Assembly (NCBI RefSeq): GCF_036322805.1
Contig: NZ_AP027272.1
Coordinates: forward strand, 620,001 to 684,000
Length of the DNA stretch: 64,000 nt
Direction of reading: 5' to 3'
Source of the DNA: Planctobacterium marinum
Lineage (GTDB): Bacteria; Pseudomonadota; Gammaproteobacteria; Enterobacterales; Alteromonadaceae
Positions 1 to 64,000 of the stretch are shown here, piece by piece. Position 1 is the first letter of the stretch. Every line of letters starts with the position of its first letter. The notes beneath the pieces were generated by a model. It did no database searches. It saw only the letters and a program-made list of their open reading frames with translations, and was not told where the DNA came from. Both the position numbers and the translations under genes were made by a program.

Positions 1-871
1 GTAGAGTCATGGCATTATCAAAACCGGCATATTGGGCCACGCGCTCTATATTGTGCGCTGTTTCCTCTAACAACTGCTTGGCAAGAGCCACTCTTTGTTC
101 TATCAACCAGGCATTGGCGCTCATGTTGAAAGTTTTGCGGAATTTGCGATCAAAGGTTCTTCGGGACATGCTCGCTTGCCGGGCCAGCGTATCGATGTCC
201 AGTTTCTGATCCAGGTTTTCCACCGCCCAATCCAGGGTTTCAGAAAACAGGTTGCGACCCTTGGGTACGGGTTTATCTACGTATTGTGATTGACCACCAC
301 TGCGATGAGCGGCCAGCACCAGTCGACGCGCCACTTTATTGGCAATCTCATGGCCATAATCCTGGCGAATTACTTCAATGCCCAAATCTATCGCCGCTGA
401 ACTGCCAGCTGAGCAGCCAATTTCGCCATCGTAAACATAAAGCACATCTTCCACGTATTCACAGTCGGGAAACCTGGCAGTGAAGGCATCTTTATACATC
501 CAGTGAGTGGTGGCTTTTCTGGCTCGCAATAAGCCGAGCTCAGCTAACAGAAAGGCGCCAGAGCAAAAGGTGAGTATGCGCTTGCCCTGGTAGTGCATTT
601 TCATAATGGCTGATTTTAACTCAGGTTGAATGGTGCGAGGTTTAGCACTCCATGAAGGGATAACCAGCATGTCGTATTCATTTAGATGATTCACCGATTT
701 GCTCTGTATTTGGATACCGCCTGTAGCGGCTAACAGACCAGATTCAAAACTTACTATTTCGGTTTGATACCAATTCTCAATATCGGGTCGCGACAGAGCG
801 AACAACTCTGTCGCGCAGCCCAATTCGAATAACGCTTGCTGATCAAAGGTCAGGATGGCGACTTTTTTCAT
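1..871 (-). CDS. ftrA: GlxA/FtrA-type AraC-family regulator (3' end cut)
   Basis: Reading the minus strand from the ATG at 871 gives an open frame of about 290 codons that runs off the left edge, so the C-terminus is missing. The N-terminal half is a DJ-1/PfpI-like domain with the TFCSGAFLLAELG nucleophile-elbow region and KATTHW, as in GlxA-family regulators. The C-terminal half is an AraC-type helix-turn-helix region (LARQASMSRRTFDRKF, then ERVAQYAGFDNA). Such proteins are cytoplasmic transcription factors whose PfpI-like domain is thought to sense a ligand. The gene diverges from a rhodanese gene, an arrangement I recall for ftrA-type regulators, so it may control that gene. The family call is firm; the ftrA symbol is tentative. 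Confidence 0.8.
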   Translation of the reverse strand, partial: MKKVAILTFDQQALFELGCATELFALSRPDIENWYQTEIVSFESGLLAATGGIQIQSKSVNHLNEYDMLVIPSWSAKPRTIQPELKSAIMKMHYQGKRILTFCSGAFLLAELGLLRARKATTHWMYKDAFTARFPDCEYVEDVLYVYDGEIGCSAGSSAAIDLGIEVIRQDYGHEIANKVARRLVLAAHRSGGQSQYVDKPVPKGRNLFSETLDWAVENLDQKLDIDTLARQASMSRRTFDRKFRKTFNMSANAWLIEQRVALAKQLLEETAHNIERVAQYAGFDNAMTL

Positions 872-904
872 GCTTGCCTGCTCAACATTTTGTTTGGCTT
901 AATA

Positions 905-921
905 TTAACGCACTGTGTTAA
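905..921. promoter_or_regulatory. Inverted repeat between divergent regulator and rhodanese genes
   Basis: TTAAC-N7-GTTAA lies midway in the 119-bp divergent intergenic region. Its symmetry and position fit an operator shared by the two genes, but no known consensus is matched. The protein that binds it is unknown. Confidence 0.3.
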
Positions 922-990
922 ATAAGTCAGTTTTTTGCTCGTTATTTATTCAGCATACTAAGCTCTGATTAATTTAAATGGAGAATAACT

Positions 991-1383
991 ATGGCTTCAC
1001 CCGTTGCCAGAATTCCTGCGGCATCTGCTACTCGTGCGCTCGCTCATTTTGAGGCGCTGCTGGAGTTTGAAACCGATTGCTGGGATGTACATTTTGCCAT
1101 CAGCAATCAGCGCCAGGACTTTGTGTTGTTGGACGTCCGGGCTGAATCGCTATTTAGCCAAGGGCACATCGATGGTGCTGAGAACCTGCCCCATGGGAAA
1201 ATCAGTACGGATACCCTGGCTAAATACCCGGCAGACACCCTTTTTGTGGTGTATTGCGCCGGGCCCCATTGTAATGCCACCGAAAAAGCGGCCATTCGCC
1301 TTGCGAAAGCAGGTCGACCAGTGAAAAAAATGATCGGTGGTGTCACTGGTTGGTTAGATGAAGGTTTTGAACTAACTCAGTGA
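991..1383 (+). CDS. Rhodanese-like domain protein
   Basis: A 130-residue single-domain rhodanese homologue. DVR at 48-50 is the usual CH2-A signature, GHIDGAENLPHGK follows, and the active loop begins at Cys89 in YCAGPHCNAT, with a second Cys at 94. The C-terminal GGVTGWLDEGFEL is the typical last motif. Rhodaneses carry sulfur as a cysteine persulfide; the substrate is unknown here. No signal peptide is seen, so it is probably cytoplasmic. The ATG is preceded by GGAG at good spacing. It diverges from the FtrA-type regulator and overlaps the 3' end of the WYL regulator by 12 bp, tail to tail. Confidence 0.88.
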   Translation: MASPVARIPAASATRALAHFEALLEFETDCWDVHFAISNQRQDFVLLDVRAESLFSQGHIDGAENLPHGKISTDTLAKYPADTLFVVYCAGPHCNATEKAAIRLAKAGRPVKKMIGGVTGWLDEGFELTQ

Positions 1384-2073
1384 GTTTTTGCATTGTGCAT
1401 CAATACTGCTGAGATAATGTTGCAGTGAGCATTGGTCATCAGGTTGAAAGTGCTCGGGCAGTGGCGTGATTTGGGAAAAGCTATCAAACAAAAAATTGCG
1501 ATAGCCGCTGCGCAATTCGCACCAGGCCAGTAATGTCCATTTGCCGAACCAGCCGATGATACCCAATGGCCATAGCGTGCGTTCACTGTGTTGACCTTTT
1601 TTGTCACAGTAACACACGCGGATCTTTTGCTGTTGTTCGCAGGCTTTGCGCAGAATCGCATGAATATCGCGGTAGTGATCATCGCTGTGCAGCACTGGAA
1701 TGCAATAGGGTTGCTTTTCCAGCATGAGCTTGGTGGATTCAGGTAACACGGCTTTAAATTTATCGGTGGCTTTTTGGGCGGCTAATTGCAGGTCGGGATC
1801 AGTAAAGGCCTGAGTCATCTGACTCCCTACTAACAATGCCAACGCCTCTTGTGGGGTAAACATCAGGGGCGCAAGTTGATTTTGTCGACCCAGTAAATAG
1901 CCCACACCCGGCTCGCCCTCCACATTGACTCCGGCAATTTGCAGTGAACGAATGTCCCGATACACAGTGCGAATGGAGATTTCCATTACATCGGCAATCG
2001 CCTCAGCCGTAATAGCAGTTCGGCGACTGGCAAGTAAGGTAAACAGGCTGAACAGCCGTTCTGCTTTTTTCAT
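1372..2073 (-). CDS. WYL-domain transcriptional regulator (YafY type)
   Basis: A 233-residue protein. An N-terminal winged helix-turn-helix (about 1-60; RRTAITAEAIADVMEIS then RTVYRDIRSL) is followed by a linker and a C-terminal WYL domain (about 130-220; PLGIIGWFGKWTLLAWCE). In this family the HTH binds DNA and the WYL domain senses a ligand, often a nucleotide or nucleic acid. The length is typical. No clear Shine-Dalgarno precedes the ATG, so translation may be weak or the start approximate. No obvious target gene is adjacent: the rhodanese is convergent and the H-NOX gene lies upstream on the same strand. Confidence 0.85.
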   Translation of the reverse strand: MKKAERLFSLFTLLASRRTAITAEAIADVMEISIRTVYRDIRSLQIAGVNVEGEPGVGYLLGRQNQLAPLMFTPQEALALLVGSQMTQAFTDPDLQLAAQKATDKFKAVLPESTKLMLEKQPYCIPVLHSDDHYRDIHAILRKACEQQQKIRVCYCDKKGQHSERTLWPLGIIGWFGKWTLLAWCELRSGYRNFLFDSFSQITPLPEHFQPDDQCSLQHYLSSIDAQCKNSLS

Positions 2074-2150
2074 GACGCTGGTAATATAAACTGGGTGTCG
2101 TCGTTGTAGTTTAAGTGACAGAAATACCCGTTTCTGTCAGTAGCCTTGTA

Positions 2151-2693
2151 TTAATTTAAGTGAATATCAAACTTGATAGCGTCTTCACCTTGCCATTGTG
2201 CTTCTGACTTGCTGACAGTGCCTTCCGTATTGAAATGTGCCAAAGTGCCTTCGATCAAACCCACGGCTAAATCTTCAAAATGACGGGAAGATTGATAGTA
2301 CATGGACAGGTGCTTGTCGGAATGCTGTTCGTGGTAAAACTTAGGCAGCTCGGCATCAGGGTAGAGTTTTAATACTTCAACGTGAATATAACTATCAATA
2401 TTGGACAGAAAATCAAAGGCGTCTTTGGCTTCGTCGAAAAACTGTGGATAGCCCTTTACAAATTGGCCCAACAGGTGTTTGCCAAAAGTTGCCAGTAAGT
2501 CAGGTAAAGGCATGTTGCTGGTTTCGCTAAGTGCCACCACCAGGCGCACGATTTCTTGGTGATCATAAGTTCCCACCGTGGTGTAGGCACCATCGTTGGG
2601 TAAATCGGCTTTTTCGATGATTTCATCCAGTACGTCATCTGAGAAAACCTCTTCCACCATATCCATGAATTCGGTAAAAACCACACCTTTCAT
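2151..2693 (-). CDS. Stand-alone H-NOX haem nitric-oxide sensor
   Basis: A 180-residue single-domain H-NOX (HNOB) protein. It begins MKGVVFTEF, carries the proximal haem ligand His104 in SYIHVEVLKLYP, and has the porphyrin-propionate motif Y-x-S-x-R at 133-137 (YQSSR). The family binds NO at ferrous haem and passes the signal to a histidine kinase or cyclic-di-GMP enzyme, usually encoded next door. Here neither neighbour is such a protein, so its partner must be elsewhere. The NahK/HnoK-like hybrid kinase at 16400-18427 is a possible candidate. The ATG has a strong TAAGGAG at suitable spacing. It lies 90 bp downstream of the esterase gene, with a plausible promoter of its own (TATACT) in that gap. 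Confidence 0.93.
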   Translation of the reverse strand: MKGVVFTEFMDMVEEVFSDDVLDEIIEKADLPNDGAYTTVGTYDHQEIVRLVVALSETSNMPLPDLLATFGKHLLGQFVKGYPQFFDEAKDAFDFLSNIDSYIHVEVLKLYPDAELPKFYHEQHSDKHLSMYYQSSRHFEDLAVGLIEGTLAHFNTEGTVSKSEAQWQGEDAIKFDIHLN

Positions 2694-2783
2694 TGCAACT
2701 ACTCCTTATAGACTTCTGATTTCCAGTATAGACCTGTTAATCATGGATTGTTGAAAAAAACTGTAACCAGTTACTGTTGGTCT

Positions 2784-3524
2784 CTATGCCAAGATATGAG
2801 GTAAAAAATGCACGATTTGTTTGCGCCACCAGGGCCAGTCGTGCTCGACATCGTGTCCCCAAAAGTCAATCCAAGCATCCACTTGCTTGGCCGCTAAAAT
2901 CCCTTTTAGCTCAGCCGTATCCTCAATCATTTCATCTTCCCATGCCCCTTGGCCCACACATATCACAATTTTGCTCTGTTGGTATCGGGAGATATACCAA
3001 GGATCGTTCATATTAGGCAGGTAATCTAAGGGCGAGTTGAAGTAGATTTGCTCTGTGCCGTAGTTGCGGTTCAACACCTTTTTGATGTTATACACACCGC
3101 TAAAGGCTAACACTGCATTAAAAATACCCGGCTCTTTAAAGAAAAAATTGGCGGCGTGATAAGCACCCATGCTGCAACCGTGAGTGGCTATACCCACCTT
3201 ACCACCACAAATTTGCCAGATAAAAGGCACTACCTCTTCGGTAACATAACGGTGGAAAGCTTCATGACGACCACCGATATGCTCATCACTGGCGCCTTTG
3301 TTCAGCCAGGTGTCTTTGTCGATACTGTCGATACAGATAAATTTTACTTTACCTTCGTTGATGAATCCTGAGGCGGCTTCGATCATTTTAAAGTCCTCAA
3401 ATTCATGGAAGCGACCGCCAGAACTGGGAAATACCAAAATGGGCTTGCCATAGTGACCATAAACTTTCAGCTCCATTTCACGCCCGAGGCGCTCGCTATA
3501 CCATTTGTGATACTCGATATGCAT
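2784..3524 (-). CDS. Esterase-like alpha/beta hydrolase of the ATP-grasp cluster
   Basis: A 246-residue cytoplasmic alpha/beta hydrolase of the esterase-D/enterochelin-esterase type. The nucleophile elbow is HGCSMGA with Ser118, and the likely catalytic His is His228 in VEHDW. VYGHYGKPILVFPSSGGRFHEFED near the start is shared almost word for word with the gene at 13998-14741, so the two are paralogues. It is the last gene of a leftward run (ATP-grasp, CBM20 esterase, ATP-grasp, this gene), 13 bp after the preceding ATP-grasp gene, so co-transcription is very likely. The substrate is unknown; an acyl ester or amide made by the ligases is a reasonable guess. Confidence 0.85.
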   Translation of the reverse strand: MHIEYHKWYSERLGREMELKVYGHYGKPILVFPSSGGRFHEFEDFKMIEAASGFINEGKVKFICIDSIDKDTWLNKGASDEHIGGRHEAFHRYVTEEVVPFIWQICGGKVGIATHGCSMGAYHAANFFFKEPGIFNAVLAFSGVYNIKKVLNRNYGTEQIYFNSPLDYLPNMNDPWYISRYQQSKIVICVGQGAWEDEMIEDTAELKGILAAKQVDAWIDFWGHDVEHDWPWWRKQIVHFLPHILA

Positions 3525-3537
3525 AACAGCCTCCGGT

Positions 3538-4701
3538 TTAATGCTTGTCTAACATGGCGTGACAAATGGACAGCATTTCCTCTTTGTCATGGCAGCAGAA
3601 AATATAACAATAATGGCCCATGGCGCGGGAAAATACTTGCGGTACTTCTCCTTTGTAGCGGATCAGGTGCCCGTATTGTTTCAGGATTTCGTCGTGGTGC
3701 ATTTTGTAATTGAAATGCAGCTTGCGACCTACATAAGCGCAATAGTGGTTAATGCTAAGATGCTGGGTTGGCTGATTGTGGCACAGGGCATTAGCCCACT
3801 CGTCGTAGAGATTGGCATCCATGGCAAAATTGAACATGTCCATAGAGCGGCCACCCGGTGGACGCATATTGACCTCGAGACATATGAGTTTGTTGTCTTT
3901 ATAACGCCGGAAAAATTCGAAATGAAAAAACTGCATACGCAGGTCGTATTCTTTTAGTAGTTTTTTACCTTCAGTGATCAGGTCTTCTGGAATTTCCCTG
4001 TCGTAGTAATAAAATAGATCCAGGTCTTTATTGACGATATCCATGACGCCTGACGAGTAGGTGCAAGACATCAAAAACAGTGGATTGCCATCGTAGTCCA
4101 CCATGCCGTCAAAGGTGTAAATATCGCCTTCAATAAATTCTTCAAAAAAGAAGGTGCCATCTCCTTTTACCCGCAAAAACTCTTCCAGATCGCCGTGATT
4201 GGTTAATCGGTAGGTACCCGATGCACCAACGCCTTTATCGGGCTTGGCCACTAGCGGATAACCGAATTTCTCTACGAAGGCATGGGCCTGTTCAGGATGG
4301 TCTACCACGGCGCCTTCCACCACGTTACAGCCTGCCTGGCGAAAGCGGCGCTTCATGTCGGACTTATTTTTTACGTCGGGCAAAATACTTTGATTGATGC
4401 CGGGGATATTAAAGTCCGTACGAAGGTGGGCTTCCAGTTCCAGCCAATGCTCGTTATGGGCGTTGATTTGATGGATACGTCCGTGTTTGTGAATCAATGC
4501 GGCGACGGCGCGGTATACTTCGTCGTACTTTTCCAGCGAAGTTACCTGGTAATAATCTGACAGATTCGCCACCAATTGGGGCGAGAGGCTTTCGAAGGGC
4601 GCGTCAGATAAGCCTATGACATTGACACCGCGCTTTTTCAGCCCTTCGCAAAACAAGTAATAGTTAGGCGGAAATTGCGGTGACAGAAAGATAAAATTCA
4701 T
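3538..4701 (-). CDS. ATP-grasp carboxylate-amine ligase-like protein 1
   Basis: A 387-residue protein with an N-terminal pre-ATP-grasp fold (MNFIFLSPQFPPNYY) and an ATP-grasp domain. Lys153 in VAKPDKGVGASGT is the ATP-binding lysine with its glycine-rich loop, EEFIEGD near 187-193 is the adenine/ribose strand, and EVNMRPPGG at 276-284 supplies the Mg-binding Glu and Asn. The fold joins a carboxylate to an amine or thiol through an acyl phosphate. The closest general type seems to be carboxylase/PurK-like amidoligases, but the substrate cannot be told from sequence. It sits between two esterase genes in the same leftward operon. It shares only the fold, not close sequence, with the second ATP-grasp protein at 5912. 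Confidence 0.85.
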   Translation of the reverse strand: MNFIFLSPQFPPNYYLFCEGLKKRGVNVIGLSDAPFESLSPQLVANLSDYYQVTSLEKYDEVYRAVAALIHKHGRIHQINAHNEHWLELEAHLRTDFNIPGINQSILPDVKNKSDMKRRFRQAGCNVVEGAVVDHPEQAHAFVEKFGYPLVAKPDKGVGASGTYRLTNHGDLEEFLRVKGDGTFFFEEFIEGDIYTFDGMVDYDGNPLFLMSCTYSSGVMDIVNKDLDLFYYYDREIPEDLITEGKKLLKEYDLRMQFFHFEFFRRYKDNKLICLEVNMRPPGGRSMDMFNFAMDANLYDEWANALCHNQPTQHLSINHYCAYVGRKLHFNYKMHHDEILKQYGHLIRYKGEVPQVFSRAMGHYCYIFCCHDKEEMLSICHAMLDKH

Positions 4702-4764
4702 AACGACCCCTCAGATTAGTACTAATCACGGTGGTAACTTTTCATCGCCACGCGCCTTAGTGAA

Positions 4765-5862
4765 TTATTTGCCGAACATAAACTCCAGTGGTTTCCAGAC
4801 GCGAGCTGCCCAGGCGGCTTCGTTGTGCCAGGCGCCCTCGTCTTTAAACCACATTAAATTCTTACCTTGTTGATAACCTCGATCTTCCAACACCCTTAAC
4901 ATGTGCACACAGCCAGGCATTAGAGAACGCTCCAGTTCTTTAGTGCCATTGTCCATATAAATACGAGCATTAAGCGGCTGTTTTGGATTGGCTTCCACCA
5001 TTTGCCAGGCTTTTACATTCACCATTTTTTTACCCCAAAACATGGGCGATAAACAGGCCGCTTGACCAAAGATTTCCGGATGATACCAGGCAGCCAGAAA
5101 CGAAATTAAGCCCCCCATGGAAGAGCCCATCACTGCGGTGTGCTTTTTACTTTTCAGGGTTCGGTAATTTGCGTCTATCAGCGGTTTTACCTGCTGCTTG
5201 ATAAAGCGCAAATAATTCCGTCCAGATTCAGTATCAGCGTACTCTTCAAGGCGATCTTCGGTATTGTAAAGCCCCACAATTATGGGAGGGGTGATGCGCC
5301 CCTCGGCGGCCAACCGTTCAATGGTTTCATCTATGCGCCAGTCACTGTGTAAAAAGGCGGTGTTAGGGTCAACCAGGTTCTGACCATCGTGCATATACAA
5401 CACTGGAAATTTTTTACGAGGACTTGCAAGATACGCGGTGGGTAACCAGACGATCACTTCCCGGTCGCGAATACCACTGCCACTCATGTGTCCTAAATAG
5501 TCCACTTGCCCCTGGATATGGTCTGGCATAGCGGGTGGATTTTGATGCCAGTGCGCTACCGATAACTGCACATCCATATCCTGGTTTGCCACCACCAGGA
5601 TATTTTCCTTGGCGGGAAAGCGTTCGACAATGGCTTCTTTTTCCCAGGTGCCATCAGTGATTTTAAATTCCAACCGGGTGCCTGTAGGGACCTCCAGTGA
5701 GCTTTTCCAGACGCCATTATCATTGTGCAAGGGCAAGCCTTCCGGATCCCAATTGCCAATATTTTTGTGATTACCAGTAATCCATAATGCCGGGCAAGGT
5801 TGTCCGGCATTAACTGCAAAATTAATGGTGCTAGTTGTCATTTTGGGTCGCTTTTGTGTCAA
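4765..5862 (-). CDS. CBM20-esterase fusion (alpha/beta hydrolase)
   Basis: A 365-residue two-domain protein without a signal peptide. Residues 10-100 look like a CBM20 starch/glycogen-binding module (ALWITGNHKNIGNWDP, then VWKSSLEVP and EFKITDGTWEKE). Residues 125-365 are an esterase-D-type hydrolase with Ser248 in MGSSMGG and probable His346 in GAWHNEAAW. The frame opens with TTG, preceded by GGTGAG at 7-base spacing. The alternative ATG at codon 8 (5841) has no visible ribosome-binding site, so I keep the TTG with moderate confidence. It may be held near glycogen, or the CBM20 fold may bind another ligand. Its place between the two ATP-grasp genes ties it to the cluster pathway. Confidence 0.8.
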   Translation of the reverse strand: MTQKRPKMTTSTINFAVNAGQPCPALWITGNHKNIGNWDPEGLPLHNDNGVWKSSLEVPTGTRLEFKITDGTWEKEAIVERFPAKENILVVANQDMDVQLSVAHWHQNPPAMPDHIQGQVDYLGHMSGSGIRDREVIVWLPTAYLASPRKKFPVLYMHDGQNLVDPNTAFLHSDWRIDETIERLAAEGRITPPIIVGLYNTEDRLEEYADTESGRNYLRFIKQQVKPLIDANYRTLKSKKHTAVMGSSMGGLISFLAAWYHPEIFGQAACLSPMFWGKKMVNVKAWQMVEANPKQPLNARIYMDNGTKELERSLMPGCVHMLRVLEDRGYQQGKNLMWFKDEGAWHNEAAWAARVWKPLEFMFGK

Positions 5863-5911
5863 ATTTCTCTCACCAGCATATTACGGATAATCAACATTGA
5901 TCCAAGTGCTT

Positions 5912-7141
5912 TTAGCGATTATTGTCCTCAACCCATTTGGCGATTAAGCCGCGATAATGAGCAATGAACTGTTCGTGCTCGTGAGCCGGGAAGAGCTCCT
6001 GTACGGTAGAGACGATGATCTGGTCAAATTCCTCTGAGCGAGTGAAATGCCACATCACTTCATCAAGATTACTCAACGCGGTATGACGAAATTCCCAATA
6101 GCGTTCAGTATCCAGGTGCTGATCGGCGAGTTTGGCATATTCTCTTAGCTTCTCTTTGAAGCTTCTGTCTGAGTCAGCAATGTCATAATAGGGCTTGATA
6201 TCCATGGTGACATGCATTGGACGCTCGGTGGCCAAACAAAACTGCGACCAGGCGTACAAAGAGGAAATGGCCCATGGGAAGTAGTAATGCAAGCTGGTGA
6301 GTGCGATATCCGGGCAGGCGTTGGCAAAATCCATTGGCCAGAGGCGCCCATCTTTATAGATGGCTTCACAGGAATTGAAATCCCAGCGGAAGAAGGCGTT
6401 GATCACTTTGGTGGTAAGCAAGGCTTCTTCATTGGTTTCATCGTCTACGACTTTATCGGTGAGCACATAGCGCAAGTGTTGTGGTTGGGCCGGATCGTAT
6501 TTGAAGCTGCGCACATCGGGGCCAATTCCGAGGCAGCGCACAAACACGTCAAAGTTATCCAGTCCTTTTTGGATGTGCATAAGCTCGGTGTCGGATTCGT
6601 GGTAAGCGGCCATCAATTCGGCTTCGTTATCCACTTTAGTCACGCCTCGCCATCCGCCACCATCAAAGGGTTTCATAAATATCGGATAACCGATGTTGCG
6701 GGCGATTTCCGGCAAATCAAATAAATCGTGGTAGCGGGCAGCCGTAGTGCTGTATTTTTTGTTGTCGGGACCCACTTTGGGGGGTAAAAACCAGGTTTCT
6801 GGCACATTAAAGCCAAGGCGCATCATGGCGCAATAGGCACTGTGTTTTTCCATGCTCTGAAAGGTAAACGGATTATTGAGTAAATAGAGATCGTTCATTA
6901 ATGCCGCTTTTTTTAGCCATTCGCGTGGCGTAAAGTGCCAGTAGGCGAGGCGGTCAATCACCAGATCATAGCTGGTACCGTGTTGCAAGCTAAAAGGGTG
7001 TATGCGCACGCGCTCAACATCCACTTGAGATTGCTTGTTTTGCCAGACAATCTTGCCACCCATCCAACGTGCCAATCCCTCAAAGGCTCTTGGCCAATCT
7101 TCCTCATCTCCTAACAATAGTCCCAGTCTTTTGTGGTTCAT
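5912..7141 (-). CDS. ATP-grasp ligase-like protein 2
   Basis: A 409-residue protein and first gene of the leftward operon. The ATP-grasp signature is Lys157 in IFMKPFDGGGWRGV, and the metal-binding end is WPMDFANACPD, with Asp271 and Asn274. The N-terminal 90 residues have no recognised motif but precede the ATP-grasp core as a normal pre-domain. The C-terminal 120 residues are helical and rich in aromatics (MWHFTRSEEFD). It is probably a cytoplasmic amidoligase acting in sequence with the ATP-grasp protein at 3538 and the GCS2 ligase at 7531. It faces the GCS2 gene across a 390-bp shared upstream region, which suggests coordinated control. Confidence 0.8.
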   Translation of the reverse strand: MNHKRLGLLLGDEEDWPRAFEGLARWMGGKIVWQNKQSQVDVERVRIHPFSLQHGTSYDLVIDRLAYWHFTPREWLKKAALMNDLYLLNNPFTFQSMEKHSAYCAMMRLGFNVPETWFLPPKVGPDNKKYSTTAARYHDLFDLPEIARNIGYPIFMKPFDGGGWRGVTKVDNEAELMAAYHESDTELMHIQKGLDNFDVFVRCLGIGPDVRSFKYDPAQPQHLRYVLTDKVVDDETNEEALLTTKVINAFFRWDFNSCEAIYKDGRLWPMDFANACPDIALTSLHYYFPWAISSLYAWSQFCLATERPMHVTMDIKPYYDIADSDRSFKEKLREYAKLADQHLDTERYWEFRHTALSNLDEVMWHFTRSEEFDQIIVSTVQELFPAHEHEQFIAHYRGLIAKWVEDNNR

Positions 7142-7530
7142 TTAGCTCTCACTACTCGTTTGGCAATTTAAATCGTATGAATTAAACCTCTATGTGTAGA
7201 CCTAATTTTCATCGAGTGCAACAGGCTACAGTTAAATGATGACAGAAGGTAAGTTAAATGCTCATCAAGTAACCATATTGTCATCTTTCAGGTTTACCCT
7301 TACGTAAACTGAAACCCGCTCTAGCCTTTGTTCTACAAGGGATGTGAGCTTAAAAAAACTTTAACAAAGCGCTTTTTTGTGCGTATAGTCAAAGTACCCC
7401 TGTTAGTGTGCATTGAATGTGGTTTTTGCATCGCTCATGAAAATGAAGATTGCGAGCCAATTAAATGTGAACAAGGTCGAGTCGCACTCGCACTCGCACC
7501 CAAAGAGATCATAAAAACAAGGAGGCTGGG
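7142..7530. other. Divergent control region of the ligase cluster (no gene)
   Basis: This 389-bp stretch is the largest gene-free region in the window. It separates the leftward ATP-grasp operon from the rightward GCS2-CBS gene. It holds one good sigma-70 promoter for the rightward gene (7361-7389), a short direct repeat of TCGCAC at about 7481-7498, and the AAGGAGG ribosome-binding site just before 7531. A rightward open frame from 7328 overlaps the start of the GCS2 gene in another frame and looks spurious. Confidence 0.6.
7361..7389 (+). promoter_or_regulatory. Sigma-70 promoter for the GCS2-CBS gene
   Basis: TTAACA (7361-7366) and TATAGT (7384-7389) are separated by exactly 17 bp and each match the consensus at five of six positions. 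Transcription would begin near 7396, leaving a leader of about 135 bases before the ATG at 7531. Confidence 0.6.
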
Positions 7531-9438
7531 ATGGGCCAGCATGAAGTCAGTATTAATCGTTCCGCAGACGCCATTCGTTTGTTCATGCGTCATTTACTTC
7601 GAGATATTCAGGCACTGGAGCAAATGCTGGAAAACGACATGTTCGAAAAGGACAAAAGTCGTATCGGCGCAGAGCAAGAGTTTTTCCTGGTGGACTCCCA
7701 AATGCGCCCCGCTTCAGTGGGCCATGATTTACTTACTGCTCTTGACTCAGATTATTTTACTCCGGAATTAGCTTTATTTAACCTGGAGGCCAATCTCGAC
7801 CCTCAGGAGTTTGATGCCTTGAGTTTGCGCAGAATCGAAGCGCAACTCAAAGAGCTAACGCAACAGATCCGTGATAGAGCCAACGAGATGGGGGCTTATG
7901 TTGCTCAAACGGGTATTTTGCCCACCATTAGTAAATCTGATCTCAATCTCAACAATATTACTCCCAAACCGCGTTACCGCATGATCAACGAAGTGCTATG
8001 TGGCATGCGTGGTGAAGACAGTCGCCTTAACATTGAAGGCTTAGACGAGCTGATGTTTACCCATGACAACGTGCTGATTGAGGCCTGTAATACCAGCTTT
8101 CAATTGCATTTCCAGGTAACACCGGAAGATTTTGCCACTTATTACAACATTGCTCAGGCAGTGAGTGGACCTTTGCTGGCACTGGCAGCCAATAGTCCAA
8201 TCCTGATGGGCAAGCGCCTGTGGCATGAAACTCGAATTGCTTTGTTTCAACAAGCCATTGATACCCGCTCAGCTAACAAAGCCAATCGCGAACAGGAACC
8301 ACGTGTCTGGTTCGGCAATCATTGGGTTAAAGAATCGGTTTTAGAGCTCTTTCAGGAAGACATTGCGCGCTTTAGAGTGCTGTTTGCTCAGGACATTGAC
8401 TGCGACCCGTTTGATGCTTTAGAACGAGGAGAGGTACCTAAGTTACAAGCGCTGTGTTTGCATAACGGTACCGTGTATCGCTGGAATCGCGCTTGTTATG
8501 GCATCAGTAAAGGCAAACCCCATTTGCGTATCGAAAATCGCATTTTACCAGCAGGGCCAACACCGCTGGATACCATGGCGAACAGTGCATTTTATCTGGG
8601 GTTGTTATGCGGTTATGCTAAGGAAGTGGGTGACATTTCCAAACATATGGACTTTTCCGACGCCAAACTCAACTTCAACAATGCCGCAAAGCACTCCATG
8701 GAGACTGACTTTCACTGGTTTAAAGGCAAAAGATACGGCTTCGAAGATTTAATCTTGCAGGAGCTGTTACCGCTTGCTAAAGAGGGGCTTAAAGATCGCG
8801 GTATCGACTCAGGTGACATTGACCGCTATCTGGGCGTGATTGAAGAGCGCACCAAACACAACCAAAATGGTGCCATCTGGATGCTGCGCAATTACAACAC
8901 CATTTTGGATAAGGGACTGAAAAAGGAAAACGCTTGTCGGGTGTTAACTTCTTCGATGTTAAATCGTCAGGCCTCAGGTGAGCCGGTACACACCTGGCAA
9001 GATATCACACCGCCAGAAATTAGCGCCATCAAACAGCACAATCAGCTGGTGGAGCAGGTGATGTCTACTGATATCTTCACAGTACACCCCGACGACCTAA
9101 TCGATCTCGCGGCTAAGATAATGCACTGGAATCATATTCGCCATGTGGCGGTGGAAGACAACGGTAAACTCATTGGCGTGGTATCTTATCGCAGTATTTT
9201 GCAAATTTACGGCAAGTACGCTGCCCGCGGTGATGTGCACTTAGTGCCGGTGCAAGAAGTGATGAGTAAAACTACGGTTACCATTACGCCGACGCATACT
9301 ATCGAAGAAGCGATGGCGCTCATGCGCACACACAAAGTAGGCTGTTTGCCTGTGCTGTCTAAAGATGGCTTGGTAGGAATGCTGACAGAAGCCGAATTGA
9401 TGGATGAATTTTCTAAGTGGCTGGAAAAAGGCAATTAG
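7531..9438 (+). CDS. GCS2-family glutamate-cysteine ligase-like protein with CBS pair
   Basis: A 635-residue fusion. Residues about 20-480 are a GCS2-type carboxylate-amine ligase; RIGAEQEFFLVD near 45-56 carries the metal-binding glutamates, and ENRILPAGPTP is another family block. Residues about 510-560 (VMSTDIFTVHPDD) and 575-630 (VMSKTTVTITPTHT) are two CBS motifs forming one Bateman module. GCS2 enzymes make gamma-glutamyl-type amide bonds using ATP; CBS pairs usually sense adenosine nucleotides, so activity may follow energy state. Start: AAGGAGG five bases before ATG. It diverges from two ATP-grasp ligases, which suggests successive ligations. It is much longer than ordinary GCS2 proteins because of the CBS extension. 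The substrate is unknown, and glutathione synthesis is not implied. Confidence 0.88.
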   Translation: MGQHEVSINRSADAIRLFMRHLLRDIQALEQMLENDMFEKDKSRIGAEQEFFLVDSQMRPASVGHDLLTALDSDYFTPELALFNLEANLDPQEFDALSLRRIEAQLKELTQQIRDRANEMGAYVAQTGILPTISKSDLNLNNITPKPRYRMINEVLCGMRGEDSRLNIEGLDELMFTHDNVLIEACNTSFQLHFQVTPEDFATYYNIAQAVSGPLLALAANSPILMGKRLWHETRIALFQQAIDTRSANKANREQEPRVWFGNHWVKESVLELFQEDIARFRVLFAQDIDCDPFDALERGEVPKLQALCLHNGTVYRWNRACYGISKGKPHLRIENRILPAGPTPLDTMANSAFYLGLLCGYAKEVGDISKHMDFSDAKLNFNNAAKHSMETDFHWFKGKRYGFEDLILQELLPLAKEGLKDRGIDSGDIDRYLGVIEERTKHNQNGAIWMLRNYNTILDKGLKKENACRVLTSSMLNRQASGEPVHTWQDITPPEISAIKQHNQLVEQVMSTDIFTVHPDDLIDLAAKIMHWNHIRHVAVEDNGKLIGVVSYRSILQIYGKYAARGDVHLVPVQEVMSKTTVTITPTHTIEEAMALMRTHKVGCLPVLSKDGLVGMLTEAELMDEFSKWLEKGN

Positions 9439-9531
9439 CAAGCATTAAAACTGGACTTTTCAGACTATGCATTGCGGGTCTTTTGCGCCTATTATAGTCT
9501 TGTTCTGGAAAGTTTATGCTTAGGGAAATAT

Positions 9532-9732
9532 ATGGACAACAAGGAAAGTTTACCTCGCAACTGGCTCTTCGGATTTTGCATTGTGATTGCGCTGGGTTGT
9601 ATATTCAGCGCTGTTTGGACAGCACTTAAAGACGGTGGCAGTTTGATACTTCATCCTGCCTACATCACAGGCATGCTGTTACTATTGGTGAGCCACTGGT
9701 TTTCTGCCCGAAAAGCCGTCACCGCAAAATAA
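9532..9732 (+). CDS. Small two-span membrane protein
   Basis: A 66-residue protein beginning MDNKESLPRNW, with two hydrophobic segments (about 13-33, LFGFCIVIALGCIF; and 42-60, YITGMLLLLVSHWF). The ATG at 9532 has AGGGA upstream; the frame is open further left but only from a TTG without a good ribosome-binding site. No family is recognised. It lies 93 bp after the GCS2-CBS gene on the same strand and could be transcribed with it, though the function remains open. Confidence 0.6.
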   Translation: MDNKESLPRNWLFGFCIVIALGCIFSAVWTALKDGGSLILHPAYITGMLLLLVSHWFSARKAVTAK

Positions 9733-9818
9733 CTACTGATTTCTATTTTAATTCAGTTGAAGTTTTTCCATCCGTGCCCACTTAATGGGAACGCGGGTTA
9801 AATGACTTTGGAGATTTT

Positions 9819-10703
9819 TTGGAACGCATTTTTGCTGAACTAGATAGTGGCCAACCTGGTCCCCTGGTCATTGTTATAGCAGCCCTGCATGGCAATGAGC
9901 ATGTGGGGTTTCGGGCAATGGATAGACTGGCGGTAACATTAAAGCACGGAGATTTTATTGGCAAAATCGTTGGCGTGACCGGCAACCTCATTGCTGCTAA
10001 TCGCAATTCGCGTTTTATCCAGCGGGACTTAAATCGTTTCTTCCTGTCGGACTATCTCAACGAAAGCCATTCTGATGTGCCTGAATGGCATGAGGCAAGG
10101 CATTTAATCGATCATATCAATGTCTTGATTGAAGGATACCCGAAGGACCAACCTGTGCATTTATTAGATATGCATTCCATGTCGGGCCATGGCACGCCTT
10201 TTACCTGTTTTCCCCACACGCCCGCCAACGAGCGTATTGCTCACTTATTGCCGTTACCAGCCATTGCTGACCTGGTGGAGATACTACCGGGCACACTCAC
10301 CGCCTATTACGCCGATAAAGTTACTACCACTATGGTAGTGGAATGTGGCCAGCACGATGCTGAAATTACTCAGGTTGTGGGGGAAAATGCCCTTGCTTGC
10401 TTTTTACGAGTCACAGGTTGTCTGGTGAATGAGCAGTGTTACCAGGATGCTGAGCAATTCCTGCGTTTCCATGTAGAAGGTACCGATCAAATTTTTACCC
10501 GAGTTAAATATCGCTATCACATTGAACATCAAGGTTATTTCGACATGCAGCCGGGCTTTCGCAATCTGCAGGCGATAGACAACGGTCAATTGCTCGCTTT
10601 GGACAAAGGCGATGAAGTATTATCGCCATTTGCCGGACGGGTGGTTTTACCCTGTTATCAAAAACAGGGTGATGATGGTTTTTTTATTGCAGTTGATGAG
10701 TAA
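9819..10703 (+). CDS. Succinylglutamate desuccinylase/aspartoacylase family protein
   Basis: A 294-residue zinc-dependent amidohydrolase of the AstE/AspA (M14-like) superfamily. Zinc ligands His24 and Glu27 lie in ALHGNEHVG, the third ligand His is probably in LLDMHSMSGHGTPF, and VECGQHD is a later family block. Members remove an acyl group from an N-acyl amino acid. It is not placed in an arginine succinyltransferase operon, so the AstE reaction itself is unlikely. The start is TTG at 9819, with TGGAG six bases before it; no in-frame ATG fits. Its neighbourhood, next to the ligase cluster, suggests action on an amide product of that pathway, but this is inference. Confidence 0.85.
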   Translation: MERIFAELDSGQPGPLVIVIAALHGNEHVGFRAMDRLAVTLKHGDFIGKIVGVTGNLIAANRNSRFIQRDLNRFFLSDYLNESHSDVPEWHEARHLIDHINVLIEGYPKDQPVHLLDMHSMSGHGTPFTCFPHTPANERIAHLLPLPAIADLVEILPGTLTAYYADKVTTTMVVECGQHDAEITQVVGENALACFLRVTGCLVNEQCYQDAEQFLRFHVEGTDQIFTRVKYRYHIEHQGYFDMQPGFRNLQAIDNGQLLALDKGDEVLSPFAGRVVLPCYQKQGDDGFFIAVDE

Positions 10704-10739
10704 TATCAATTGGTATAATACCCATCGGTTTAATCAGTG

Positions 10740-11279
10740 CTACATGCAATTAGTACCCAGCGGGCACACATAAGCTGTCAATTCGACACTATTGTCTGCC
10801 AGGCATTGCGTGTTAACTTCAAAGTTAATGCCTCTGGTAACAAATGTATGATAACCCTCGTTAGACACAGTAACACCAACCTCAAAGCTGGCGCTGTTCA
10901 GAGATAAAGGTGCGTACCAGGCGCCCGTCTGGGTAGCGAGGTCATTATCATCTGCAACAATATGGACAGCGTGCTCGACTTTGGTTTTGTCTTCTCCAAT
11001 CATGAAGATGTCGACAATAGCATTGCCACTGATGAGTTCGCCTGATGTGGAATCATAAACAAACACATTGATAAAAGGTGAACCAAAACCATCACAGACA
11101 CCTGAGTTGCCACCGTCGTTTTCATCATCTGACGAATCATCATCCTCTTGTTCCGACTGATCATCTGGCGGTGTTGCAGTATTGCCGGTACTAATTGAAA
11201 ACGATCCATCACCACAAGCCTGCAGAGTGAGGGTAAGTAAAAAAATAGACAATATTTTTGTCAGCACGGAGAGTTTCAT
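10740..11279 (-). CDS. Secreted lipoprotein with acidic linker
   Basis: A 179-residue predicted lipoprotein. The signal peptide ends in the lipobox LQAC with Cys22, then comes a serine/threonine stretch and a very acidic linker (about 40-58, DDQSEQEDDDSSDDEN). The rest (about 62-179) looks like a beta-sandwich of the carboxypeptidase-regulatory/transthyretin type (INVFVYDSTSGELISG, then EGYHTFVTRGINFEV), with three cysteines in the last 25 residues or so. It is likely anchored in the outer or inner membrane facing the periplasm. Function is unknown. It is convergent with the aspartoacylase-like gene and 133 bp downstream of the S41 gene. Confidence 0.7.
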   Translation of the reverse strand: MKLSVLTKILSIFLLTLTLQACGDGSFSISTGNTATPPDDQSEQEDDDSSDDENDGGNSGVCDGFGSPFINVFVYDSTSGELISGNAIVDIFMIGEDKTKVEHAVHIVADDNDLATQTGAWYAPLSLNSASFEVGVTVSNEGYHTFVTRGINFEVNTQCLADNSVELTAYVCPLGTNCM

Positions 11280-11412
11280 ATGATCATCCTTGTATTACAT
11301 TCAAAGGGGGGATGGGTTATTTGTGAGGGTAGGAATATTATACGATGGAACTTAAAAATTACCTTAACGAGGATAAAGCCAAGGTGAAGTCAGGATATTG
11401 CACTGTTGCAGT

Positions 11413-12354
11413 TTATCTGGATGTAATCCAATCAATGGCGTTTTTAACTGGGCTGTCGGCGACTTGATCTACGAGCACCGAGCCGCCTGGTCGTCGTTTG
11501 TTTTTGTCTGCCATATACGAAACGGTCAGGGTTAACTGGTTGCCACTTTTTAATGCAAAGACGCGATTAGCGGTTGATTGACCACAGCTGTGTTGACCGA
11601 AACTCTTGCTGTTTTCCAGTCCTTGCAATGCAATCAAGATTGCCTCGCCGGAACTGGCAGTTCGTTTGCTGCTTAGTATGGCGACAGGTTTGTTGGTGCT
11701 TTTCAGTACATAGCTGCTTGATAGCTGAATCATAATCTGTCGCTTTAAAAAACTACTGTTTTTGTATATGCCCCAAGGAATGGCTTCTCCATCGGGTTTG
11801 AAAAAATAACCATGGGTACCATTGCCAAGCAAGGCAGATAAACCGGTGAGCATGGGCCACATATTGCCGCCGCGATTAGTCTGTAGATCCACAATCCAGC
11901 CTTTCAGATCAGAGCTATCTTGGGCGAGTATTTGTTGGTTTAGTTTTTCTGCAAATGCCTGATTTTCTGGCCATGAACCTGACTGATAGCTCTGCACTTT
12001 GACGTACCCGATGCCCTTTGGGATTTCAATTAGTGGCGCTATTTCTTGTTTGCAATTCAAGTTATTGGGGAAAATGAATCTTCGCGGTGTATTCGAGCGA
12101 TAGAAGCTATGATTAGTATTCGCTTGCGCCAGTATGTAGTGTATTGCCCGGTACTTCCCTTCGGCGTCATTTTCATTAGTTAACATGGCTCGGGCTGTAC
12201 TGCTTGTCTCTGGCCAATTAATCGTTTCACGGTTAATAAGGTGTTCTTGCATGAGTGCCAGAATTTCATCCAGCTCGCTTAGCTCGGAGGAGTTGGCGTA
12301 AGGCCACACAGAGAGAAAGCAAAGTAACGCACAGGCGGAAATTCGTTGCAGCAC
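11413..12354 (-). CDS. Secreted S41-family peptidase, NSR-like
   Basis: A 313-residue protein with an N-terminal signal peptide (to about residue 22). The block VDLQTNRGGNMWPMLTGL and the nucleophile region RTASSGEAI (Ser234/235) identify an S41 tail-specific-protease fold. The lysine normally found after the serine is absent (GQSTAN at that place). A histidine at 82 (TNHSFY) fits the Ser-His dyad of nisin-resistance-protein-like members. No PDZ domain is visible. It should act in the periplasm on peptide C-termini. It is downstream of an S10 carboxypeptidase gene on the same strand, with a 15-bp inverted repeat between them. Confidence 0.75.
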   Translation of the reverse strand: MLQRISACALLCFLSVWPYANSSELSELDEILALMQEHLINRETINWPETSSTARAMLTNENDAEGKYRAIHYILAQANTNHSFYRSNTPRRFIFPNNLNCKQEIAPLIEIPKGIGYVKVQSYQSGSWPENQAFAEKLNQQILAQDSSDLKGWIVDLQTNRGGNMWPMLTGLSALLGNGTHGYFFKPDGEAIPWGIYKNSSFLKRQIMIQLSSSYVLKSTNKPVAILSSKRTASSGEAILIALQGLENSKSFGQHSCGQSTANRVFALKSGNQLTLTVSYMADKNKRRPGGSVLVDQVADSPVKNAIDWITSR

Positions 12355-12400
12355 AGCAAAATCCTTTTCAAATTACTGTCTGAAAGCGTTTCATTTTTTT

Positions 12401-12436
12401 ACCTGTATTGCAAGCACTGGAGCTTGCAATACAGGT
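12401..12436. repeat. Perfect 15-bp inverted repeat between two peptidase genes
   Basis: ACCTGTATTGCAAGC (12401-12415) and its exact complement (12422-12436) flank a six-base loop. On the minus strand it follows the S10 gene but is trailed by adenines, not uracils, so it is a strong mRNA hairpin but not a standard intrinsic terminator in that direction. It could stabilise or partly separate the S10 and S41 transcripts. Confidence 0.65.
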
Positions 12437-12446
12437 GCAAGTAAGC

Positions 12447-13943
12447 TTAACGAGCCAAGATGAATTCCCGCACGTCAATTAAGAATTGCGCAAAGCTTGG
12501 ATGGTGTATGTACATCATATGGCCAGCTTCGTAGTATTTATAAGTCACGCGTTCTGGATCGATACCATTGCGTTGCAGTGCATACTCGGCCCCCAGCAGA
12601 GGAGTGGCAAAGTCGTAGTACCCGGCTGCATTAAACACACGTAAGTCTTTATTGCCTCGCATTGCTTTGCCGATATAAGGGGCGACATTGAGATAGGGTT
12701 GTCGTCTGCCTTCGCCGTTTAATGACCAGTTCCATTGAGTAACACCACCGATAATGGTGTATTCGCGGTCTGGATTGAATTGCAATCCCTCTCTTACCCA
12801 GTGATTAAGTGCGGCGGTATAGCTGCCGTCGATGCCATAAAACGAAGGATCTGTTTCAGGATATTCTCCAGCATTGTCGTATTCTTCGCCTTTAAATCGA
12901 CTGTCGAGACGACCAAGTGCAACGCCTTCTTCGCGCAAGAGTTCTTTGTTGAAGCGTTGAAAGTGAACCCGCAAGTTCGCTCGTTCAAGGTAGGTTTCAC
13001 TTAAACCAGTGAAATGTGCCAGTTTACGCTTGATTGCATCACGTTCTTGGCCTTGCAAAGCTGGGCCTAGCAATAAAGCCGGTGCGTACTCTCGCAGTGC
13101 AAACTGGCGAGCTGCCTCTACCCATTCTTCTAACGATAGCTCTGTATTTACTTGTTTGTGATACCAGGCTGTAGCGGCCATTGTCGGAAGCTGCACCATA
13201 TAAGGCATTTCATTACCTTGGTCATACGTGTCGATAGTAAAATCTAATATGGTGGAAATCAGTAAAATACCGTTAATCGAGACATCATCCCAGCGGCCTT
13301 CGAGTTCTTCTATTAACGCTGCTGAGCGGGTTGTGCCATAACTTTCACCACCGATGAATTTGGGACTGTTCCAGCGACCATTTTCTCTTAGCCAGATTCG
13401 GATAAATTGGGCGATGGACTTTGCATCTTCCTTTACGCCCCAATAGTCTTTGTTTTCTCCTTCGCCCACTACTCGACTAAAACCAGTTCCAACGGGGTCT
13501 ATAAAAACTAAATCGGTAACATCCAGCACCGTATCAGGGTTGTCCAGCAGACTGAAAGGCGCCGCCCCATCATCTTCTGCATCACTTGGGATCACAATTT
13601 TTTTCGGGCCAAATACACCCATGTGCAACCACACTGACGCCGAGCCCGGTCCCCCGTTAAAAATAAATGAAACGGGGCGAGTCGCACTGTCTTTCACATT
13701 ATCTTTTATATAACTCATAGAGAAGATGTGGGCAGTTACATCGCCGTCTTTGTCCTTCAGCGGGGTTTCGCCTGCTTTTGCAGTAAAAGACATGCGCTGG
13801 CCGTTAAAGGTGCCCTTGTGCTGAGTGATGGACATAACGGGGTCGGGAATTGGCTTAGGCTCTTTTTCACTGGAAAAAGTACTTGCCGTATAGCAAGCCG
13901 CCAGCAATAAAACTGCGCGTAGGGAGAGATGACTCCGTCTCAT
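12447..13943 (-). CDS. Secreted S10 serine carboxypeptidase-like protein
   Basis: A 498-residue protein with a signal peptide (MRRSHLSLRAVLLLAACY) and serine carboxypeptidase blocks in order: FIFNGGPGSASVWLHMG (oxyanion region), GGESYGTTRSA with Ser201, a late Asp in GYYDFATPLLGAEYAL, and the His in YEAGHMMYIHH. This full triad implies an active periplasmic or secreted carboxypeptidase removing C-terminal residues. The length is normal for bacterial S10 proteins. The start has AAAGG upstream. It lies upstream of the S41 gene and downstream of the esterase paralogue at 13998 on the same strand. Confidence 0.9.
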   Translation of the reverse strand: MRRSHLSLRAVLLLAACYTASTFSSEKEPKPIPDPVMSITQHKGTFNGQRMSFTAKAGETPLKDKDGDVTAHIFSMSYIKDNVKDSATRPVSFIFNGGPGSASVWLHMGVFGPKKIVIPSDAEDDGAAPFSLLDNPDTVLDVTDLVFIDPVGTGFSRVVGEGENKDYWGVKEDAKSIAQFIRIWLRENGRWNSPKFIGGESYGTTRSAALIEELEGRWDDVSINGILLISTILDFTIDTYDQGNEMPYMVQLPTMAATAWYHKQVNTELSLEEWVEAARQFALREYAPALLLGPALQGQERDAIKRKLAHFTGLSETYLERANLRVHFQRFNKELLREEGVALGRLDSRFKGEEYDNAGEYPETDPSFYGIDGSYTAALNHWVREGLQFNPDREYTIIGGVTQWNWSLNGEGRRQPYLNVAPYIGKAMRGNKDLRVFNAAGYYDFATPLLGAEYALQRNGIDPERVTYKYYEAGHMMYIHHPSFAQFLIDVREFILAR

Positions 13944-13997
13944 ATTGTTATACCTTTAATGGAGTTGGTGACTGCAGGAGTATAATCGCTAAAACGA

Positions 13998-14741
13998 TTA
14001 ATACCCAATAACGTGACTGAAGTGCTTTATCGTGTGTTGCTTCCAGGCGTTCCAGTCGTGTATTGATTCCTTACCCCATATATCGCATGAAACTTTGAGT
14101 CCTTTGTGCTGCATGATTTCGCCCAACTGCACGGTTTCTTCGAGACAACCATCCTCATAGGCTCCTTGACCACAGGTGAGGATAAACTCACATTGTGCGC
14201 GCACCTGTTCCAGCACTTCGCCGTCCATATTGGACAGATATGCAATGGGATTGTTGAAATAGATATCCTGGTTATTGAAACCATGAGTGAAACTGGAGAC
14301 TTCGTAGCGACCACTCATACCGAAACAGGTACTGAATATGTGGGGATATTTCAGGGTGTGATTAACCGCGTAATAGGCCCCCATGCTGACTCCTGTGGTA
14401 GCAAGGGGGAGCTTATCCATGCGGCAATCGTGGTAAATCCAAGGCACGATGTGATTGATAATAAAGTGCTCATAAGCCTGATGCCCCTTTATAAAATCCG
14501 CCGGGTGGGTGTGTTTGTTATTCCATGTTTGTGAAACGTTACTTTCTGGGCAATACAGCTTTACTTTACCGTCATTGATGAGGGGGGAAAGCAGGGCAAT
14601 CATACCTTCCGCTTCCCACTCGTGGGCCATACCAGAAGCGGAGGGAAACACTAAAACCGGTTGCCCATAATGACCATAGCTCCACATGTAAAATTCACGG
14701 CCCATAAAATGATTAGAAAATTTGTGAAAGCTCTTTTGCAT
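13998..14741 (-). CDS. Esterase-like alpha/beta hydrolase, paralogue of 2784-3524
   Basis: A 248-residue alpha/beta hydrolase. Ser119 lies in GVSMGAY and the probable catalytic His228 in SIHDWNAW. The start is taken as the ATG at 14741 because it is preceded by GGAG at five bases and because the protein then aligns end to end with the 246-residue esterase at 2784 (GHYGQPVLVFPSASG against GHYGKPILVFPSSGG, GQGAYED against GQGAWED). The frame is open up to a TTG at 14849, which would add 36 residues the paralogue lacks. No signal peptide. It probably has a related substrate to the cluster esterase. It diverges from the MAPEG gene. Confidence 0.85.
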   Translation of the reverse strand: MQKSFHKFSNHFMGREFYMWSYGHYGQPVLVFPSASGMAHEWEAEGMIALLSPLINDGKVKLYCPESNVSQTWNNKHTHPADFIKGHQAYEHFIINHIVPWIYHDCRMDKLPLATTGVSMGAYYAVNHTLKYPHIFSTCFGMSGRYEVSSFTHGFNNQDIYFNNPIAYLSNMDGEVLEQVRAQCEFILTCGQGAYEDGCLEETVQLGEIMQHKGLKVSCDIWGKESIHDWNAWKQHTIKHFSHVIGY

Positions 14742-14797
14742 GGGGGCTCCGGCAGTGTTTGCTGAATTTATCATATCACTATGAATCACAAGTGGGG

Positions 14798-14822
14798 ATT
14801 GCGCCAGTCTGTCAGGCGCAAT
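14798..14822. repeat. Inverted repeat in the esterase/MAPEG divergent region
   Basis: ATTGCGCC (14798-14805) and GGCGCAAT (14815-14822) are exact complements around a nine-base centre. The position between two divergent starts fits an operator, but it matches no consensus I know. Confidence 0.35.
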
Positions 14823-14866
14823 ACACTGGAATTGATTAAAACAAATCAAAGAAAAGGATGTGCGTT

Positions 14867-15268
14867 ATGCTATTAGCGATGTTTGCCATGGTGCTATTGA
14901 CCTTGGTAGTGGGGGTGATCACTCTGTCCAGCCGTTTTAAAAGTGTAAGAGCGGGGGATGTTAAAGCGCGCTATTACAAGTTGATGCAAGGTCAGGAGTT
15001 GCCTGAATACGTGGCCAAAACCGGACGCAATTTTAACAATCAATTTGAAGTGCCAACGCTGTTTTATGCCGCTGCTATATTGCATATTGTGTTGCAGTTG
15101 GAGCAGGGGGTGGGTTTGTATCTGGCCTGGACATTCGTCGCACTGCGCTACTTACACGCTTTAATACACTTGAGCTACAACCATGTATTGCACCGCATGT
15201 TGAGCTTTTTTGCGGCCTTTTTTGTGGTGGTGGCCATGTGGATAAACCTGGTAGTGGCCACCTTGTAG
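14867..15268 (+). CDS. MAPEG-family membrane protein
   Basis: A protein of about 133 residues with four hydrophobic segments and the MAPEG block GRNFNNQFEVPTLFYA, followed by ALRYLHALIHLSYN. MAPEG proteins are small trimeric membrane enzymes linked to eicosanoid and glutathione metabolism; most bacterial members are uncharacterised. AAGGA lies eight bases before the ATG at 14867; another in-frame ATG three codons upstream (14858) overlaps that ribosome-binding site and is less likely. It is convergent with the response-regulator gene, leaving only seven bases between their ends. Confidence 0.85.
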   Translation: MLLAMFAMVLLTLVVGVITLSSRFKSVRAGDVKARYYKLMQGQELPEYVAKTGRNFNNQFEVPTLFYAAAILHIVLQLEQGVGLYLAWTFVALRYLHALIHLSYNHVLHRMLSFFAAFFVVVAMWINLVVATL

Positions 15269-15275
15269 CTTCACT

Positions 15276-16403
15276 CTAGTCTACTAGTTGTTTGAACTTT
15301 GCCACGATGTTCTCCAGCGCGTTCTCCAGTTGTGCGTTCTGGTGAAACAGCGTGGTGGATTTCTCCTGTGCGTCGTTGAGCAGGTTCAGTATGCTGTTTT
15401 CCTGTTCATCTGTCAGTCCCAGGCCTACAAACGATTCTTCCACGCCTTGCACTAAGTCATCTAGCAACGCCACATTTTGTTTTTCAATGTCTTGTTGGGT
15501 CTGATGAATGTAAGCCAGCGCTTCGTTCGCTTCTTCGATGATGGCGGTCATGGATTCGGAACGCTGCTCTGCGGCTTTGGCTAATTGGGCCATGGTTTCT
15601 ACTTTTTCGGTAGCCCCTTCTGAAAGTATGGCCAGATAATCCCTCAAGCGACCTGCTCTTTCATCATCTTGTACTGGCATATTTTTGATAATAAAGCTCA
15701 CCAAACCGTTGTTAATGAACAGTCTCTGGCCATGCTCAGAGAGTCTTTCCGGCATATCTGCAATTCGACCTAATAAAGCTTTTTCAACGGGGGACACCTC
15801 GCCAGCAGTACTGTAATGATGCACTTCTTCCAGTATCCTGATTTCGAATGACGCTTGTATCGAGTAGCCATGCAGACTATTGATAATCAGACTTGCCAGT
15901 TCCGCTTCGGATTTGGATTTAAAACTGTTGCGTAAAAACTCTAACACCACACTCAATTCGCCTGAGCTGGACATGGCCGTCATGGCCACCATGGAGGCGT
16001 TGCTGGCTTCATCCTTGAGGGCCTTTTTCTGGCTCTTGCTAGCGATTAACTTACTGACTTTACTCAGTAATACTTCGGGCATAATCGGCTTAACGATATA
16101 ATCGCTACCGCCCAGTTCATAGCCCTTCATAATTTCTTCAGTGGAGTCGTTAGAGGAGACGAAGATGATATCTACTTCTTCATTTTTCGTGATGAGCTGT
16201 TCACAGGTCTGATAGCCATCAAGACCCGGCATATTGACGTCCAGTAGCACGATATCCGCTTTGATTTTATCCATCATGGCAATGGCCTGCTCACCATTTT
16301 TTGCAGCAAGCACTTTGAATTGTCCACTGATTGCAGACATAGTGATTTGTAAATCGGCGGCGGAGTCATCGACGACCAGCACTGTGGCGTTTTTGTCAGT
16401 CAC
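15276..16403 (-). CDS. Response regulator with unassigned C-terminal domain
   Basis: A 375-residue protein. Residues 7-125 are a receiver domain with the phospho-acceptor Asp55 in VLLDVNMPGLDG, acidic pair DD near 12-13 and Lys in YIVKPI. Residues about 150-375 match no output domain I recognise: no DNA-binding, GGDEF, EAL or HD-GYP motif. The middle has a possible sensor-like fold and the last 100 residues look coiled-coil. The start is GTG at 16403, overlapping the TGA of the kinase gene (GTGA), so the two are translationally coupled. It is the likely phosphorylation target of that kinase. Confidence 0.85.
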   Translation of the reverse strand: MTDKNATVLVVDDSAADLQITMSAISGQFKVLAAKNGEQAIAMMDKIKADIVLLDVNMPGLDGYQTCEQLITKNEEVDIIFVSSNDSTEEIMKGYELGGSDYIVKPIMPEVLLSKVSKLIASKSQKKALKDEASNASMVAMTAMSSSGELSVVLEFLRNSFKSKSEAELASLIINSLHGYSIQASFEIRILEEVHHYSTAGEVSPVEKALLGRIADMPERLSEHGQRLFINNGLVSFIIKNMPVQDDERAGRLRDYLAILSEGATEKVETMAQLAKAAEQRSESMTAIIEEANEALAYIHQTQQDIEKQNVALLDDLVQGVEESFVGLGLTDEQENSILNLLNDAQEKSTTLFHQNAQLENALENIVAKFKQLVD

Positions 16404-18427
16404 TTGGGTACCTCGTGAAGAATAGCTAGCATGTCAGAACAGCTTTGTTCCATTTCATCATAGTCGAAATTTTGCAAAGCGTTTTGCAAAGTCTGAACAT
16501 GAGATGACAGCGCTGGATGCATTGGCATGCTTTGCAATTGCTTTAAACCTGATTCTACTTCGCTCAAGTCTACGTAAATGTGTTGCACAATATTTTCAAT
16601 GCAGACTTGGGTCTTGTTAGCGTCGAATATTCCTTGCGGCGATCCATCACTCTGAGCTTTTTCATCGAGGTTGAGCCTGTTGCGCAGTGCTTTAATAACC
16701 TTGTCTAGTTCGCAAAATAAGTCCGTGAGTTTATCTTGCTGTTGTTCTTGCCAGGCGTTACTCAGCGTGGCGTTCTTTAAGCTCTTTTCCAGAGCTGCGC
16801 TGTATTCCGCGACTTTTAAAGCACTGATGTTACCGGCACTGCCTTTAAGTGTGTGTAGGGCTCGCTGCACTGTTTCGTGATCAAGAGCTGCTATGGCGGT
16901 TTGCAGGGGTTCAACAAACCCCCGGTACTGCTCCACAAACATAGCAAATACCTTGGCAACCAGGTCTTCGTTTTGCATTAACCGCTCAGTAACACCAGGC
17001 AAGTCAATGCCATAAAGCTCCTCAACCTCTTGTGATAAATCAGATTGAATGGTTTTTTCATGATGCGTCATTCCAATGTCATGGGCCAAATAAGACGCCA
17101 GAGCCTTGGCAAGTGTGGCCGAGTTAATGGGTTTGGTAAGGTGCTCGTCGGCGCCTGCTTCAAAGCTGCGTTTTAGGTCTTCTGCCAGGCTATGAGCTGT
17201 TAACGCCAAAATGGGCAGAGTAGCGTTGGGGCGTCCGGATTGGCGGATGGTGCGCATCGCTTCAAGCCCATCCATGACTGGCATTTGAATATCCATTAAT
17301 ATCAAATGCGGTGTGCTATTGAGGAACAGATCAACGCCTTTTTTACCATTTTCAGCAATAATGACTTCCACATTCATGGCGCGTAGTAAATCGCTGATAA
17401 CCTGTTGATTAATGATGTTGTCTTCTACCAGCAAAACGGTTTGCCCTTGAAAGCGTATTTGCGATTCAGTTTGCTCTGTGGAACCCGCCATAGAGGCGAG
17501 CACTTGAGCATGCTGCTGCATCTCTTCTGAATCTTGAGCGAGAGGCAAGGTGACACTCACTTTCGTTCCCTGATTGAGTGTGGATTGTAGTGTTATTGTG
17601 CCACCAAACAGGTGACAAATCTTCTGACAAAGGGTCAAACCCAGGCCAACACCGCCATGCAATCTGGTTAGGGATTCATCTGCCTGGGTAAACAGGTTAA
17701 AGATATCCTTTTGTTGCTGTTCGCTGATACCAATGCCTTGGTCTGTAACCACTAGGGTGAAACCCGCCTGCGAGTAGCTCAATATCAACTCTATCTTGCC
17801 ATTCTGCGAGAACTTGATGGCGTTTGAGAGCAGATGGGTCAGTAGTTGTTTGATTCGTTGTGGATCGCCTCTTAACAAGACTGGCAGTTGCTGTACCTGA
17901 ACTGAGACGGTGAGTGCCTTTGATTCGATATCTGATTGAAGCTCTTGCAGTACCTGGTTGGTCAGCTCAGTGGCGCTGAAAGGCACATTCAACAATGTGA
18001 CCTTGCCATTGGAAAGTTGGCTTACATCCAGCACGTTGTTGATGAGTTGCACTAGCTTTTCGCCGCAGTTTTCTGCAGTGTCGGCCATGTACAATTGTTC
18101 TTCAGTAAGCGCGGTCTGCTTGAGCAGATTGAGCGAACCGAGAATGCCGTTCAGCGGCGTTTTTAACTCGTGGCTTATATTGGTCAAAAACTGGCTTTTT
18201 GCTGTGGCCAATTGTAGCGCCTCTTGCATGGAGCATTGCAGGGCGCGAGTGCGTTCCTCAACCAGGGATTCCAGATGCTGAGTGAGGTCCTTTAATTCCT
18301 TGTTGCTGTTAAACAAAGCCAGACTTTTCTCTTCCAAAAGTTGCTCAGCCTGTTTACGGGCATTTTTCTCTCTAGCAAGACGCAGCTTGAGTTTATTGAT
18401 TTCAGGATTGTCCGTCATTGGGCGCAT
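16400..18427 (-). CDS. Soluble hybrid histidine kinase with REC and HPt domains
   Basis: A 675-residue kinase without transmembrane segments. Residues 8-75 are a charged coiled coil, followed by the phospho-acceptor His86 in NISHELKTPLNG, an ATPase domain (DQGIGISEQQ, GGVGLGLTL), a receiver domain (LILMDIQMPVMDG) and an HPt domain (ALHTLKGSAGN). It lacks any sensor domain, so it must take its signal from a separate protein. The domain order and the N-terminal coiled coil resemble NahK/HnoK-type kinases, which respond to NO through H-NOX or NosP; that is family recollection, not proof. Its output is probably the coupled response regulator at 15276. Confidence 0.88.
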   Translation of the reverse strand: MRPMTDNPEINKLKLRLAREKNARKQAEQLLEEKSLALFNSNKELKDLTQHLESLVEERTRALQCSMQEALQLATAKSQFLTNISHELKTPLNGILGSLNLLKQTALTEEQLYMADTAENCGEKLVQLINNVLDVSQLSNGKVTLLNVPFSATELTNQVLQELQSDIESKALTVSVQVQQLPVLLRGDPQRIKQLLTHLLSNAIKFSQNGKIELILSYSQAGFTLVVTDQGIGISEQQQKDIFNLFTQADESLTRLHGGVGLGLTLCQKICHLFGGTITLQSTLNQGTKVSVTLPLAQDSEEMQQHAQVLASMAGSTEQTESQIRFQGQTVLLVEDNIINQQVISDLLRAMNVEVIIAENGKKGVDLFLNSTPHLILMDIQMPVMDGLEAMRTIRQSGRPNATLPILALTAHSLAEDLKRSFEAGADEHLTKPINSATLAKALASYLAHDIGMTHHEKTIQSDLSQEVEELYGIDLPGVTERLMQNEDLVAKVFAMFVEQYRGFVEPLQTAIAALDHETVQRALHTLKGSAGNISALKVAEYSAALEKSLKNATLSNAWQEQQQDKLTDLFCELDKVIKALRNRLNLDEKAQSDGSPQGIFDANKTQVCIENIVQHIYVDLSEVESGLKQLQSMPMHPALSSHVQTLQNALQNFDYDEMEQSCSDMLAILHEVPK

Positions 18428-18490
18428 TACTGCATAAGGTTATACACCAAAGATAGACGCATTAGTGGCAACTTTACAGTTTCAATAGAA

Positions 18491-18518
18491 ACAAAAAACG
18501 CCCCAATTGTGGGGCGTT
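18491..18518 (-). terminator. Rho-independent terminator of the amidohydrolase gene
   Basis: AACGCCCC (18497-18504) and GGGGCGTT (18511-18518) form a perfect GC-rich stem around six bases. Read leftward, it is followed by a run of six T residues and lies just after the stop of the 18544 gene. Confidence 0.88.
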
Positions 18519-18543
18519 CTCAAAGGTATAAATTGTCAGTGAG

Positions 18544-19842
18544 TCAATCGGCGGTGTTCTTGTAGACTCTACCGTCCTTCATAACAAAGATAACATTACC
18601 CATAGCGTTGATATCTCGCAGTGGGTCGCCTGAAACGGCGATAATATCAGCTAACTTTCCAGCTTCCAGAGTGCCTAGCTGGTCATCAATATTAAGTAGT
18701 TTAGCGCCGTGGTAGGTGGCACTGCGAATGGCGTCCAGGGCTGGCATACCAGCCTCAACCATGTAAATGAATTCTTGCCAGTTATCACCGTGGGCGGAAA
18801 CTCCGGAGTCGGTGCCATAGGCGATATTGACACCTGCCTGGTAGGCATTGCGAAAGGTATTCTGGATTAATGGACCTATTGCTGCTGCTTTCGGGCGCAC
18901 CATATCAGGGAAAAAACCGTCTATTTGAGATTTTTCCGCCACCCACTTGCCTGCCAGCACGGTGGGCACATAATAGGTACCGTATTGTTTCATCAGCTCC
19001 ATGGTGGTTTCATCCATATAGGTGCCGTGTTCGATGGACGAAACACCCGCTTTGATGGCTCTTTCCATGCCTTCTTTACCATGGGCATGTACGGCTATTG
19101 TCATACCATAATCTTTTGCCGTGGCAACGATGGCCTCTAGTTCATCATCCATAAATTGTGGGTTTTGACCATTTTTTGCCAGGCTCAGCACCCCACCTGT
19201 TGCCGTTATTTTGATGAGATCCGCACCGTCTTTGTATCGTTGTCGCACGGCTTTACGGGCATCGGCTATACCGTTTACAACCCCATCTCTGGGGCCCGGG
19301 TCGCCCATCAACTGCTTGTTGTGACCATTAGTTGGGTCAGCATGACCGCCTGTTGTCGCAATGCTTTTTGCCGCAGTATAAATGCGAGGACCAACAATAT
19401 CACCGGCATTAATGGCGCGCTTTAGCGCTACGGTTTCGTTGTAGCGATCACCCAGGTTGCGCACCGTTGTAAATCCCGTCATTAATGTCACCTCAGCATA
19501 CTTTACGCTTTTCAGTGCATAGTCGGCTTCGTTTTTAGTGAATCGTTCAACATAGCTGCCCGGTCCATGCTGTGATGAGATATGTACGTGCATATCCATC
19601 AGTCCGGGCATCACGGTGGCGTCCTTTAGATCAATGAGCGTGTCTTCGAAGTCAGGAGTGGAATAACCGCTTTCAATACGCACAATTTTATTGCCGTCTA
19701 TAACAATCGTGGAGCGAAATAAGATTTCATCGGAATCCGCCGGAATGATTTTACCGGCATGAATAAAAGTCAGGGCCTGGGATTGGCCACAGGTCAAGAT
19801 AAGCACGAGTGCAATCAGTTTATGCCATATACGATTTTTCAA
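18544..19842 (-). CDS. Secreted amidohydrolase (imidazolonepropionase/Xaa-Pro dipeptidase-like)
   Basis: A 432-residue binuclear-metal amidohydrolase with a signal peptide (to about residue 23, GQSQA). Metal ligands: His85 and His87 in MDMHVHIS, the likely carboxylated Lys in LIKITATGG, His in AVHAHGKEG and SSIEHGTY, and Asp in YGTDSGV. Related enzymes release amino acids from Xaa-Pro or Xaa-Arg/Lys dipeptides, so a periplasmic dipeptidase role is likely, but the substrate is not certain. The start is TTG at 19842 with GGAG eight bases upstream. A strong terminator follows the gene. Confidence 0.85.
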
Positions 19843-19866
19843 ACCAAATCTCCGAATAGTTAAGCG

Positions 19867-20358
19867 TTACCGTATGTAAATGGTTTTGCGTTTTAAACGC
19901 GCTATTTGCCAGATAAGTAGTACCAGAAACAGTACTAATATCACTAAAAAGGTTTTGTGTAGAAGCGGATCATCAAAGCTTTTTACCATTGGCTCTGAAA
20001 GCGGGAAACGGGTTAGCACCTCTGTTGCCGCTGGAATAAGATGGAAAAGTAAAGTGCTGCTCATGGCAACTAGTTGAAAGTAGGGGGTAAGTGTGCCAAA
20101 AATCTTGAAAAATGACAGTAATATCGCCACAAATAGCGCAGCTAACGTTAAGGCAGCCAATCCATGGGCGATGTTAAATCCCCCGTGATTAAAAATAAAA
20201 AACGAGGTAGCAGCGGTAATGGCAGTAGCCAGCATATACAGCTTGCCCAAAGGATGACTAATCGCGATTTTCTGAAATTTGATAATCAGCCAGGCCGCCG
20301 CAAAAAGTGCAAAAAGCCCAAAAAGAGTATGGAAAATACCCACCACAGATAACGACAC
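19867..20358 (-). CDS. Small multi-span membrane protein
   Basis: A protein of about 163 residues with four hydrophobic segments and a basic C-terminal tail (ARLKRKTIYIR). It resembles DUF2306-like membrane proteins, with a conserved histidine in FNHGGFNIAHG. The start is assigned to GTG at 20358, which has GGGAG six bases upstream. The frame extends to a TTG at 20469, but that would add a hydrophobic, cysteine-rich piece without a ribosome-binding site. It lies between the cyclase gene and the amidohydrolase gene on the same strand. Function unknown. Confidence 0.65.
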   Translation of the reverse strand: MSLSVVGIFHTLFGLFALFAAAWLIIKFQKIAISHPLGKLYMLATAITAATSFFIFNHGGFNIAHGLAALTLAALFVAILLSFFKIFGTLTPYFQLVAMSSTLLFHLIPAATEVLTRFPLSEPMVKSFDDPLLHKTFLVILVLFLVLLIWQIARLKRKTIYIR

Positions 20359-20483
20359 TACGTACTCCCGTAAATTGGCACCAGGGGGGTCACATCTGAT
20401 TGCCGGAATTGATTCCAGCGGAAACGGTATCAATAGCGGGCAAATAAAGCAAATTCGGAGACAACACAATTGCTAACCCGCGT

Positions 20484-22175
20484 TTATTTCGCTCTTGCTA
20501 TACAATCCAGATAGTATTCACATAGGTTGTCCTTGGGGATTTTGCTGAGAAATTCCTCAAATCCCGCTTTGGCCGTCTCCAGGTCATCGTTTAAATAGGC
20601 CACCACTGCACTATCCGCTTGTTGCAAGGCAGCAATGTGTTGTTCGGTAAAGGCTTCTTTGTAACCGAGCAGATTGTAAACTCGCGCCGGCGGGGCATTA
20701 TCTGTTTCGTCTTCAGGAGGCAGTTGTCCTGCCAGGCGAAACATAAATTCATCCCCAGCTCTGACTTTTGTCGCCTCGGTTACCAGAATTTGAGTGCCCA
20801 ATTGCTTGTTCATCTGTTCAAGCTGTTCAGCAATGTTGAGTGATTCCCCAATGATAGTAAAAGAGCGACTTTGTCTGGTACCCACGTTGCCCACCACAAT
20901 TTCCCCGGTGGCAATACCGATTCGGATATTGATATCGGGTAAGCCTTTTCGAATGCCAACCAAGTCCGGTAGATTAAGTCGTAAGTGATTTAACTGGTCT
21001 AATTGCTTCAATGCACCGCGGCATGCGAGGCGCGCAATACCGGAGGGCTCAGTAAAAGGTGCGCTCCAGAAGGCAACAATGGCATCGCCAATGTATTTAT
21101 CCACGACTCCATCAATTTGCAAAATCGCATTGCCAGCCAAGTTGTAGTATTCGTTGATCACGGCTACCAATGACTCGGGTGACAGGGTTTCACTGAGCTT
21201 GCTGAAATGAGCAATATCCGAAAACAAGACGCTGGCCTGTTGCCTGGTGCCTTTGAGATATTGGGGGTATTCGGTGAGTAGTTTGATTACACGTGGGTCC
21301 AGGTACTCTTGCATCGAGGCGCGTAATGTTTCTTTTTTATCTACATCACGCATTAGCTGGTTAAAGGAGTGGGTCAGTTCACTGATTTCATCGTGGCTGC
21401 TAATGGCAATTTGATGCTGATAGTTCTCAGCCAGCAATGCATCGGTGCCCGAAATTAATGCTTTTAAAGGCCTGACTACACGCTTAGAAATAAGTGCAGC
21501 CAGTACAATACCACAAATGGTGGCGATGATACTGAGCAGTAAATTGAAGTACAGCAGTGCTTTGTCTTGCGCTTGAATTTTAGCAACACTGGTTTCAGTG
21601 ATAGTCACCAGTTCGTGTAATAGTCTATCGATTCGATTGTTGAATATGGTTTCCAGACGCTCCAGCCGCTCGTCCAGAAGACGACTTTTCGCAAGTTGTT
21701 GTTGCTTGATTGCCTTGACCAGTGATTCGTATAAGGTGGCAAATTCCAGGTGGTCTTCTGCCAGCATGCGTAACTCGGGTGAGAGTCTGGCCAGCGCGAT
21801 AATGTCTTCTTTTATCTGTGTCTCTCCAGTGGCTTGTTCCGACAAAACTCGAGTTTCTCTTATTTGAGTTTGAATAACTTCGGCAAGTTGTAGGATTTGT
21901 CCCTGTTGTTGCTCTATGGCACTGGTGTTTTCCGGGCGTTCCTGAATCAGGCGCAGCATTCGCTCAAAGGCAATTTCTTGTTCCAGCACATGGGCATAAA
22001 TGAGCGTAACTTGTTTGTTGATGGGGGAAATGAACTCGGCTACGTCCTGCACTTCCTCCTTAATAATGGTCATGCGCAAATAGTTGCCAGTGGCAACCAC
22101 TATCAGCAGTGACAGCATAAGCAGACAGATGCCATAGATTTTGGCGCTGAGTGGGATGTAGATGCGATTAATCAT
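20484..22175 (-). CDS. Membrane adenylate/guanylate cyclase (class III)
   Basis: A 563-residue receptor-type protein: transmembrane helix at 10-30, periplasmic helical sensor region, second helix near 210-235, HAMP, then a class III cyclase domain. Both metal aspartates are present (Asp320 in LFSDIAHF; Asp364 in KYIGDAIVAF), as are the substrate lysine Lys360, a Thr at 440 and Asn447. The transition-state arginine four residues after the Asn is Gln451. A Lys/Thr pair is common in bacterial adenylyl cyclases, so the product is probably cAMP. The ATG at 22175 overlaps the TGA of the upstream paralogue, giving tight coupling. See the finding on the pair. Confidence 0.9.
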   Translation of the reverse strand: MINRIYIPLSAKIYGICLLMLSLLIVVATGNYLRMTIIKEEVQDVAEFISPINKQVTLIYAHVLEQEIAFERMLRLIQERPENTSAIEQQQGQILQLAEVIQTQIRETRVLSEQATGETQIKEDIIALARLSPELRMLAEDHLEFATLYESLVKAIKQQQLAKSRLLDERLERLETIFNNRIDRLLHELVTITETSVAKIQAQDKALLYFNLLLSIIATICGIVLAALISKRVVRPLKALISGTDALLAENYQHQIAISSHDEISELTHSFNQLMRDVDKKETLRASMQEYLDPRVIKLLTEYPQYLKGTRQQASVLFSDIAHFSKLSETLSPESLVAVINEYYNLAGNAILQIDGVVDKYIGDAIVAFWSAPFTEPSGIARLACRGALKQLDQLNHLRLNLPDLVGIRKGLPDINIRIGIATGEIVVGNVGTRQSRSFTIIGESLNIAEQLEQMNKQLGTQILVTEATKVRAGDEFMFRLAGQLPPEDETDNAPPARVYNLLGYKEAFTEQHIAALQQADSAVVAYLNDDLETAKAGFEEFLSKIPKDNLCEYYLDCIARAK

Positions 22176-23902
22176 TTTTGCCCAATCTCCCATTGGATAA
22201 GCCTGTCCTCGTGGCTGGCTTGCACTGATAGCTGTTGGCACAGTTCGATAAACTTAACTGTCACCGAATCCTCTGGGGTTTCTAGTAAATATTGCTGAAA
22301 GCCTTGTGATGCAGCTGCGAAATCCCGTTGTTCAAACTTGTTGAAAGCCTCATTAAAAATCGCTAGGGCATTGAGCTGGCCTTGCGACAAGTCTTTTTGA
22401 TAGCCCATCAGATGCCAGGTTTTTATGGGATCTTCTTTGCCTGGTACTTTCACCCAGCCCAAAGGACGCACGACAAATTTATCTGACAAGGATTGCACGA
22501 TTTCATCACTCAACACGGCATTAATGGCAAAAAAGCGCGCTACCCCTTTAAGTCGACTGGCAGCGTTAACTTCATCGCCGATAACCGTAAAAGCTCGTGC
22601 TCCGGAAGGCCCCATATTGGCCACCACCAAATCACCGGAGGCTAAACCTGCTCTGAATTCAAGCTCGTCATTTGCAAAAATGTGGGGTTCTGATTGCGCC
22701 AGAAAATCTTTAAATTGACCAACACCTTGAATCTGGGCCAACAACATGTGGCAGGCGTGATCCGACTGCTGTTGTTGCTCGGAGAATGGGTGAGTCCAAA
22801 AGCTGAGAATTTCGGTTAGGGTAAAGTTTAGTATTCCCCGGTATTCACTGCTGGCTGACAATTGAATTTCCAGGTAGCGATTGATCAGCATAACCAGTTG
22901 TTCCGGATTCAGAGCACCGGAGCGTAACGTCAATCCTTCCAGGTTTGACAAAATTACCGTGACTCTTTGACGCTCACCGTCCAGGTTCACTGAAACGACA
23001 TTAGATTCCAGTTGAGATATCAGTCTTGGATCCAGGTATTGACCGAACATATCTTTAAATTGTTCTGAGCGGCGCAAAGTCGTCATGGCCAGATTAAAGC
23101 GAGACGTTAACAGCGCAACTTCGTCGTTGCTTCGCGCAGTTACGTCTTGATAGTCTTTTGCCTCCAGAGCGCGGCAAACCTGCTCATTGAGTTCTCGCAC
23201 AGGTTGACTCAACTTGCGGGACAGGAATCCAGCGTAAATTAGCCCCACCAGGATGGCGATCACACTGAGTACCAAGTTTTGCCAGAGAATAGCCTCTTGA
23301 TGGCGCTCAGCTTGTTGTGCCGTGGTGATCGCAAAGTTTTGTAGATGACTCAGTACATTTTCTGCATCTCGATTTAATTCGTTTTCGGCTGTGGCCAGCT
23401 TCAGTTCCACTTCTTTTACGTTGGTGAGAGTTTCATCGTCCAGGTGTTGGATGAGAAATACTGCCCGTTCGTGGTACTGGTGATTTTCTTCCCGTACTTT
23501 GATGACTCCTTCTATCGAGTTACCGGTTAAGGTGTCAGATAACCATACAGGCATGGCGACCAGCGCTTGCGCCAACAGCTGCTCTGCCGCCAATAAACTG
23601 CGGTTGGCTCGTTGAAAATGCAGTTCTAATTGCTCACGCTCGTGGTCAACACTGTTATTGCTGGTCTGTGGAGAGTGGTACAGCTTGAGTAAGCGTTCAA
23701 CGTGAACTTCTTGTTCCAGCATGTTTATGGTGGCTTCGTCTATCAACCGAACAGTGGGTAAAATGTGCTCGGCAAGATATTTGACCTCGGTATTGATAGT
23801 GCGAATTTTCAGATGGGTGCTGATAGCAATGATCAGTAACAACAGCAGTACGCTCACCGAAATGGCGAATATTTTGGTGGTAATACCGACAGTGGGCTTC
23901 AT
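22172..23902 (-). CDS. Degenerate class III cyclase homologue (pseudo-cyclase) with HAMP
   Basis: A 576-residue protein with the same layout as its downstream neighbour: N-terminal helix, periplasmic helical region, second helix near 215-235, HAMP and a cyclase-like domain. The domain aligns with the neighbour from residue 320, but the first metal Asp is Asn320 (LSNLEGL). The second lies in NFTLTEILSF, giving Thr or Glu depending on a one-residue gap, and the substrate lysine is gone. The Asn and Arg of the transition-state motif (GDEVNAASRL) are kept. It is unlikely to act alone and is probably a regulatory or complementary subunit. AGGGA precedes the ATG. Confidence 0.85.
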   Translation of the reverse strand: MKPTVGITTKIFAISVSVLLLLLIIAISTHLKIRTINTEVKYLAEHILPTVRLIDEATINMLEQEVHVERLLKLYHSPQTSNNSVDHEREQLELHFQRANRSLLAAEQLLAQALVAMPVWLSDTLTGNSIEGVIKVREENHQYHERAVFLIQHLDDETLTNVKEVELKLATAENELNRDAENVLSHLQNFAITTAQQAERHQEAILWQNLVLSVIAILVGLIYAGFLSRKLSQPVRELNEQVCRALEAKDYQDVTARSNDEVALLTSRFNLAMTTLRRSEQFKDMFGQYLDPRLISQLESNVVSVNLDGERQRVTVILSNLEGLTLRSGALNPEQLVMLINRYLEIQLSASSEYRGILNFTLTEILSFWTHPFSEQQQQSDHACHMLLAQIQGVGQFKDFLAQSEPHIFANDELEFRAGLASGDLVVANMGPSGARAFTVIGDEVNAASRLKGVARFFAINAVLSDEIVQSLSDKFVVRPLGWVKVPGKEDPIKTWHLMGYQKDLSQGQLNALAIFNEAFNKFEQRDFAAASQGFQQYLLETPEDSVTVKFIELCQQLSVQASHEDRLIQWEIGQK

Positions 23903-23973
23903 AGCATGTCCCTGATTGATATTGCTTCATGCTATATGGTTTTTGCAGCGGATGCACTGCTAGCTTGGTGGTT

Positions 23974-24519
23974 TTATAGGTAACCCAAAGCAACCGGGTA
24001 ATCACCGCTGAAAACTTGCAGTATATCTATACTTTTTCCGTCGATAGAGTGTTTGCTTTCAACACCGGATTCTATCAGCTGGTAATAGACATTTTGATGC
24101 AATCGCGCCCAAAGATTTCTGCGCACAAGCACATAGGGTAACCAGGTTTGCTGCGCTTGATTAAATCTGAGTTCTACCGGATTGTCGGGGCTGGCAACCA
24201 GCTTATCGCCTAATGAGGTTTGTAAAACTAAAAACTCATTTTCTTGTTGCCACTCGGTCACGATGAAGGGCACATCTTCAACTTGAATACCGACTTTTTC
24301 TACGGGGGTTACCAGAAAATAACTGTCTTGCTGCCGTTTTAACACCGAAGCAAAGAGCTTTACCAGTGGCAATCGACCGATGGGAGAGCCCATGTAAAAC
24401 CATTGACCATTTTGTTTTATTAGCAGGTCGATATCACCGCAAAATGCAGGGTTCCACTTTTCTACGGGAGGGTTTTGGCCCTCCTTGTGAAGACTTTTTT
24501 GCAGTGTTGTCAGGTCCAT
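23974..24519 (-). CDS. DUF1285 family protein
   Basis: A 181-residue soluble protein with DUF1285 blocks (PPVEKWNPAFCGDIDLLI, GSPIGRLPLVKLFASVL, YFLVTPVEKVGIQV). The family fold is a small beta-rich domain, possibly ligand-binding, of unknown function. It sits 12 bp after the DUF3014 gene and 71 bp before the pseudo-cyclase gene, so all are likely on one transcript. DUF1285 and DUF3014 genes are often neighbours in gammaproteobacteria, as I recall. No signal peptide. Confidence 0.85.
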   Translation of the reverse strand: MDLTTLQKSLHKEGQNPPVEKWNPAFCGDIDLLIKQNGQWFYMGSPIGRLPLVKLFASVLKRQQDSYFLVTPVEKVGIQVEDVPFIVTEWQQENEFLVLQTSLGDKLVASPDNPVELRFNQAQQTWLPYVLVRRNLWARLHQNVYYQLIESGVESKHSIDGKSIDILQVFSGDYPVALGYL

Positions 24520-24531
24520 AGGACGGCGACC

Positions 24532-25380
24532 TTATTGCTCCAGTAACGCTTTTATTTCTCGTAACTTAGCTTTAAGCACGCGCATGTTTTCCGGACCTGT
24601 ACGCAACAGTTGCTTCTGTGGAGCGCTTAAATCTTCGATTTGATCGATACGATATTTGTACATCACACTGTCGGTATAGACTTCAACCGGAACCGGTATT
24701 TCAGGTGTGTCAAGCAGGTGATCGATGGCATCCACTAAGCGGTAATCAAAATCGTCATCCGGGTTACCAATTTCGGCGAATATTTCATTAATAGTGGGCT
24801 TGTATACTTCATACAAATCCAATAGATCTTCCGCTTCGATACTATCGATGGCATTCACATAGCCGCTGTAGCGCTGGTAGCTGGAGGAATCTATCCATTC
24901 TTTACCTGCTTGGCGGTACACTCTGAAGCTATTTTCAGGTGCGCGCAACAAGTGGTGATTTGTGGCGAGTTCTTCATTGGCCAGATTCTCAGTAAAAACC
25001 ACAAAGCGGCGCAACAGGTCTTCGTCTACTAAAAAACGTGCCACGGTTGGCATTTCTGCAAGCCCAACAATAGCGGTCTTAACTGCTGCGTCACTGATAT
25101 CAATGGGCTCTGGCTCTGGCTCGGGAATAGGCTCTGGCATAGGTGCCGGGTCGGGTGGTAACACTTCCTCAGGCTCTGGAGTTGGTTCTGGTAACGTGAC
25201 AGGTTCAGGATCAGGTTCTGTGACGATGGGGATTTCCACCGGTTGAGGAGCCACAGGCTCTTCGTCGGAACCCGAGAACACCATATAAACGACCAATAAT
25301 AAGATAATGACACCTGCGGCTATTGCCACATGAACCATAGGGGATTTCGACACATTTTGAGAAGAGTCGTTGTCTGTCAT
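24532..25380 (-). CDS. DUF3014 family membrane-anchored protein
   Basis: A 282-residue protein. A short cytoplasmic N-terminus is followed by one transmembrane helix (about 17-35, IAAGVIILLLVVYMVF), a Pro/Glu-rich linker (about 38-92), and a helical C-terminal domain (about 95-282) with DUF3014 features (LDEDLLRRF-like VDEDLLRRFVVF, SSYQRYSGYV, DFDYRLVDAIDHLL). The linker could span the periplasm and hold the domain away from the inner membrane. It is the first gene of the run leading to the cyclase pair. Function unknown. Confidence 0.87.
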   Translation of the reverse strand: MTDNDSSQNVSKSPMVHVAIAAGVIILLLVVYMVFSGSDEEPVAPQPVEIPIVTEPDPEPVTLPEPTPEPEEVLPPDPAPMPEPIPEPEPEPIDISDAAVKTAIVGLAEMPTVARFLVDEDLLRRFVVFTENLANEELATNHHLLRAPENSFRVYRQAGKEWIDSSSYQRYSGYVNAIDSIEAEDLLDLYEVYKPTINEIFAEIGNPDDDFDYRLVDAIDHLLDTPEIPVPVEVYTDSVMYKYRIDQIEDLSAPQKQLLRTGPENMRVLKAKLREIKALLEQ

Positions 25381-25638
25381 AACGGTACCGGTTTCCTGTT
25401 TTGTTGCGTCAAACGGAGCAATGGGGCATCAACTATAAAAATAATGCAAACCGCCTGATTTTGCACGGAAAAACTCTATAGCGATAATAAAGAAGTTTGG
25501 TCTGATAATGAGTTTTTCAAGCTAAATCATGACATTAGTAAAATTAATTTAAACTGAACTAATTTTCGCAGTGATAAACCAAAGCTGCGGTAGTTCCGTA
25601 ACCAGATATAGAAAACTACAGCAACTGGCTCTGTGCAT

Positions 25639-25941
25639 ATGCAATTAGAACAACTTTTGAATAACAAAGCCCCGATTGAGCGACTCAGAATCTTATCTTT
25701 TGAGATGAATATCTATCTTGTGGAAATCCATCAAGGTGAATTTAGTGGGCTGCTCAGAGCTCAGGACGGGCGACCACAGCGCTTTAACAGTGTGGCACAA
25801 ATAAAAGAGCTGTTCAGTGAGAGCGACGTCCGCAGCGCAGAACTAGTACATGAGTCACCTTATGATGAAATGATTGGCAACCCGCCCAGAGCCGCCAATC
25901 AAATGGTACTTCCATTGCAATTTACGCAGAACAAAGCGTAG
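25639..25941 (+). CDS. Small conserved protein (DUF6482-like)
   Basis: A 100-residue soluble protein with an alternating charged/hydrophobic pattern (LRILSFEMNIYLVEIHQGEFSGLL, then AELVHESPYDEM). It resembles a small gammaproteobacterial family, DUF6482, by recollection. The ATG at 25639 is preferred over a GTG two codons earlier. It diverges from the DUF3014 gene across 258 bp, in which I see no further gene. It is convergent with the decarboxylase gene. Confidence 0.65.
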   Translation: MQLEQLLNNKAPIERLRILSFEMNIYLVEIHQGEFSGLLRAQDGRPQRFNSVAQIKELFSESDVRSAELVHESPYDEMIGNPPRAANQMVLPLQFTQNKA

Positions 25942-25962
25942 CTGCCACAGATTTTACGGATG

Positions 25963-27357
25963 TCAAAGGTCTGCAGCCATGGTTTGTAGCTCTTTGATTG
26001 CAATGGCCACATCACTGTCTTCTGTTTGCCAGTTGCTAAACGCGGCCCGGATGATTGCTTGTCCTTGCCATTTTCCCGGACTAAAAAATACTTTTCCTCT
26101 GGCGTTAATGTGCCGCAACACGCTGTCGCAATCCACTTCGTCATCCAATGGACGGAATAGCACCACGTTAAGGTTACAAGGGTACACTAACTTCCATTGT
26201 GTGCTGGCCGCAATAAATTGCGCTAGCAATTGTGCTTGCCTGCAATTCTTTTCCACCCATGACCTGATGCCTGATTTGCCGTAGGCATGTAGTGTCATCC
26301 ATACGGGCAAAGCCCTGAAACGTCGAGAATTCTCCATGCCCAATGACATAAAATCGGGTTCACTGCCAGACTGCACTAAATAAGGAGCTGCTACGTGACA
26401 ACTGTCTTTGAGTAAGCTTTGATGGCGGGTCAGAAACATGCCGCAATCATAAGGCACATTTAACCACTTATGTCCATCAAGGGTGATCGAGTCTGCCTGC
26501 TCAATTCCGGCAGTGTTTTGTTCCATATCGGGCAGTAAACGAGCGAAAATGCCAAAAGCAGCATCTACATGAAGCCATGCCCGGTGCTGCAGACACAGCG
26601 CTGAAATTTGCTGTAAATCATCAAAACTAGTGCCCGTTACCGTGGCAGCAGAGCTAATCACTATCTTACTTTTCGCTGTGCTTTGTTTCAGTTTTATTGC
26701 CAGATCCTGCGGGCTCATGGCTTCTGAATCCTTGCTGGTTTTTACCTGGGTAATATTATTCTGGCCAAAACCCGCCAGCCCCAATGTTTTAATCATACTG
26801 GCATGAGGACAGGCGCTGAAAATCTCGATATCTAATCCTGCCATTCCCTGTTTGGCCACATCGATACCTTGTTGTGTACCGGCAAATTGTCGCGCGGTCA
26901 CTGCTGCCAGAAAGTTTGAAGCCGTTGCACCCGTGGTACACAGCCCGGTAAAACTGGCTGGCAAATTAAATAGCTCTACCAACCATTGTATTGCCTGACG
27001 TTCCACCATTGATGCGATGGAGTCGCCGTCTTTGGAGACATTTTGGTCCAGCAAGGCGACTAACCAATCAGCATAAGTGGCGACAGGCGTGGCTCCGCCA
27101 GTGACAAAACCCCAATATCGCGGTCCGCGACTGGCAGACATCTGTGGCACCAACTCAGAGTGCACTTTTTTGATGGTAATCTCGCTGCCTGCGCCTTGTG
27201 CGGCTAACGGCGATTGAGGCAATGTGGCATTCAGCGTGGCAACAGGATGGTGCTCAAGACCATGTAGCCATTGTGTCGCTCTTTGCTGAAATTCTGACAG
27301 AGTATGTTGCCATTCCTCCGCTCCGGGTTGTGAATAAGTCAAGGTTGAATCGCTCAT
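25963..27357 (-). CDS. PLP-dependent group II decarboxylase-like protein
   Basis: A 464-residue fold-type I PLP enzyme of the aromatic-L-amino-acid decarboxylase family. Lys297 in LDGHKWLNVPYDCG is the Schiff-base lysine, HVDAAFG holds the Asp that pairs with the PLP nitrogen, and SACPHAS holds the ring-stacking His. It would release CO2 from an amino acid to give an amine, or carry out a related PLP reaction; the substrate is open. The ATG at 27357 has AAGGGG six bases upstream and is preferred over one five codons earlier. It diverges from a MocR-type regulator, which probably controls it. Confidence 0.85.
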   Translation of the reverse strand: MSDSTLTYSQPGAEEWQHTLSEFQQRATQWLHGLEHHPVATLNATLPQSPLAAQGAGSEITIKKVHSELVPQMSASRGPRYWGFVTGGATPVATYADWLVALLDQNVSKDGDSIASMVERQAIQWLVELFNLPASFTGLCTTGATASNFLAAVTARQFAGTQQGIDVAKQGMAGLDIEIFSACPHASMIKTLGLAGFGQNNITQVKTSKDSEAMSPQDLAIKLKQSTAKSKIVISSAATVTGTSFDDLQQISALCLQHRAWLHVDAAFGIFARLLPDMEQNTAGIEQADSITLDGHKWLNVPYDCGMFLTRHQSLLKDSCHVAAPYLVQSGSEPDFMSLGMENSRRFRALPVWMTLHAYGKSGIRSWVEKNCRQAQLLAQFIAASTQWKLVYPCNLNVVLFRPLDDEVDCDSVLRHINARGKVFFSPGKWQGQAIIRAAFSNWQTEDSDVAIAIKELQTMAADL

Positions 27358-27380
27358 TGTGTTCCCCTTCATTCATTATG

Positions 27381-27390
27381 TGATGCATCA
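27381..27390. promoter_or_regulatory. Palindromic site upstream of the decarboxylase gene
   Basis: TGATGCATCA is a perfect 10-bp palindrome about 24 bp before the decarboxylase ATG, in the region shared with the divergent MocR-type gene. GATTACAGATAC and GTATACAG elements lie further toward that gene. These are candidate operators for the regulator; no direct proof. Confidence 0.35.
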
Positions 27391-27504
27391 TAAGCGCACG
27401 GTAAAAAAGATTACAGATACAAAAAAAGAAAATAAAAAGTATACAGAGGAGGCGCTAAGGGGGTAAATTCGCGATGCATTGTAGTTTAATGAGTGAAATA
27501 TTAA

Positions 27505-28899
27505 GTGATCCAATACAAGCAATTGGCCAGTGAGGTGATGTCAGATATTGATACTGGCAAAATTTCCCCCGGTCACAAATTGCAATCGGTGCGAGATTTT
27601 AGTCGCCAGCATCAGGTGAGCATGACGACGGCACTCAATTGTTATCACCTGCTTATTGAACGCGGCTATGCTCACAGTCGGCCTCGTTCAGGCTATTTTG
27701 CGCAAAAGCCCATGTTAGACATCGCTCGTGTTCCCCTGGCTGATTTTGTTCCTGTTACTTCCCGGGGGGCAAAATACCACTTTGCCGTAAGTCAGCATCC
27801 GTTAGCGACTGCGCAATTGTCTCAGGCACTTTTGCCGCAAGCTGAGTTAGCGAAATCTGCCAGTCGGGTGTTTAAAACCCCTCGTCTCCACCAATTGCAT
27901 TATGGTGCCGTTACAGGCCATGAAAGTTTGCGCAGAGCCCTGGCAGGCCACTATTCAGAGCAAGGATTTAAGTTTACCAGCGATGAAATCATCATAGGAC
28001 ATGGTTGTCTGGACAGTGTCAGAATGGCATTGCAGGTTACCACCCAGCCAGAAGATACGGTTGTCGTTGCATCACCTTGTTTTCCCGGATTATTGTCAAT
28101 TCTGAAAAGCCTTAATCGCAAAATCCTGGAGATCCCCAGTAGTAACCAAGGCATCGACCTGCTGCGCCTCGAAAGTATCGTGAAGGAGGGGCGTGCTTCG
28201 GCTTTGTTACTGACGGCAAACTTTCAAAACCCGCTTGGTCACCAGTTTAATAATGAACACAAAGCCGCTATCGCTGAACTGGCCAACCGTTACCATTTTC
28301 CGGTAATTGAGGATGATGTCTATCAGGAGTTGTGTTTCTCTGGTGGGCTGCCACTACCTATTAAGCATTGGGACAAAGGTGGCTATGTACTGTGGTGCAG
28401 TTCCTTTTCCAAAACACTGTGTGCCTCTTATCGAATTGGTTGGTGCTTGCCCGGACGTTTTCACCGGGCTATGGAGGACAAACGCCGTATAGAGTCATTG
28501 GGGGTTAATATGCCACTGCAGTTAGTGTTGGCAGATTTCATTGCCAGTGGAAACTATCGCAAGCACATCAAAAAATTGCAGGTGTGTGTCAGTCAGCAAA
28601 TACGGGAGTATCGTCATTTCTTATATACACAACTGGGAGCCAATGCCGCTTTTTCACAGCCAGAGGGCGGGATGGTGTTGTGGTGTCATTACCCGGGATT
28701 AGATAGTTTTGAACTCGCTAAAAAGCTAACTGAATACGATGTGATTATCCGACCGGGCGGCTTGTTCTCTACTCGAGACTTCTACTCGGAATACTTCAGA
28801 TTGAACTGTGGCTGGCCGCTAGATGAGAAGCGAAAGCAAGAAATGGAGCTTTTGTGCCAGCTGCTTACTCAACAGAAACAAAACGAGACAAATGTTTAG
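27505..28899 (+). CDS. MocR-type GntR/aminotransferase regulator
   Basis: A 464-residue regulator. Residues 1-70 are a GntR winged helix (LASEVMSDIDTGKISPGHKLQSVRDF). The rest is an aminotransferase class I fold with the PLP lysine Lys303 in CSSFSKTLCASYRIGW and NFQNPLGH before it. MocR proteins sense PLP or an amino acid with the aminotransferase domain. The start is GTG at 27505; an in-frame TAA directly before it rules out a longer protein. It diverges from the decarboxylase gene, the usual layout for a MocR regulator and its target. Its 3' end overlaps the convergent gene at 28896 by four bases. Confidence 0.88.
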   Translation: MIQYKQLASEVMSDIDTGKISPGHKLQSVRDFSRQHQVSMTTALNCYHLLIERGYAHSRPRSGYFAQKPMLDIARVPLADFVPVTSRGAKYHFAVSQHPLATAQLSQALLPQAELAKSASRVFKTPRLHQLHYGAVTGHESLRRALAGHYSEQGFKFTSDEIIIGHGCLDSVRMALQVTTQPEDTVVVASPCFPGLLSILKSLNRKILEIPSSNQGIDLLRLESIVKEGRASALLLTANFQNPLGHQFNNEHKAAIAELANRYHFPVIEDDVYQELCFSGGLPLPIKHWDKGGYVLWCSSFSKTLCASYRIGWCLPGRFHRAMEDKRRIESLGVNMPLQLVLADFIASGNYRKHIKKLQVCVSQQIREYRHFLYTQLGANAAFSQPEGGMVLWCHYPGLDSFELAKKLTEYDVIIRPGGLFSTRDFYSEYFRLNCGWPLDEKRKQEMELLCQLLTQQKQNETNV

Positions 28900-29897
28900 T
28901 TTCCTGTTTGGGTACACTCTTGATAGTTATCACTGCGGCAGTAGTGAAAGCCAAGATAATAATGTGACTGCTCAGGTGCGTTACCGTGTTTTAAATATTC
29001 ATACATAAGCTCAGCGCCCAAACGACCCATTTCGTGGGGGTTTTGGCCTATATTGGCTGTCGATAAACCCTCGCCCAATGCCTTTAACTGCATGGGTTCT
29101 GTGTCGGCAGAAATAATCACTTTGTGCTGCTTGTCAATGGCCTCCTGGTGTTTCTTCATAGTGCTGATGTAGTCGGGATTAAACTGGGCAAAACCCGCAA
29201 CGGCCAGAAAGATAGGCGCTTTTTCACGTTCCAGAATCTTAGTGAGTTGGTATAAGGCGACGTCGCGCTTGCCCAAGCTATAGAGTGGACACCTGGGATA
29301 CTCAGACCAGCCATTGTGACCCATTAAGCGCTGCGTTGACTGGCCCGACAGCGCATGCCTGACACCCGCAATGCGCGCATTGAGGTTGGGCGTTGAATCA
29401 AATCCTGATTGAATACAAATCTGCTGCTCAGCTTCGGTTTTGAAGACTTTTGCGTATTCGCCTAATGCCACACCAAAAGCAAAGTTATCCGTGCCGACAT
29501 AAGTAAGCCGATATTCTTCGTGTTCAGGTAATAAATCTGAATCAAAGGTGATCACTGGAATACCCGGCAGCATGGATTTGAGTACACCATCTACAAGATG
29601 TTTTGAATCTGTGGTGGAAACCAGCAAACCGTTAACATTCTGAGTCAATAGCTCGTTAATGATCAGTACCTGGGAGCGAATATCCTGGTAGTCTTGCGGG
29701 CCGTCATATAGACAGCTGAGGTCGGTTTTTTGTGCGGCAAATTGTTTGCAGCCCTCAAAGGACTGAATATAAAAGCTATCGTTTTTGGTTTTGCCTATAA
29801 CTGCAATTTTGAATTTCGCCCACGTGGCGCTGGACCATGTCAATATACCCATAGTCAGAGCAAATAACGCTAGCTTTAGTGATATCCCGGTAAACAT
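28896..29897 (-). CDS. Periplasmic sugar-type binding protein (LacI/RbsB fold), orphan
   Basis: A 333-residue protein with a signal peptide (to about residue 27, SSATWA) and a type I periplasmic binding fold (IAVIGKTKNDSFYIQSFEGCK, PVITFDSDL, GFDSTPNLNARIAG). It resembles RbsB/TorT-like receptors. No ABC permease or ATPase gene is adjacent, so it may feed a sensor kinase or chemoreceptor, as TorT does, or a transporter encoded elsewhere. AAGGA lies about 12 bases before the ATG. Its ligand is unknown. Confidence 0.8.
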   Translation of the reverse strand: MFTGISLKLALFALTMGILTWSSATWAKFKIAVIGKTKNDSFYIQSFEGCKQFAAQKTDLSCLYDGPQDYQDIRSQVLIINELLTQNVNGLLVSTTDSKHLVDGVLKSMLPGIPVITFDSDLLPEHEEYRLTYVGTDNFAFGVALGEYAKVFKTEAEQQICIQSGFDSTPNLNARIAGVRHALSGQSTQRLMGHNGWSEYPRCPLYSLGKRDVALYQLTKILEREKAPIFLAVAGFAQFNPDYISTMKKHQEAIDKQHKVIISADTEPMQLKALGEGLSTANIGQNPHEMGRLGAELMYEYLKHGNAPEQSHYYLGFHYCRSDNYQECTQTGN

Positions 29898-30052
29898 AAA
29901 GCCGAAAATCCTTGAGTCGTTTTAAGGCTCTTCGCAGAGACATTTATCCAATTGAGTTCCATTACCGTAAAAGTTTAGGTGCTTTAGCGGTATCCGTAAA
30001 CCGTTTGCGCAAGGGTTTCGAAAAAAGGAGAGAAAGGCAACATTATTGCGAG

Positions 30053-30080
30053 ATTGGCTGTCGTATTTCTGACAGCCAAT
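30053..30080. repeat. Perfect 10-bp hairpin downstream of the DUF6702 gene
   Basis: ATTGGCTGTC (30053-30062) and GACAGCCAAT (30071-30080) pair around eight bases, 14 bp past the stop of the leftward gene at 30095. Reading leftward there is no T-run, so it is a possible weak terminator or 3'-end stabiliser. Confidence 0.5.
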
Positions 30081-30094
30081 GGTGAATAGAGTCG

Positions 30095-30592
30095 TTAAAA
30101 TTCAACTTCTAACAGCTTTGCAGATTCTCGGAAAGTGAGCGTATTGATGGCTTTGTTACCTTCAGCATCACCTTCGATATTCACGGTGTTGATTTGCTCT
30201 GACCAGATATCTTGTAAAGCACTGTGTTGTACCGCAATTTTTTCTACCTGCTCAGGTAATGGCGTGTCTTGATAAATCCAGAGAAACTTGCCATCAATTT
30301 CATAGCCTATGTTATTCAGTGCAACAGGCGCATTGTTTATCTGCAGTTCGAAGCGCTGAACCACATAATCCATGAAGCGCTGCTGGGTTTCAGGGTTGCT
30401 GTGGATGTCTGCTTTACCGTCACCCATGACACTCACCGCATGCTCGGCATCGTGCAGATAAAAGCGATGCATGACTTCCAGATTAGTACTATTGTGATTG
30501 AACAATACAGTGGTTATGGCTGACTTTATTTGGTGACCAAAAGAAGGCGCCATGAAGGCGCCCAATATGATCAAAATAGCGAGTTTGCGCAT
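30095..30592 (-). CDS. DUF6702-like secreted protein
   Basis: A 165-residue protein with a signal peptide (MRKLAILIILGAFMAPSFG, cleavage near 19) and a beta-rich body matching the DUF6702 pattern (SAITTVLFNHNSTNLEVMHRFYLHDAEH; WIYQDTPLP). It is probably periplasmic. It begins 16 bp after the end of the M1 peptidase gene with AAGGAG upstream, so the two form an operon; a functional link with the peptidase is likely but undefined. Confidence 0.8.
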   Translation of the reverse strand: MRKLAILIILGAFMAPSFGHQIKSAITTVLFNHNSTNLEVMHRFYLHDAEHAVSVMGDGKADIHSNPETQQRFMDYVVQRFELQINNAPVALNNIGYEIDGKFLWIYQDTPLPEQVEKIAVQHSALQDIWSEQINTVNIEGDAEGNKAINTLTFRESAKLLEVEF

Positions 30593-30608
30593 TGTGTAAC
30601 GCGACTCC

Positions 30609-33062
30609 TTAATTTTGCTCTTCTTTGTTTTCGTCGTCAGTTTTCAGTTCTGTTTTGATATCTTGCATGATATCACGACGAGCGTTCCCGGTACGTTTCT
30701 TGGCTTTGTAGGCTTCGATACGCGACTCGATGATCTTGCGCGGATAGTGGTTGTTAGTGACATCCACATCGGCAGTTTCCCAACGAGGATCCACCTCAAT
30801 ACTAACGAGTTCTTTCTCTTTGGGAGTGACTAACAGCTTTTGTACCTGCTTAGGACTGCGGCGCCAAATCTCAGCAGGATAATAGATACGCTCTTTCGTG
30901 CCGTCTTTATATGTCGCTTCAATAATAATCGGCATCACCAGTCCGCCGATATTACTAAATTCCATCACGTAGTAGTTCTGATCTTCGCTAACAGCGCGCT
31001 CAAAAGCGGTGCGCTCCCAGTCTTCCAGGCCATCAAGAAATTTTTTATAGGCGTTGCGCTCTTTATTGGTAACAGTCCAGCGATCGTTTTCGTCGTAAAA
31101 ATCACGGATATCAGGATTGCGCTCAACCCAGGTTTTGCCTTCTTGCATGTTGCGCTCAACGGTAACAGGCATCGGCTTATCCAACTCTCTTTGACGATCG
31201 CGGTCGAAATCGATGTCTGGGTCTTCTGTATCAATGCGCAATTTGGATACCTTGTCGATGGAGATATCTACGTGGTCGGTAGAATAAAACCAACCGCGCC
31301 AGAACCAGTCCAAATCAACACCACTAGCTTCTTCCAGGGTGCGGAAAAAATCGGTGGGAGTAGGGCGCTTGAATTTCCAGCGCTGTGCGTATTCACGCAA
31401 TGCAAAATCAAATAGTTCGCGACCTAGAATGGTTTCTCTGAGAATTTTATAGGCTGCAGCGGGTTTTGTGTAAGCATTAGGGCCAAACTGCAAAATACTG
31501 TCAGATTGCGTCATGATAGGTACCTGGTTGGTACTTTTCATGTAACCGGTAATATCACGTGGCTCCACGCCCCAAGGAATATCTGGATCCCATTCTTGTC
31601 CGGCCACGCCGTCCAGGAAGCTGTTAATACCTTCATCCATCCAGGTCCATTGACGCTCATCACTGTTAACGATCATGGGGAAATAGATGTGACCAATTTC
31701 GTGGATGACAACACCAATTAAGAAACGTTTTTCCGCGAGTGTATAAGTGCGCGAACCGTCATCTTGCAAGGTTGTACGAGGACCGTTAAAAGTGATCATG
31801 GGATATTCCATGCCACCTACCGGGCCATTGACTGATTGCGCTGTGGGATAGGGGTAATCAAAGGAGAAACGCGAGTACACTTCCATAGTGTGGATAACGG
31901 ATTCTGTGGAGTACTTTTTCCACAAGTCACCCCCCTCTTTGGGATAGAAAGACATGGCCATAACAAATGGCTGGTCTTCCCCGCCTTGCTCATAACCTTT
32001 AGCGTCCCACATAAACTTACGGGAAGTGGCCCAAGCGAAGTCGCGCACGTTTTCTGCTTTAAAGCGCCAGGTTTTCTGCTTGTCGGTGCCTTCTTTCTCG
32101 TTTTCCAGCGCTTCTTCAGCGGTGACAACAAACACCGGGCGGTTGGCTTTTTCAGCGTCTTTCAGACGCTTTCTTTGCTCTTTAGTAAGGACGTCTTTTG
32201 GATTTTGCAGTACACCAGTGGAAGAGACAATGTGATCTGCCGGTACTGTCATTTCCACTTCATAATCACCAAACTCCAGGGTAAATTCTCCGCGGCCAAG
32301 GAACTCTTTATTGGTCCAGGCTTCGTAATCGGTGTAAGCAGCCAGGCGCGGAAACCATTGAGCGAAAAGGAAAATATCGTTGCCGCCTTCGCGCTCGTCA
32401 TCCGGGAAGTGCTCAAAACCAGAGCGCGCCGATACGGCATTTTCTTCCAGCACATTAAAAGCAAAGTCCAATGAAAACTCGGTGCTTTGGCCAGGTTTCA
32501 AAGGCTGCTTCAAGTCGATACGCATTAGGGTGCCCACAATGGTGTGCTTCAGGGCGTCACCTTTGCCATCTTTAACATTGCTGATTTCAAAACCCAGTGG
32601 GCGATCAGCAAAAGCCTGCTGTTGACGTAGGAAGTCCATGGTCATTTTGGCGGGCTTGGAGCCAGACGCTGAATTGGTGACAGGACCACGTGTGCCAACA
32701 CCGCCAAAGGTTTGTGTCATACGGGCCATGGAGTCATCTTTGAAGCGGTTCTGATCCAGGTAAACCCAAAGATATTTCAGTGTGTCAGGGGAGTTGTTGG
32801 TGTAAACGATCTCTTCTGATGCGGTAACACGACGCTTGTCCTCGTCTAAAGCAATACTGATTTTGTAGTCTACTTTTTGCTGCCAGTATTGATGGCCCGG
32901 CTCGCCAGCGGCGTTGCGATAAACATTGGGTGTTGGTAGCGATTCATCCAGTTGCCTGAATTTATCTTCAAAATCCCCTTTGGTCTGCTTGATAGCAGCC
33001 TGAGCTACACCGATGCTAAGCAGCAACGATGATGCGAGGGCAAATAGCGTGCGTGTTTTCAT
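30609..33062 (-). CDS. Secreted M1-family metallopeptidase
   Basis: An 817-residue zinc peptidase with a signal peptide (to about 22). The gluzincin motif is exact: HEIGH at 454-458 and Glu477 in WMDEG, i.e. HExxH-X18-E. GGMEYP is a variant of the aminopeptidase GAMEN motif, suggesting aminopeptidase activity with altered specificity. The C-terminal 200 residues are highly charged, ending in a Lys/Glu/Asp-rich tail. It is likely periplasmic or surface exposed. AGGAAC lies upstream of the ATG. The DUF6702 gene follows in the same operon; proB diverges from its 5' side. Confidence 0.9.
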   Translation of the reverse strand: MKTRTLFALASSLLLSIGVAQAAIKQTKGDFEDKFRQLDESLPTPNVYRNAAGEPGHQYWQQKVDYKISIALDEDKRRVTASEEIVYTNNSPDTLKYLWVYLDQNRFKDDSMARMTQTFGGVGTRGPVTNSASGSKPAKMTMDFLRQQQAFADRPLGFEISNVKDGKGDALKHTIVGTLMRIDLKQPLKPGQSTEFSLDFAFNVLEENAVSARSGFEHFPDDEREGGNDIFLFAQWFPRLAAYTDYEAWTNKEFLGRGEFTLEFGDYEVEMTVPADHIVSSTGVLQNPKDVLTKEQRKRLKDAEKANRPVFVVTAEEALENEKEGTDKQKTWRFKAENVRDFAWATSRKFMWDAKGYEQGGEDQPFVMAMSFYPKEGGDLWKKYSTESVIHTMEVYSRFSFDYPYPTAQSVNGPVGGMEYPMITFNGPRTTLQDDGSRTYTLAEKRFLIGVVIHEIGHIYFPMIVNSDERQWTWMDEGINSFLDGVAGQEWDPDIPWGVEPRDITGYMKSTNQVPIMTQSDSILQFGPNAYTKPAAAYKILRETILGRELFDFALREYAQRWKFKRPTPTDFFRTLEEASGVDLDWFWRGWFYSTDHVDISIDKVSKLRIDTEDPDIDFDRDRQRELDKPMPVTVERNMQEGKTWVERNPDIRDFYDENDRWTVTNKERNAYKKFLDGLEDWERTAFERAVSEDQNYYVMEFSNIGGLVMPIIIEATYKDGTKERIYYPAEIWRRSPKQVQKLLVTPKEKELVSIEVDPRWETADVDVTNNHYPRKIIESRIEAYKAKKRTGNARRDIMQDIKTELKTDDENKEEQN

Positions 33063-33297
33063 TAATTGTTCCTGGCGGGTTTTTAAGAATTGTTGGTGTT
33101 AATCTGTGACTTTATAACATAAGTGCCCTTAGTTTTGTAATCGTACCAGGAGAAATCTGCTTCAGACTGAAATAAATAACACTAACCTCTATTAAAACCG
33201 CTATGAGTAATAACCATTTAGCGCTTGTTTTAGAGCGGCTTTTTTGCCAATCTGCCAGCATCCCCGATTTCTTCTATTTGATGTGTTTAACAGGTTT

Positions 33298-34398
33298 ATG
33301 ACTGAATTTCAGTGGCAACGTGCCGTAATTAAAATTGGCAGCGCACTTATCGCGCCTGATGGACAGCGTTGCAGCGCTCGATACTTATTGGCAATTGCCA
33401 AATTCATTACCGAAAGTCGCCAACAAGGTAAAGAGGTGGTGCTGGTTTCTTCTGGCAGTGTAGCAGCGGGGCGCAGCCAGATCCCGGTTACCCATCAGCC
33501 TACTATTGCTGAAAAACAAGCGATGGCCGCTATTGGACAATCACAAATGATGGCCAATTGGGCGCGCTTTTTCGATTTTCCCTGTGCTCAGATTTTATTG
33601 ACCTATGACGATCTCAGAGATCGTACTCGTTATGTGAATATCAAAAATACTTTGCGCGAACTATTGCAGCATCAGGCCTTGCCCATCGTAAATGAAAATG
33701 ACAGCGTCGCCGTGAACGAAATTAAGGTGGGTGACAACGACAATTTGGGCGCTTACACTGCATTGGTGGCTCAGGCAGATACCTTGATTGTCTGTTCTGA
33801 TATTGATGGTTTATACGATGCAGACCCTCGAAAACATCCAGAAGCACAATTAATTCCCGAGGTAGCTCAGATATCACCTGAAATTCACGCCTTGGCAGGG
33901 GGAGCTGGCACCTCAGTGGGCACAGGCGGTATGGTGACCAAATTACAGGCAGCCGAAAAATGTGCTCAAAGTGGTATTCAGACCCTGATTGTAAATGGCC
34001 GTGACTCCAAAACGTTTGATGCGCTGTTACAAGGGCGCTGTCCGGGGACCTTGTTCCGCGCCGCCGCATCTCAGGAAAAAGCCCGCTCCCAGTGGTTGCG
34101 CCATACTTTGAGCGCCAAAGGTTCAGTGGATATCGATGACGGTGCCTCTAATGCGCTGTTGCACAATGGGGCATCCTTGTTGCCTTCTGGGATTACTGCA
34201 GTTACCGGGCAGTTTAGTCCCGGTGAAGCCGTTAACGTACAGCATCAGGGGCAGGTTATTGCCAAAGGATTAGCACTTTACAGTGCGGAAGAAATGAAAT
34301 TGATTGCCGGGTGCAATAGCCAGCAAATCCAGTCTCTGTTGGGCTTTACTTTAGGTGAGGCGGTAATTCACAGAGACGATCTTATTCTTTATCGCTAA
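33298..34398 (+). CDS. proB: Glutamate 5-kinase
   Basis: A 366-residue ProB: an N-terminal amino-acid kinase domain (AVIKIGSALI, VVLVSSGSVAAG, IVNENDSVAVNE, GAGTSVGTGGM) and a C-terminal PUA domain (about 275-366). It phosphorylates L-glutamate, the first step of proline synthesis, in the cytoplasm. The ATG at 33298 gives a length matching E. coli ProB (367); the frame is open 18 codons further, but that extension is not typical. proA follows after 18 bp, forming the usual proBA operon. Feedback inhibition by proline is expected from the family. Confidence 0.97.
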   Translation: MTEFQWQRAVIKIGSALIAPDGQRCSARYLLAIAKFITESRQQGKEVVLVSSGSVAAGRSQIPVTHQPTIAEKQAMAAIGQSQMMANWARFFDFPCAQILLTYDDLRDRTRYVNIKNTLRELLQHQALPIVNENDSVAVNEIKVGDNDNLGAYTALVAQADTLIVCSDIDGLYDADPRKHPEAQLIPEVAQISPEIHALAGGAGTSVGTGGMVTKLQAAEKCAQSGIQTLIVNGRDSKTFDALLQGRCPGTLFRAAASQEKARSQWLRHTLSAKGSVDIDDGASNALLHNGASLLPSGITAVTGQFSPGEAVNVQHQGQVIAKGLALYSAEEMKLIAGCNSQQIQSLLGFTLGEAVIHRDDLILYR

Positions 34399-34416
34399 TA
34401 AACTTACAGGTGTAGT

Positions 34417-35667
34417 ATGACATTTTCCGTTGCTCAAGCCGCAAAAGACGCAAAACTTGCCGCCCGAGATACCGCTAAACTCACAGACAAACAAAAAGCA
34501 GACGCACTGTTGGCAATTGCCGATGAGATAAACCACTCCGAAAGCAACATTCTTGAGGCCAACCATAAAGACCTGCAACAAGGCGAGCAAAACGGCTTGA
34601 GTGCCGCAATGTTAGACCGACTCAAGCTGGATTCAGCTCGTCTACAAGCTATTGCGAATGCGGTGCGGGAAATCGCTGCCCAACCAGACCCGGTGGGCAG
34701 TACCAGTGGCTCTCGAAAACTGCCTTCTGGTATTGAGGTAGCTAAGATGCGCATTCCACTTGGGGTTATTACGATGGTGTACGAATCGCGTCCTAACGTG
34801 ACTATTGATGCCGCAGCGTTGTGTTTCAAAGCTGGCAATGCAGTGATTTTACGAGGTGGTAAAGAAGCGCTGCATTCTAATCTGGCATTAGCCAGCTGTA
34901 TTCATCGCGCTTTTGCTCAGCAACAAATCCCCGCCGCTGCGGTTACGGTTATTCCCGACCCTGACCGCGCTATTATGAACGAGTTATTGACCCTGAGTGA
35001 GGACATCGATCTTATCATTCCTCGTGGCGGAGAGGGGCTGATCCGCTTTGTTACTGAAAACAGCCGTATCCCAGTTATTCAGCATTTTAAAGGCGTGTGT
35101 CATCTCTTTGCTGATGCGGCGGCAGACCTTGAAAAAGCCATCGCCATTCTGGAAAACGGCAAAACTCAGCGCACGGGTGTGTGCAATGCCCTTGAAACAC
35201 TCCTGGTACACAAGGATATTGCCTCATCATTTATGCCGATGGTAGCCGAATTGTTTACTAAACACGGAGTTAAAGTGCACGCTTGTGAGCAAAGTAAAGC
35301 CTATTTACCTGCTGCAGATTTGGCCACTGAAGAAGATTGGCATGCCGAGTATCTAGCCTTAGAAATTGCCGTTAAAATGGTGAACGATTTTGAAGATGCC
35401 GTTGAGCATATTGCTAATTATGGTTCAGGACACACTGAAGTGATCGTCACTCAAGATATCTCGAGAGCAAAGCGCTTTGTACGCGAAATCAATTCCTCAG
35501 TCGTGATGGTGAATGCTTCTTCGCGCTTTTCCGATGGCGGCGAACTGGGCTTAGGTGCCGAGATTGGTATTTCCACCAGTAAGTTGCACGCTTATGGGCC
35601 AATGGGAGCAGAATCTCTCACAACTGAAAAGTTCGTGGTACAGGGAGACGGCGAAATACGCAGCTGA
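34417..35667 (+). CDS. proA: Gamma-glutamyl phosphate reductase
   Basis: A 416-residue ProA of aldehyde-dehydrogenase fold. MVYESRPNVTIDAAALC, CFKAGNAVILRGGKEA and the catalytic cysteine in KTQRTGVCNALETLLVH are as expected. It reduces gamma-glutamyl phosphate to glutamate semialdehyde with NADPH, acting directly after ProB. The length is nearly that of E. coli ProA. Second gene of the proBA operon. Confidence 0.97.
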   Translation: MTFSVAQAAKDAKLAARDTAKLTDKQKADALLAIADEINHSESNILEANHKDLQQGEQNGLSAAMLDRLKLDSARLQAIANAVREIAAQPDPVGSTSGSRKLPSGIEVAKMRIPLGVITMVYESRPNVTIDAAALCFKAGNAVILRGGKEALHSNLALASCIHRAFAQQQIPAAAVTVIPDPDRAIMNELLTLSEDIDLIIPRGGEGLIRFVTENSRIPVIQHFKGVCHLFADAAADLEKAIAILENGKTQRTGVCNALETLLVHKDIASSFMPMVAELFTKHGVKVHACEQSKAYLPAADLATEEDWHAEYLALEIAVKMVNDFEDAVEHIANYGSGHTEVIVTQDISRAKRFVREINSSVVMVNASSRFSDGGELGLGAEIGISTSKLHAYGPMGAESLTTEKFVVQGDGEIRS

Positions 35668-35766
35668 TAACTGTTTACAGATGGCTGTTTTTTATCCCTG
35701 ACAAGTTCTGGTCTGTAAAGGGCTAAACTGGGCTCAGATTAGCCTTTCTTTTCAAAAGGATACCCA

Positions 35767-36672
35767 ATGTCCAATGGATTGTTGTTTTGTTTGTGTGCCT
35801 TTATCTGGGGTACAACCTGGTTTGCTATAACGTTTCAACACAGTGAGATGTCGCTGATCTACTCCGTAGGTATGCGTTTTTGTTGTGCGGCACTGCTGTT
35901 AGGTGTCTGGTGTTTCTGGCATAAACTGAACATGAAGTTTAGCTGGCGGGCTCACGTCAAAATGCTAGGTGCGGGATTCAGTCTTTACACCCTTGATTAT
36001 GTATTTTTGTATTTGAGTCAGCAGTTTATTGTTAGTGCTTTGTTGGCGGTGTTTAGCGCCAGTGTTGTGTATTTTACTATTTTTCTGCGCCGCTTTATGT
36101 TGGGAAAACCAGTGCGAATGGAAGTGGTTATTGGTGCCGCCATTAGCGCTGTTGGCTTGTATTTACTGTTTTCCCCGGAGATGGAAGGGTTGACTGAGTC
36201 CAAAGGATTAACCCTTGGATTAATTTTCGCCACTATATCCTTCTTTTTTGCGGCAGTGGGTAATGTGATATCGGAAAACGCTCTATCTGAAGAAGTACCT
36301 GTGGTGCAATTTAATTTTTGGGCCATGAGTTATAGTTTGCTCTTTACCTTTGGCTATGCTCTGTACACTGATGAACCTTTTGTCTTGCCGGAGGCCAGCA
36401 GTTATTGGTTGACATTGGCCTATCTTGCTGTATTTGGCTCCGTTTTGGCATTTGGCGCTTACATGAAACTGGTGAAAAATCTGGGGGCAGATAAATCTTC
36501 CAATGTGATCTTGGTGTGTCCAGTAGTGGCTCTGGTGATATCTACGCTCTTTGAAAACTACCAATGGAGCATTATGGGGCTGACAGGAGTCGTTGCTATT
36601 CTTATCGGTAATGCTATTGCTATGGATAAACTCAAATTTAAAAAAAGGACAGGACCAGTTCATTCTCAATAG
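35767..36672 (+). CDS. EamA/DMT-superfamily transporter
   Basis: A 301-residue membrane protein with about ten hydrophobic segments arranged as two EamA repeats (start: FIWGTTWFAI). Such carriers export amino acids or other metabolites; the substrate cannot be told. AAAAGG precedes the ATG. It follows proA by 99 bp on the same strand; export of proline or a related compound is possible but not supported further. Confidence 0.87.
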   Translation: MSNGLLFCLCAFIWGTTWFAITFQHSEMSLIYSVGMRFCCAALLLGVWCFWHKLNMKFSWRAHVKMLGAGFSLYTLDYVFLYLSQQFIVSALLAVFSASVVYFTIFLRRFMLGKPVRMEVVIGAAISAVGLYLLFSPEMEGLTESKGLTLGLIFATISFFFAAVGNVISENALSEEVPVVQFNFWAMSYSLLFTFGYALYTDEPFVLPEASSYWLTLAYLAVFGSVLAFGAYMKLVKNLGADKSSNVILVCPVVALVISTLFENYQWSIMGLTGVVAILIGNAIAMDKLKFKKRTGPVHSQ

Positions 36673-36903
36673 AGGGAATGCAATTGGCATTTTGCTTGTT
36701 TTGACCATATTAGCGCATGAGCTGTAACATCTTATGATGTGTCTGCGAACTTTTGTATGCGATATCGTGAAAAAGATCGTCTTTTAGGGAATAATACTGC
36801 ACTGACGGACGTCGCAGTCATATCACTGAGTTCGCAAAATGGAACGTTTAATCTCGGTAGATTCGTCAATTTTGCACAAGAGTTTTGCAAAGGAATTTTA
36901 CCA

Positions 36904-39900
36904 ATGCTTACCAATCATCCAATGTATAAGGCCTCGCTTTTTTTATTTACTTGTCTGTTTCTTCAGTTTTCTTTTTCCGCAGGCGCGAAAATAGATTCCA
37001 CCTTTTATCAACTGAACTCACAATCTGAGGATGTCAATTTTTTCATCACGGATGTGGCATCCAACGAACAGACAGTTTTTTTTATTGCTCTTGAGCGCTC
37101 TGATGCCTTTGGGGCTTCCAGTAGTAACTGGTTATGGCAGTTAGAGAAAGAAACGAACGATTATCGCAAAATAACCTTTTCGGGACCGGATTTACCCTAT
37201 TCTGAGTTCTCAGATATCGAGGTGATAGGTGACAAAGCCTATTTCCTGGCCGAGGATGGCAGTGGTGTTCAAAAGCTCTGGAGCTACGATTTAGGTTGTG
37301 AGTGTGTATCAGTTGTGGATGGGGAATCCGAGCGCACTCGTTGGTTATTTCAGTTTAATCAGCAGCTGTTTATGCACAGCAGAGATGCGGATTCAACGGA
37401 TTCAATCTGGTTGGTGGATTCGGACAATGATGCCCTCTCTTTGGCAGGCAGTGCCAGCCAGGAAGCATTAAGTGGTTCTTTTAGTGATTTTGAGTTTGGT
37501 GAGACGGCTTTTTATTTTATCGCCAACTCATCAGAGGATGAGACGCAGTTTTGGCAATATGATCAAACCCAAAACCAATTTTATGCACTTACACCACTCG
37601 ACGAATTACTGGCACCGAATTCGGGAAGAACCAGCCCGCGATTGGTTAAAGTAGAGCAAAACCGCCTTTATGTGGATACCACCAATAGCACACCTGACCT
37701 TGAGTTCGAGGGAGAGCTATGGTCCCTGGATGTCAATGAAAACAGCCTTTCTAAAATAACCGACTTGTTTTTTAACTTTGATTGCGATGGTGATGACTCT
37801 CCTTCTTACAAGCGAGAGACACTGTTAGGCACCTCAGGTAACTACGTTTTTTATGTCAATATTGAGGATACCTCGGGGTTCAACCAGGTGGGTGGTGAGC
37901 TTCCTGGCTACCATGTCTGGCGCTATGATTTAGCCAGCGGTGATAAGGTACAAATCACCGATGCCGAGTTTCACATTGGCACCCATAGTTGGTGCGCATA
38001 CAATCCAATTAATAACCTGTATGTCTCCGAGCAACACCTGTACTTCTCCTGGCGATCTGACTCGGTATACAGTTTTAACCTTGCCGACGACGTATCTGAA
38101 AGTCAGTTTACATACCTCGGTGATAAGCCGTCCGCTGATGGCGTAAAAATTAAAGACGATTTATTGTTCTTTGAGCCGCGCAGGTACACCTGGGGTAGTT
38201 CTCAGGCGTGTAATAAGGCCTTGGATCTTAAGACAAATACAATGCGCACCATTGACTATGGCGGTCAATCTTTGAGTTGTCGTGGTATGTTCCTTTTGGA
38301 CAATGAGATCATCACTGTTGGTGGCACATCTTATGCCAATGAGCAGCTCTGGCGGGTGGACCAGGAACTGGTGGGGCAACAACTCACAGACATTCAGGGA
38401 ACCCGATTTAGAGCTTCAAATGTAAATGAAGGCATCACTGTTGGTGACAAATTTTACTTGGTTGCCGATTCCGGAACCGAAGGACAAGGTTTATGGCGGC
38501 TTGGCCAAACGGGAGAGCCTGAACTTCTGGATTTTAATTCCGAAGCCATAATTTCCCCCTACCACAAAGAGTTTTTGCTGGAAAAAGCCATCAATCAGTA
38601 TTTGTTTTTTAGTGTGCCGGTTGATGGCACCAAACATTACTTTCGACTGGACAGCCGCGATGACAGTATTGTGCCATTGGAGGACCTGAATGAGATTGCG
38701 CGGGACAGGGGGCTGCAACTATCGCTATTCCAACATTCCGGTGACAAGGTGTTTTTCAGGCACAGAAGTCGCAGTAATGTTTCACAGGTATTTTCTTATG
38801 ACCTGCAAACAGCTGAAACTGGCACTTTGTTTTGGGGGGATGGCCAGGTCGCCTGGGTTGATGAAAACAATCTGTATTTATTCCGGGATGTGGATTTTTA
38901 TTACGGATTGTGGCGTTGGGACAGAACTGCCAGAGAATATCATCAGATTGAGACGTCACCCATACAGGGATGCCAGAAAACCAAAATGGTTGAGAGTGTT
39001 GCATTCAAAGACAACCTCTATTTTTCTCGGTGGGGGGATGTAATGCGTTACAACCCAGAAACCGAGGATTTTGTGCAGCTGGGATGCGGTCATCACCTGT
39101 TACCGGCAGCGTCCCAATTGCTTGTAGTTAAAGAAGAGGGTTTTGTGGATGGATTTCGCCGCACCAGCCTCTGGCAGGTAAACAATGAACAAAATCAGCT
39201 GCAGCAAGTGAGCCCTGTGCGATTCAAAGACGACTGGGCATGGCTCAATGGCAATTTTTATTATGCCGGGCAAGGTGAAGACAGCAACTACGGCATTTGG
39301 CAGTACAATCCTGCTGAAGAACAATTAATACTACTGAATCATCTGGCAACGCTTGGCAGTGACGATACCACTGGTGATGTGACTGTACCTGGTTTGTTTA
39401 AAATCGCAGAGCTGAGTGGTGAGGTTTACTTTATCAGTTATATGCAATCCACTTATCAAGGACAAGTGAGCGACATGCAGCTTTGGCAAGGCGGGGTTGC
39501 TCAGCCATTGATGAATTTTGGCTATGGTACATTTGTACCAACTGATGTTCATTATATGTTGTTTCTGGAAGCCTTTGCCGGAGATCTGTTCTTACCGGGC
39601 ACAGTGAATCAGCAGGGACAGCATTTCGAGTCTGCTTTAATCCGACTGGAGATTAATGGTGCCAGAGAGGCAATTAATCAGGATTTTGATGGGGATGGCG
39701 TGGCTGACATTGCGCTGCGAGACCCCTATCAACGCTCGTGGACGATTTATCAATCGTCAGATGAGCAAATTCGCGACGTTCAGTTTGGTTTGCGGGAGAC
39801 CGATATTCCCGTTCCTGCTGATTATGACGGAGATGGTATCGTTGATATTGCGGTTAGAAGACCAGCCACAAAAATGTGGTATATTTTAAATTCCAGTAAC

Positions 39901-40608
39901 AGCAATTATGGCAGTGATCGCCAGGATGGTATTCAGCGCATCCGCTTTGGTCTTGCAGAAGAAGATATTCCGGTGGTTGCCGATTATGATGGCGACGGCA
40001 TTGCCGATTTAGCAGTGAGAAGACCTTCACTTCGCCTCTGGATCATTCGCCAATCCAGTAATGGAGAGATAATCGAAGTGAAATTTGGGCTGCGCAGCAC
40101 GGATATTCCTGTTACCGGAGATTTTGATGGCGACGGTAAAGACGATGTCGCGTTTCGTCGTCCTGAAGATAAAACCTGGTACGTGAACAATTCCAGCGGT
40201 AGCAATTACAATAGTGACCGCGAAGACAGTATCCAGCGGATCCGTCTGGGGTTAGCAGAAGCAGACATTCCGGTACCAGCAGATTTTGATGGGGATGGTA
40301 TTACTGATATGGCTGTTTGGCGAGCAAGTGCTAGCCGGTTCATTATCAGATTGTCAGACACGGGCGAGGTCGTTGAAAAGCTTTTTGACAGTGCTTCAGA
40401 TGCTCTACCTATCGTAGCTGATTACAATGGCGACGGGCTAAGCGACCCGGCTGTGTACCACGAAAATACGGGTGCCATTGATATCATTTATTCTAGCGCC
40501 CAAGGAGACGACTCTCTGTTGCAGCTTACCGTTGCACCTTGGTTGTTTCCAGTCGCATCGCCCATATCGGAACTAATGCGATTAGTTGACGGGTTATGTG
40601 ACTGTTAG
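36904..40608 (+). CDS. Large secreted FG-GAP/VCBS repeat protein
   Basis: A 1234-residue exported protein. The ATG at 36904 (AAGGA upstream) starts a signal peptide ending near SFSAGA; longer readings from 36739 add 55 residues before it and are unlikely. Residues about 30-910 hold repeated beta-propeller-like units with LW-type blades (LWSYDLG, LWRVDQE, LWRLGQT, LWQVNNE). From about 920 onward are six FG-GAP repeats with calcium-loop motifs such as DFDGDGVAD, DYDGDGIVD, DFDGDGKDD and DYNGDGLSD. The repeats alternate between two types (see findings). It is probably a surface or secreted binding protein; the ligand is unknown. Confidence 0.85.
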   Translation: MLTNHPMYKASLFLFTCLFLQFSFSAGAKIDSTFYQLNSQSEDVNFFITDVASNEQTVFFIALERSDAFGASSSNWLWQLEKETNDYRKITFSGPDLPYSEFSDIEVIGDKAYFLAEDGSGVQKLWSYDLGCECVSVVDGESERTRWLFQFNQQLFMHSRDADSTDSIWLVDSDNDALSLAGSASQEALSGSFSDFEFGETAFYFIANSSEDETQFWQYDQTQNQFYALTPLDELLAPNSGRTSPRLVKVEQNRLYVDTTNSTPDLEFEGELWSLDVNENSLSKITDLFFNFDCDGDDSPSYKRETLLGTSGNYVFYVNIEDTSGFNQVGGELPGYHVWRYDLASGDKVQITDAEFHIGTHSWCAYNPINNLYVSEQHLYFSWRSDSVYSFNLADDVSESQFTYLGDKPSADGVKIKDDLLFFEPRRYTWGSSQACNKALDLKTNTMRTIDYGGQSLSCRGMFLLDNEIITVGGTSYANEQLWRVDQELVGQQLTDIQGTRFRASNVNEGITVGDKFYLVADSGTEGQGLWRLGQTGEPELLDFNSEAIISPYHKEFLLEKAINQYLFFSVPVDGTKHYFRLDSRDDSIVPLEDLNEIARDRGLQLSLFQHSGDKVFFRHRSRSNVSQVFSYDLQTAETGTLFWGDGQVAWVDENNLYLFRDVDFYYGLWRWDRTAREYHQIETSPIQGCQKTKMVESVAFKDNLYFSRWGDVMRYNPETEDFVQLGCGHHLLPAASQLLVVKEEGFVDGFRRTSLWQVNNEQNQLQQVSPVRFKDDWAWLNGNFYYAGQGEDSNYGIWQYNPAEEQLILLNHLATLGSDDTTGDVTVPGLFKIAELSGEVYFISYMQSTYQGQVSDMQLWQGGVAQPLMNFGYGTFVPTDVHYMLFLEAFAGDLFLPGTVNQQGQHFESALIRLEINGAREAINQDFDGDGVADIALRDPYQRSWTIYQSSDEQIRDVQFGLRETDIPVPADYDGDGIVDIAVRRPATKMWYILNSSNSNYGSDRQDGIQRIRFGLAEEDIPVVADYDGDGIADLAVRRPSLRLWIIRQSSNGEIIEVKFGLRSTDIPVTGDFDGDGKDDVAFRRPEDKTWYVNNSSGSNYNSDREDSIQRIRLGLAEADIPVPADFDGDGITDMAVWRASASRFIIRLSDTGEVVEKLFDSASDALPIVADYNGDGLSDPAVYHENTGAIDIIYSSAQGDDSLLQLTVAPWLFPVASPISELMRLVDGLCDC

Positions 40609-40659
40609 GTGTTAACATACAAGGTTGGCCCCATTGTTCAATCGTTGCTGATTGTTTAT

Positions 40660-41742
40660 TTAGCGGATGATATCATCCAGACACTGCATGATTTCCTGAC
40701 TGGCGGCTTCCATTTTTTGCATGTGCGCCGATGCGCCCTGTTTGTCGTCTTTTTTAAGATACTCCAGGGCCTTTACACCATTTTCGTGCAAAGCTCGATG
40801 AGGGCGTTCCAGCCGCTGAAATGCCGGAACCTTTCCATACGTGTCTCGTCCTGTGCCCTCCATCCAACTTCCCAGTCGACACGACACCTGATCCGCCACA
40901 TCCGCGCTGGTTTTGTTGCTGGTGCCGAAGGCAATGGCGTAGATATCTCCCTTCCAGACGATATGATCTAATTTCACAGTTTGGATGAAAGAGCGAATCG
41001 CGGCATCTTGTATAACATTTTTCATTTTATTGGTTTGCTCAACAATGGTGCCATAAAACTCATTGAGTTTGTCGACACCGTCAGCAAGCGACTGATTGTT
41101 ACTCTGAATATCATCCACTGTCGTCACGGTTTCGCTAGTCGAACTGATGATTTTCCTCACAAGTTCGGCCACTTCATTGGCGGATTCACTGGTATTATTA
41201 GCCAATGAGCGTACTTCATCCGCAACAACGCTAAACCCTCTACCGGCATCACCGGCTCTGGCTGCCTCGATGGCGGCATTAAGGGCTAGCAGGTTGGTTT
41301 GATCGGAAATTGAAGAAATGGTCGTCACAAAGGAGTTAATATTGTCGGCCATCTCTGACAGACCACTAATATTGGTGGTCATATTCGACATCTTGCCGGT
41401 AAGTCCCGCCATGCCTGATACGATATTATCCAGAGCGCCGCTAGCTACATCAAATAAATCGTTGATTTCGGTGACAGATTGGCTCTCTGTTTCAATGCGC
41501 TCAAACGAAGCTAATACCGTTTCTCTGATCCCCTCTACCTGACTAATGCAATCAAGCGCTGAGCGCAACATACTGTCTTGATGATTCTCTTGAGTTTGTA
41601 TTGCTCCCGAAGCCAGGTCTGATTTAAGCTCCTCCAGCTCACGACGCAGTAACTCGTTTTCATCTAGCGCTGCCGCCAGGTCTTTATTCAAGCGTGCTTT
41701 GTCTTGAGCAAGTTCGTCGTAAGTGGATTTGAGTACCAGCAT
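40660..41742 (-). CDS. Soluble chemoreceptor with C-terminal CZB zinc domain
   Basis: A 360-residue cytoplasmic methyl-accepting chemotaxis protein without transmembrane segments. Order: N-terminal coiled coil (about 5-50), MCP signalling hairpin (tip [15 protein letters not shown], then [13 protein letters not shown]), then a CZB domain at about 250-360. The CZB zinc ligands are visible as His in LDHIVWK, Cys in SCRLGSW, His in RPHRAL and His in LHENG. CZB domains sense zinc and, in some proteins, hypochlorous acid through the zinc-bound cysteine. It is not near other chemotaxis genes. Confidence 0.9.
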
Positions 41743-41841
41743 TAAAAATCTCGATTGTTGCGAAAGTCTTTAAAGATAGCTCAATTTAATCAGAATGGTA
41801 TAAACATCCTTTTGCCAAGCACCATAAAACTCCGTATTTTC

Positions 41842-42093
41842 CTACAGATTCTTGATCTTTTGTTCCAACTCCCATTTGGGCTCGGTGACAATTTTTTCCA
41901 AGTTTTCGACACGGGTTTTCAGCTGCAGATAATCAGCGTCAGTGTATTTCTGAGGTTTTTCTTTGAAAGGCGAAGATACCTCCATATTCATCCACTTTAC
42001 AATTTGCATATTGTATCTGCTGTCCAGCCAGTAACCGAAAACACACAGGGCTAAAATGCCGACAAATAGTAAGGTAAAAATCAATAAGTCCAT
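41842..42093 (-). CDS. Small membrane protein with coiled-coil tail
   Basis: An 83-residue protein with one N-terminal transmembrane helix (LLIFTLLFVGILALCVFGYW) and a charged coiled-coil tail (LKTRVENLEKIVTEP). It has the size and layout of PspB, but not enough of its sequence for the name. The ATG at 42093 has GGAG six bases upstream; the frame opens four codons earlier. It diverges from the ECF sigma gene, so a link to envelope stress is possible. Confidence 0.6.
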   Translation of the reverse strand: MDLLIFTLLFVGILALCVFGYWLDSRYNMQIVKWMNMEVSSPFKEKPQKYTDADYLQLKTRVENLEKIVTEPKWELEQKIKNL

Positions 42094-42248
42094 GATTAAC
42101 TCCAAGGTTGATTAGGATTTTGAAATTAGTAGTGTTCATCTCGTCTGATTTGTTACAAACAAAACGAAAAAAGTTTATTTTTTAGTTTTTGTAATAAAAT
42201 TGGCGCTCTACATACTAAAGCCTGTATCAGAAATAAATTAAGCGCGAC

Positions 42249-42737
42249 ATGGACCCAATACATATCGAACAAGTATTACAGGACTATGGTCCGCTGTTTA
42301 GCCGAATGGCGGGTAGCTATGAGAGTAATCTGGCAATGCGTCAGGAGTTGACTCAGGAGATCGCGCTCCACGTTTGGCAGGCTCTTGCTGGTTTTCGCGG
42401 CGATGCCCAGTTAAAAACCTATGTGCTCAAAATAGCCCATAACCGCTGTGTTCAACATGTACTTGCTGAGAGCAAGCGACCCAAAGCCGATTCATTGTCT
42501 GAAGAAGCTTTACCGTTGACGTCAAAACCTCTGGAAGCTGAACAGCAACTAATGTTGGATAAGTTGTTGGGCGCAGTACGCAAATTGCCGCTAAAACACA
42601 GGCAGCTCATTACCCTTTATCTCGAAGGTATGCAATATAACGAAATTGCTGAAATATGTGGTGTTAGTCAATCCAATGTTGGTGTCACCATTAATCGCAT
42701 CAGAAAACACTTATCCGAGGTGTTGCACAATGAATAA
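42249..42737 (+). CDS. ECF-family RNA polymerase sigma factor
   Basis: A 162-residue sigma-70-family protein of ECF type. Region 2 is at about 10-78 (ELTQEIALHVWQAL, LKTYVLKIAHNRCVQH) and region 4 at about 105-155 (LPLKHRQLITLYLEGMQYNEIAEICGVSQSNVGV). The next gene starts inside its last codons (8-bp overlap), the usual arrangement for a sigma factor and its membrane anti-sigma. No ECF-type autoregulated promoter is obvious upstream. The signal it answers is unknown. Confidence 0.9.
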   Translation: MDPIHIEQVLQDYGPLFSRMAGSYESNLAMRQELTQEIALHVWQALAGFRGDAQLKTYVLKIAHNRCVQHVLAESKRPKADSLSEEALPLTSKPLEAEQQLMLDKLLGAVRKLPLKHRQLITLYLEGMQYNEIAEICGVSQSNVGVTINRIRKHLSEVLHNE

Positions 42738-43305
42738 TCAAAATGATCCGCTTTCTAATTTATGGCAAAGTCAGCCGGTACAAAGCATTGATGTCAAAGA
42801 ATTAAAAGCGCTATGGAAGAAGAACCGCCGCAAGCAATGGTTGTGGGCACTGTCAGATGTTATTGGCTTACTGGCCGGTGTCATAATGTGTGGTTACTTC
42901 CTGCAAACGGAAGACAATTTGTTCCGTCAGATCTGGCTGGGGGTATTCTTGGTGCTGATTATCGTGGTAACACCCTGGAGCTTGCGTTTACGTTTGGCCA
43001 GCTTGCGCTCAAACGTTCCTACCAATGAGTACTTGGGTCGTTTGATACAGCAAAAAATCAACAATATCTGTATCGCCAGAATGTGTATCTGGATGGGAAT
43101 TTTTATCGCGTTGTTTTTCTCCCTCTGGTCCATCGCCTATTACTTTTATTACCAACCCGTACCTTATGAATACCTGATAAAGGTACTGAAAGGAACCGGC
43201 CTGATTGCTGTTATGTCGCTATTGATGGGCTGGTGGGCACGCTATGAGATAAATAAAAATAGCAAGTTGCTTAAACGCTATCAGTCGCTAAAAGAAGAAG
43301 CCTGA
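42730..43305 (+). CDS. Membrane protein coupled to the ECF sigma gene (putative anti-sigma)
   Basis: A 191-residue protein. A 50-residue cytoplasmic N-terminus (LSNLWQSQPVQSIDVKELKALWKKNRRK) is followed by four hydrophobic helices and a charged tail. There is no zinc-finger (ZAS) motif, so the anti-sigma role is inferred only from the 8-bp overlap with the sigma gene. The ATG at 42730 lies within the sigma stop region, giving coupled translation. A longer open frame from 42646 overlaps the sigma gene and is not credible. Confidence 0.7.
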   Translation: MNNQNDPLSNLWQSQPVQSIDVKELKALWKKNRRKQWLWALSDVIGLLAGVIMCGYFLQTEDNLFRQIWLGVFLVLIIVVTPWSLRLRLASLRSNVPTNEYLGRLIQQKINNICIARMCIWMGIFIALFFSLWSIAYYFYYQPVPYEYLIKVLKGTGLIAVMSLLMGWWARYEINKNSKLLKRYQSLKEEA

Positions 43306-43330
43306 ATCGCCAGGTGGCCATTATGACATA

Positions 43331-43804
43331 TTAATCTTCGGGAATTTTAAGCTTGCGTAGCTTTAATCTGATTTTTAGCGATCGCGTAGTGAGCAAGATT
43401 TCCCTCAGGGAGAGCAGTAAGGCCAATATTAATACTGCTAATGCGAGAATAAAGGTAATGGAGATCATTAAAGATAATTGAATAGTGTATATATGACTGA
43501 TAAACAGGGTTGTTATCACCACACACAACAACAGGGCGGTCAAAGTATAGAGGCTGAAAGCTTTATTGATGAGCGAGATGCGTTTCCACAAAAAACGCAG
43601 CTCTTCAGATTGGACTTTCTTGATAGCAACGTCTGTTGCATCTTGTAAACTATTTTCTAATTCACGGGCCCTGTCCATAACTCGCATTAAGCGATTCGAA
43701 GCAACACCCAGCAAAGCTGCAATGCCTGTTATCAAAAACACCGGCGCAACGGCGGCCTGAATGACCTGCCCTATATGGATGATCTCTAATACCTGTCCCG
43801 ACAT
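43331..43804 (-). CDS. DUF2721 family membrane protein
   Basis: A 157-residue membrane protein with DUF2721 blocks (IQAAVAPVFLITGIAALLGVASNRLMRVMDRARELE) and three hydrophobic segments (about 15-37, 80-103, 108-130), ending in a basic tail. The family function is unknown. It lies 33 bp downstream of hemH on the same strand and is convergent with the sigma-factor operon; co-transcription with hemH is likely. Confidence 0.88.
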   Translation of the reverse strand: MSGQVLEIIHIGQVIQAAVAPVFLITGIAALLGVASNRLMRVMDRARELENSLQDATDVAIKKVQSEELRFLWKRISLINKAFSLYTLTALLLCVVITTLFISHIYTIQLSLMISITFILALAVLILALLLSLREILLTTRSLKIRLKLRKLKIPED

Positions 43805-43837
43805 TATTCCTCTATTTTTAAACTGGCAGTGTGCCTG

Positions 43838-44923
43838 TTATTGCTCGGCACCCAATGCTTTAGCTCGCTTTTGACGTTCATCAAGGTTCTCTTGTTTGGT
43901 GGGATGCCAAGCTTCCAGTTCTGACTCTATCATTTGCGCAAGTAACTGAATATGAACGTCATCGCTATTGAGACAAGGGATGTATTCATAGCGCTTGCCG
44001 CCCGCTTCGAGGAAGTAGTCACGATTTTCCTCACCAATTTCTTCAATGGTTTCCAGGCAGTCTGAAGAAAAGCCAGGGCAAACCACCTGCACGGATTCTA
44101 CGCCTTTTTTGGGCAGTGCCTGGAGCGTGTGATCCGTATAAGGTTTAAGCCATTCTTCCCGGCCAAAACGAGACTGAAAGGTGGTCATGTACTGATCTTT
44201 ATCCAGCTCCAGGTATTCTGCGATTAAACGCGATGTCTTGTAGCACTCACAGTGATAGGGATCTCCGTTAGTGAGATAGCGTTTGGGGATGCCGTGGTAG
44301 GAAAATAACAGCTTGTCGGTCTTGCCGTGCTTTTGCCAATGTGCCTTTATCTTGTCTGCCACGGCAGCAATGTAGTCAGGGTTGTCGTGATAATGACTGA
44401 TAAATTTGAAATCTGGTAGCCAGCGTCTTTGGGTAAAGTCTTGTGCAATGGCGTCAAAGGTACTGCCTGTAGTGGAAGCGCAGTACTGTGGGTAGAGTGG
44501 TAGTACCACCAGTTTGCGCACCCCTTGTTGGAACATTTTGTCCATTACCGAGGAAATCGAAGGGGTGCCATAACGCATGGCATAGTCAATAACAACGTTA
44601 TCACCGTATTTTTCGCCTAGCACTTTTTCTAATGCAGTACATTGGTTTTGGGTGTGCTGCATCAGTGGTGAGCCTTGTTCAGTCCAAACTGTGGCATAGG
44701 CTTTAGCACTGCGGGCTGGGCGGATATTTAGAATGATGAAATTTAATATACACCACCATATCAGGCGCGGCACTTCCACTACTCTTGGGTCGGATAAAAA
44801 CTCTTTTAGATAGGGCTTGAGCGCTTTTTTCGTTGGTGCATCCGGTGTTCCAAGGTTGGTAATTAAGACACCTGTTTTATCTTGTTGAGCGTGGCTAAAG
44901 TGCTGACTGTTTTTATACTTCAT
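43838..44923 (-). CDS. hemH: Ferrochelatase
   Basis: A 361-residue ferrochelatase, the last enzyme of haem synthesis, inserting ferrous iron into protoporphyrin IX. Family blocks: TGVLITNLGTPDAPT, the metal-binding His in LFSYHGIPKRY, and CPGFSSDCLETIEEI, where the conserved Glu lies. Probably peripheral to the inner membrane. It is close in length to enterobacterial HemH with a C-terminal extension of charged residues. A strong terminator lies upstream, belonging to the AbgT gene, so hemH needs its own promoter. Confidence 0.97.
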   Translation of the reverse strand: MKYKNSQHFSHAQQDKTGVLITNLGTPDAPTKKALKPYLKEFLSDPRVVEVPRLIWWCILNFIILNIRPARSAKAYATVWTEQGSPLMQHTQNQCTALEKVLGEKYGDNVVIDYAMRYGTPSISSVMDKMFQQGVRKLVVLPLYPQYCASTTGSTFDAIAQDFTQRRWLPDFKFISHYHDNPDYIAAVADKIKAHWQKHGKTDKLLFSYHGIPKRYLTNGDPYHCECYKTSRLIAEYLELDKDQYMTTFQSRFGREEWLKPYTDHTLQALPKKGVESVQVVCPGFSSDCLETIEEIGEENRDYFLEAGGKRYEYIPCLNSDDVHIQLLAQMIESELEAWHPTKQENLDERQKRAKALGAEQ

Positions 44924-44990
44924 TGCAGATTCATAACTAACGGTTTACAAGCGATACGCAATCGGCAGCGCTTTGGTTTTGCCTTGCACG

Positions 44991-45020
44991 AAAAAAGACG
45001 AAGGCATTGCCTTCGTCTTT
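44991..45020 (-). terminator. Rho-independent terminator after the AbgT-family gene
   Basis: A perfect 12-bp stem (AAAGACGAAGGC at 44994-45005 with its complement at 45009-45020, loop ATT) begins six bases past the stop codon at 45026. Read leftward it ends in a T-run of six. It closes the transcription unit of the AbgT gene. Confidence 0.9.
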
Positions 45021-45025
45021 GTCGT

Positions 45026-46651
45026 TTATGGATTGTAGTAGGTGGCGGCACCCGGCCCTACTGGCATCCCCAGCAAGAATACCCAAATATAAAACAGGGC
45101 GGTCCAGCCGACGATATAAACTAAGGAGTAGGGCAGCATGGTGGCGATTAACGTCCCCATCCCCAAGTCTTTTTTGTAGCGGGCTGCCACGGCTAATATT
45201 AAACCAAAATAGCTCATCATAGGCGTTATGAGGTTGGTAGTGGAATCACCAATTCGATAAGCCGCCTGGATAACTTCTGGTGCGTAGCCTACCAGCATCA
45301 GCATGGGGACAAAAATCGGTGCTGTCACCGCCCATTGTGCTGAAGCACTGCCCAAAGACAGATTGACCAAACCACACATCAGGATAAACAGGATAAAAAT
45401 AGACGGGCCATCCAATCCGGCTGCCTGTAAAAAGGCAGCGCCTTTTACTGCTAGCACGGTACCAAGGTTGGTCCATTTAAAGAAGGCCACAAACTGTGCA
45501 GCAAAAAATACCAAGGTGATATATAAGCCCAGCGAGCTCATGCTCTTGGCCATGGCGTTGATTACATCTTTGTCATTTTTCATGGTGCCGGCAACACGGC
45601 CATAGACAAAGCCAGGAACAGCAAAAGTGATAAAGATAAAGGCAACAATGCCTTTTAAAAATGGTGAGCCCGCGACTGCGCCAGTTTCAGGATGACGCAA
45701 AATGCCATTTTCCGGAACGATAGTGAGTGCTAGCAATACGCAAAGACCCAAGAACGCCAATCCTGCCATTTTTAAGGCTTTCTTTTCTTGTGCGCTTGGC
45801 TTTTCAATTTTCGGCTGCTCTAGCTCAACAGCGGCTTCACTGGGGTCATACTTACCCAACCGCGGCTCAACGATTTTTTCAGTGACAAAGGCGCCCATGA
45901 ATGCCACTGCGAAGGTTGAGATGAACATGAAGTACCAGTTGACTTCGGGTCCTACAGTATACTCGGGATCTATCATGTGGGCTGCCGCCTCGGTTATCCC
46001 CGATAGCAGTGGATCAACCGTACCTAATAACAGGTTGGCGCTGTATCCCCCGGATACGCCTGCAAAGGCGGCTGCCAATCCAGCAATGGGGTGACGCCCA
46101 AGGGAATGGAATATCATTGCCGCTAGCGGTATCAGTACCACGTAACCCAATTCAGAAGCGGTGTTGGAAATTATCCCTGCAAAAACCACCACGACGGTTA
46201 CCATTCTGGGGGAGGCATTGACCACCATGGAACGCATGGCAGTTTGTAACAAGCCACTGTGCTCTGCTACCGATACACCCAGCAGTGCCACCAATACGGT
46301 GCCTAATGGTGCAAATCCGGTAAAGTTAGTGACCAGTCCGGTGACGATGCGTTGCAGCCCTTCGGCATTCATTAGTGAAATAACTTCGATGACGCCATCG
46401 GCTTCACGGCCTTTGGCTCCCTCTGGACGGGGATCCATAACGCTGACATCGAAGTAGCCCAATATACCGCTCAACAACACGATAAACAGGGCGAACATGG
46501 CGAACAAGGTAACAGGGTGGGGGAGCAGGTTCCCCAGCCACTCAACTGTGGCTAAAAATCGGGAAAACAAGCCCGATTGTGACTCAGCGGCGGCGCCAGA
46601 CGGCTTCTGATTATTATTTTCCGCTTGAGTGGTGTCGTTAGATGTACTCAA
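45026..46651 (-). CDS. AbgT-family transporter
   Basis: A 541-residue inner-membrane protein of the AbgT family, with family blocks LPHPVTLFAMFALFIVLLS, ISNTASELGYVVLIPLAAMIFHSLGRHP and GLVNLSLGSASAQWAV and about 11-13 hydrophobic segments. Members import p-aminobenzoyl-glutamate or export sulfonamide-type drugs. The start is TTG at 46651 with GAGG eight bases before it; an ATG nearby is out of frame. It is 132 bp downstream of cphA'. Because no aminobenzoyl-glutamate hydrolase is near, a role in moving a dipeptide or amino acid of the cyanophycin pathway is worth considering. Confidence 0.9.
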   Translation of the reverse strand: MSTSNDTTQAENNNQKPSGAAAESQSGLFSRFLATVEWLGNLLPHPVTLFAMFALFIVLLSGILGYFDVSVMDPRPEGAKGREADGVIEVISLMNAEGLQRIVTGLVTNFTGFAPLGTVLVALLGVSVAEHSGLLQTAMRSMVVNASPRMVTVVVVFAGIISNTASELGYVVLIPLAAMIFHSLGRHPIAGLAAAFAGVSGGYSANLLLGTVDPLLSGITEAAAHMIDPEYTVGPEVNWYFMFISTFAVAFMGAFVTEKIVEPRLGKYDPSEAAVELEQPKIEKPSAQEKKALKMAGLAFLGLCVLLALTIVPENGILRHPETGAVAGSPFLKGIVAFIFITFAVPGFVYGRVAGTMKNDKDVINAMAKSMSSLGLYITLVFFAAQFVAFFKWTNLGTVLAVKGAAFLQAAGLDGPSIFILFILMCGLVNLSLGSASAQWAVTAPIFVPMLMLVGYAPEVIQAAYRIGDSTTNLITPMMSYFGLILAVAARYKKDLGMGTLIATMLPYSLVYIVGWTALFYIWVFLLGMPVGPGAATYYNP

Positions 46652-46741
46652 AACTCATCCTCGTAGCTGGTCACGCCAATGGGCGTGATCGTTACTCTTT
46701 TAATTTTAGGCAACGAGAGTAAGCATTTTTACTGGCTGAGT

Positions 46742-46775
46742 CCAGTTTCCATAGTGTTTCCACCATGGAAACTGG
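46742..46775. repeat. 11-bp inverted repeat between cphA' and the AbgT gene
   Basis: CCAGTTTCCAT (46742-46752) and ATGGAAACTGG (46765-46775) are exact complements around 12 bases, nine bp past the cphA' stop. There is no T-run on the minus strand, so a full terminator is doubtful; it may be a weak one or an operator for the AbgT gene. Confidence 0.45.
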
Positions 46776-46783
46776 CGATTTGT

Positions 46784-48478
46784 TTACACTTTAGGTTGTT
46801 GTTCCAGCAATTGTTGTACAGCTTCTCTATCACAGAGTGTAAAGAGCAGTACTACGGTTCCGGGCTTAGCCAATTCCAGTGCCATTTGAGCACCAGCCAA
46901 TGGCGACGCTGAAAACAGAATTTTATCTTCCTCAATACCCGTTTGCATCAGAAAGTGTTTTGATAGCCCGGGCACTTCGCCGGGCTCTCTACCACGCAAG
47001 TATTTACCAACTTCCGAGGTAATGTAAATTTCTGCATCTAATCCCGCAACGGCTTCAGTCAGATGCTGTATCTCGGCATCAGTACGGTCACCGGCATGGC
47101 CAAACATTACAATGCGTTGGGTGGCAGGGATTTTACTGGCCATAGCCACTACGGCTTTCATGCTGTGCTCATTATGAGCAAAATCAACGATATATTTTGC
47201 CTCATTGATATCATACAGGTTACCGCGACCGGGATTATCTTGGGCATTACTGGCAAATTGCTGTAAACCCGCGATGATATGCTGTCGCTCAAAACCCAAA
47301 GCAAAACACAAACCGATAACGCCGAGCGCATTTTGGATATTGTGGTGAGCGTGTCCGCCAAATGTCATGGGGACACTGTCGATGGCACACAATCTGTCTA
47401 AGGTTTTACCGTTAAAATACACGAGATCGCCGCGATGGCTGAATACCGCAGGTTCACCATTAGTTAAGTTTTCCTGCACCAGATAATTATTTTCTGACTC
47501 GCTAAACCAGCAAATTGTGCCTTTGTAATGTTGAGACTGTGCTACTGATAATTCGTTATCGGCGTTGAGTACTAATGTGCCTGTATTGTCTAGCCCTTTC
47601 GCCACAACAAATTTGGCTTCGGATAATTCCTCTACGGTATCGATACCGTATTGCCCTAAATGATCGGCGGCCACATTGGTGACAAGCGCAGCATCGACGC
47701 GATTTACCGGTAAGCCACGACGCAAAATTCCGCCACGAGCCACTTCTAAAAAGGCGATCTCCGTGCGGGAATCTCGCACCAGCATGCGCGCACCACCGGG
47801 GCCAGAATAATCCCCGGTATCAATAATATGTTCGCCCACTTTTATAAAGTCAGTAGAAGTGACGCCGGCACTGAGCCCGGCACATTTTGCGATTTGAGCG
47901 GCAAGTCGTACGCTGGTGGACTTACCATTGGTGCCAGTGATAAAAGCCAGTGGCACATCCTGATATTTTGACCAGCAGATGGCGTCACTATCGGGGAGTT
48001 CTTTTACTGGCCAGGTATCTACGGTAGCTCCCATACCCAAGGACAGATAGTCATCATCTGTGATGCATGTGACCCCTTTTTCATGGGCACATTGAATTAT
48101 CTGCAACAGTTTGGGATTCACTTCACGCTGTAATTCCTCTTTGAGCTTGGCAATGATTGCGCCTTTGTCAGGGTGCTCTTCTTTGCGCAGCTCGGCTACC
48201 ACTATCTCCCATGCGTGTTGGGCCAGTTCACAGGCGGTATAGAGGGCATCCATGGGGGCACTAATGGCCATGCTGATGCCGTGGGTATGAATACGGTAGG
48301 TGCTTTGCGCCGCTGTCCAGCCCAATTCATCACACAGCGATTTGGCTTGATTTTGCCAGGTTTGCGCCACCTGATGTTTATCAACTTCATCCACAAACAC
48401 GTCAATAATTGCGCCGGGAAAATTCCACAGTAAATTGGGCCCCGTTAAACGGCGCGATTCGTCCAGTTCCAGTTTCAT
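46784..48478 (-). CDS. cphA': Mur-ligase-type cyanophycin synthetase homologue (CphA')
   Basis: A 564-residue protein. Residues about 1-165 have no recognisable domain, and residues about 170-560 are a Mur-ligase core with the P-loop TGTNGKST at 178-185, VARGGILRRGL, TNVAADHLGQYG and DFAHNEHSM. The core resembles the C-terminal half of CphA (EVARGG here, ETARGG in CphA), but the whole ATP-grasp domain is missing. CphA catalyses two steps, aspartate addition by ATP-grasp and arginine addition by the Mur-type domain, so this protein could at most carry out the latter kind of reaction. It follows cphA after 31 bp. Confidence 0.88.
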   Translation of the reverse strand: MKLELDESRRLTGPNLLWNFPGAIIDVFVDEVDKHQVAQTWQNQAKSLCDELGWTAAQSTYRIHTHGISMAISAPMDALYTACELAQHAWEIVVAELRKEEHPDKGAIIAKLKEELQREVNPKLLQIIQCAHEKGVTCITDDDYLSLGMGATVDTWPVKELPDSDAICWSKYQDVPLAFITGTNGKSTSVRLAAQIAKCAGLSAGVTSTDFIKVGEHIIDTGDYSGPGGARMLVRDSRTEIAFLEVARGGILRRGLPVNRVDAALVTNVAADHLGQYGIDTVEELSEAKFVVAKGLDNTGTLVLNADNELSVAQSQHYKGTICWFSESENNYLVQENLTNGEPAVFSHRGDLVYFNGKTLDRLCAIDSVPMTFGGHAHHNIQNALGVIGLCFALGFERQHIIAGLQQFASNAQDNPGRGNLYDINEAKYIVDFAHNEHSMKAVVAMASKIPATQRIVMFGHAGDRTDAEIQHLTEAVAGLDAEIYITSEVGKYLRGREPGEVPGLSKHFLMQTGIEEDKILFSASPLAGAQMALELAKPGTVVLLFTLCDREAVQQLLEQQPKV

Positions 48479-48509
48479 AGTCTATTCGTCCGGTTCAGTA
48501 AACGAGAGG

Positions 48510-51329
48510 CTAGTCAGCCTCTTCGTCATGCTCCATAACAATACGCACACCGCGCTCATCCGACACCATTTTTTGTCCCGCGGTGAGTTCGTATTTGTGC
48601 TCTTTGGGCTCAAATAACTTTTCCGGGAAGTCTTGGGAAGGTGTACTACTTTGAGAAGTCTCGGTTTTGTTAACGTCATTAAAGTGCACAATCTGCTTCC
48701 AGCAGCGGGAGATGTTGTCACCCAGCACAATCAATAAGTCGCCTTCCTTGCTCATCTGTAAACCGGTTTCAATGGCAGTTTGTTCATCCGGGATAATCTG
48801 AATGGCCTGCTCCGGAATACCCTCGGCTTTGAGCTGTGTGGCTAATAGTGTGGGGATTTCATCAGGACCGCGACCACGTCGGTCGTCGTCGGCCTTACAG
48901 ATGAATTCATCAAAGCCTTGAGCGGCAATTTTCGCAGCTTCGATGACATCTTCATCCCGTCTGTCACCGGGCATCGCCATAACAATGCGGCGTTTGCCCT
49001 TAATTTCCAGACGCATGGCCAGGTCGGTTATGGTTTGAATGGCCGCCGGGTTGTGAGCATAATCCAGTACCACTTTGAATGGATGTTCATCAAATACATT
49101 GAGGCGCCCCGGTGCCTGGAAAAAAGAGGTATTGAAGGTTCTTAGTCCTTGGCGAATATCGTCTAAAGACGTATCAAAGGCGTAGGCCATACCCGCCGCA
49201 AACATAGCGTTTTGCACATTGTGCATGGCTTTACCTTCGATGGTTGCGGGGATCAGGTGGGTCCAAAGTAGCGGAATGTGCGCACCCTTGTCATATATGG
49301 TGATCATATCGCCGTTGATGCCTTTTTCCAGCACCACCGCCATACCACCAGAGCGAATATGCTCTCTCACCAGACCGTGGCCTGAATCTGTGGTGATGTA
49401 ACAGAAACGTTTTGCCTGACAGTAGTCTGCCATTTGCAATACCAGCGGGTCATCGGCATTCAGTACCGCACAATCTTTGGCAACTTCCACTACAACCCGT
49501 TTAATCTGGGCTAAATCTTCGAGGGTGTTGACGCCGCGCTGTCCCAAGTGATCAGCACTAATGTTCAGACAAGCCCCCACATCACACCAGTTATAACCCA
49601 GGCCGCGTTTTACGATACCGCCACGAGCAGTTTCCATGATGGCAAAATCTACATTGGGATCGCGCAATACAATTTGTGCCGATGTGGGACCGGTCATATC
49701 CCCCTTAACGGTTAAATGGCCATCAATATAGACCCCGTCGGTGGAGGTCATGCCGGTGGTAAAGTTGGCTGCTTTCATGATGCTGGCCAGCATTCTGGAG
49801 GTGGTGGTTTTACCATTGGTACCCGTAATTGCTGCGATGGGAATTTTTGCCTGACTGCCCGCCGGGAACAGCATATCCATCACTTTACCAGCCACATCAC
49901 GCGATTGTCCCTCACTGGGAGCAACATGCATTCTGAAGCCGGGAGCGGCATTACACTCGCATATACCACCACCAATTTCTTTATAGGACTTACTGATGTC
50001 ATCAGTGAGAAAGTCCACACCACCCACATCTAAACCGATAGCTTTGATAGCCCGTACCGCCATATCTCGGTTATCTGGGTGCACTATGTCCGTAACGTCA
50101 ATTGCCGTACCCCCAGTGGACAGATTGGCGGTCGAGCGCAAATAAAATACTCTGCCCTCTTCCAATACGGATTCTGGCGATAATTCGGCCTCTTCAAGCA
50201 AGCGTTGGGCCTGATTATCCAACTCCAGGCGAGTGAGCACCTTTTCATGACCGATACCACGACGAGGATCTTCATTAACGATATCCACTAATTCGCTGAT
50301 GGTATGTTTGCCATCACCCACCACATGACCGGGGACTCTTTTTGCCACCGCTACCAGTTCGTTGTTCACCACCAGCATGCGGTGATCAAAACCAGTAAGG
50401 TAACTTTCTACTAAAACCGCGCGGCTGGTGCCAAACTTTTGCGCTTCGGCAAATGCTGTTTGCACTTGCTCATCAGACGTTAAATTAATACTGACGCCAC
50501 GGCCATGATTGGCATTAAGCGGCTTTACCACAACCGGGTAACCGATGCGTCTGGCAGCTCTCACTGCCTGGCGCTCACTGTAAATCATATGTTGAATCGG
50601 AACAGGTAAACCAAGATCACTCAATAAATTGTGGGTGTCTTCTTTATCGCAAGATATCTCTACTGCAATGTGACGGGTTTCGCTGGTAACGGTAGCCTGA
50701 ATACGCTGTTGATATTTACCGTGTCCAAATTGAACCAGGCTATATTTGTTCAGACGTAACCAGGGGATATCACGCTCTTCTGCGGCTTTTACCAGAGAGC
50801 CAGTGCTGGGGCCAAACTCTTTACGCTGGGCAGCCCGCACAAAAGACTGTAATTCGTCGCTGAAGTCAAAATCATCTTCGTAGTCAAATGGCACTTGCTG
50901 TTTTACTGGCTCAGGTAACAAGTGCATGAGTAGCTTCATGGCTAGCTCACCTGCTGCCAGGCCGACATCTCGTTGCTTGTATTCGTACACCACGTTGTAG
51001 CAACCGTGTTCGCCAGTACCGCGGGTTTTTCCGAAGGTAACCTTAGAGCCAGCCAGGTCTTGCAATTCGAGAGCAACATGCTCCCAGATATGTCCCATCC
51101 AGGTACCTTCGTCTTCCCGGAGGCGGCGCACAAGTCCACCTTCAACACCATAAGAGCAACCGTGACTGTGCAAACTAGGCACTGCTTCTAACAAACCATT
51201 GATAAACTTTTCGCCTAATTTTGCCGATGGCCAGTTTTCTAATTCACCCAAATTTATCTGATGGCGAATAACGGGAAAGTTGGCATAAACATTAGGGCCA
51301 ACATAGACATTAGAAGTGGTAATTTTCAT
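48510..51329 (-). CDS. cphA: Cyanophycin synthetase
   Basis: A 939-residue CphA. Three domains: N-terminal about 1-160, ATP-grasp about 215-480 (GYPVVVKPLNANHGRGVSIN), and Mur-ligase about 490-880 with P-loop ITGTNGKTTTSR near 502-508, ETARGGIVKRGL, NISADHLGQRG and LDYAHNPAAI. It builds cyanophycin by adding Asp to the backbone and Arg to its side chain, both ATP-dependent. The ATG at 51329 gives MKITTSNVYVGPN, matching the CphA N-terminus; the frame is open 32 codons further. The tail after 880 is acidic and lacks motifs. It has a terminator upstream and so should have its own promoter. Confidence 0.96.
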   Translation of the reverse strand: MKITTSNVYVGPNVYANFPVIRHQINLGELENWPSAKLGEKFINGLLEAVPSLHSHGCSYGVEGGLVRRLREDEGTWMGHIWEHVALELQDLAGSKVTFGKTRGTGEHGCYNVVYEYKQRDVGLAAGELAMKLLMHLLPEPVKQQVPFDYEDDFDFSDELQSFVRAAQRKEFGPSTGSLVKAAEERDIPWLRLNKYSLVQFGHGKYQQRIQATVTSETRHIAVEISCDKEDTHNLLSDLGLPVPIQHMIYSERQAVRAARRIGYPVVVKPLNANHGRGVSINLTSDEQVQTAFAEAQKFGTSRAVLVESYLTGFDHRMLVVNNELVAVAKRVPGHVVGDGKHTISELVDIVNEDPRRGIGHEKVLTRLELDNQAQRLLEEAELSPESVLEEGRVFYLRSTANLSTGGTAIDVTDIVHPDNRDMAVRAIKAIGLDVGGVDFLTDDISKSYKEIGGGICECNAAPGFRMHVAPSEGQSRDVAGKVMDMLFPAGSQAKIPIAAITGTNGKTTTSRMLASIMKAANFTTGMTSTDGVYIDGHLTVKGDMTGPTSAQIVLRDPNVDFAIMETARGGIVKRGLGYNWCDVGACLNISADHLGQRGVNTLEDLAQIKRVVVEVAKDCAVLNADDPLVLQMADYCQAKRFCYITTDSGHGLVREHIRSGGMAVVLEKGINGDMITIYDKGAHIPLLWTHLIPATIEGKAMHNVQNAMFAAGMAYAFDTSLDDIRQGLRTFNTSFFQAPGRLNVFDEHPFKVVLDYAHNPAAIQTITDLAMRLEIKGKRRIVMAMPGDRRDEDVIEAAKIAAQGFDEFICKADDDRRGRGPDEIPTLLATQLKAEGIPEQAIQIIPDEQTAIETGLQMSKEGDLLIVLGDNISRCWKQIVHFNDVNKTETSQSSTPSQDFPEKLFEPKEHKYELTAGQKMVSDERGVRIVMEHDEEAD

Positions 51330-51436
51330 TGGGTCGTACGTCCTTATTTTCCGCATGTTGGAAAAGTGCGAGGGTGTGCAAAGATGATGATTTATTTGGC
51401 TACAGAAAAAAGTCTGTAACAGCACTAGGTATAAAC

Positions 51437-51463
51437 AAAAAAAGTGGCGAATGCCACTTTTTT
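51437..51463. terminator. Bidirectional terminator between cphB and cphA
   Basis: AAAAAAGTGGC and GCCACTTTTTT form a near-perfect stem around GAAT. It stands 33 bp past the cphB stop and upstream of cphA. The A/T runs on both sides suit termination in either direction. It makes iadA-cphB and cphA-cphA' separate units. Confidence 0.85.
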
Positions 51464-51495
51464 CTGATGATTATCGCGCTCTGCTCAGTAAGCAA

Positions 51496-52314
51496 TCAAT
51501 CGATATGGGCGATGCGATTACTGATATCGTATCGAGCGCCAGAAGCCAGAATGTGTACTTTGAGATTGAGCAAGGTCAGGGCTTCACCACGACGCGCTTC
51601 AGCCATGGAGGAATACTCAATATCCGATGGGTCAACTACTGTGATGGCGCCACTGCCTACCACGGTAAAAATGTTGTCTTCATCAATGAATGCCGCAGTA
51701 TTTTCGTCAAGGCCTACACCCACTAAAAAAGGGTTGTAAGAAACGGCACTGAGTAACCTTGCGAGGCGATTGCGCTCGTTAAAGTGCTGATCTACTACGA
51801 CAGTATTGATGAGCCCCATACCGGGTGCCAGGTTTACACCATCTTCGGTGGGCACAATACCCACGTTTCCGCCGGCGATCATGTGCTGCGAAATAATGGC
51901 CGCACCAGCGGATGTTCCACCTACATGAGCGCCACGAGCATTAGCCTGGCGAATCGCTTTCGCTACTGGCGTGCCACCTAAAATGGTAGATAATCGCAGT
52001 TGATTACCGCCGGTGATAAAGATAGCGGTGGCATTTTCAATAATATCCAGATGAGTTTCATCTTGGGCATCTGAGCGCTCTGCAATTGGTAAAGAATCTG
52101 CTTGCCCAGCACCCAGATCGCGGAATAAGGTCTCATAACGGGAGCCAGTATCTTCCAGTCTTGATGCGGTGGGGATAACACAAATTTTTGCTTCACGGCC
52201 GCCAGCCAGTTCTACAAATTTACTGAGAATTTCCGGGTTATCGATTTTTTCTTCTGCGCCGCCTATCGGAATTACATAGCCGCGCTTTTGTCCGTCTACT
52301 GCTGGTGATGGCAT
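51496..52314 (-). CDS. cphB: Cyanophycinase
   Basis: A 272-residue S51-family peptidase with the nucleophile Ser135 in GGTSAGAAI and blocks IPIGGAEEK, CVIPTASR and FITGGNQLRL. It cuts cyanophycin from the C-terminal end to beta-Asp-Arg dipeptides. The ATG at 52314 has GAGG seven bases upstream and is preferred over the TTG two codons earlier that overlaps the iadA stop. There is no signal peptide, so the enzyme should act inside the cell on the stored polymer. It is coupled to iadA, which splits its product. Confidence 0.95.
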   Translation of the reverse strand: MPSPAVDGQKRGYVIPIGGAEEKIDNPEILSKFVELAGGREAKICVIPTASRLEDTGSRYETLFRDLGAGQADSLPIAERSDAQDETHLDIIENATAIFITGGNQLRLSTILGGTPVAKAIRQANARGAHVGGTSAGAAIISQHMIAGGNVGIVPTEDGVNLAPGMGLINTVVVDQHFNERNRLARLLSAVSYNPFLVGVGLDENTAAFIDEDNIFTVVGSGAITVVDPSDIEYSSMAEARRGEALTLLNLKVHILASGARYDISNRIAHID

Positions 52315-52316
52315 GT

Positions 52317-53492
52317 TCAAACCTCAAATGTACCTTTTTTAATTTGTTCGCCATTGAACTTGTGCCAGCGTCCTAGCGCCATTACATGGTCAATGTCGTC
52401 TTGTTTTGTATTGAGCACTATCAGATCGGCGTCGCCGTTCACTGTTAGTTGCCCTTTGTTAGGAAGTTGCAAAAGGTTTGCAACGTTTTGACTGAAAAAG
52501 GGCAAAATCTTATCAATAGATTGCCCTTGTTGAAGTAACTGAAAAAATATCGCCGTCATGGCTTTTGAGGTGGCAAAGTCCATCTTGGTGAGTTCACCCT
52601 GCTGATTAAAACAAGGCAGGCATCCGCCACCGTCAGAACTGATGGTGAGTTTATCCGTGGGAAAGCCTTGCTCAAGGAAGTGCAATATAGCTTCATCAGG
52701 TTCGTAGCCGTCGGGGCCGGTTTCAAAGGCGGTGATGTCAATCCAACAGCCTTTTTGTGTTAATTCACAAGCCTCTTCAAACAATGCGCGGCGGCGATTA
52801 ACGTGCGTTGGGTTAAAGGTGCGCGCCGGAATTTCAGTTTCCTGCAACGCGCGTCGAACCAAGCTTAAACCGCGTTCACCATCGCCCAGGTGTAAGTGCA
52901 GTACGCCGGCTTTGCCCGTCATTAAACGTGCCACGTGGCATTCCGCGGCTACTTTTATCAGCTCGTCAAAGGTTGGTTGGCTGGAGCGGTGATCACTTAT
53001 GGCAAGTTCGCCCACGGCAATAACAGGTTCGATAAATACGATATCTGACTTTACTGAGCCAGTGAGCGTAGTAGGCGGTAGGTGATAACCACCGGTGTAA
53101 CACCAGGCCGACAAGCCTTCTTCTCGCAAGGCATATACCTGTGCCACCACTGACTGGGTATTACGGGTAACGTCATCTGTGCCTAATAAGCCTACAACTG
53201 AGGTGACTCCTGCGCTGGTAAAATGACTCAAAGGCACCGGAGGTACTCGTGTAGCAAAACCGGCTTCGCCGCCACCGCCGGTAATATGAGTATGGGCATC
53301 AATAAAACCGGGGAGCACAGCTTTTCCGGTTAAATCAATTTCTTGCACCGTCAGGCAGTCTGATAGTTGCGGCAAATCCTCGCCTATGTACAGAATCTTT
53401 TTGCCGCAAATTAGTATGTTTTTTAAGCCCAATGCCGCAGGAGCAAAAACGTTAGCGTTGCGTAACAATGTGAATTGACTGGATGTAGACAT
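52317..53492 (-). CDS. iadA: Isoaspartyl dipeptidase
   Basis: A 391-residue amidohydrolase-superfamily dipeptidase. Metal ligands His67 and His69 lie in GFIDAHTHITGGGGE, LHLHLGDG holds a later pair of histidines, and SSDGGGCLPC holds the Asp. It hydrolyses beta-aspartyl dipeptides; in this locus it should split beta-Asp-Arg released by CphB into Asp and Arg. The gene ends within the start of cphB and is first of the operon. A near-consensus TTGACA and a palindrome lie upstream. Confidence 0.94.
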   Translation of the reverse strand: MSTSSQFTLLRNANVFAPAALGLKNILICGKKILYIGEDLPQLSDCLTVQEIDLTGKAVLPGFIDAHTHITGGGGEAGFATRVPPVPLSHFTSAGVTSVVGLLGTDDVTRNTQSVVAQVYALREEGLSAWCYTGGYHLPPTTLTGSVKSDIVFIEPVIAVGELAISDHRSSQPTFDELIKVAAECHVARLMTGKAGVLHLHLGDGERGLSLVRRALQETEIPARTFNPTHVNRRRALFEEACELTQKGCWIDITAFETGPDGYEPDEAILHFLEQGFPTDKLTISSDGGGCLPCFNQQGELTKMDFATSKAMTAIFFQLLQQGQSIDKILPFFSQNVANLLQLPNKGQLTVNGDADLIVLNTKQDDIDHVMALGRWHKFNGEQIKKGTFEV

Positions 53493-53556
53493 GCTTGGGC
53501 CTTATTTTACGGGGCTGCAATCGTAAATCAGTTATTTTTGGTTGCAAGTACTTTCG

Positions 53557-53571
53557 TGCATAAAATATGCA
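53557..53571. promoter_or_regulatory. Palindrome upstream of iadA
   Basis: TGCATAAAATATGCA is perfectly symmetric around three central bases, about 65 bp before the iadA ATG, and a TTGACA (minus strand, 53596-53601) stands about 25 bp further upstream. The core resembles an ArgR box (TGAAT-N4-ATTCA) but is one base longer. Position suggests an operator for iadA-cphB. Confidence 0.4.
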
Positions 53572-53692
53572 TAACAAAATGATACGACGCTATTTTGTCA
53601 ACTCTGCGGAACTCATGCCATTAAGATTGTAGTGCAAAGTTTAAGGCATGGGTGAAGTTTTAGTCTGGCACGCGGCTTACCAGGAGAGACAT

Positions 53693-53719
53693 TTGAGTTT
53701 TGGGCAGAGCTGCCGATAG
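53693..53719 (+). promoter_or_regulatory. FliA (sigma-28) promoter of motX
   Basis: TTGAGTTT (53693-53700), 11 bp, then GCCGATAG (53712-53719). The FliA consensus is TAAAGTTT-N11-GCCGATAA, so six and seven of eight positions match at exact spacing. It lies inside any longer reading of motX from 53700, supporting the ATG at 53748. Confidence 0.85.
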
Positions 53720-53747
53720 ACAAGCTAACGAATTGAAGAGATATACC

Positions 53748-54365
53748 ATGAAAAGATTACTGTTGTTGCTTTTGGGATTTTGGGTGGGTGCCGTTAATGC
53801 GCAGTCACAGATAAAAGCGGTGCAACTTTACTCTCAAGATGAATTGTTACGGCTGATCAATCGCAATGAGCATCTGTCTCGCGTGGTATTGGATGATTGT
53901 CAGTTGGTGCAAGATATAGAAGCTCGTGCTGAGACATTAAAAGTGCCAGCCTACCAATTTCTTTGGGGGGACATGTTGGCTTGGGGTGTGTGTGTTGAGG
54001 CTGACCCTGAACGCGGTGTTCCGTTAATGGAAGAAGCGGCAATGCAAGGTTTAGCACCGGCAATGGAGCAGTTAGGTCGCTATTATGCTGCTGGCAAGCT
54101 TGTTCAAAAAGATATCCCGCGTGGCATCGTGTACCTTCGCGAAGCCGGCTCTTTGGGTAACCTCAAAGCGCAAATCCAGCTGGCAGAACTATTCATTGAA
54201 GGGCACGGCAGCCCATACGATTATGAAGATACCTATCATTGGTTGTACAACGCCATTACTAATGATGAAAAGTTACATCAGAAAATTGCCGATTGCATGG
54301 CGTCACTAGAAGAACTCATGCATCCCAAGAGTGTGCGTCGTGCCAGACGACCTCTGGAGTCTTAA
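53748..54365 (+). CDS. motX: Sodium-driven flagellar motor protein MotX
   Basis: A 205-residue protein with a signal peptide (MKRLLLLLLGFWVGAVNA) and Sel1-like repeats (about 75-175; EQLGRYYAAGKLVQKD, AQIQLAELFIEGHG). MotX forms the T ring in the periplasm with MotY and is needed to keep PomAB stators in place in polar sodium-driven flagella. Gene order motX-rnr-rlmB is as I recall for Vibrio and Alteromonadales. GAAGAG precedes the ATG, and a FliA promoter lies just upstream. Other Sel1 proteins would be an alternative, but promoter and location favour MotX. Confidence 0.88.
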   Translation: MKRLLLLLLGFWVGAVNAQSQIKAVQLYSQDELLRLINRNEHLSRVVLDDCQLVQDIEARAETLKVPAYQFLWGDMLAWGVCVEADPERGVPLMEEAAMQGLAPAMEQLGRYYAAGKLVQKDIPRGIVYLREAGSLGNLKAQIQLAELFIEGHGSPYDYEDTYHWLYNAITNDEKLHQKIADCMASLEELMHPKSVRRARRPLES

Positions 54366-54482
54366 CCGGCCATAGCCAGTTGAATCTACAAATTTAATTC
54401 TTATGTAGCAATGCAATCTTTGGGCATGTTGATATACTGAGAGGCATAATACAGCCAGGGAGCTGCTGCTCCGTCGAGAGAT

Positions 54483-56819
54483 ATGCAAGACGATCCATAC
54501 TACGCCAGGGAAAAGGCCAAATACGAACAACCTGTTGCTTCCAGAGAATACATTCTGCAGCTCATTAACGACGCCGAGCGCGCGCTGTCGTTTCTCGATA
54601 TTTGCCACAAAGTTAACGCTAACGATGAAACCAGCCGCATTGCGGTGCAGCGACGTTTAAGGGCAATGGAGCGAGAAGGGCAGGTCATCTTCAATCGCCA
54701 GAAACGCTACGAAGTGGGTTCGGTTATTACTCACGTTACCGGCTCGGTGATTGGTCACCGCGATGGCTTTGGATTTTTAAAGCGCGATGACGGTGAACGG
54801 GACCTGTACATCTCTGGCGGTCAAATGCAATTTTTGTTGCATGGTGATAAGGTCGCTGCCGTTGCGGGTAAGAAAGACTCAAAAGGCCGTATCGAAGCCA
54901 GGAATATCGAAATTGTAGAGCCTCGAGATGAGCCAATTGTCGGTCGCTTTTTTATGGAAAGCGGTGTGGGTATTGTCATCCCGGACGACAGTCGTTTACG
55001 CTTTGAACTTATTATCCCCCCAGAACGCGTTAATGGTGCGAAACAAGGTCATGTGGTTGTGGCCGAAATGACACAGCGCCCGCGCAAGCGAGTATCGCCG
55101 ATAGGGCGAATCATTGAAGTGTTAGGTGAGCACATGGCGCCTGGTATGGAAATTGAAATGGCGCTGCGCAATTTTGATATTCCCCATGCATGGCCTCTTA
55201 AAGTCACTAATGAAATCAGTGGTTTGGGCGAAGAAGTCAATGAGGCTGCTAAAAAAGGCCGTATTGATTTACGTCAACTGCCCTTAGTTACAATTGATGG
55301 TGAGGATGCGCGAGACTTTGATGACGCAGTATTTTGTGAGCCGCAAGAAGATGGTGGCTGGCAGCTGTGGGTAGCCATTGCTGACGTGAGTTATTACGTT
55401 CGCCCTAAAAAAGCATTGGATGATGAAGCGCAAAATCGCGGTACCTCCGTGTATTTTCCCGAGCAAGTGGTACCTATGTTGCCAGAAGTGCTGTCAAACG
55501 GCCTTTGCTCATTAAATCCTAATGTCGACAGACTTTGCATGGTGTGTGAGATGAGCATTAGCCCATCCGGCAAATTGCAAGGCTATCAGTTTTACGAAGC
55601 GGTGATGAACTCTCACGCCAGGCTTACCTATAATAAAGTGTGGGCCATATTAGAGGGGGAGCCGGAGCTATATAAACGCTATTTTGATCATGTGCCTCAT
55701 CTGCAAAACCTTTATAAGCTCTATAAAGCACTGAAGAAATCCCGTGCCGAACGCGGAGCTATTGAGTTTGAAACCCAGGAAACCAAGTTTGTATTTAATG
55801 CCGAGCGCAAGATAGACCACATCGTGCCTGTGGTACGTAACGATGCTCATAAGATCATTGAAGAGTGCATGATCATGGCTAATGTGGCCGCGGCCGACAT
55901 GTTGCAAAGCAACAAAGCCGAGGGATTGTACCGCATTCATGAGGAGCCCAGCGAGGAGCGCCTGAAGTCGTTTTTGAGCTACCTCTCAGAAGTGGGGATA
56001 TCCCATGGCCTGACGGGTAAAGCGACACCGAAACAGTTTTGCGATGTGGTGAAGAAAATTCAGGGGCGACCGGACCAGGAACTCATCCAGACCATGTTGC
56101 TGCGTTCCATGCAGCAAGCGATTTACGATCCGGATAACGTCGGCCACTTTGGTTTAGCACTGGAGGCCTATGCGCATTTTACTTCGCCCATTCGTCGCTA
56201 TCCCGATTTAGTGGTGCATCGGGCTATTAAAGCCATCTTAGACAAGCAGGCACAGCGCAAGAGTAAAACCGGCGGATATGCCTACAACGAAGATGAAGTT
56301 GGCATGTTGGGCGAACATTGCTCCATGACCGAACGCCGGGCCGATGATGCCACGAGAGATGTATCAGACTGGTTGAAATGTGAGTTTATGCAAGCCCATG
56401 TGGGGGACTCATTTGAAGGGGTTATCGCTTCGGTAACCAACTTTGGCTTTTTTGTGCGCTTATCCGAATTCCACATCGATGGTCTGGTGCATATCACCAC
56501 ATTGACTAATGATTATTATCAATACGATGAAACCCGTCAGTATTTAATTGGTGAATCTGGTGGCACGATATTCCGACTGGGTGATCAGGTAGAAGTCAAA
56601 GTTATCGCTGTGAACCTTGATGAGCGAAAAATCGATTTTGTTTTGGATATGCCATTACCAACGCGCAAATCTCGCCGGGCTTCTAAGGCGAAATCTGGCA
56701 AATCTGACCAGCTTAAAGCGAAGCGTATTGCTGCTAAAAGCAGTCGTAAAAAGCCCGGTAAAAAAGCGGCGAGTGGCGCTAAAACGTCCAGCAGTAAAAG
56801 TAAAAAACGAGGAAAATAG
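54483..56819 (+). CDS. rnr: Ribonuclease R
   Basis: A 778-residue 3'-5' exoribonuclease of the RNB family. Order: N-terminal helix-turn-helix-like region (about 20-75), two cold-shock domains, the RNB catalytic domain with IDGEDARDFDDAV at 271-283 (catalytic Asp residues 272, 278, 280, 281), S1 domain (about 635-720; GVIASVTNFGFFVRL) and a Lys/Ser-rich basic tail (about 720-778). It degrades structured RNA including defective rRNA and tRNA. E. coli RNase R has 813 residues. rlmB follows without a gap. Confidence 0.97.
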   Translation: MQDDPYYAREKAKYEQPVASREYILQLINDAERALSFLDICHKVNANDETSRIAVQRRLRAMEREGQVIFNRQKRYEVGSVITHVTGSVIGHRDGFGFLKRDDGERDLYISGGQMQFLLHGDKVAAVAGKKDSKGRIEARNIEIVEPRDEPIVGRFFMESGVGIVIPDDSRLRFELIIPPERVNGAKQGHVVVAEMTQRPRKRVSPIGRIIEVLGEHMAPGMEIEMALRNFDIPHAWPLKVTNEISGLGEEVNEAAKKGRIDLRQLPLVTIDGEDARDFDDAVFCEPQEDGGWQLWVAIADVSYYVRPKKALDDEAQNRGTSVYFPEQVVPMLPEVLSNGLCSLNPNVDRLCMVCEMSISPSGKLQGYQFYEAVMNSHARLTYNKVWAILEGEPELYKRYFDHVPHLQNLYKLYKALKKSRAERGAIEFETQETKFVFNAERKIDHIVPVVRNDAHKIIEECMIMANVAAADMLQSNKAEGLYRIHEEPSEERLKSFLSYLSEVGISHGLTGKATPKQFCDVVKKIQGRPDQELIQTMLLRSMQQAIYDPDNVGHFGLALEAYAHFTSPIRRYPDLVVHRAIKAILDKQAQRKSKTGGYAYNEDEVGMLGEHCSMTERRADDATRDVSDWLKCEFMQAHVGDSFEGVIASVTNFGFFVRLSEFHIDGLVHITTLTNDYYQYDETRQYLIGESGGTIFRLGDQVEVKVIAVNLDERKIDFVLDMPLPTRKSRRASKAKSGKSDQLKAKRIAAKSSRKKPGKKAASGAKTSSSKSKKRGK

Positions 56820-57560
56820 ATGGCACAGCAAGAATGGTTGTACGGGCTTCATGCACTGGAGGCTGTGGTAGCCAGAGAGCCGGAACGTCTGATTGAACTA
56901 TATGTTCTGAAAGGCCGCGATGATGAAAAATTACGTAACATTATTAACCAAGCCAGACGCTTTGGTGTTGCGATACAATTTTGTCAGCGCAAGGTATTAG
57001 ATGACAAAGTTAAAGGCGAGCAACATCAAGGGATTGTTGCCAAAGCTAAGCCGGGACGAGTGCTGGACGAAAAAGATCTCGATGAGATCCTGGAAAAACA
57101 AGACAACCCTTTTATTCTGGTGCTGGATGGGGTGACGGATCCGCACAACTTGGGAGCTTGTTTGCGCAGTGCTGACGCCGCGGGTGTGCATGCTATGGTA
57201 GTGCCGAAAGACAAATCGGCTAATTTGACCCCGACTGCCCGAAAAGTAGCCTGCGGTGCCGCTGAGACAACACCGCTAATCCAGGTGACAAATCTGGCTC
57301 GTACGTTGCGTCAGATGCAGGAAGCGGGAGTTTGGGTCATAGGTACTGCTGGTGAGGCTGAACAACTGATTTATGATGTAAAATTGTCTGGGCCAATGGC
57401 GCTGGTGATGGGAGCTGAAGGCAAAGGCATGCGCAGGCTAACTCGAGAAGTTTGTGATGAACTGATAAAACTGCCTATGGCGGGCTCGGTGTCCAGCCTC
57501 AATGTATCAGTGGCGACAGGTATTTGTTTGTATGAAATCGTGCGCCAACGCTTAGCTTGA
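56820..57560 (+). CDS. rlmB: 23S rRNA (Gm2251) 2'-O-methyltransferase
   Basis: A 246-residue SpoU-family (SPOUT) methyltransferase. N-terminal substrate-binding domain ([13 protein letters not shown]), then the three SPOUT motifs: [33 protein letters not shown] and [18 protein letters not shown]. It methylates G2251 in the peptidyl-transferase P loop. The ATG directly follows the rnr stop codon, so the two are translated from one message. Length and motifs fit E. coli RlmB (243). Confidence 0.96.
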
Positions 57561-57599
57561 TAATTGGTAAGATATCTGGAAGGTAGAGGGTAAAGTGAG

Positions 57600-58469
57600 A
57601 TGAAAAGATTACTGCTAAGTCTTTTATTTATCAGTAGCTTCTGTGCTAAGGCGCAAGAAGAAATGCCTGACCACGATATCACTATGTTTGACCTTGTTGC
57701 CACCGCAGACACTTTTGCTATAGCTAATCCCGTTGCCATTGCTCATCGCCGTGGCTACGAAAATCAACCGGTATTCATTGATAACAACTCTCTCTATTTT
57801 ACGCGAATGGATGATGTCAACGCCGATGTCTGGCTGTGGCAAATGGGGCACGAAGTGGCCATCACAAAAACCCTCGAAAGTGAATACTCACCAACTCCTA
57901 TTCCTCTTCGAAAAGGGGCCTTGTCCACTGTCCGGGTGGAACATGATGGCACCCAACGTCTGTGGCAAATAAACAGCGATGGCAGTTTTGAACTGCTGTT
58001 CAGTGACGTTAAACCTGTGGGCTATCACGTTTGGCAAGAAGACAACGTCGCTTTGTTTGTACTGGGGCAACCCCACCGCCTGGAAGTCACTTCTCTGGGG
58101 CAAGCAACCACTAAATTGGTGGATGACAATATTGGCCGATGTCTTGCCCTGATACCGGGTAGTAGCAAGATTTCCTATACCACCGAAGAAGAGGGCTATC
58201 ACCAGTTGCGAACTTGGGATTTTTCCGACAGTTCTTCTGCTGAACTGATGAAATTACCAGAGCAATCCCAGGATTATGCCTGGCTTAATACTGAGCAACT
58301 CATTACTTCTGATGGTGAGCAGCTACTTTGGTGGGATCAACAACAAAAATCCTGGTTCCCGGTTACCATGCCCGAGTCGATTCAATTATCCGGCATTACA
58401 CGCCTGGCGATTTCTCCCAATAAACGCAAAATCGCCATAGTGCATCACAAAAATAAGGCGCTGAATTAG
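57600..58469 (+). CDS. Secreted TolB-like beta-propeller protein
   Basis: A 289-residue protein with a signal peptide (MKRLLLSLLFISSFCAKA) and WD40-like/TolB-type beta-propeller repeats (SLYFTRMDDVNADVWLWQMG, DGTQRLWQINSDGSFELL, ISYTTEEEGYHQLRTWDF, KIAIVHHKN). It is likely periplasmic. It is 39 bp after rlmB on the same strand and may be part of that transcript. Its function is unknown. Confidence 0.75.
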   Translation: MKRLLLSLLFISSFCAKAQEEMPDHDITMFDLVATADTFAIANPVAIAHRRGYENQPVFIDNNSLYFTRMDDVNADVWLWQMGHEVAITKTLESEYSPTPIPLRKGALSTVRVEHDGTQRLWQINSDGSFELLFSDVKPVGYHVWQEDNVALFVLGQPHRLEVTSLGQATTKLVDDNIGRCLALIPGSSKISYTTEEEGYHQLRTWDFSDSSSAELMKLPEQSQDYAWLNTEQLITSDGEQLLWWDQQQKSWFPVTMPESIQLSGITRLAISPNKRKIAIVHHKNKALN

Positions 58470-58648
58470 AGGTTGTTAGTAAAATCCTTACAAACCTGAC
58501 GAAAAAGCCACTCTTACAATAAATCGTTACAAAAACGTCATGTTTCATTAAATGAACATTAATTTTTTACTCGTAAAATAACCCATCTTAGTGGCCTTGG
58601 CTGGAATTAAGCAGGTCACCTTTATTCAACCCGAAGAGTAGAAAACCA

Positions 58649-59380
58649 ATGAGAATATTGACCGCAGGTTTGTTAAGTGCCGCCTTATTGCTAAGTACTG
58701 AATCGCAGGCCAAACAACAACACATGGGCTGGGGTGTCGGTTTAGCAGCAATTGTACAGGATCAGGGATATCGCGGCGGTGATGCCGAAACCCAGATATT
58801 TCCAATGGTGTTTTATCAGGGCCAACATTTTTACTGGCAAGGACCTGAACTGGGCTATCGCGTTGCGAATAACTTCACGTTATTTGCCGAATATCGCTTT
58901 GACGGGTTTGAACTGGATGACTCAGACTTTTTTGCAGGTATGGAAGAACGCAAGGGAAGCTTAGATCTGGGGGCGGCCTACAAGTTCGAAACTAAGTTAG
59001 TGGATTTAACCCTATCCGGCCAGGCTGATGTATTGTCTGAGCACGAAGGTTATGAGTTTAGTGCCACATTGAGTAAAGGCTTTCCAGCCCTTGGCGGTCG
59101 ATTGACGCCTTCGCTGGAAGTCAGCTATCTGAGTGATAGTCTTGTGGATTATTATTATGGTGTTCGCACTTCAGAAGCCACTGATTTACGCCCGGAATAC
59201 ATCGCTGACAATACAGTAAACGTGAGTTTAGGTATTTCAGGTATGTGGCCGGTTACCGACAATCAAAATATTATCGCCGCATTTAACTATTCGATTTTAG
59301 GCAGTGAAATAGAAGATAGCCCACTGATGGAAGAGGGTGAGAGTAGTAACTTATTTGTTGGCTACGTTTATCGGTTTTAA
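58649..59380 (+). CDS. MipA/OmpV family outer-membrane protein
   Basis: A 243-residue protein with a signal peptide (to about 22, STESQA) and an outer-membrane beta-barrel pattern that ends in aromatic FVGYVYRF. Family blocks include GWGVGLAAIVQDQGYRG, FPMVFYQGQHFYWQGPELGY and ATLSKGFPALGGRLTPSLEVSYLS. MipA interacts with MltA and PBP1B in E. coli; most homologues are known only as OmpV-like barrels. GC- and AT-balanced like its neighbours. It is not in the rlmB operon (179-bp gap). Confidence 0.87.
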   Translation: MRILTAGLLSAALLLSTESQAKQQHMGWGVGLAAIVQDQGYRGGDAETQIFPMVFYQGQHFYWQGPELGYRVANNFTLFAEYRFDGFELDDSDFFAGMEERKGSLDLGAAYKFETKLVDLTLSGQADVLSEHEGYEFSATLSKGFPALGGRLTPSLEVSYLSDSLVDYYYGVRTSEATDLRPEYIADNTVNVSLGISGMWPVTDNQNIIAAFNYSILGSEIEDSPLMEEGESSNLFVGYVYRF

Positions 59381-59476
59381 ACAAGCAATTTTTGCTATAA
59401 ATCTGCACCAGAGCTAAAGTTACACAGTTATCAAAAACGCTTTGCTTAAGCAGTATCTGAACGATAAAAGGAAACG

Positions 59477-60271
59477 ATGATGCGCTGTCATGAAATTGAT
59501 TACGAAATACTTGGGGCTTCCATGCAAATGGTTGAAGTGGAGTTAGATCCGCAGGAAACCGTCATTGCGGAAGCCGGAGCCATGAACTACATGGAAGATG
59601 GTGTAGAGTTTGAAACAAAAATGGGTGACGGTTCTGAGGCAGAACAAGGCTTTATGGGTAAATTATTCAGTGCCGGTAAGCGCGTCATCACCGGTGAAAG
59701 TTTGTTTATGACCCACTTTACCAATCATGGATACGGCAAAAAGCGTGTCGCTTTCGCCTCGCCCTTTCCCGGCACTATTATTCCCGTCAATATGGCGCAA
59801 GTGGGGGAGGAAATAACTTGCCAGAAGGATGCATTTCTCTGCGCGGCGTTGGGTACCAAAATCGATATCGCCTTTAATAAAAAGCTAGGGGCCGGCTTTT
59901 TTGGTGGCGAGGGCTTTATTCTCGAGCGTTTGCAAGGCGATGGTATGGCTTTTATCCATGCCGGAGGCACGGTAATCGAAAAAGAACTCAATGGTGAAAC
60001 ACTGCGGGTGGATACGGGTTGTATTGTCGGATTTACCGGTGGCATTGAATACGATATTCAAATGACCAAAGGCTTACGCAGTATGTTTTTTGGTGGTGAA
60101 GGTTTGTTTTTGGCTACATTAAGCGGTCATGGCAAAGTTTGGCTGCAATCACTGCCCTTCAGTCGCCTGGCCGATCGAATCATTCAGCATGCTCCGCAAA
60201 TGGGGGGAAGTCGACAAGGCGAAGGCAGTGTCTTGGGCGGTATTGGTGACATGTTGGATGGGAAAAACTAG
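59477..60271 (+). CDS. AIM24/TIGR00266 family protein
   Basis: A 264-residue cytoplasmic protein of the TIGR00266/AIM24 family: [31 protein letters not shown] and repeated glycine-rich beta strands ([45 protein letters not shown]). The fold is a trimeric beta-prism; function in bacteria is unknown. AAGGA precedes the ATG. The next gene's start lies 10 bp downstream or overlaps. Confidence 0.9.
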
Positions 60272-60281
60272 GCGGAAGTGG

Positions 60282-61058
60282 GTGCTTAGAATCATAAAGC
60301 ATAGTAAGGGCATACTAGTGGCTATGTCCCTCTGCAACATCGCTTTTGCCAACGAATGTGACAACTTTTATGCCGTCGGTAGCAATCACGCAGCGCCTAT
60401 CGCTTATACCGATGAGGCGTCAGGGCAACCACAAGGTGTCGCATTTGAGCTGTTTAGCGCTATTTCTTCGGAATTGAAAGTGCCAGTGCAATATCTTGCG
60501 GGTGTTGCCTGGAGCCGTGCTAATGCCTGGCTTGATGTCGGTGAGGTAGACGTATTGCTTGGAGTTTACAGTACCCCCGAAAGAGAACAAAAATGGTTGT
60601 TAAGTGCGCCTTTTCTGGAAGAGGGCAGTGGTATCTTCATGCTTAGTAACCAAATTTCCAGTGTCAAAAGCCTGCAAGACTTGCAAGGGCTGCGCGGAGG
60701 CGCGATAAACAGCAGTAGTTATGGCGAGCTTATTGATAAGCACAAAGAGCAACTAGCATTATTTTATACCACCAGTGAAAGAGAGTTGTTCAGAATGCTG
60801 CTGGCAGACAGATTAGATTACGTTGTTGCGGCGCAGTGGGATGCACATCATGTGTTAACTGACATGAATGCATTACAAGAAGTATCTGTAGTGCCTGAAT
60901 TAGGAGATATGAATACTTTACACATTGCCTTTAGTCGCAAAACGGCTTGCGGTAAATATATCGAACAGGTGAATGAACTTATTAATCAATATCGTGCAAG
61001 CGGCAAAATAGACGCCTGGCTAAACACTTTCCAAAGAAATAATGTTTCTTCTCACTAG
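60282..61058 (+). CDS. Periplasmic amino-acid-type binding protein (SBP family 3)
   Basis: A protein of about 258 residues with a signal peptide (ending near NIAFA) and a type II periplasmic binding fold (AAPIAYTDEASGQPQGVAFELFSAISSEL; WSRANAWLDVGEVDVLLGVYST; LADRLDYVVAAQWD). The start is set at GTG 60282 after AGGCGG; an ATG at 60258 overlapping the AIM24 gene would add eight residues. No ABC transporter genes are next to it. Such orphan proteins in marine gammaproteobacteria are often called transporter substrate-binding domain proteins; ligand unknown. Confidence 0.75.
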   Translation: MLRIIKHSKGILVAMSLCNIAFANECDNFYAVGSNHAAPIAYTDEASGQPQGVAFELFSAISSELKVPVQYLAGVAWSRANAWLDVGEVDVLLGVYSTPEREQKWLLSAPFLEEGSGIFMLSNQISSVKSLQDLQGLRGGAINSSSYGELIDKHKEQLALFYTTSERELFRMLLADRLDYVVAAQWDAHHVLTDMNALQEVSVVPELGDMNTLHIAFSRKTACGKYIEQVNELINQYRASGKIDAWLNTFQRNNVSSH

Positions 61059-61137
61059 TTAGCCGGCGCCAGCGATATTTCCATTTGCAGATAAAAAGTG
61101 AGCAGTCCTTTGCTCATACACGCAGAGGAAGTGCTCT

Positions 61138-61788
61138 TTAGAAACGATAGCCTAAAGATAGGGTATAAACGTAAGGGTCGATATCGACATCTACTTTGCC
61201 CGTATCAGCGCCCAGTTTAAAGGTGGCTTCGGTATCAATGTCAATCCAGCGCACTGAGGCGTTGAAAAACCATTGTTCGTTGATATCAACATCGACACCC
61301 ACTTGCGTAGAAAATCCAAATGAGTCGTCTAAATCCAAGTCAGAAAATCCGGCAGTTTCATTTGCTGCGGTGAACCCCTCGTCAAAAAATACGGTGTAGT
61401 TTACGCCCAAACCAACATAGGGGTGCACATTGCTGTCGCCCATATCAAAATAATAAAGCGCTGATACCGTAGGAGGCAGGTGTTTTGTTTCACCTAGGGC
61501 ACCTACTGTATCCAAATCGATATCGTGGCTAAACGGTGTCGCAGCCAATACTTCTACCGCCCAGTTTTTGTTAAAAAAATAAGCCAGATTCAAACCTAAT
61601 TGTGCGTTGTTGTCGACGCTTACCCCAACACCTAAGTCTGCGCCGGCAACAAAGACATTGCTGCTACTGTCATCAGGGTTAACGCTGGTGATACCGCCTC
61701 TTACTAACCAGTCGCCTGCTTCAGCGGCAATGGTGCTTAAAGGCAATAGTGTAAGAGCTGCTGCCATTGCTAGTTTTGATAATTTCAT
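61138..61788 (-). CDS. ompW: OmpW family outer-membrane protein
   Basis: A 216-residue outer-membrane barrel of the OmpW family. Signal peptide to about 22 (STIAAEA), GDWLVRGGITSVNPDDSS, FNKNWAVEVLAATPFSHDI, TKHLPPTVSALYYF and the C-terminal LSLGYRF. OmpW forms a small eight-stranded channel for hydrophobic molecules. The ATG at 61788 has GGAG six bases upstream. An FNR-like site lies about 110 bp upstream, matching the known anaerobic control of ompW in enteric bacteria. Convergent with the binding-protein gene. Confidence 0.93.
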   Translation of the reverse strand: MKLSKLAMAAALTLLPLSTIAAEAGDWLVRGGITSVNPDDSSSNVFVAGADLGVGVSVDNNAQLGLNLAYFFNKNWAVEVLAATPFSHDIDLDTVGALGETKHLPPTVSALYYFDMGDSNVHPYVGLGVNYTVFFDEGFTAANETAGFSDLDLDDSFGFSTQVGVDVDINEQWFFNASVRWIDIDTEATFKLGADTGKVDVDIDPYVYTLSLGYRF

Positions 61789-61893
61789 GTGTTTCTCCGT
61801 CAAGTTGATAGCGCCATTATGGAGTGTGTGGTGGTGGGGTTTTTGATCTGGCGCAATAACTTGGGTGCAGTGCTAATGGATTTGATTATTTCT

Positions 61894-61907
61894 TTGATCC
61901 GGGTCAA
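61894..61907. promoter_or_regulatory. FNR-like box between ompW and the YtcJ-like gene
   Basis: TTGATCCGGGTCAA matches TTGAT-N4-ATCAA at nine of ten specified bases. It lies about 106 bp upstream of the ompW ATG and about 37 bp from the divergent ATG at 61944, so it could act on either gene. Confidence 0.5.
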
Positions 61908-61943
61908 ATTAGAGGCTTATCAAAAGCTTGCTGAGAGAATGGA

Positions 61944-63596
61944 ATGAGAACAATTAAACCTTTGGGGACCTTAATATTTAGTATTGCTGTTGCGCTAGCC
62001 GGTGGTCTGCATGCACAAACCCTGGTGACTAATATCAAGGGCTATTCGTTTCATCATGATAGCCCGGCACGATTTTCTGCCGTATCTTTTCAGGACGATA
62101 AAATAACGGGCGTTTATCAAACTGTGCCCGACAACAAGCAGTTTGCACAGATTATAGATGGCAAAGGCGCCACGCTGGTTCCTGGTATGATTGATGCTCA
62201 CGGTCACGTTTTGGGTTATGGCCAGGCACTGAATCGAGTGGTACTTAACGGAGCAACGTCGAAAGATGAGGCCCTGGAGCGAGTTGCACAGTTTATCGCT
62301 GGGCATAAAGACAACAAATGGATCCGGGGTAGAGGTTGGAATCAGGAATTGTGGCCCGATCGAGCATTTCCTGATGCCGAAGCTCTGAGCAAGATATCGT
62401 CGGGTAAGCTGGTGGCACTGGGCAGGATCGATGGTCACGCGCTGTGGGTGAATCAGGAGGTGTTGCAACTCGCCGGAATTAACAAAGATACGCCGTCTCC
62501 TGAAGGTGGAGAGATAATCAAAGATGCACAGGGTAATCCCACGGGGATCCTGATAGATAATGCCATGAATCTGGTGTATTCACTCATCCCCGAGCCGGGT
62601 ATAGCAGAAGTAAAACAAGACTTGTTAACCAGCTTAAATAAACTTGCTTCATTGGGGCTAACTTCGGTGCACGATGCCGGAATTGATTATTTAACCTGGC
62701 AAGCTTATCAAGAGCTGAGTCTAGAGGGGAAACTACCCATTCGCGTCTATGTGATGCTGGATGTCACGGACCGCAACTATGCAAAGATGCTGCAAAAGGG
62801 CCATATCTATTCTGAAGATGGCAAGTTGGTGATCCGCAGTGTCAAAATATCTTCTGATGGCGCATTAGGTAGTCGAGGAGCGGCGTTGCATGAAGAATAT
62901 AGCGATAAACCAGGACATTTTGGTTTGCTGCTACACGATATTCCCAATCTTAACAAGCTAACGCTACAGGCCATGCAAGCTGAATTTCAGGTAAATACCC
63001 ATGCCATTGGCGACAAGGCTAATACGGTATCATTGGATGCCTTCGCGCAAGCCATAAAGCAAACTCAAAGTCAGGAGCTTCGGCACCGTATTGAACATGC
63101 TCAGGTTATTCATCCTGATGACTTTAAGCGGTTTCAGGCATTCAATATTATTGCTTCAGTTCAACCCACTCATGCCACCAGTGATAAAAATATGGCGGAA
63201 GATCGCTTGGGCAGTGAGCGCATCAAAGGTGCTTACGCCTGGCAGCGGTTGTTAAGCAATAATGCATTATTAGCAGGCGGCTCGGACTTTCCTATTGAGC
63301 CAGCCGAACCCTTATTCGGGATCCACGCCGCAGTTACCCGACAAGATCGCCATAATCAGCCTGAAGGCGGCTGGTATGCTACAGAAGGGGTTTCTCTGCA
63401 CCAGGCGTTTCACATGTTCACTCTGGGGGCTGCTTATGCAGCGCATCAAGAAAACAGTATCGGCTCCATTGAGCCAGGTAAAAAAGCCGATTTCGTCTTA
63501 CTGCAAAAGGATCCGCTAGCTATTGCTCCCGAGCAACTATGGAAAATACCGGTTTTGCAAACCTGGGTGAATGGTGAGTTAGTCTGGCAGAAATAA
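61944..63596 (+). CDS. Secreted YtcJ-like amidohydrolase
   Basis: A 550-residue amidohydrolase (Amidohydrolase_3 type) with a signal peptide (to about 24, GGLHA). Metal-site motifs: His86 and His88 in MIDAHGHVLG, NTHAIGDKAN, RIEHAQVIHPDD and GGSDFPIEPAEP with the Asp. Long insertion regions (120-280) match YtcJ proteins. The reaction is unknown; most YtcJ homologues are uncharacterised. A hairpin lies past its stop codon. It is convergent with the MATE gene. Confidence 0.88.
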   Translation: MRTIKPLGTLIFSIAVALAGGLHAQTLVTNIKGYSFHHDSPARFSAVSFQDDKITGVYQTVPDNKQFAQIIDGKGATLVPGMIDAHGHVLGYGQALNRVVLNGATSKDEALERVAQFIAGHKDNKWIRGRGWNQELWPDRAFPDAEALSKISSGKLVALGRIDGHALWVNQEVLQLAGINKDTPSPEGGEIIKDAQGNPTGILIDNAMNLVYSLIPEPGIAEVKQDLLTSLNKLASLGLTSVHDAGIDYLTWQAYQELSLEGKLPIRVYVMLDVTDRNYAKMLQKGHIYSEDGKLVIRSVKISSDGALGSRGAALHEEYSDKPGHFGLLLHDIPNLNKLTLQAMQAEFQVNTHAIGDKANTVSLDAFAQAIKQTQSQELRHRIEHAQVIHPDDFKRFQAFNIIASVQPTHATSDKNMAEDRLGSERIKGAYAWQRLLSNNALLAGGSDFPIEPAEPLFGIHAAVTRQDRHNQPEGGWYATEGVSLHQAFHMFTLGAAYAAHQENSIGSIEPGKKADFVLLQKDPLAIAPEQLWKIPVLQTWVNGELVWQK

Positions 63597-63602
63597 TGCT
63601 CA

Positions 63603-63623
63603 TGCCGGGCTGACATCCCGGCA
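63603..63623. terminator. Hairpin between convergent YtcJ-like and MATE genes
   Basis: TGCCGGG and CCCGGCA pair around seven bases. The stem is GC-rich and lies between two convergent stop codons, but neither side has a T-run, so it is a possible rather than a standard terminator. Confidence 0.45.
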
Positions 63624-63633
63624 CACTCCACAA

Positions 63634-64000
63634 TTATGGCATTTGTGCTTCTGCACAGGGAATATCGGCGGGTTTTTGAGTGATGTTACGTAGCCATTTT
63701 TTACTGTGCATACGCCATGCAAATAGCAGGTATTTGGTGACTTCTTCACTGTAAGTGGCGATAAACACCCACAGAAGAGTACCCGTGCTACCAGCCAGAT
63801 ACCAGGTCAGTGGTATACCCACCATCCACATGCCTAACGTATCGGTCATTAAACAAAATCGATTGTCGGCACCAGAGCGCAATACCCCCAAGGACATGGT
63901 CATGTTTGCGGTTTTGATGGCGATGCCTAAACACATAATCAACAATATTTGTGCCGCCAGTTCCAATGTGTGCTGTTCATAGCTGGCAAACGGGGCAAGT
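63634..64000 (-). CDS. MATE-family efflux transporter (5' end cut)
   Basis: The C-terminal 122 residues of a membrane transporter; the frame stays open to the right edge, so the N-terminus is outside the window. Blocks such as KTANMTMSLGVLRSGADNRFCLMTDTLGMWMVGIPLTW are typical of MATE antiporters near the end of the second half. It would export drugs or organic cations with sodium or protons. It is convergent with the YtcJ-like gene. Confidence 0.82.
   Translation of the reverse strand, partial: LAPFASYEQHTLELAAQILLIMCLGIAIKTANMTMSLGVLRSGADNRFCLMTDTLGMWMVGIPLTWYLAGSTGTLLWVFIATYSEEVTKYLLFAWRMHSKKWLRNITQKPADIPCAEAQMP

Follow-up and report, generated by a model that had tools for sequence, protein, structure and literature searches.

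The window analysed here is a stretch of 64,000 nucleotides from Planctobacterium marinum. Between positions 2784 and 9438 it holds five intact open reading frames, of which EstA, GraspA, EstB and GraspB run leftward and GCS2-CBS runs rightward. The reading frames and their Pfam domains agree with the original prediction of two ATP-grasp ligases, a GCS2-CBS ligase and two esterases. The tight leftward spacing that it had described (13-63 bp) was reproduced on re-measurement, with intergenic gaps of 13, 63 and 49 bp; the divergent gap is 389 bp. Chance open reading frames can be excluded because the proteins are conserved across phyla. None of the five reached the cut-off of any NCBIfam model, and no fusions between the ligase and esterase families were found. 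Two more genes, AstE and EstC, lie outside the predicted interval and count as part of the picture.

2784..3524, minus strand: EstA, a predicted cytosolic alpha/beta-hydrolase of PF00756 (Pfam, alignment A5, tree)
3538..4701, minus strand: GraspA, an ATP-grasp ligase of the L-amino-acid-ligase (RizA/BacD) type (Pfam, PDB profile, alignment A2, model, tree)
4765..5862, minus strand: EstB, a CBM20-like N-domain followed by a Fes/CE1-type esterase domain (Pfam, PDB profile, alignments A4 and A6)
5912..7141, minus strand: GraspB, an ATP-grasp ligase of an unnamed family and the core of a cross-phylum module (alignment A1, model, fold match)
7142..7530, no strand: divergent control region with a promoter-like TTAACA-17-TATAGT at 7361-7389 on the plus strand
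7531..9438, plus strand: GCS2-CBS, a GCS2-type carboxylate-amine ligase with a C-terminal CBS pair (Pfam, alignment A3)
9819..10703, plus strand: AstE/AspA-type zinc hydrolase, 3' of GCS2-CBS (PF24827, 54.6 bits)
13998..14849, minus strand: EstC, a paralogue of EstA that groups with an SAR324 esterase beside EstB-GraspB

Both of the ligases that had been called ATP-grasp enzymes model as complete enzymes, so that the active-site geometry whose lack would have spoken against the original prediction holds. The GraspA model (pLDDT 90) matches RizA with a Z of 31.1 over 358 residues, indicating a complete RizA/BacD-type ATP-grasp fold. GraspA also scored above the Pfam cut-off for ATP-grasp_4 (PF13535, 31.5 bits against 27) and matched 4wd3 with E=6e-41 in a PDB profile search. 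When compared to the L-amino-acid ligases RizA (4wd3), BL00235 (3vot) and BacD (3vmm), its full-length fold is alike and sequence similarity is detectable, but identity over the structural alignment is 19% and the GraspA clade examined is paired with an EstA-type esterase. Of the residues expected to bind nucleotide and metal (lysines and E-x-N), K117, K153 and E276 are invariant in alignment A2. The window protein reads E276-V-N278, and the position of N278 is occupied by Gly in the triple-GraspA clade.

GraspB consists of a RimK-like core (residues 2-310) and a C-terminal helical domain (310-409). Its model (pLDDT 88) matches RimK with a Z of 21.2 at 2.9 A over 264 residues, indicating a RimK-like ATP-grasp fold. 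The Pfam match to PF02786 is marginal (20.1 bits, cut-off 19.8), and among NCBIfam matches at E<=0.01 there was no RimK-family model, the nearest being LysX at 16.8 bits (cut-off 275.6). We did not file GraspB as RimK because no curated RimK sequence model was reached. Residues 2-310 share the fold of the RimK, LysX and ArgX ligases (Z 19-21), but GraspB is only about 15% identical to them, carries the extra helical domain and has, as judged by eye, a D271-x-x-N274 metal motif in place of E-x-N. The 40 members of alignment A1 are 50-90% identical.

The esterases retain the residues expected of serine hydrolases. EstA scored 40 bits against PF00756 (cut-off 22), and S118, E196 and H228 are invariant across its family in alignment A5, which provides the nucleophile-elbow Ser and the catalytic His. 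EstB scored 118 bits against the same family, with S248 and H346 invariant in alignment A4, and its best PDB profile matches were 7b5v (E=5e-25) and 2b20 (E=5e-24). Alignment with relatives makes the ATG at 5841 a more probable start codon for EstB than the TTG at 5862. Proteins of PF00756 may also be thioesterases or acyltransferases, which counts against the reading of the locus proposed below.

EstB has in addition an N-terminal CBM_20 domain (31.8 bits, cut-off 23.3), which was absent from the original prediction. Its two-domain layout and catalytic domain resemble those of Fes, the enterochelin esterase, and of CE1 esterases bearing a CBM48-type domain at the N-terminus, but no siderophore genes were seen beside EstB, its N-domain in the window is CBM20-like and a signal peptide is not evident. 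The GNW and TW tryptophans, which have a role in CBM20, are retained in three species (alignment A6). It is conceivable, though quite improbable, that the acceptor is an alpha-glucan or sugar, with EstB binding glucan by its CBM20/Fes-type N-domain and removing an acyl group installed by a ligase. The above-threshold CBM20 match and the kept tryptophans fit such a role, as does the position of glgC, which follows the GraspB match by 203 bp in locus L018 and is no more than 9 kb off in L014, L053 and L026; Dermacoccaceae and Intrasporangiaceae also have pgm and TreS-type genes near GraspB. However, glucan genes are missing from the surroundings of most loci, the N-terminal domain is absent from some EstB proteins (L006, L008, L017), and the neighbours counted are few in number and belong to related genomes. 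The alpha-glucan lead did not generalise, nor did the one from cyanophycin considered below.

GCS2-CBS has two CBS domains (93.8 bits) and a GCS2 domain above the Pfam cut-off (27.4 bits against 21). Invariant in the 16 members of alignment A3 are E48-x-E50, E86, Q191, H193, R333 and E335, all but R333 counted as conserved metal-binding residues, so that the E-x-E, Q, H and E positions of GCS2 ligases of the YbdK and EgtA type are kept. The protein nevertheless falls far under the NCBIfam cut-offs for glutamate-cysteine ligase and YbdK models (17-27 bits against 176-395), as well as that for EgtA, and bears a CBS pair, with four CBS stretches in L008. GCS2 and ATP-grasp enzymes form a pair in glutathione synthesis, and S-formylglutathione hydrolases are among the distant matches of EstB. 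A glutathione-like thiol pathway, in which a gamma-glutamyl product of GCS2 is extended by an ATP-grasp enzyme and the esterases resemble S-formylglutathione hydrolase, is highly unlikely when set against the remaining results: the conserved partner of GraspB is not GCS2, the top fold matches are to RimK and RizA, and GCS2 lies far below the glutamate-cysteine ligase cut-offs.

AstE stays beside GCS2-CBS in Planctobacterium-type loci (L003, L004) and may thus belong to the locus. Some hydrolases of cyanophycin dipeptides belong to the AstE family (PMC10206079), the window has a cyanophycin operon at 46784-53492, and one SAR324 genome carries GraspA immediately upstream of its genes for cyanophycinase and cyanophycin synthetase. 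These observations would fit ligases and hydrolases that handle cyanophycin dipeptides. We consider this very doubtful, as the operon in the window is ~37 kb from the ligase-esterase locus; cyanophycin was rejected as the general partner of GraspB because the synthetase is present in only 6/43 GraspB genomes.

The original prediction had linked the ligases to the esterases, and the distribution of the families bears this out, since EstA-family esterases co-occur with and adjoin GraspB or GraspA in several phyla. Among 346 Actinomycetota genomes, GraspB was found in 22, EstA in 26 and both in 20 (Fisher p=3.6e-25, a co-occurrence that is partly phylogenetic). Expressed otherwise, an EstA-family esterase is present in 20/22 GraspB-bearing genomes and in 6/324 of the others, and in 16 of the 20 pairs the two genes are no more than 100 bp apart on one strand. 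Since the loci behind the EstA profile were picked via GraspB, the profile is biased toward GraspB-linked members. The six genomes with EstA and no GraspB all fall in one class, judged from its gene content to be Coriobacteriia, and in 6/6 the best EstA copy is beside GraspA; in this class, GraspA lies within 1.5 kb of 8/9 best EstA matches. No such ligase was recognised adjoining the second EstA copies in Coriobacteriia, or in the annotated neighbourhood of an EstA relative in Thiodictyon. Over 80 GraspB loci, at least one of EstA and EstB is found no more than 8 kb from GraspB in 68, and EstA is directly upstream in 52; of the 12 with neither esterase nearby, only some are on short contigs. 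The unit of GraspB, EstB and an EstA-type esterase occurs in Actinomycetota, Chloroflexota, SAR324 and Planctomycetota. GraspA and EstA stand in the window order in Peptoclostridium acidaminophilum (43.6% and 50.2% identity, 46-bp gap), Pararhizobium (3-bp gap) and Sinorhizobium. When flanking open reading frames were clustered across phyla, the recurrent ones were lineage-specific only, namely leucine genes in Frankiales and thioredoxin-TPR and pgm/TreS in Micrococcales.

The trees sort these proteins into matching ligase and esterase clades. The EstA of the window groups with clostridial, rhizobial and coriobacterial GraspA-linked esterases, and GraspA and EstA both fall with those GraspA-EstA pairs (support 100 and 95), suggesting that EstA is the probable cognate partner of GraspA. 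EstC is 36-37% identical to EstA and 56% to the L007 esterase, and it joins the GraspB-linked SAR324 esterase with a support of 99; it is probably the cognate esterase of the GraspB module. Because the ligase and esterase clades agree and EstC groups with the GraspB-linked members, each ligase appears to have its cognate esterase.

Conservation of the neighbourhood thus held for part of what had been proposed. Ligase-esterase pairs recur in several phyla, whereas the five-gene set is conserved solely in Planctobacterium-type Alteromonadaceae, where the same gene order and divergent layout are present in P. marinum K7 and a second Alteromonadaceae MAG (GraspB 90% and 85% identical, respectively). 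The claim that all five genes form one conserved pathway making three amide bonds was not supported: GCS2 is no more than 8 kb from GraspB in 17/80 loci and GraspA in 11/80, counts to be read with many loci ending at contig ends, and the trees give the units separate relatives. A single linear pathway, with three ligases making three successive amide bonds and the esterases releasing or trimming the product, is in our view unlikely. It would account for the clustered, tightly spaced and divergent genes, for the layout kept in Planctobacterium-type genomes and for a Geodermatophilaceae locus that brings together GraspB, GCS2, EstA, three GraspA, an S51 peptidase and EstB. However, most GraspB genes have no GCS2 or GraspA in view nearby, GCS2 in actinomycetes mostly occurs without GraspB (59 of the 72 GCS2-bearing genomes among the 346), and GraspA-EstA and GraspB-EstB-EstA are independent units with separate histories in the trees. 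GCS2 represents a broader family whose members are usually found singly. As the conserved unit, a three-ligase assembly line is not supported; a cytosolic ligase-hydrolase system is. As had been predicted, the set has no carrier protein, NRPS or exporter, and the proteins look cytoplasmic, with no signal peptides evident by eye.

We propose, with a probability of about one half, that the locus is composite, bringing together ATP-dependent units of ligase and hydrolase which work on small conjugated metabolites in the cytosol. One unit would comprise GraspB and EstB, probably together with EstC at a distance of 7 kb, and a second GraspA and EstA, while GCS2-CBS and the AstE-type zinc hydrolase may form a third with a looser link. 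Each ATP-grasp ligase, if active, would convert a carboxylate to an acyl phosphate and couple this to a small acceptor through an amine or hydroxyl group; by analogy with L-amino-acid ligases, GraspA most likely joins amino acids. The cognate serine hydrolase, presumably sharing a substrate with its ligase, would then cleave an ester, which may be either the bond undergoing turnover or one that the substrate bears as a protecting or carrier group. The units may also operate jointly in this host. The pairing in distant bacteria points to a widespread, uncharacterised making and trimming of a small conjugated molecule in the cell. More tentatively, and with the odds against it, such cytosolic pairs could constitute a general undescribed class in which two distant ATP-grasp subfamilies and co-evolving EstA-family hydrolases, in at least six phyla, make and cleave an acyl conjugate of an undescribed metabolite.

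The five-gene combination was not found described in a full-text literature search, the reach of which did not extend to a 2009 survey by Iyer et al. (Mol Biosyst 5:1636). That survey of amidoligase gene neighbourhoods reportedly describes ATP-grasp and GCS2 ligases clustered with hydrolases; judged by its title, our locus is of the same general kind. GraspB has no model of its own in the family libraries, and EstA appears there only as a generic 'putative esterase'. If each ATP-grasp ligase has a dedicated esterase, current libraries have missed a recurring small-molecule conjugation step. GraspA-EstA, with two genes, is small enough for a direct test in a laboratory host, which could assign function to many unannotated genes in actinomycetes, chloroflexi, Coriobacteriia, clostridia and rhizobia.

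GraspB was found in 3/148 Alteromonadaceae genomes, all of one genus, a fourth match being weak and covering 39 residues, and in 1/299 Pseudomonadota, the genome of the window itself. These counts led us to reject vertical inheritance within the family, and acquisition by transfer is therefore likely. In the GraspB tree the window protein nests with Chloroflexota, SAR324 and Planctomycetota sequences. Carriage by phages or plasmids was rejected, as there were no GraspB matches in phage, plasmid or viral-contig sets; an anti-phage defence role was likewise rejected in view of no PADLOC match.

Sigma-70-like sites were fewer than in shuffles (8 vs 23.8), and therefore only the conservation of one site in three species is useful. 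This is the TTAACA-17-TATAGT site of the divergent control region, a match to consensus only, which by pattern scan and alignment is kept in the three species together with the GCS2 ribosome-binding site.

The five genes of the divergent locus lie exactly where the original prediction had placed them in the window, which covers 620001-684000 of a single-contig genome of 4.87 Mb from an Alteromonadaceae bacterium resembling Planctobacterium. They and the genes next to EstA are listed here.

1372-2073, WYL/HTH-type regulator gene, adjoining the HNOB gene
2151-2693, minus strand, stand-alone haem-NO-binding (HNOB) protein (156 bits), just downstream of EstA
2784-3524, minus strand, EstA, esterase
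3538-4701, minus strand, GraspA, ATP-grasp ligase
4765-5862, minus strand, EstB, esterase
5912-7141, minus strand, GraspB, ATP-grasp ligase
7531-9438, plus strand, GCS2-CBS, carboxylate-amine ligase with a CBS pair

The gaps on the leftward arm are 13, 63 and 49 bp, and 389 bp separate the divergent arms. Pfam searches bore out the families that had been read from motifs, with three refinements, including a CBM20-like domain at the N-terminus of EstB. The Pfam signal for GraspB was marginal, and none of the five proteins reached the cut-off of any NCBIfam model. The family alignments show that the presumed catalytic residues are conserved in every family: both ATP-grasp families keep their lysines and acidic metal ligands, GCS2 its E-x-E, Q, H and E, EstA a Ser-Glu-His set, and EstB Ser and His. 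All five proteins look cytosolic, as evident signal peptides are absent when judged by eye rather than with a predictor. A palindrome-like sequence in the divergent region (7292-7309; GTTTACCCTTACGTAAAC) is a possible operator. It is mostly retained in P. marinum K7, which has the nearest locus (GraspB 90% identical), and not in L004, a Planctobacterium-type Alteromonadaceae locus; the HNOB gene beside EstA is retained in both.

A scan with GraspB yielded 318 relatives, and 80 loci with identities down to about 50% were kept from Actinomycetota, Chloroflexota, SAR324, Planctomycetota, Deinococcota and unclassified bins. These were scored with profiles of the five families over an 8 kb range. 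EstA and/or EstB lay within 8 kb of GraspB in 68 of the 80 loci and both did in 55, with EstA directly upstream on the same strand in 52. GCS2 was near GraspB in 17/80, GraspA in 11/80 and an S51 peptidase in 8/80. A thiol pathway, suggested by the pairing of GCS2 with ATP-grasp, is disfavored because the conserved partner is not GCS2. The CBM20 domain pointed to glucan modification, as did the presence of glgC, pgm and TreS-type genes near GraspB in a few lineages, but this link does not generalise. In another arrangement, three GraspA genes stand with an S51 peptidase and have an EstB and an EstA of their own; this set shares a locus with GraspB in Geodermatophilaceae, Dormibacterota and Planctomycetota and otherwise lies elsewhere in the genome. 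An M20 peptidase adjoins GraspB in several Geodermatophilaceae, and in others an M20-like gene adjoins GraspA. Tandem GraspB paralogues (55–61% identical to that of the window) follow EstB-EstA at four Chloroflexota loci (L010, L011, L013, L016), and the GCS2 protein of a SAR324 locus (L008, 1631-3979) has four CBS stretches, not two.

Co-occurrence was examined across a single sample of 346 Actinomycetota genomes, where GraspB was found in 22, EstA in 26 and GCS2 in 72. GraspB occurred with EstA in 20 genomes (Fisher p = 3.6e-25) and with GCS2 in 13 (p = 5e-5); these p-values are inflated by the kinship of the genomes, and the contrast between EstA and GCS2 is the informative part. GraspB and EstA were at most 100 bp apart on one strand in 16 of the 20 double-positive genomes. 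In all six genomes with EstA and no GraspB, the best EstA copy adjoins a GraspA-type ligase. In a survey of their class, Coriobacteriia by our reading, 9 of 119 genomes had EstA, and in 8 of the 9 the best copy lay no more than 1.5 kb from GraspA. The GraspA-then-EstA order of the window is shared by Peptoclostridium acidaminophilum, Pararhizobium and Sinorhizobium. The long open frames of coriobacterial EstA copies (L180, L184, L202-L205; about 425–545 aa) suggest a C-terminal extension absent from the EstA of the window.

The best-supported reading is that the locus is a set of ligase-hydrolase units. In each ATP-grasp unit, the ligase would form an acyl phosphate and use it to acylate an amine or hydroxyl, and the paired serine hydrolase would cleave an ester carried by the substrate or the product. 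GCS2 with its CBS domains, which are ligand-sensing in other proteins, and the downstream AstE-type hydrolase would form a third, more loosely linked unit. An assembly line in which the three ligases make three amide bonds, as originally proposed, may operate in this host, but it does not correspond to the conserved unit. The GraspA model (21 relatives; mean pLDDT 90) matched the L-amino-acid ligase RizA (Z 31.1, 358 residues), in agreement with the sequence profile match (4wd3, E = 6e-41), and amino-acid joining would be its most likely reaction. Residues 2-310 of the GraspB model (40 relatives; mean pLDDT 88) matched RimK (Z 21.2, 2.9 Å, 264 residues); the other 100 residues are helical. Neither fold likeness indicates the substrate.

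The trees were built quickly, take their branch support from a single method and contain some long branches. GraspA of the window grouped with Peptoclostridium, rhizobial, coriobacterial and Massilia sequences (support 100), separate from the actinomycete and planctomycete triple-GraspA clades. EstA grouped with esterases of the same GraspA pairs (support 95), and its paralogue EstC (13998-14849) with a SAR324 esterase adjoining EstB-GraspB (support 99); on these trees, the esterases thus track their ligases. GraspB of the window was placed among non-proteobacterial sequences. Since GraspB was found in 3 of 148 Alteromonadaceae genomes, all of one genus, and in none of 298 genomes of other Pseudomonadota, its module was probably gained by transfer. 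Searches of plasmids, phages and viral contigs did not find GraspB. Full-text literature searches found no description of the gene combination; the survey likeliest to mention it (Iyer et al. 2009) was outside their scope.

A link to cyanophycin was suggested by an operon 37 kb from the ligase-esterase locus.

45026-53492, minus strand, cyanophycin operon: isoaspartyl dipeptidase, cyanophycinase (269.7 bits, cut-off 126.6), cyanophycin synthetase (1148 bits, from the genome search), second CphA-like protein (Mur-ligase-type), AbgT-family transporter

A SAR324 locus with GraspA beside cyanophycin genes also suggested this link, but the synthetase was present in just 6 of 43 GraspB genomes. At that SAR324 locus (L157, G153:C210, 6932-14016), genes for cyanophycinase, cyanophycin synthetase and a CphA2-like protein lie directly downstream of GraspA, an order absent from the arrangement in the window.
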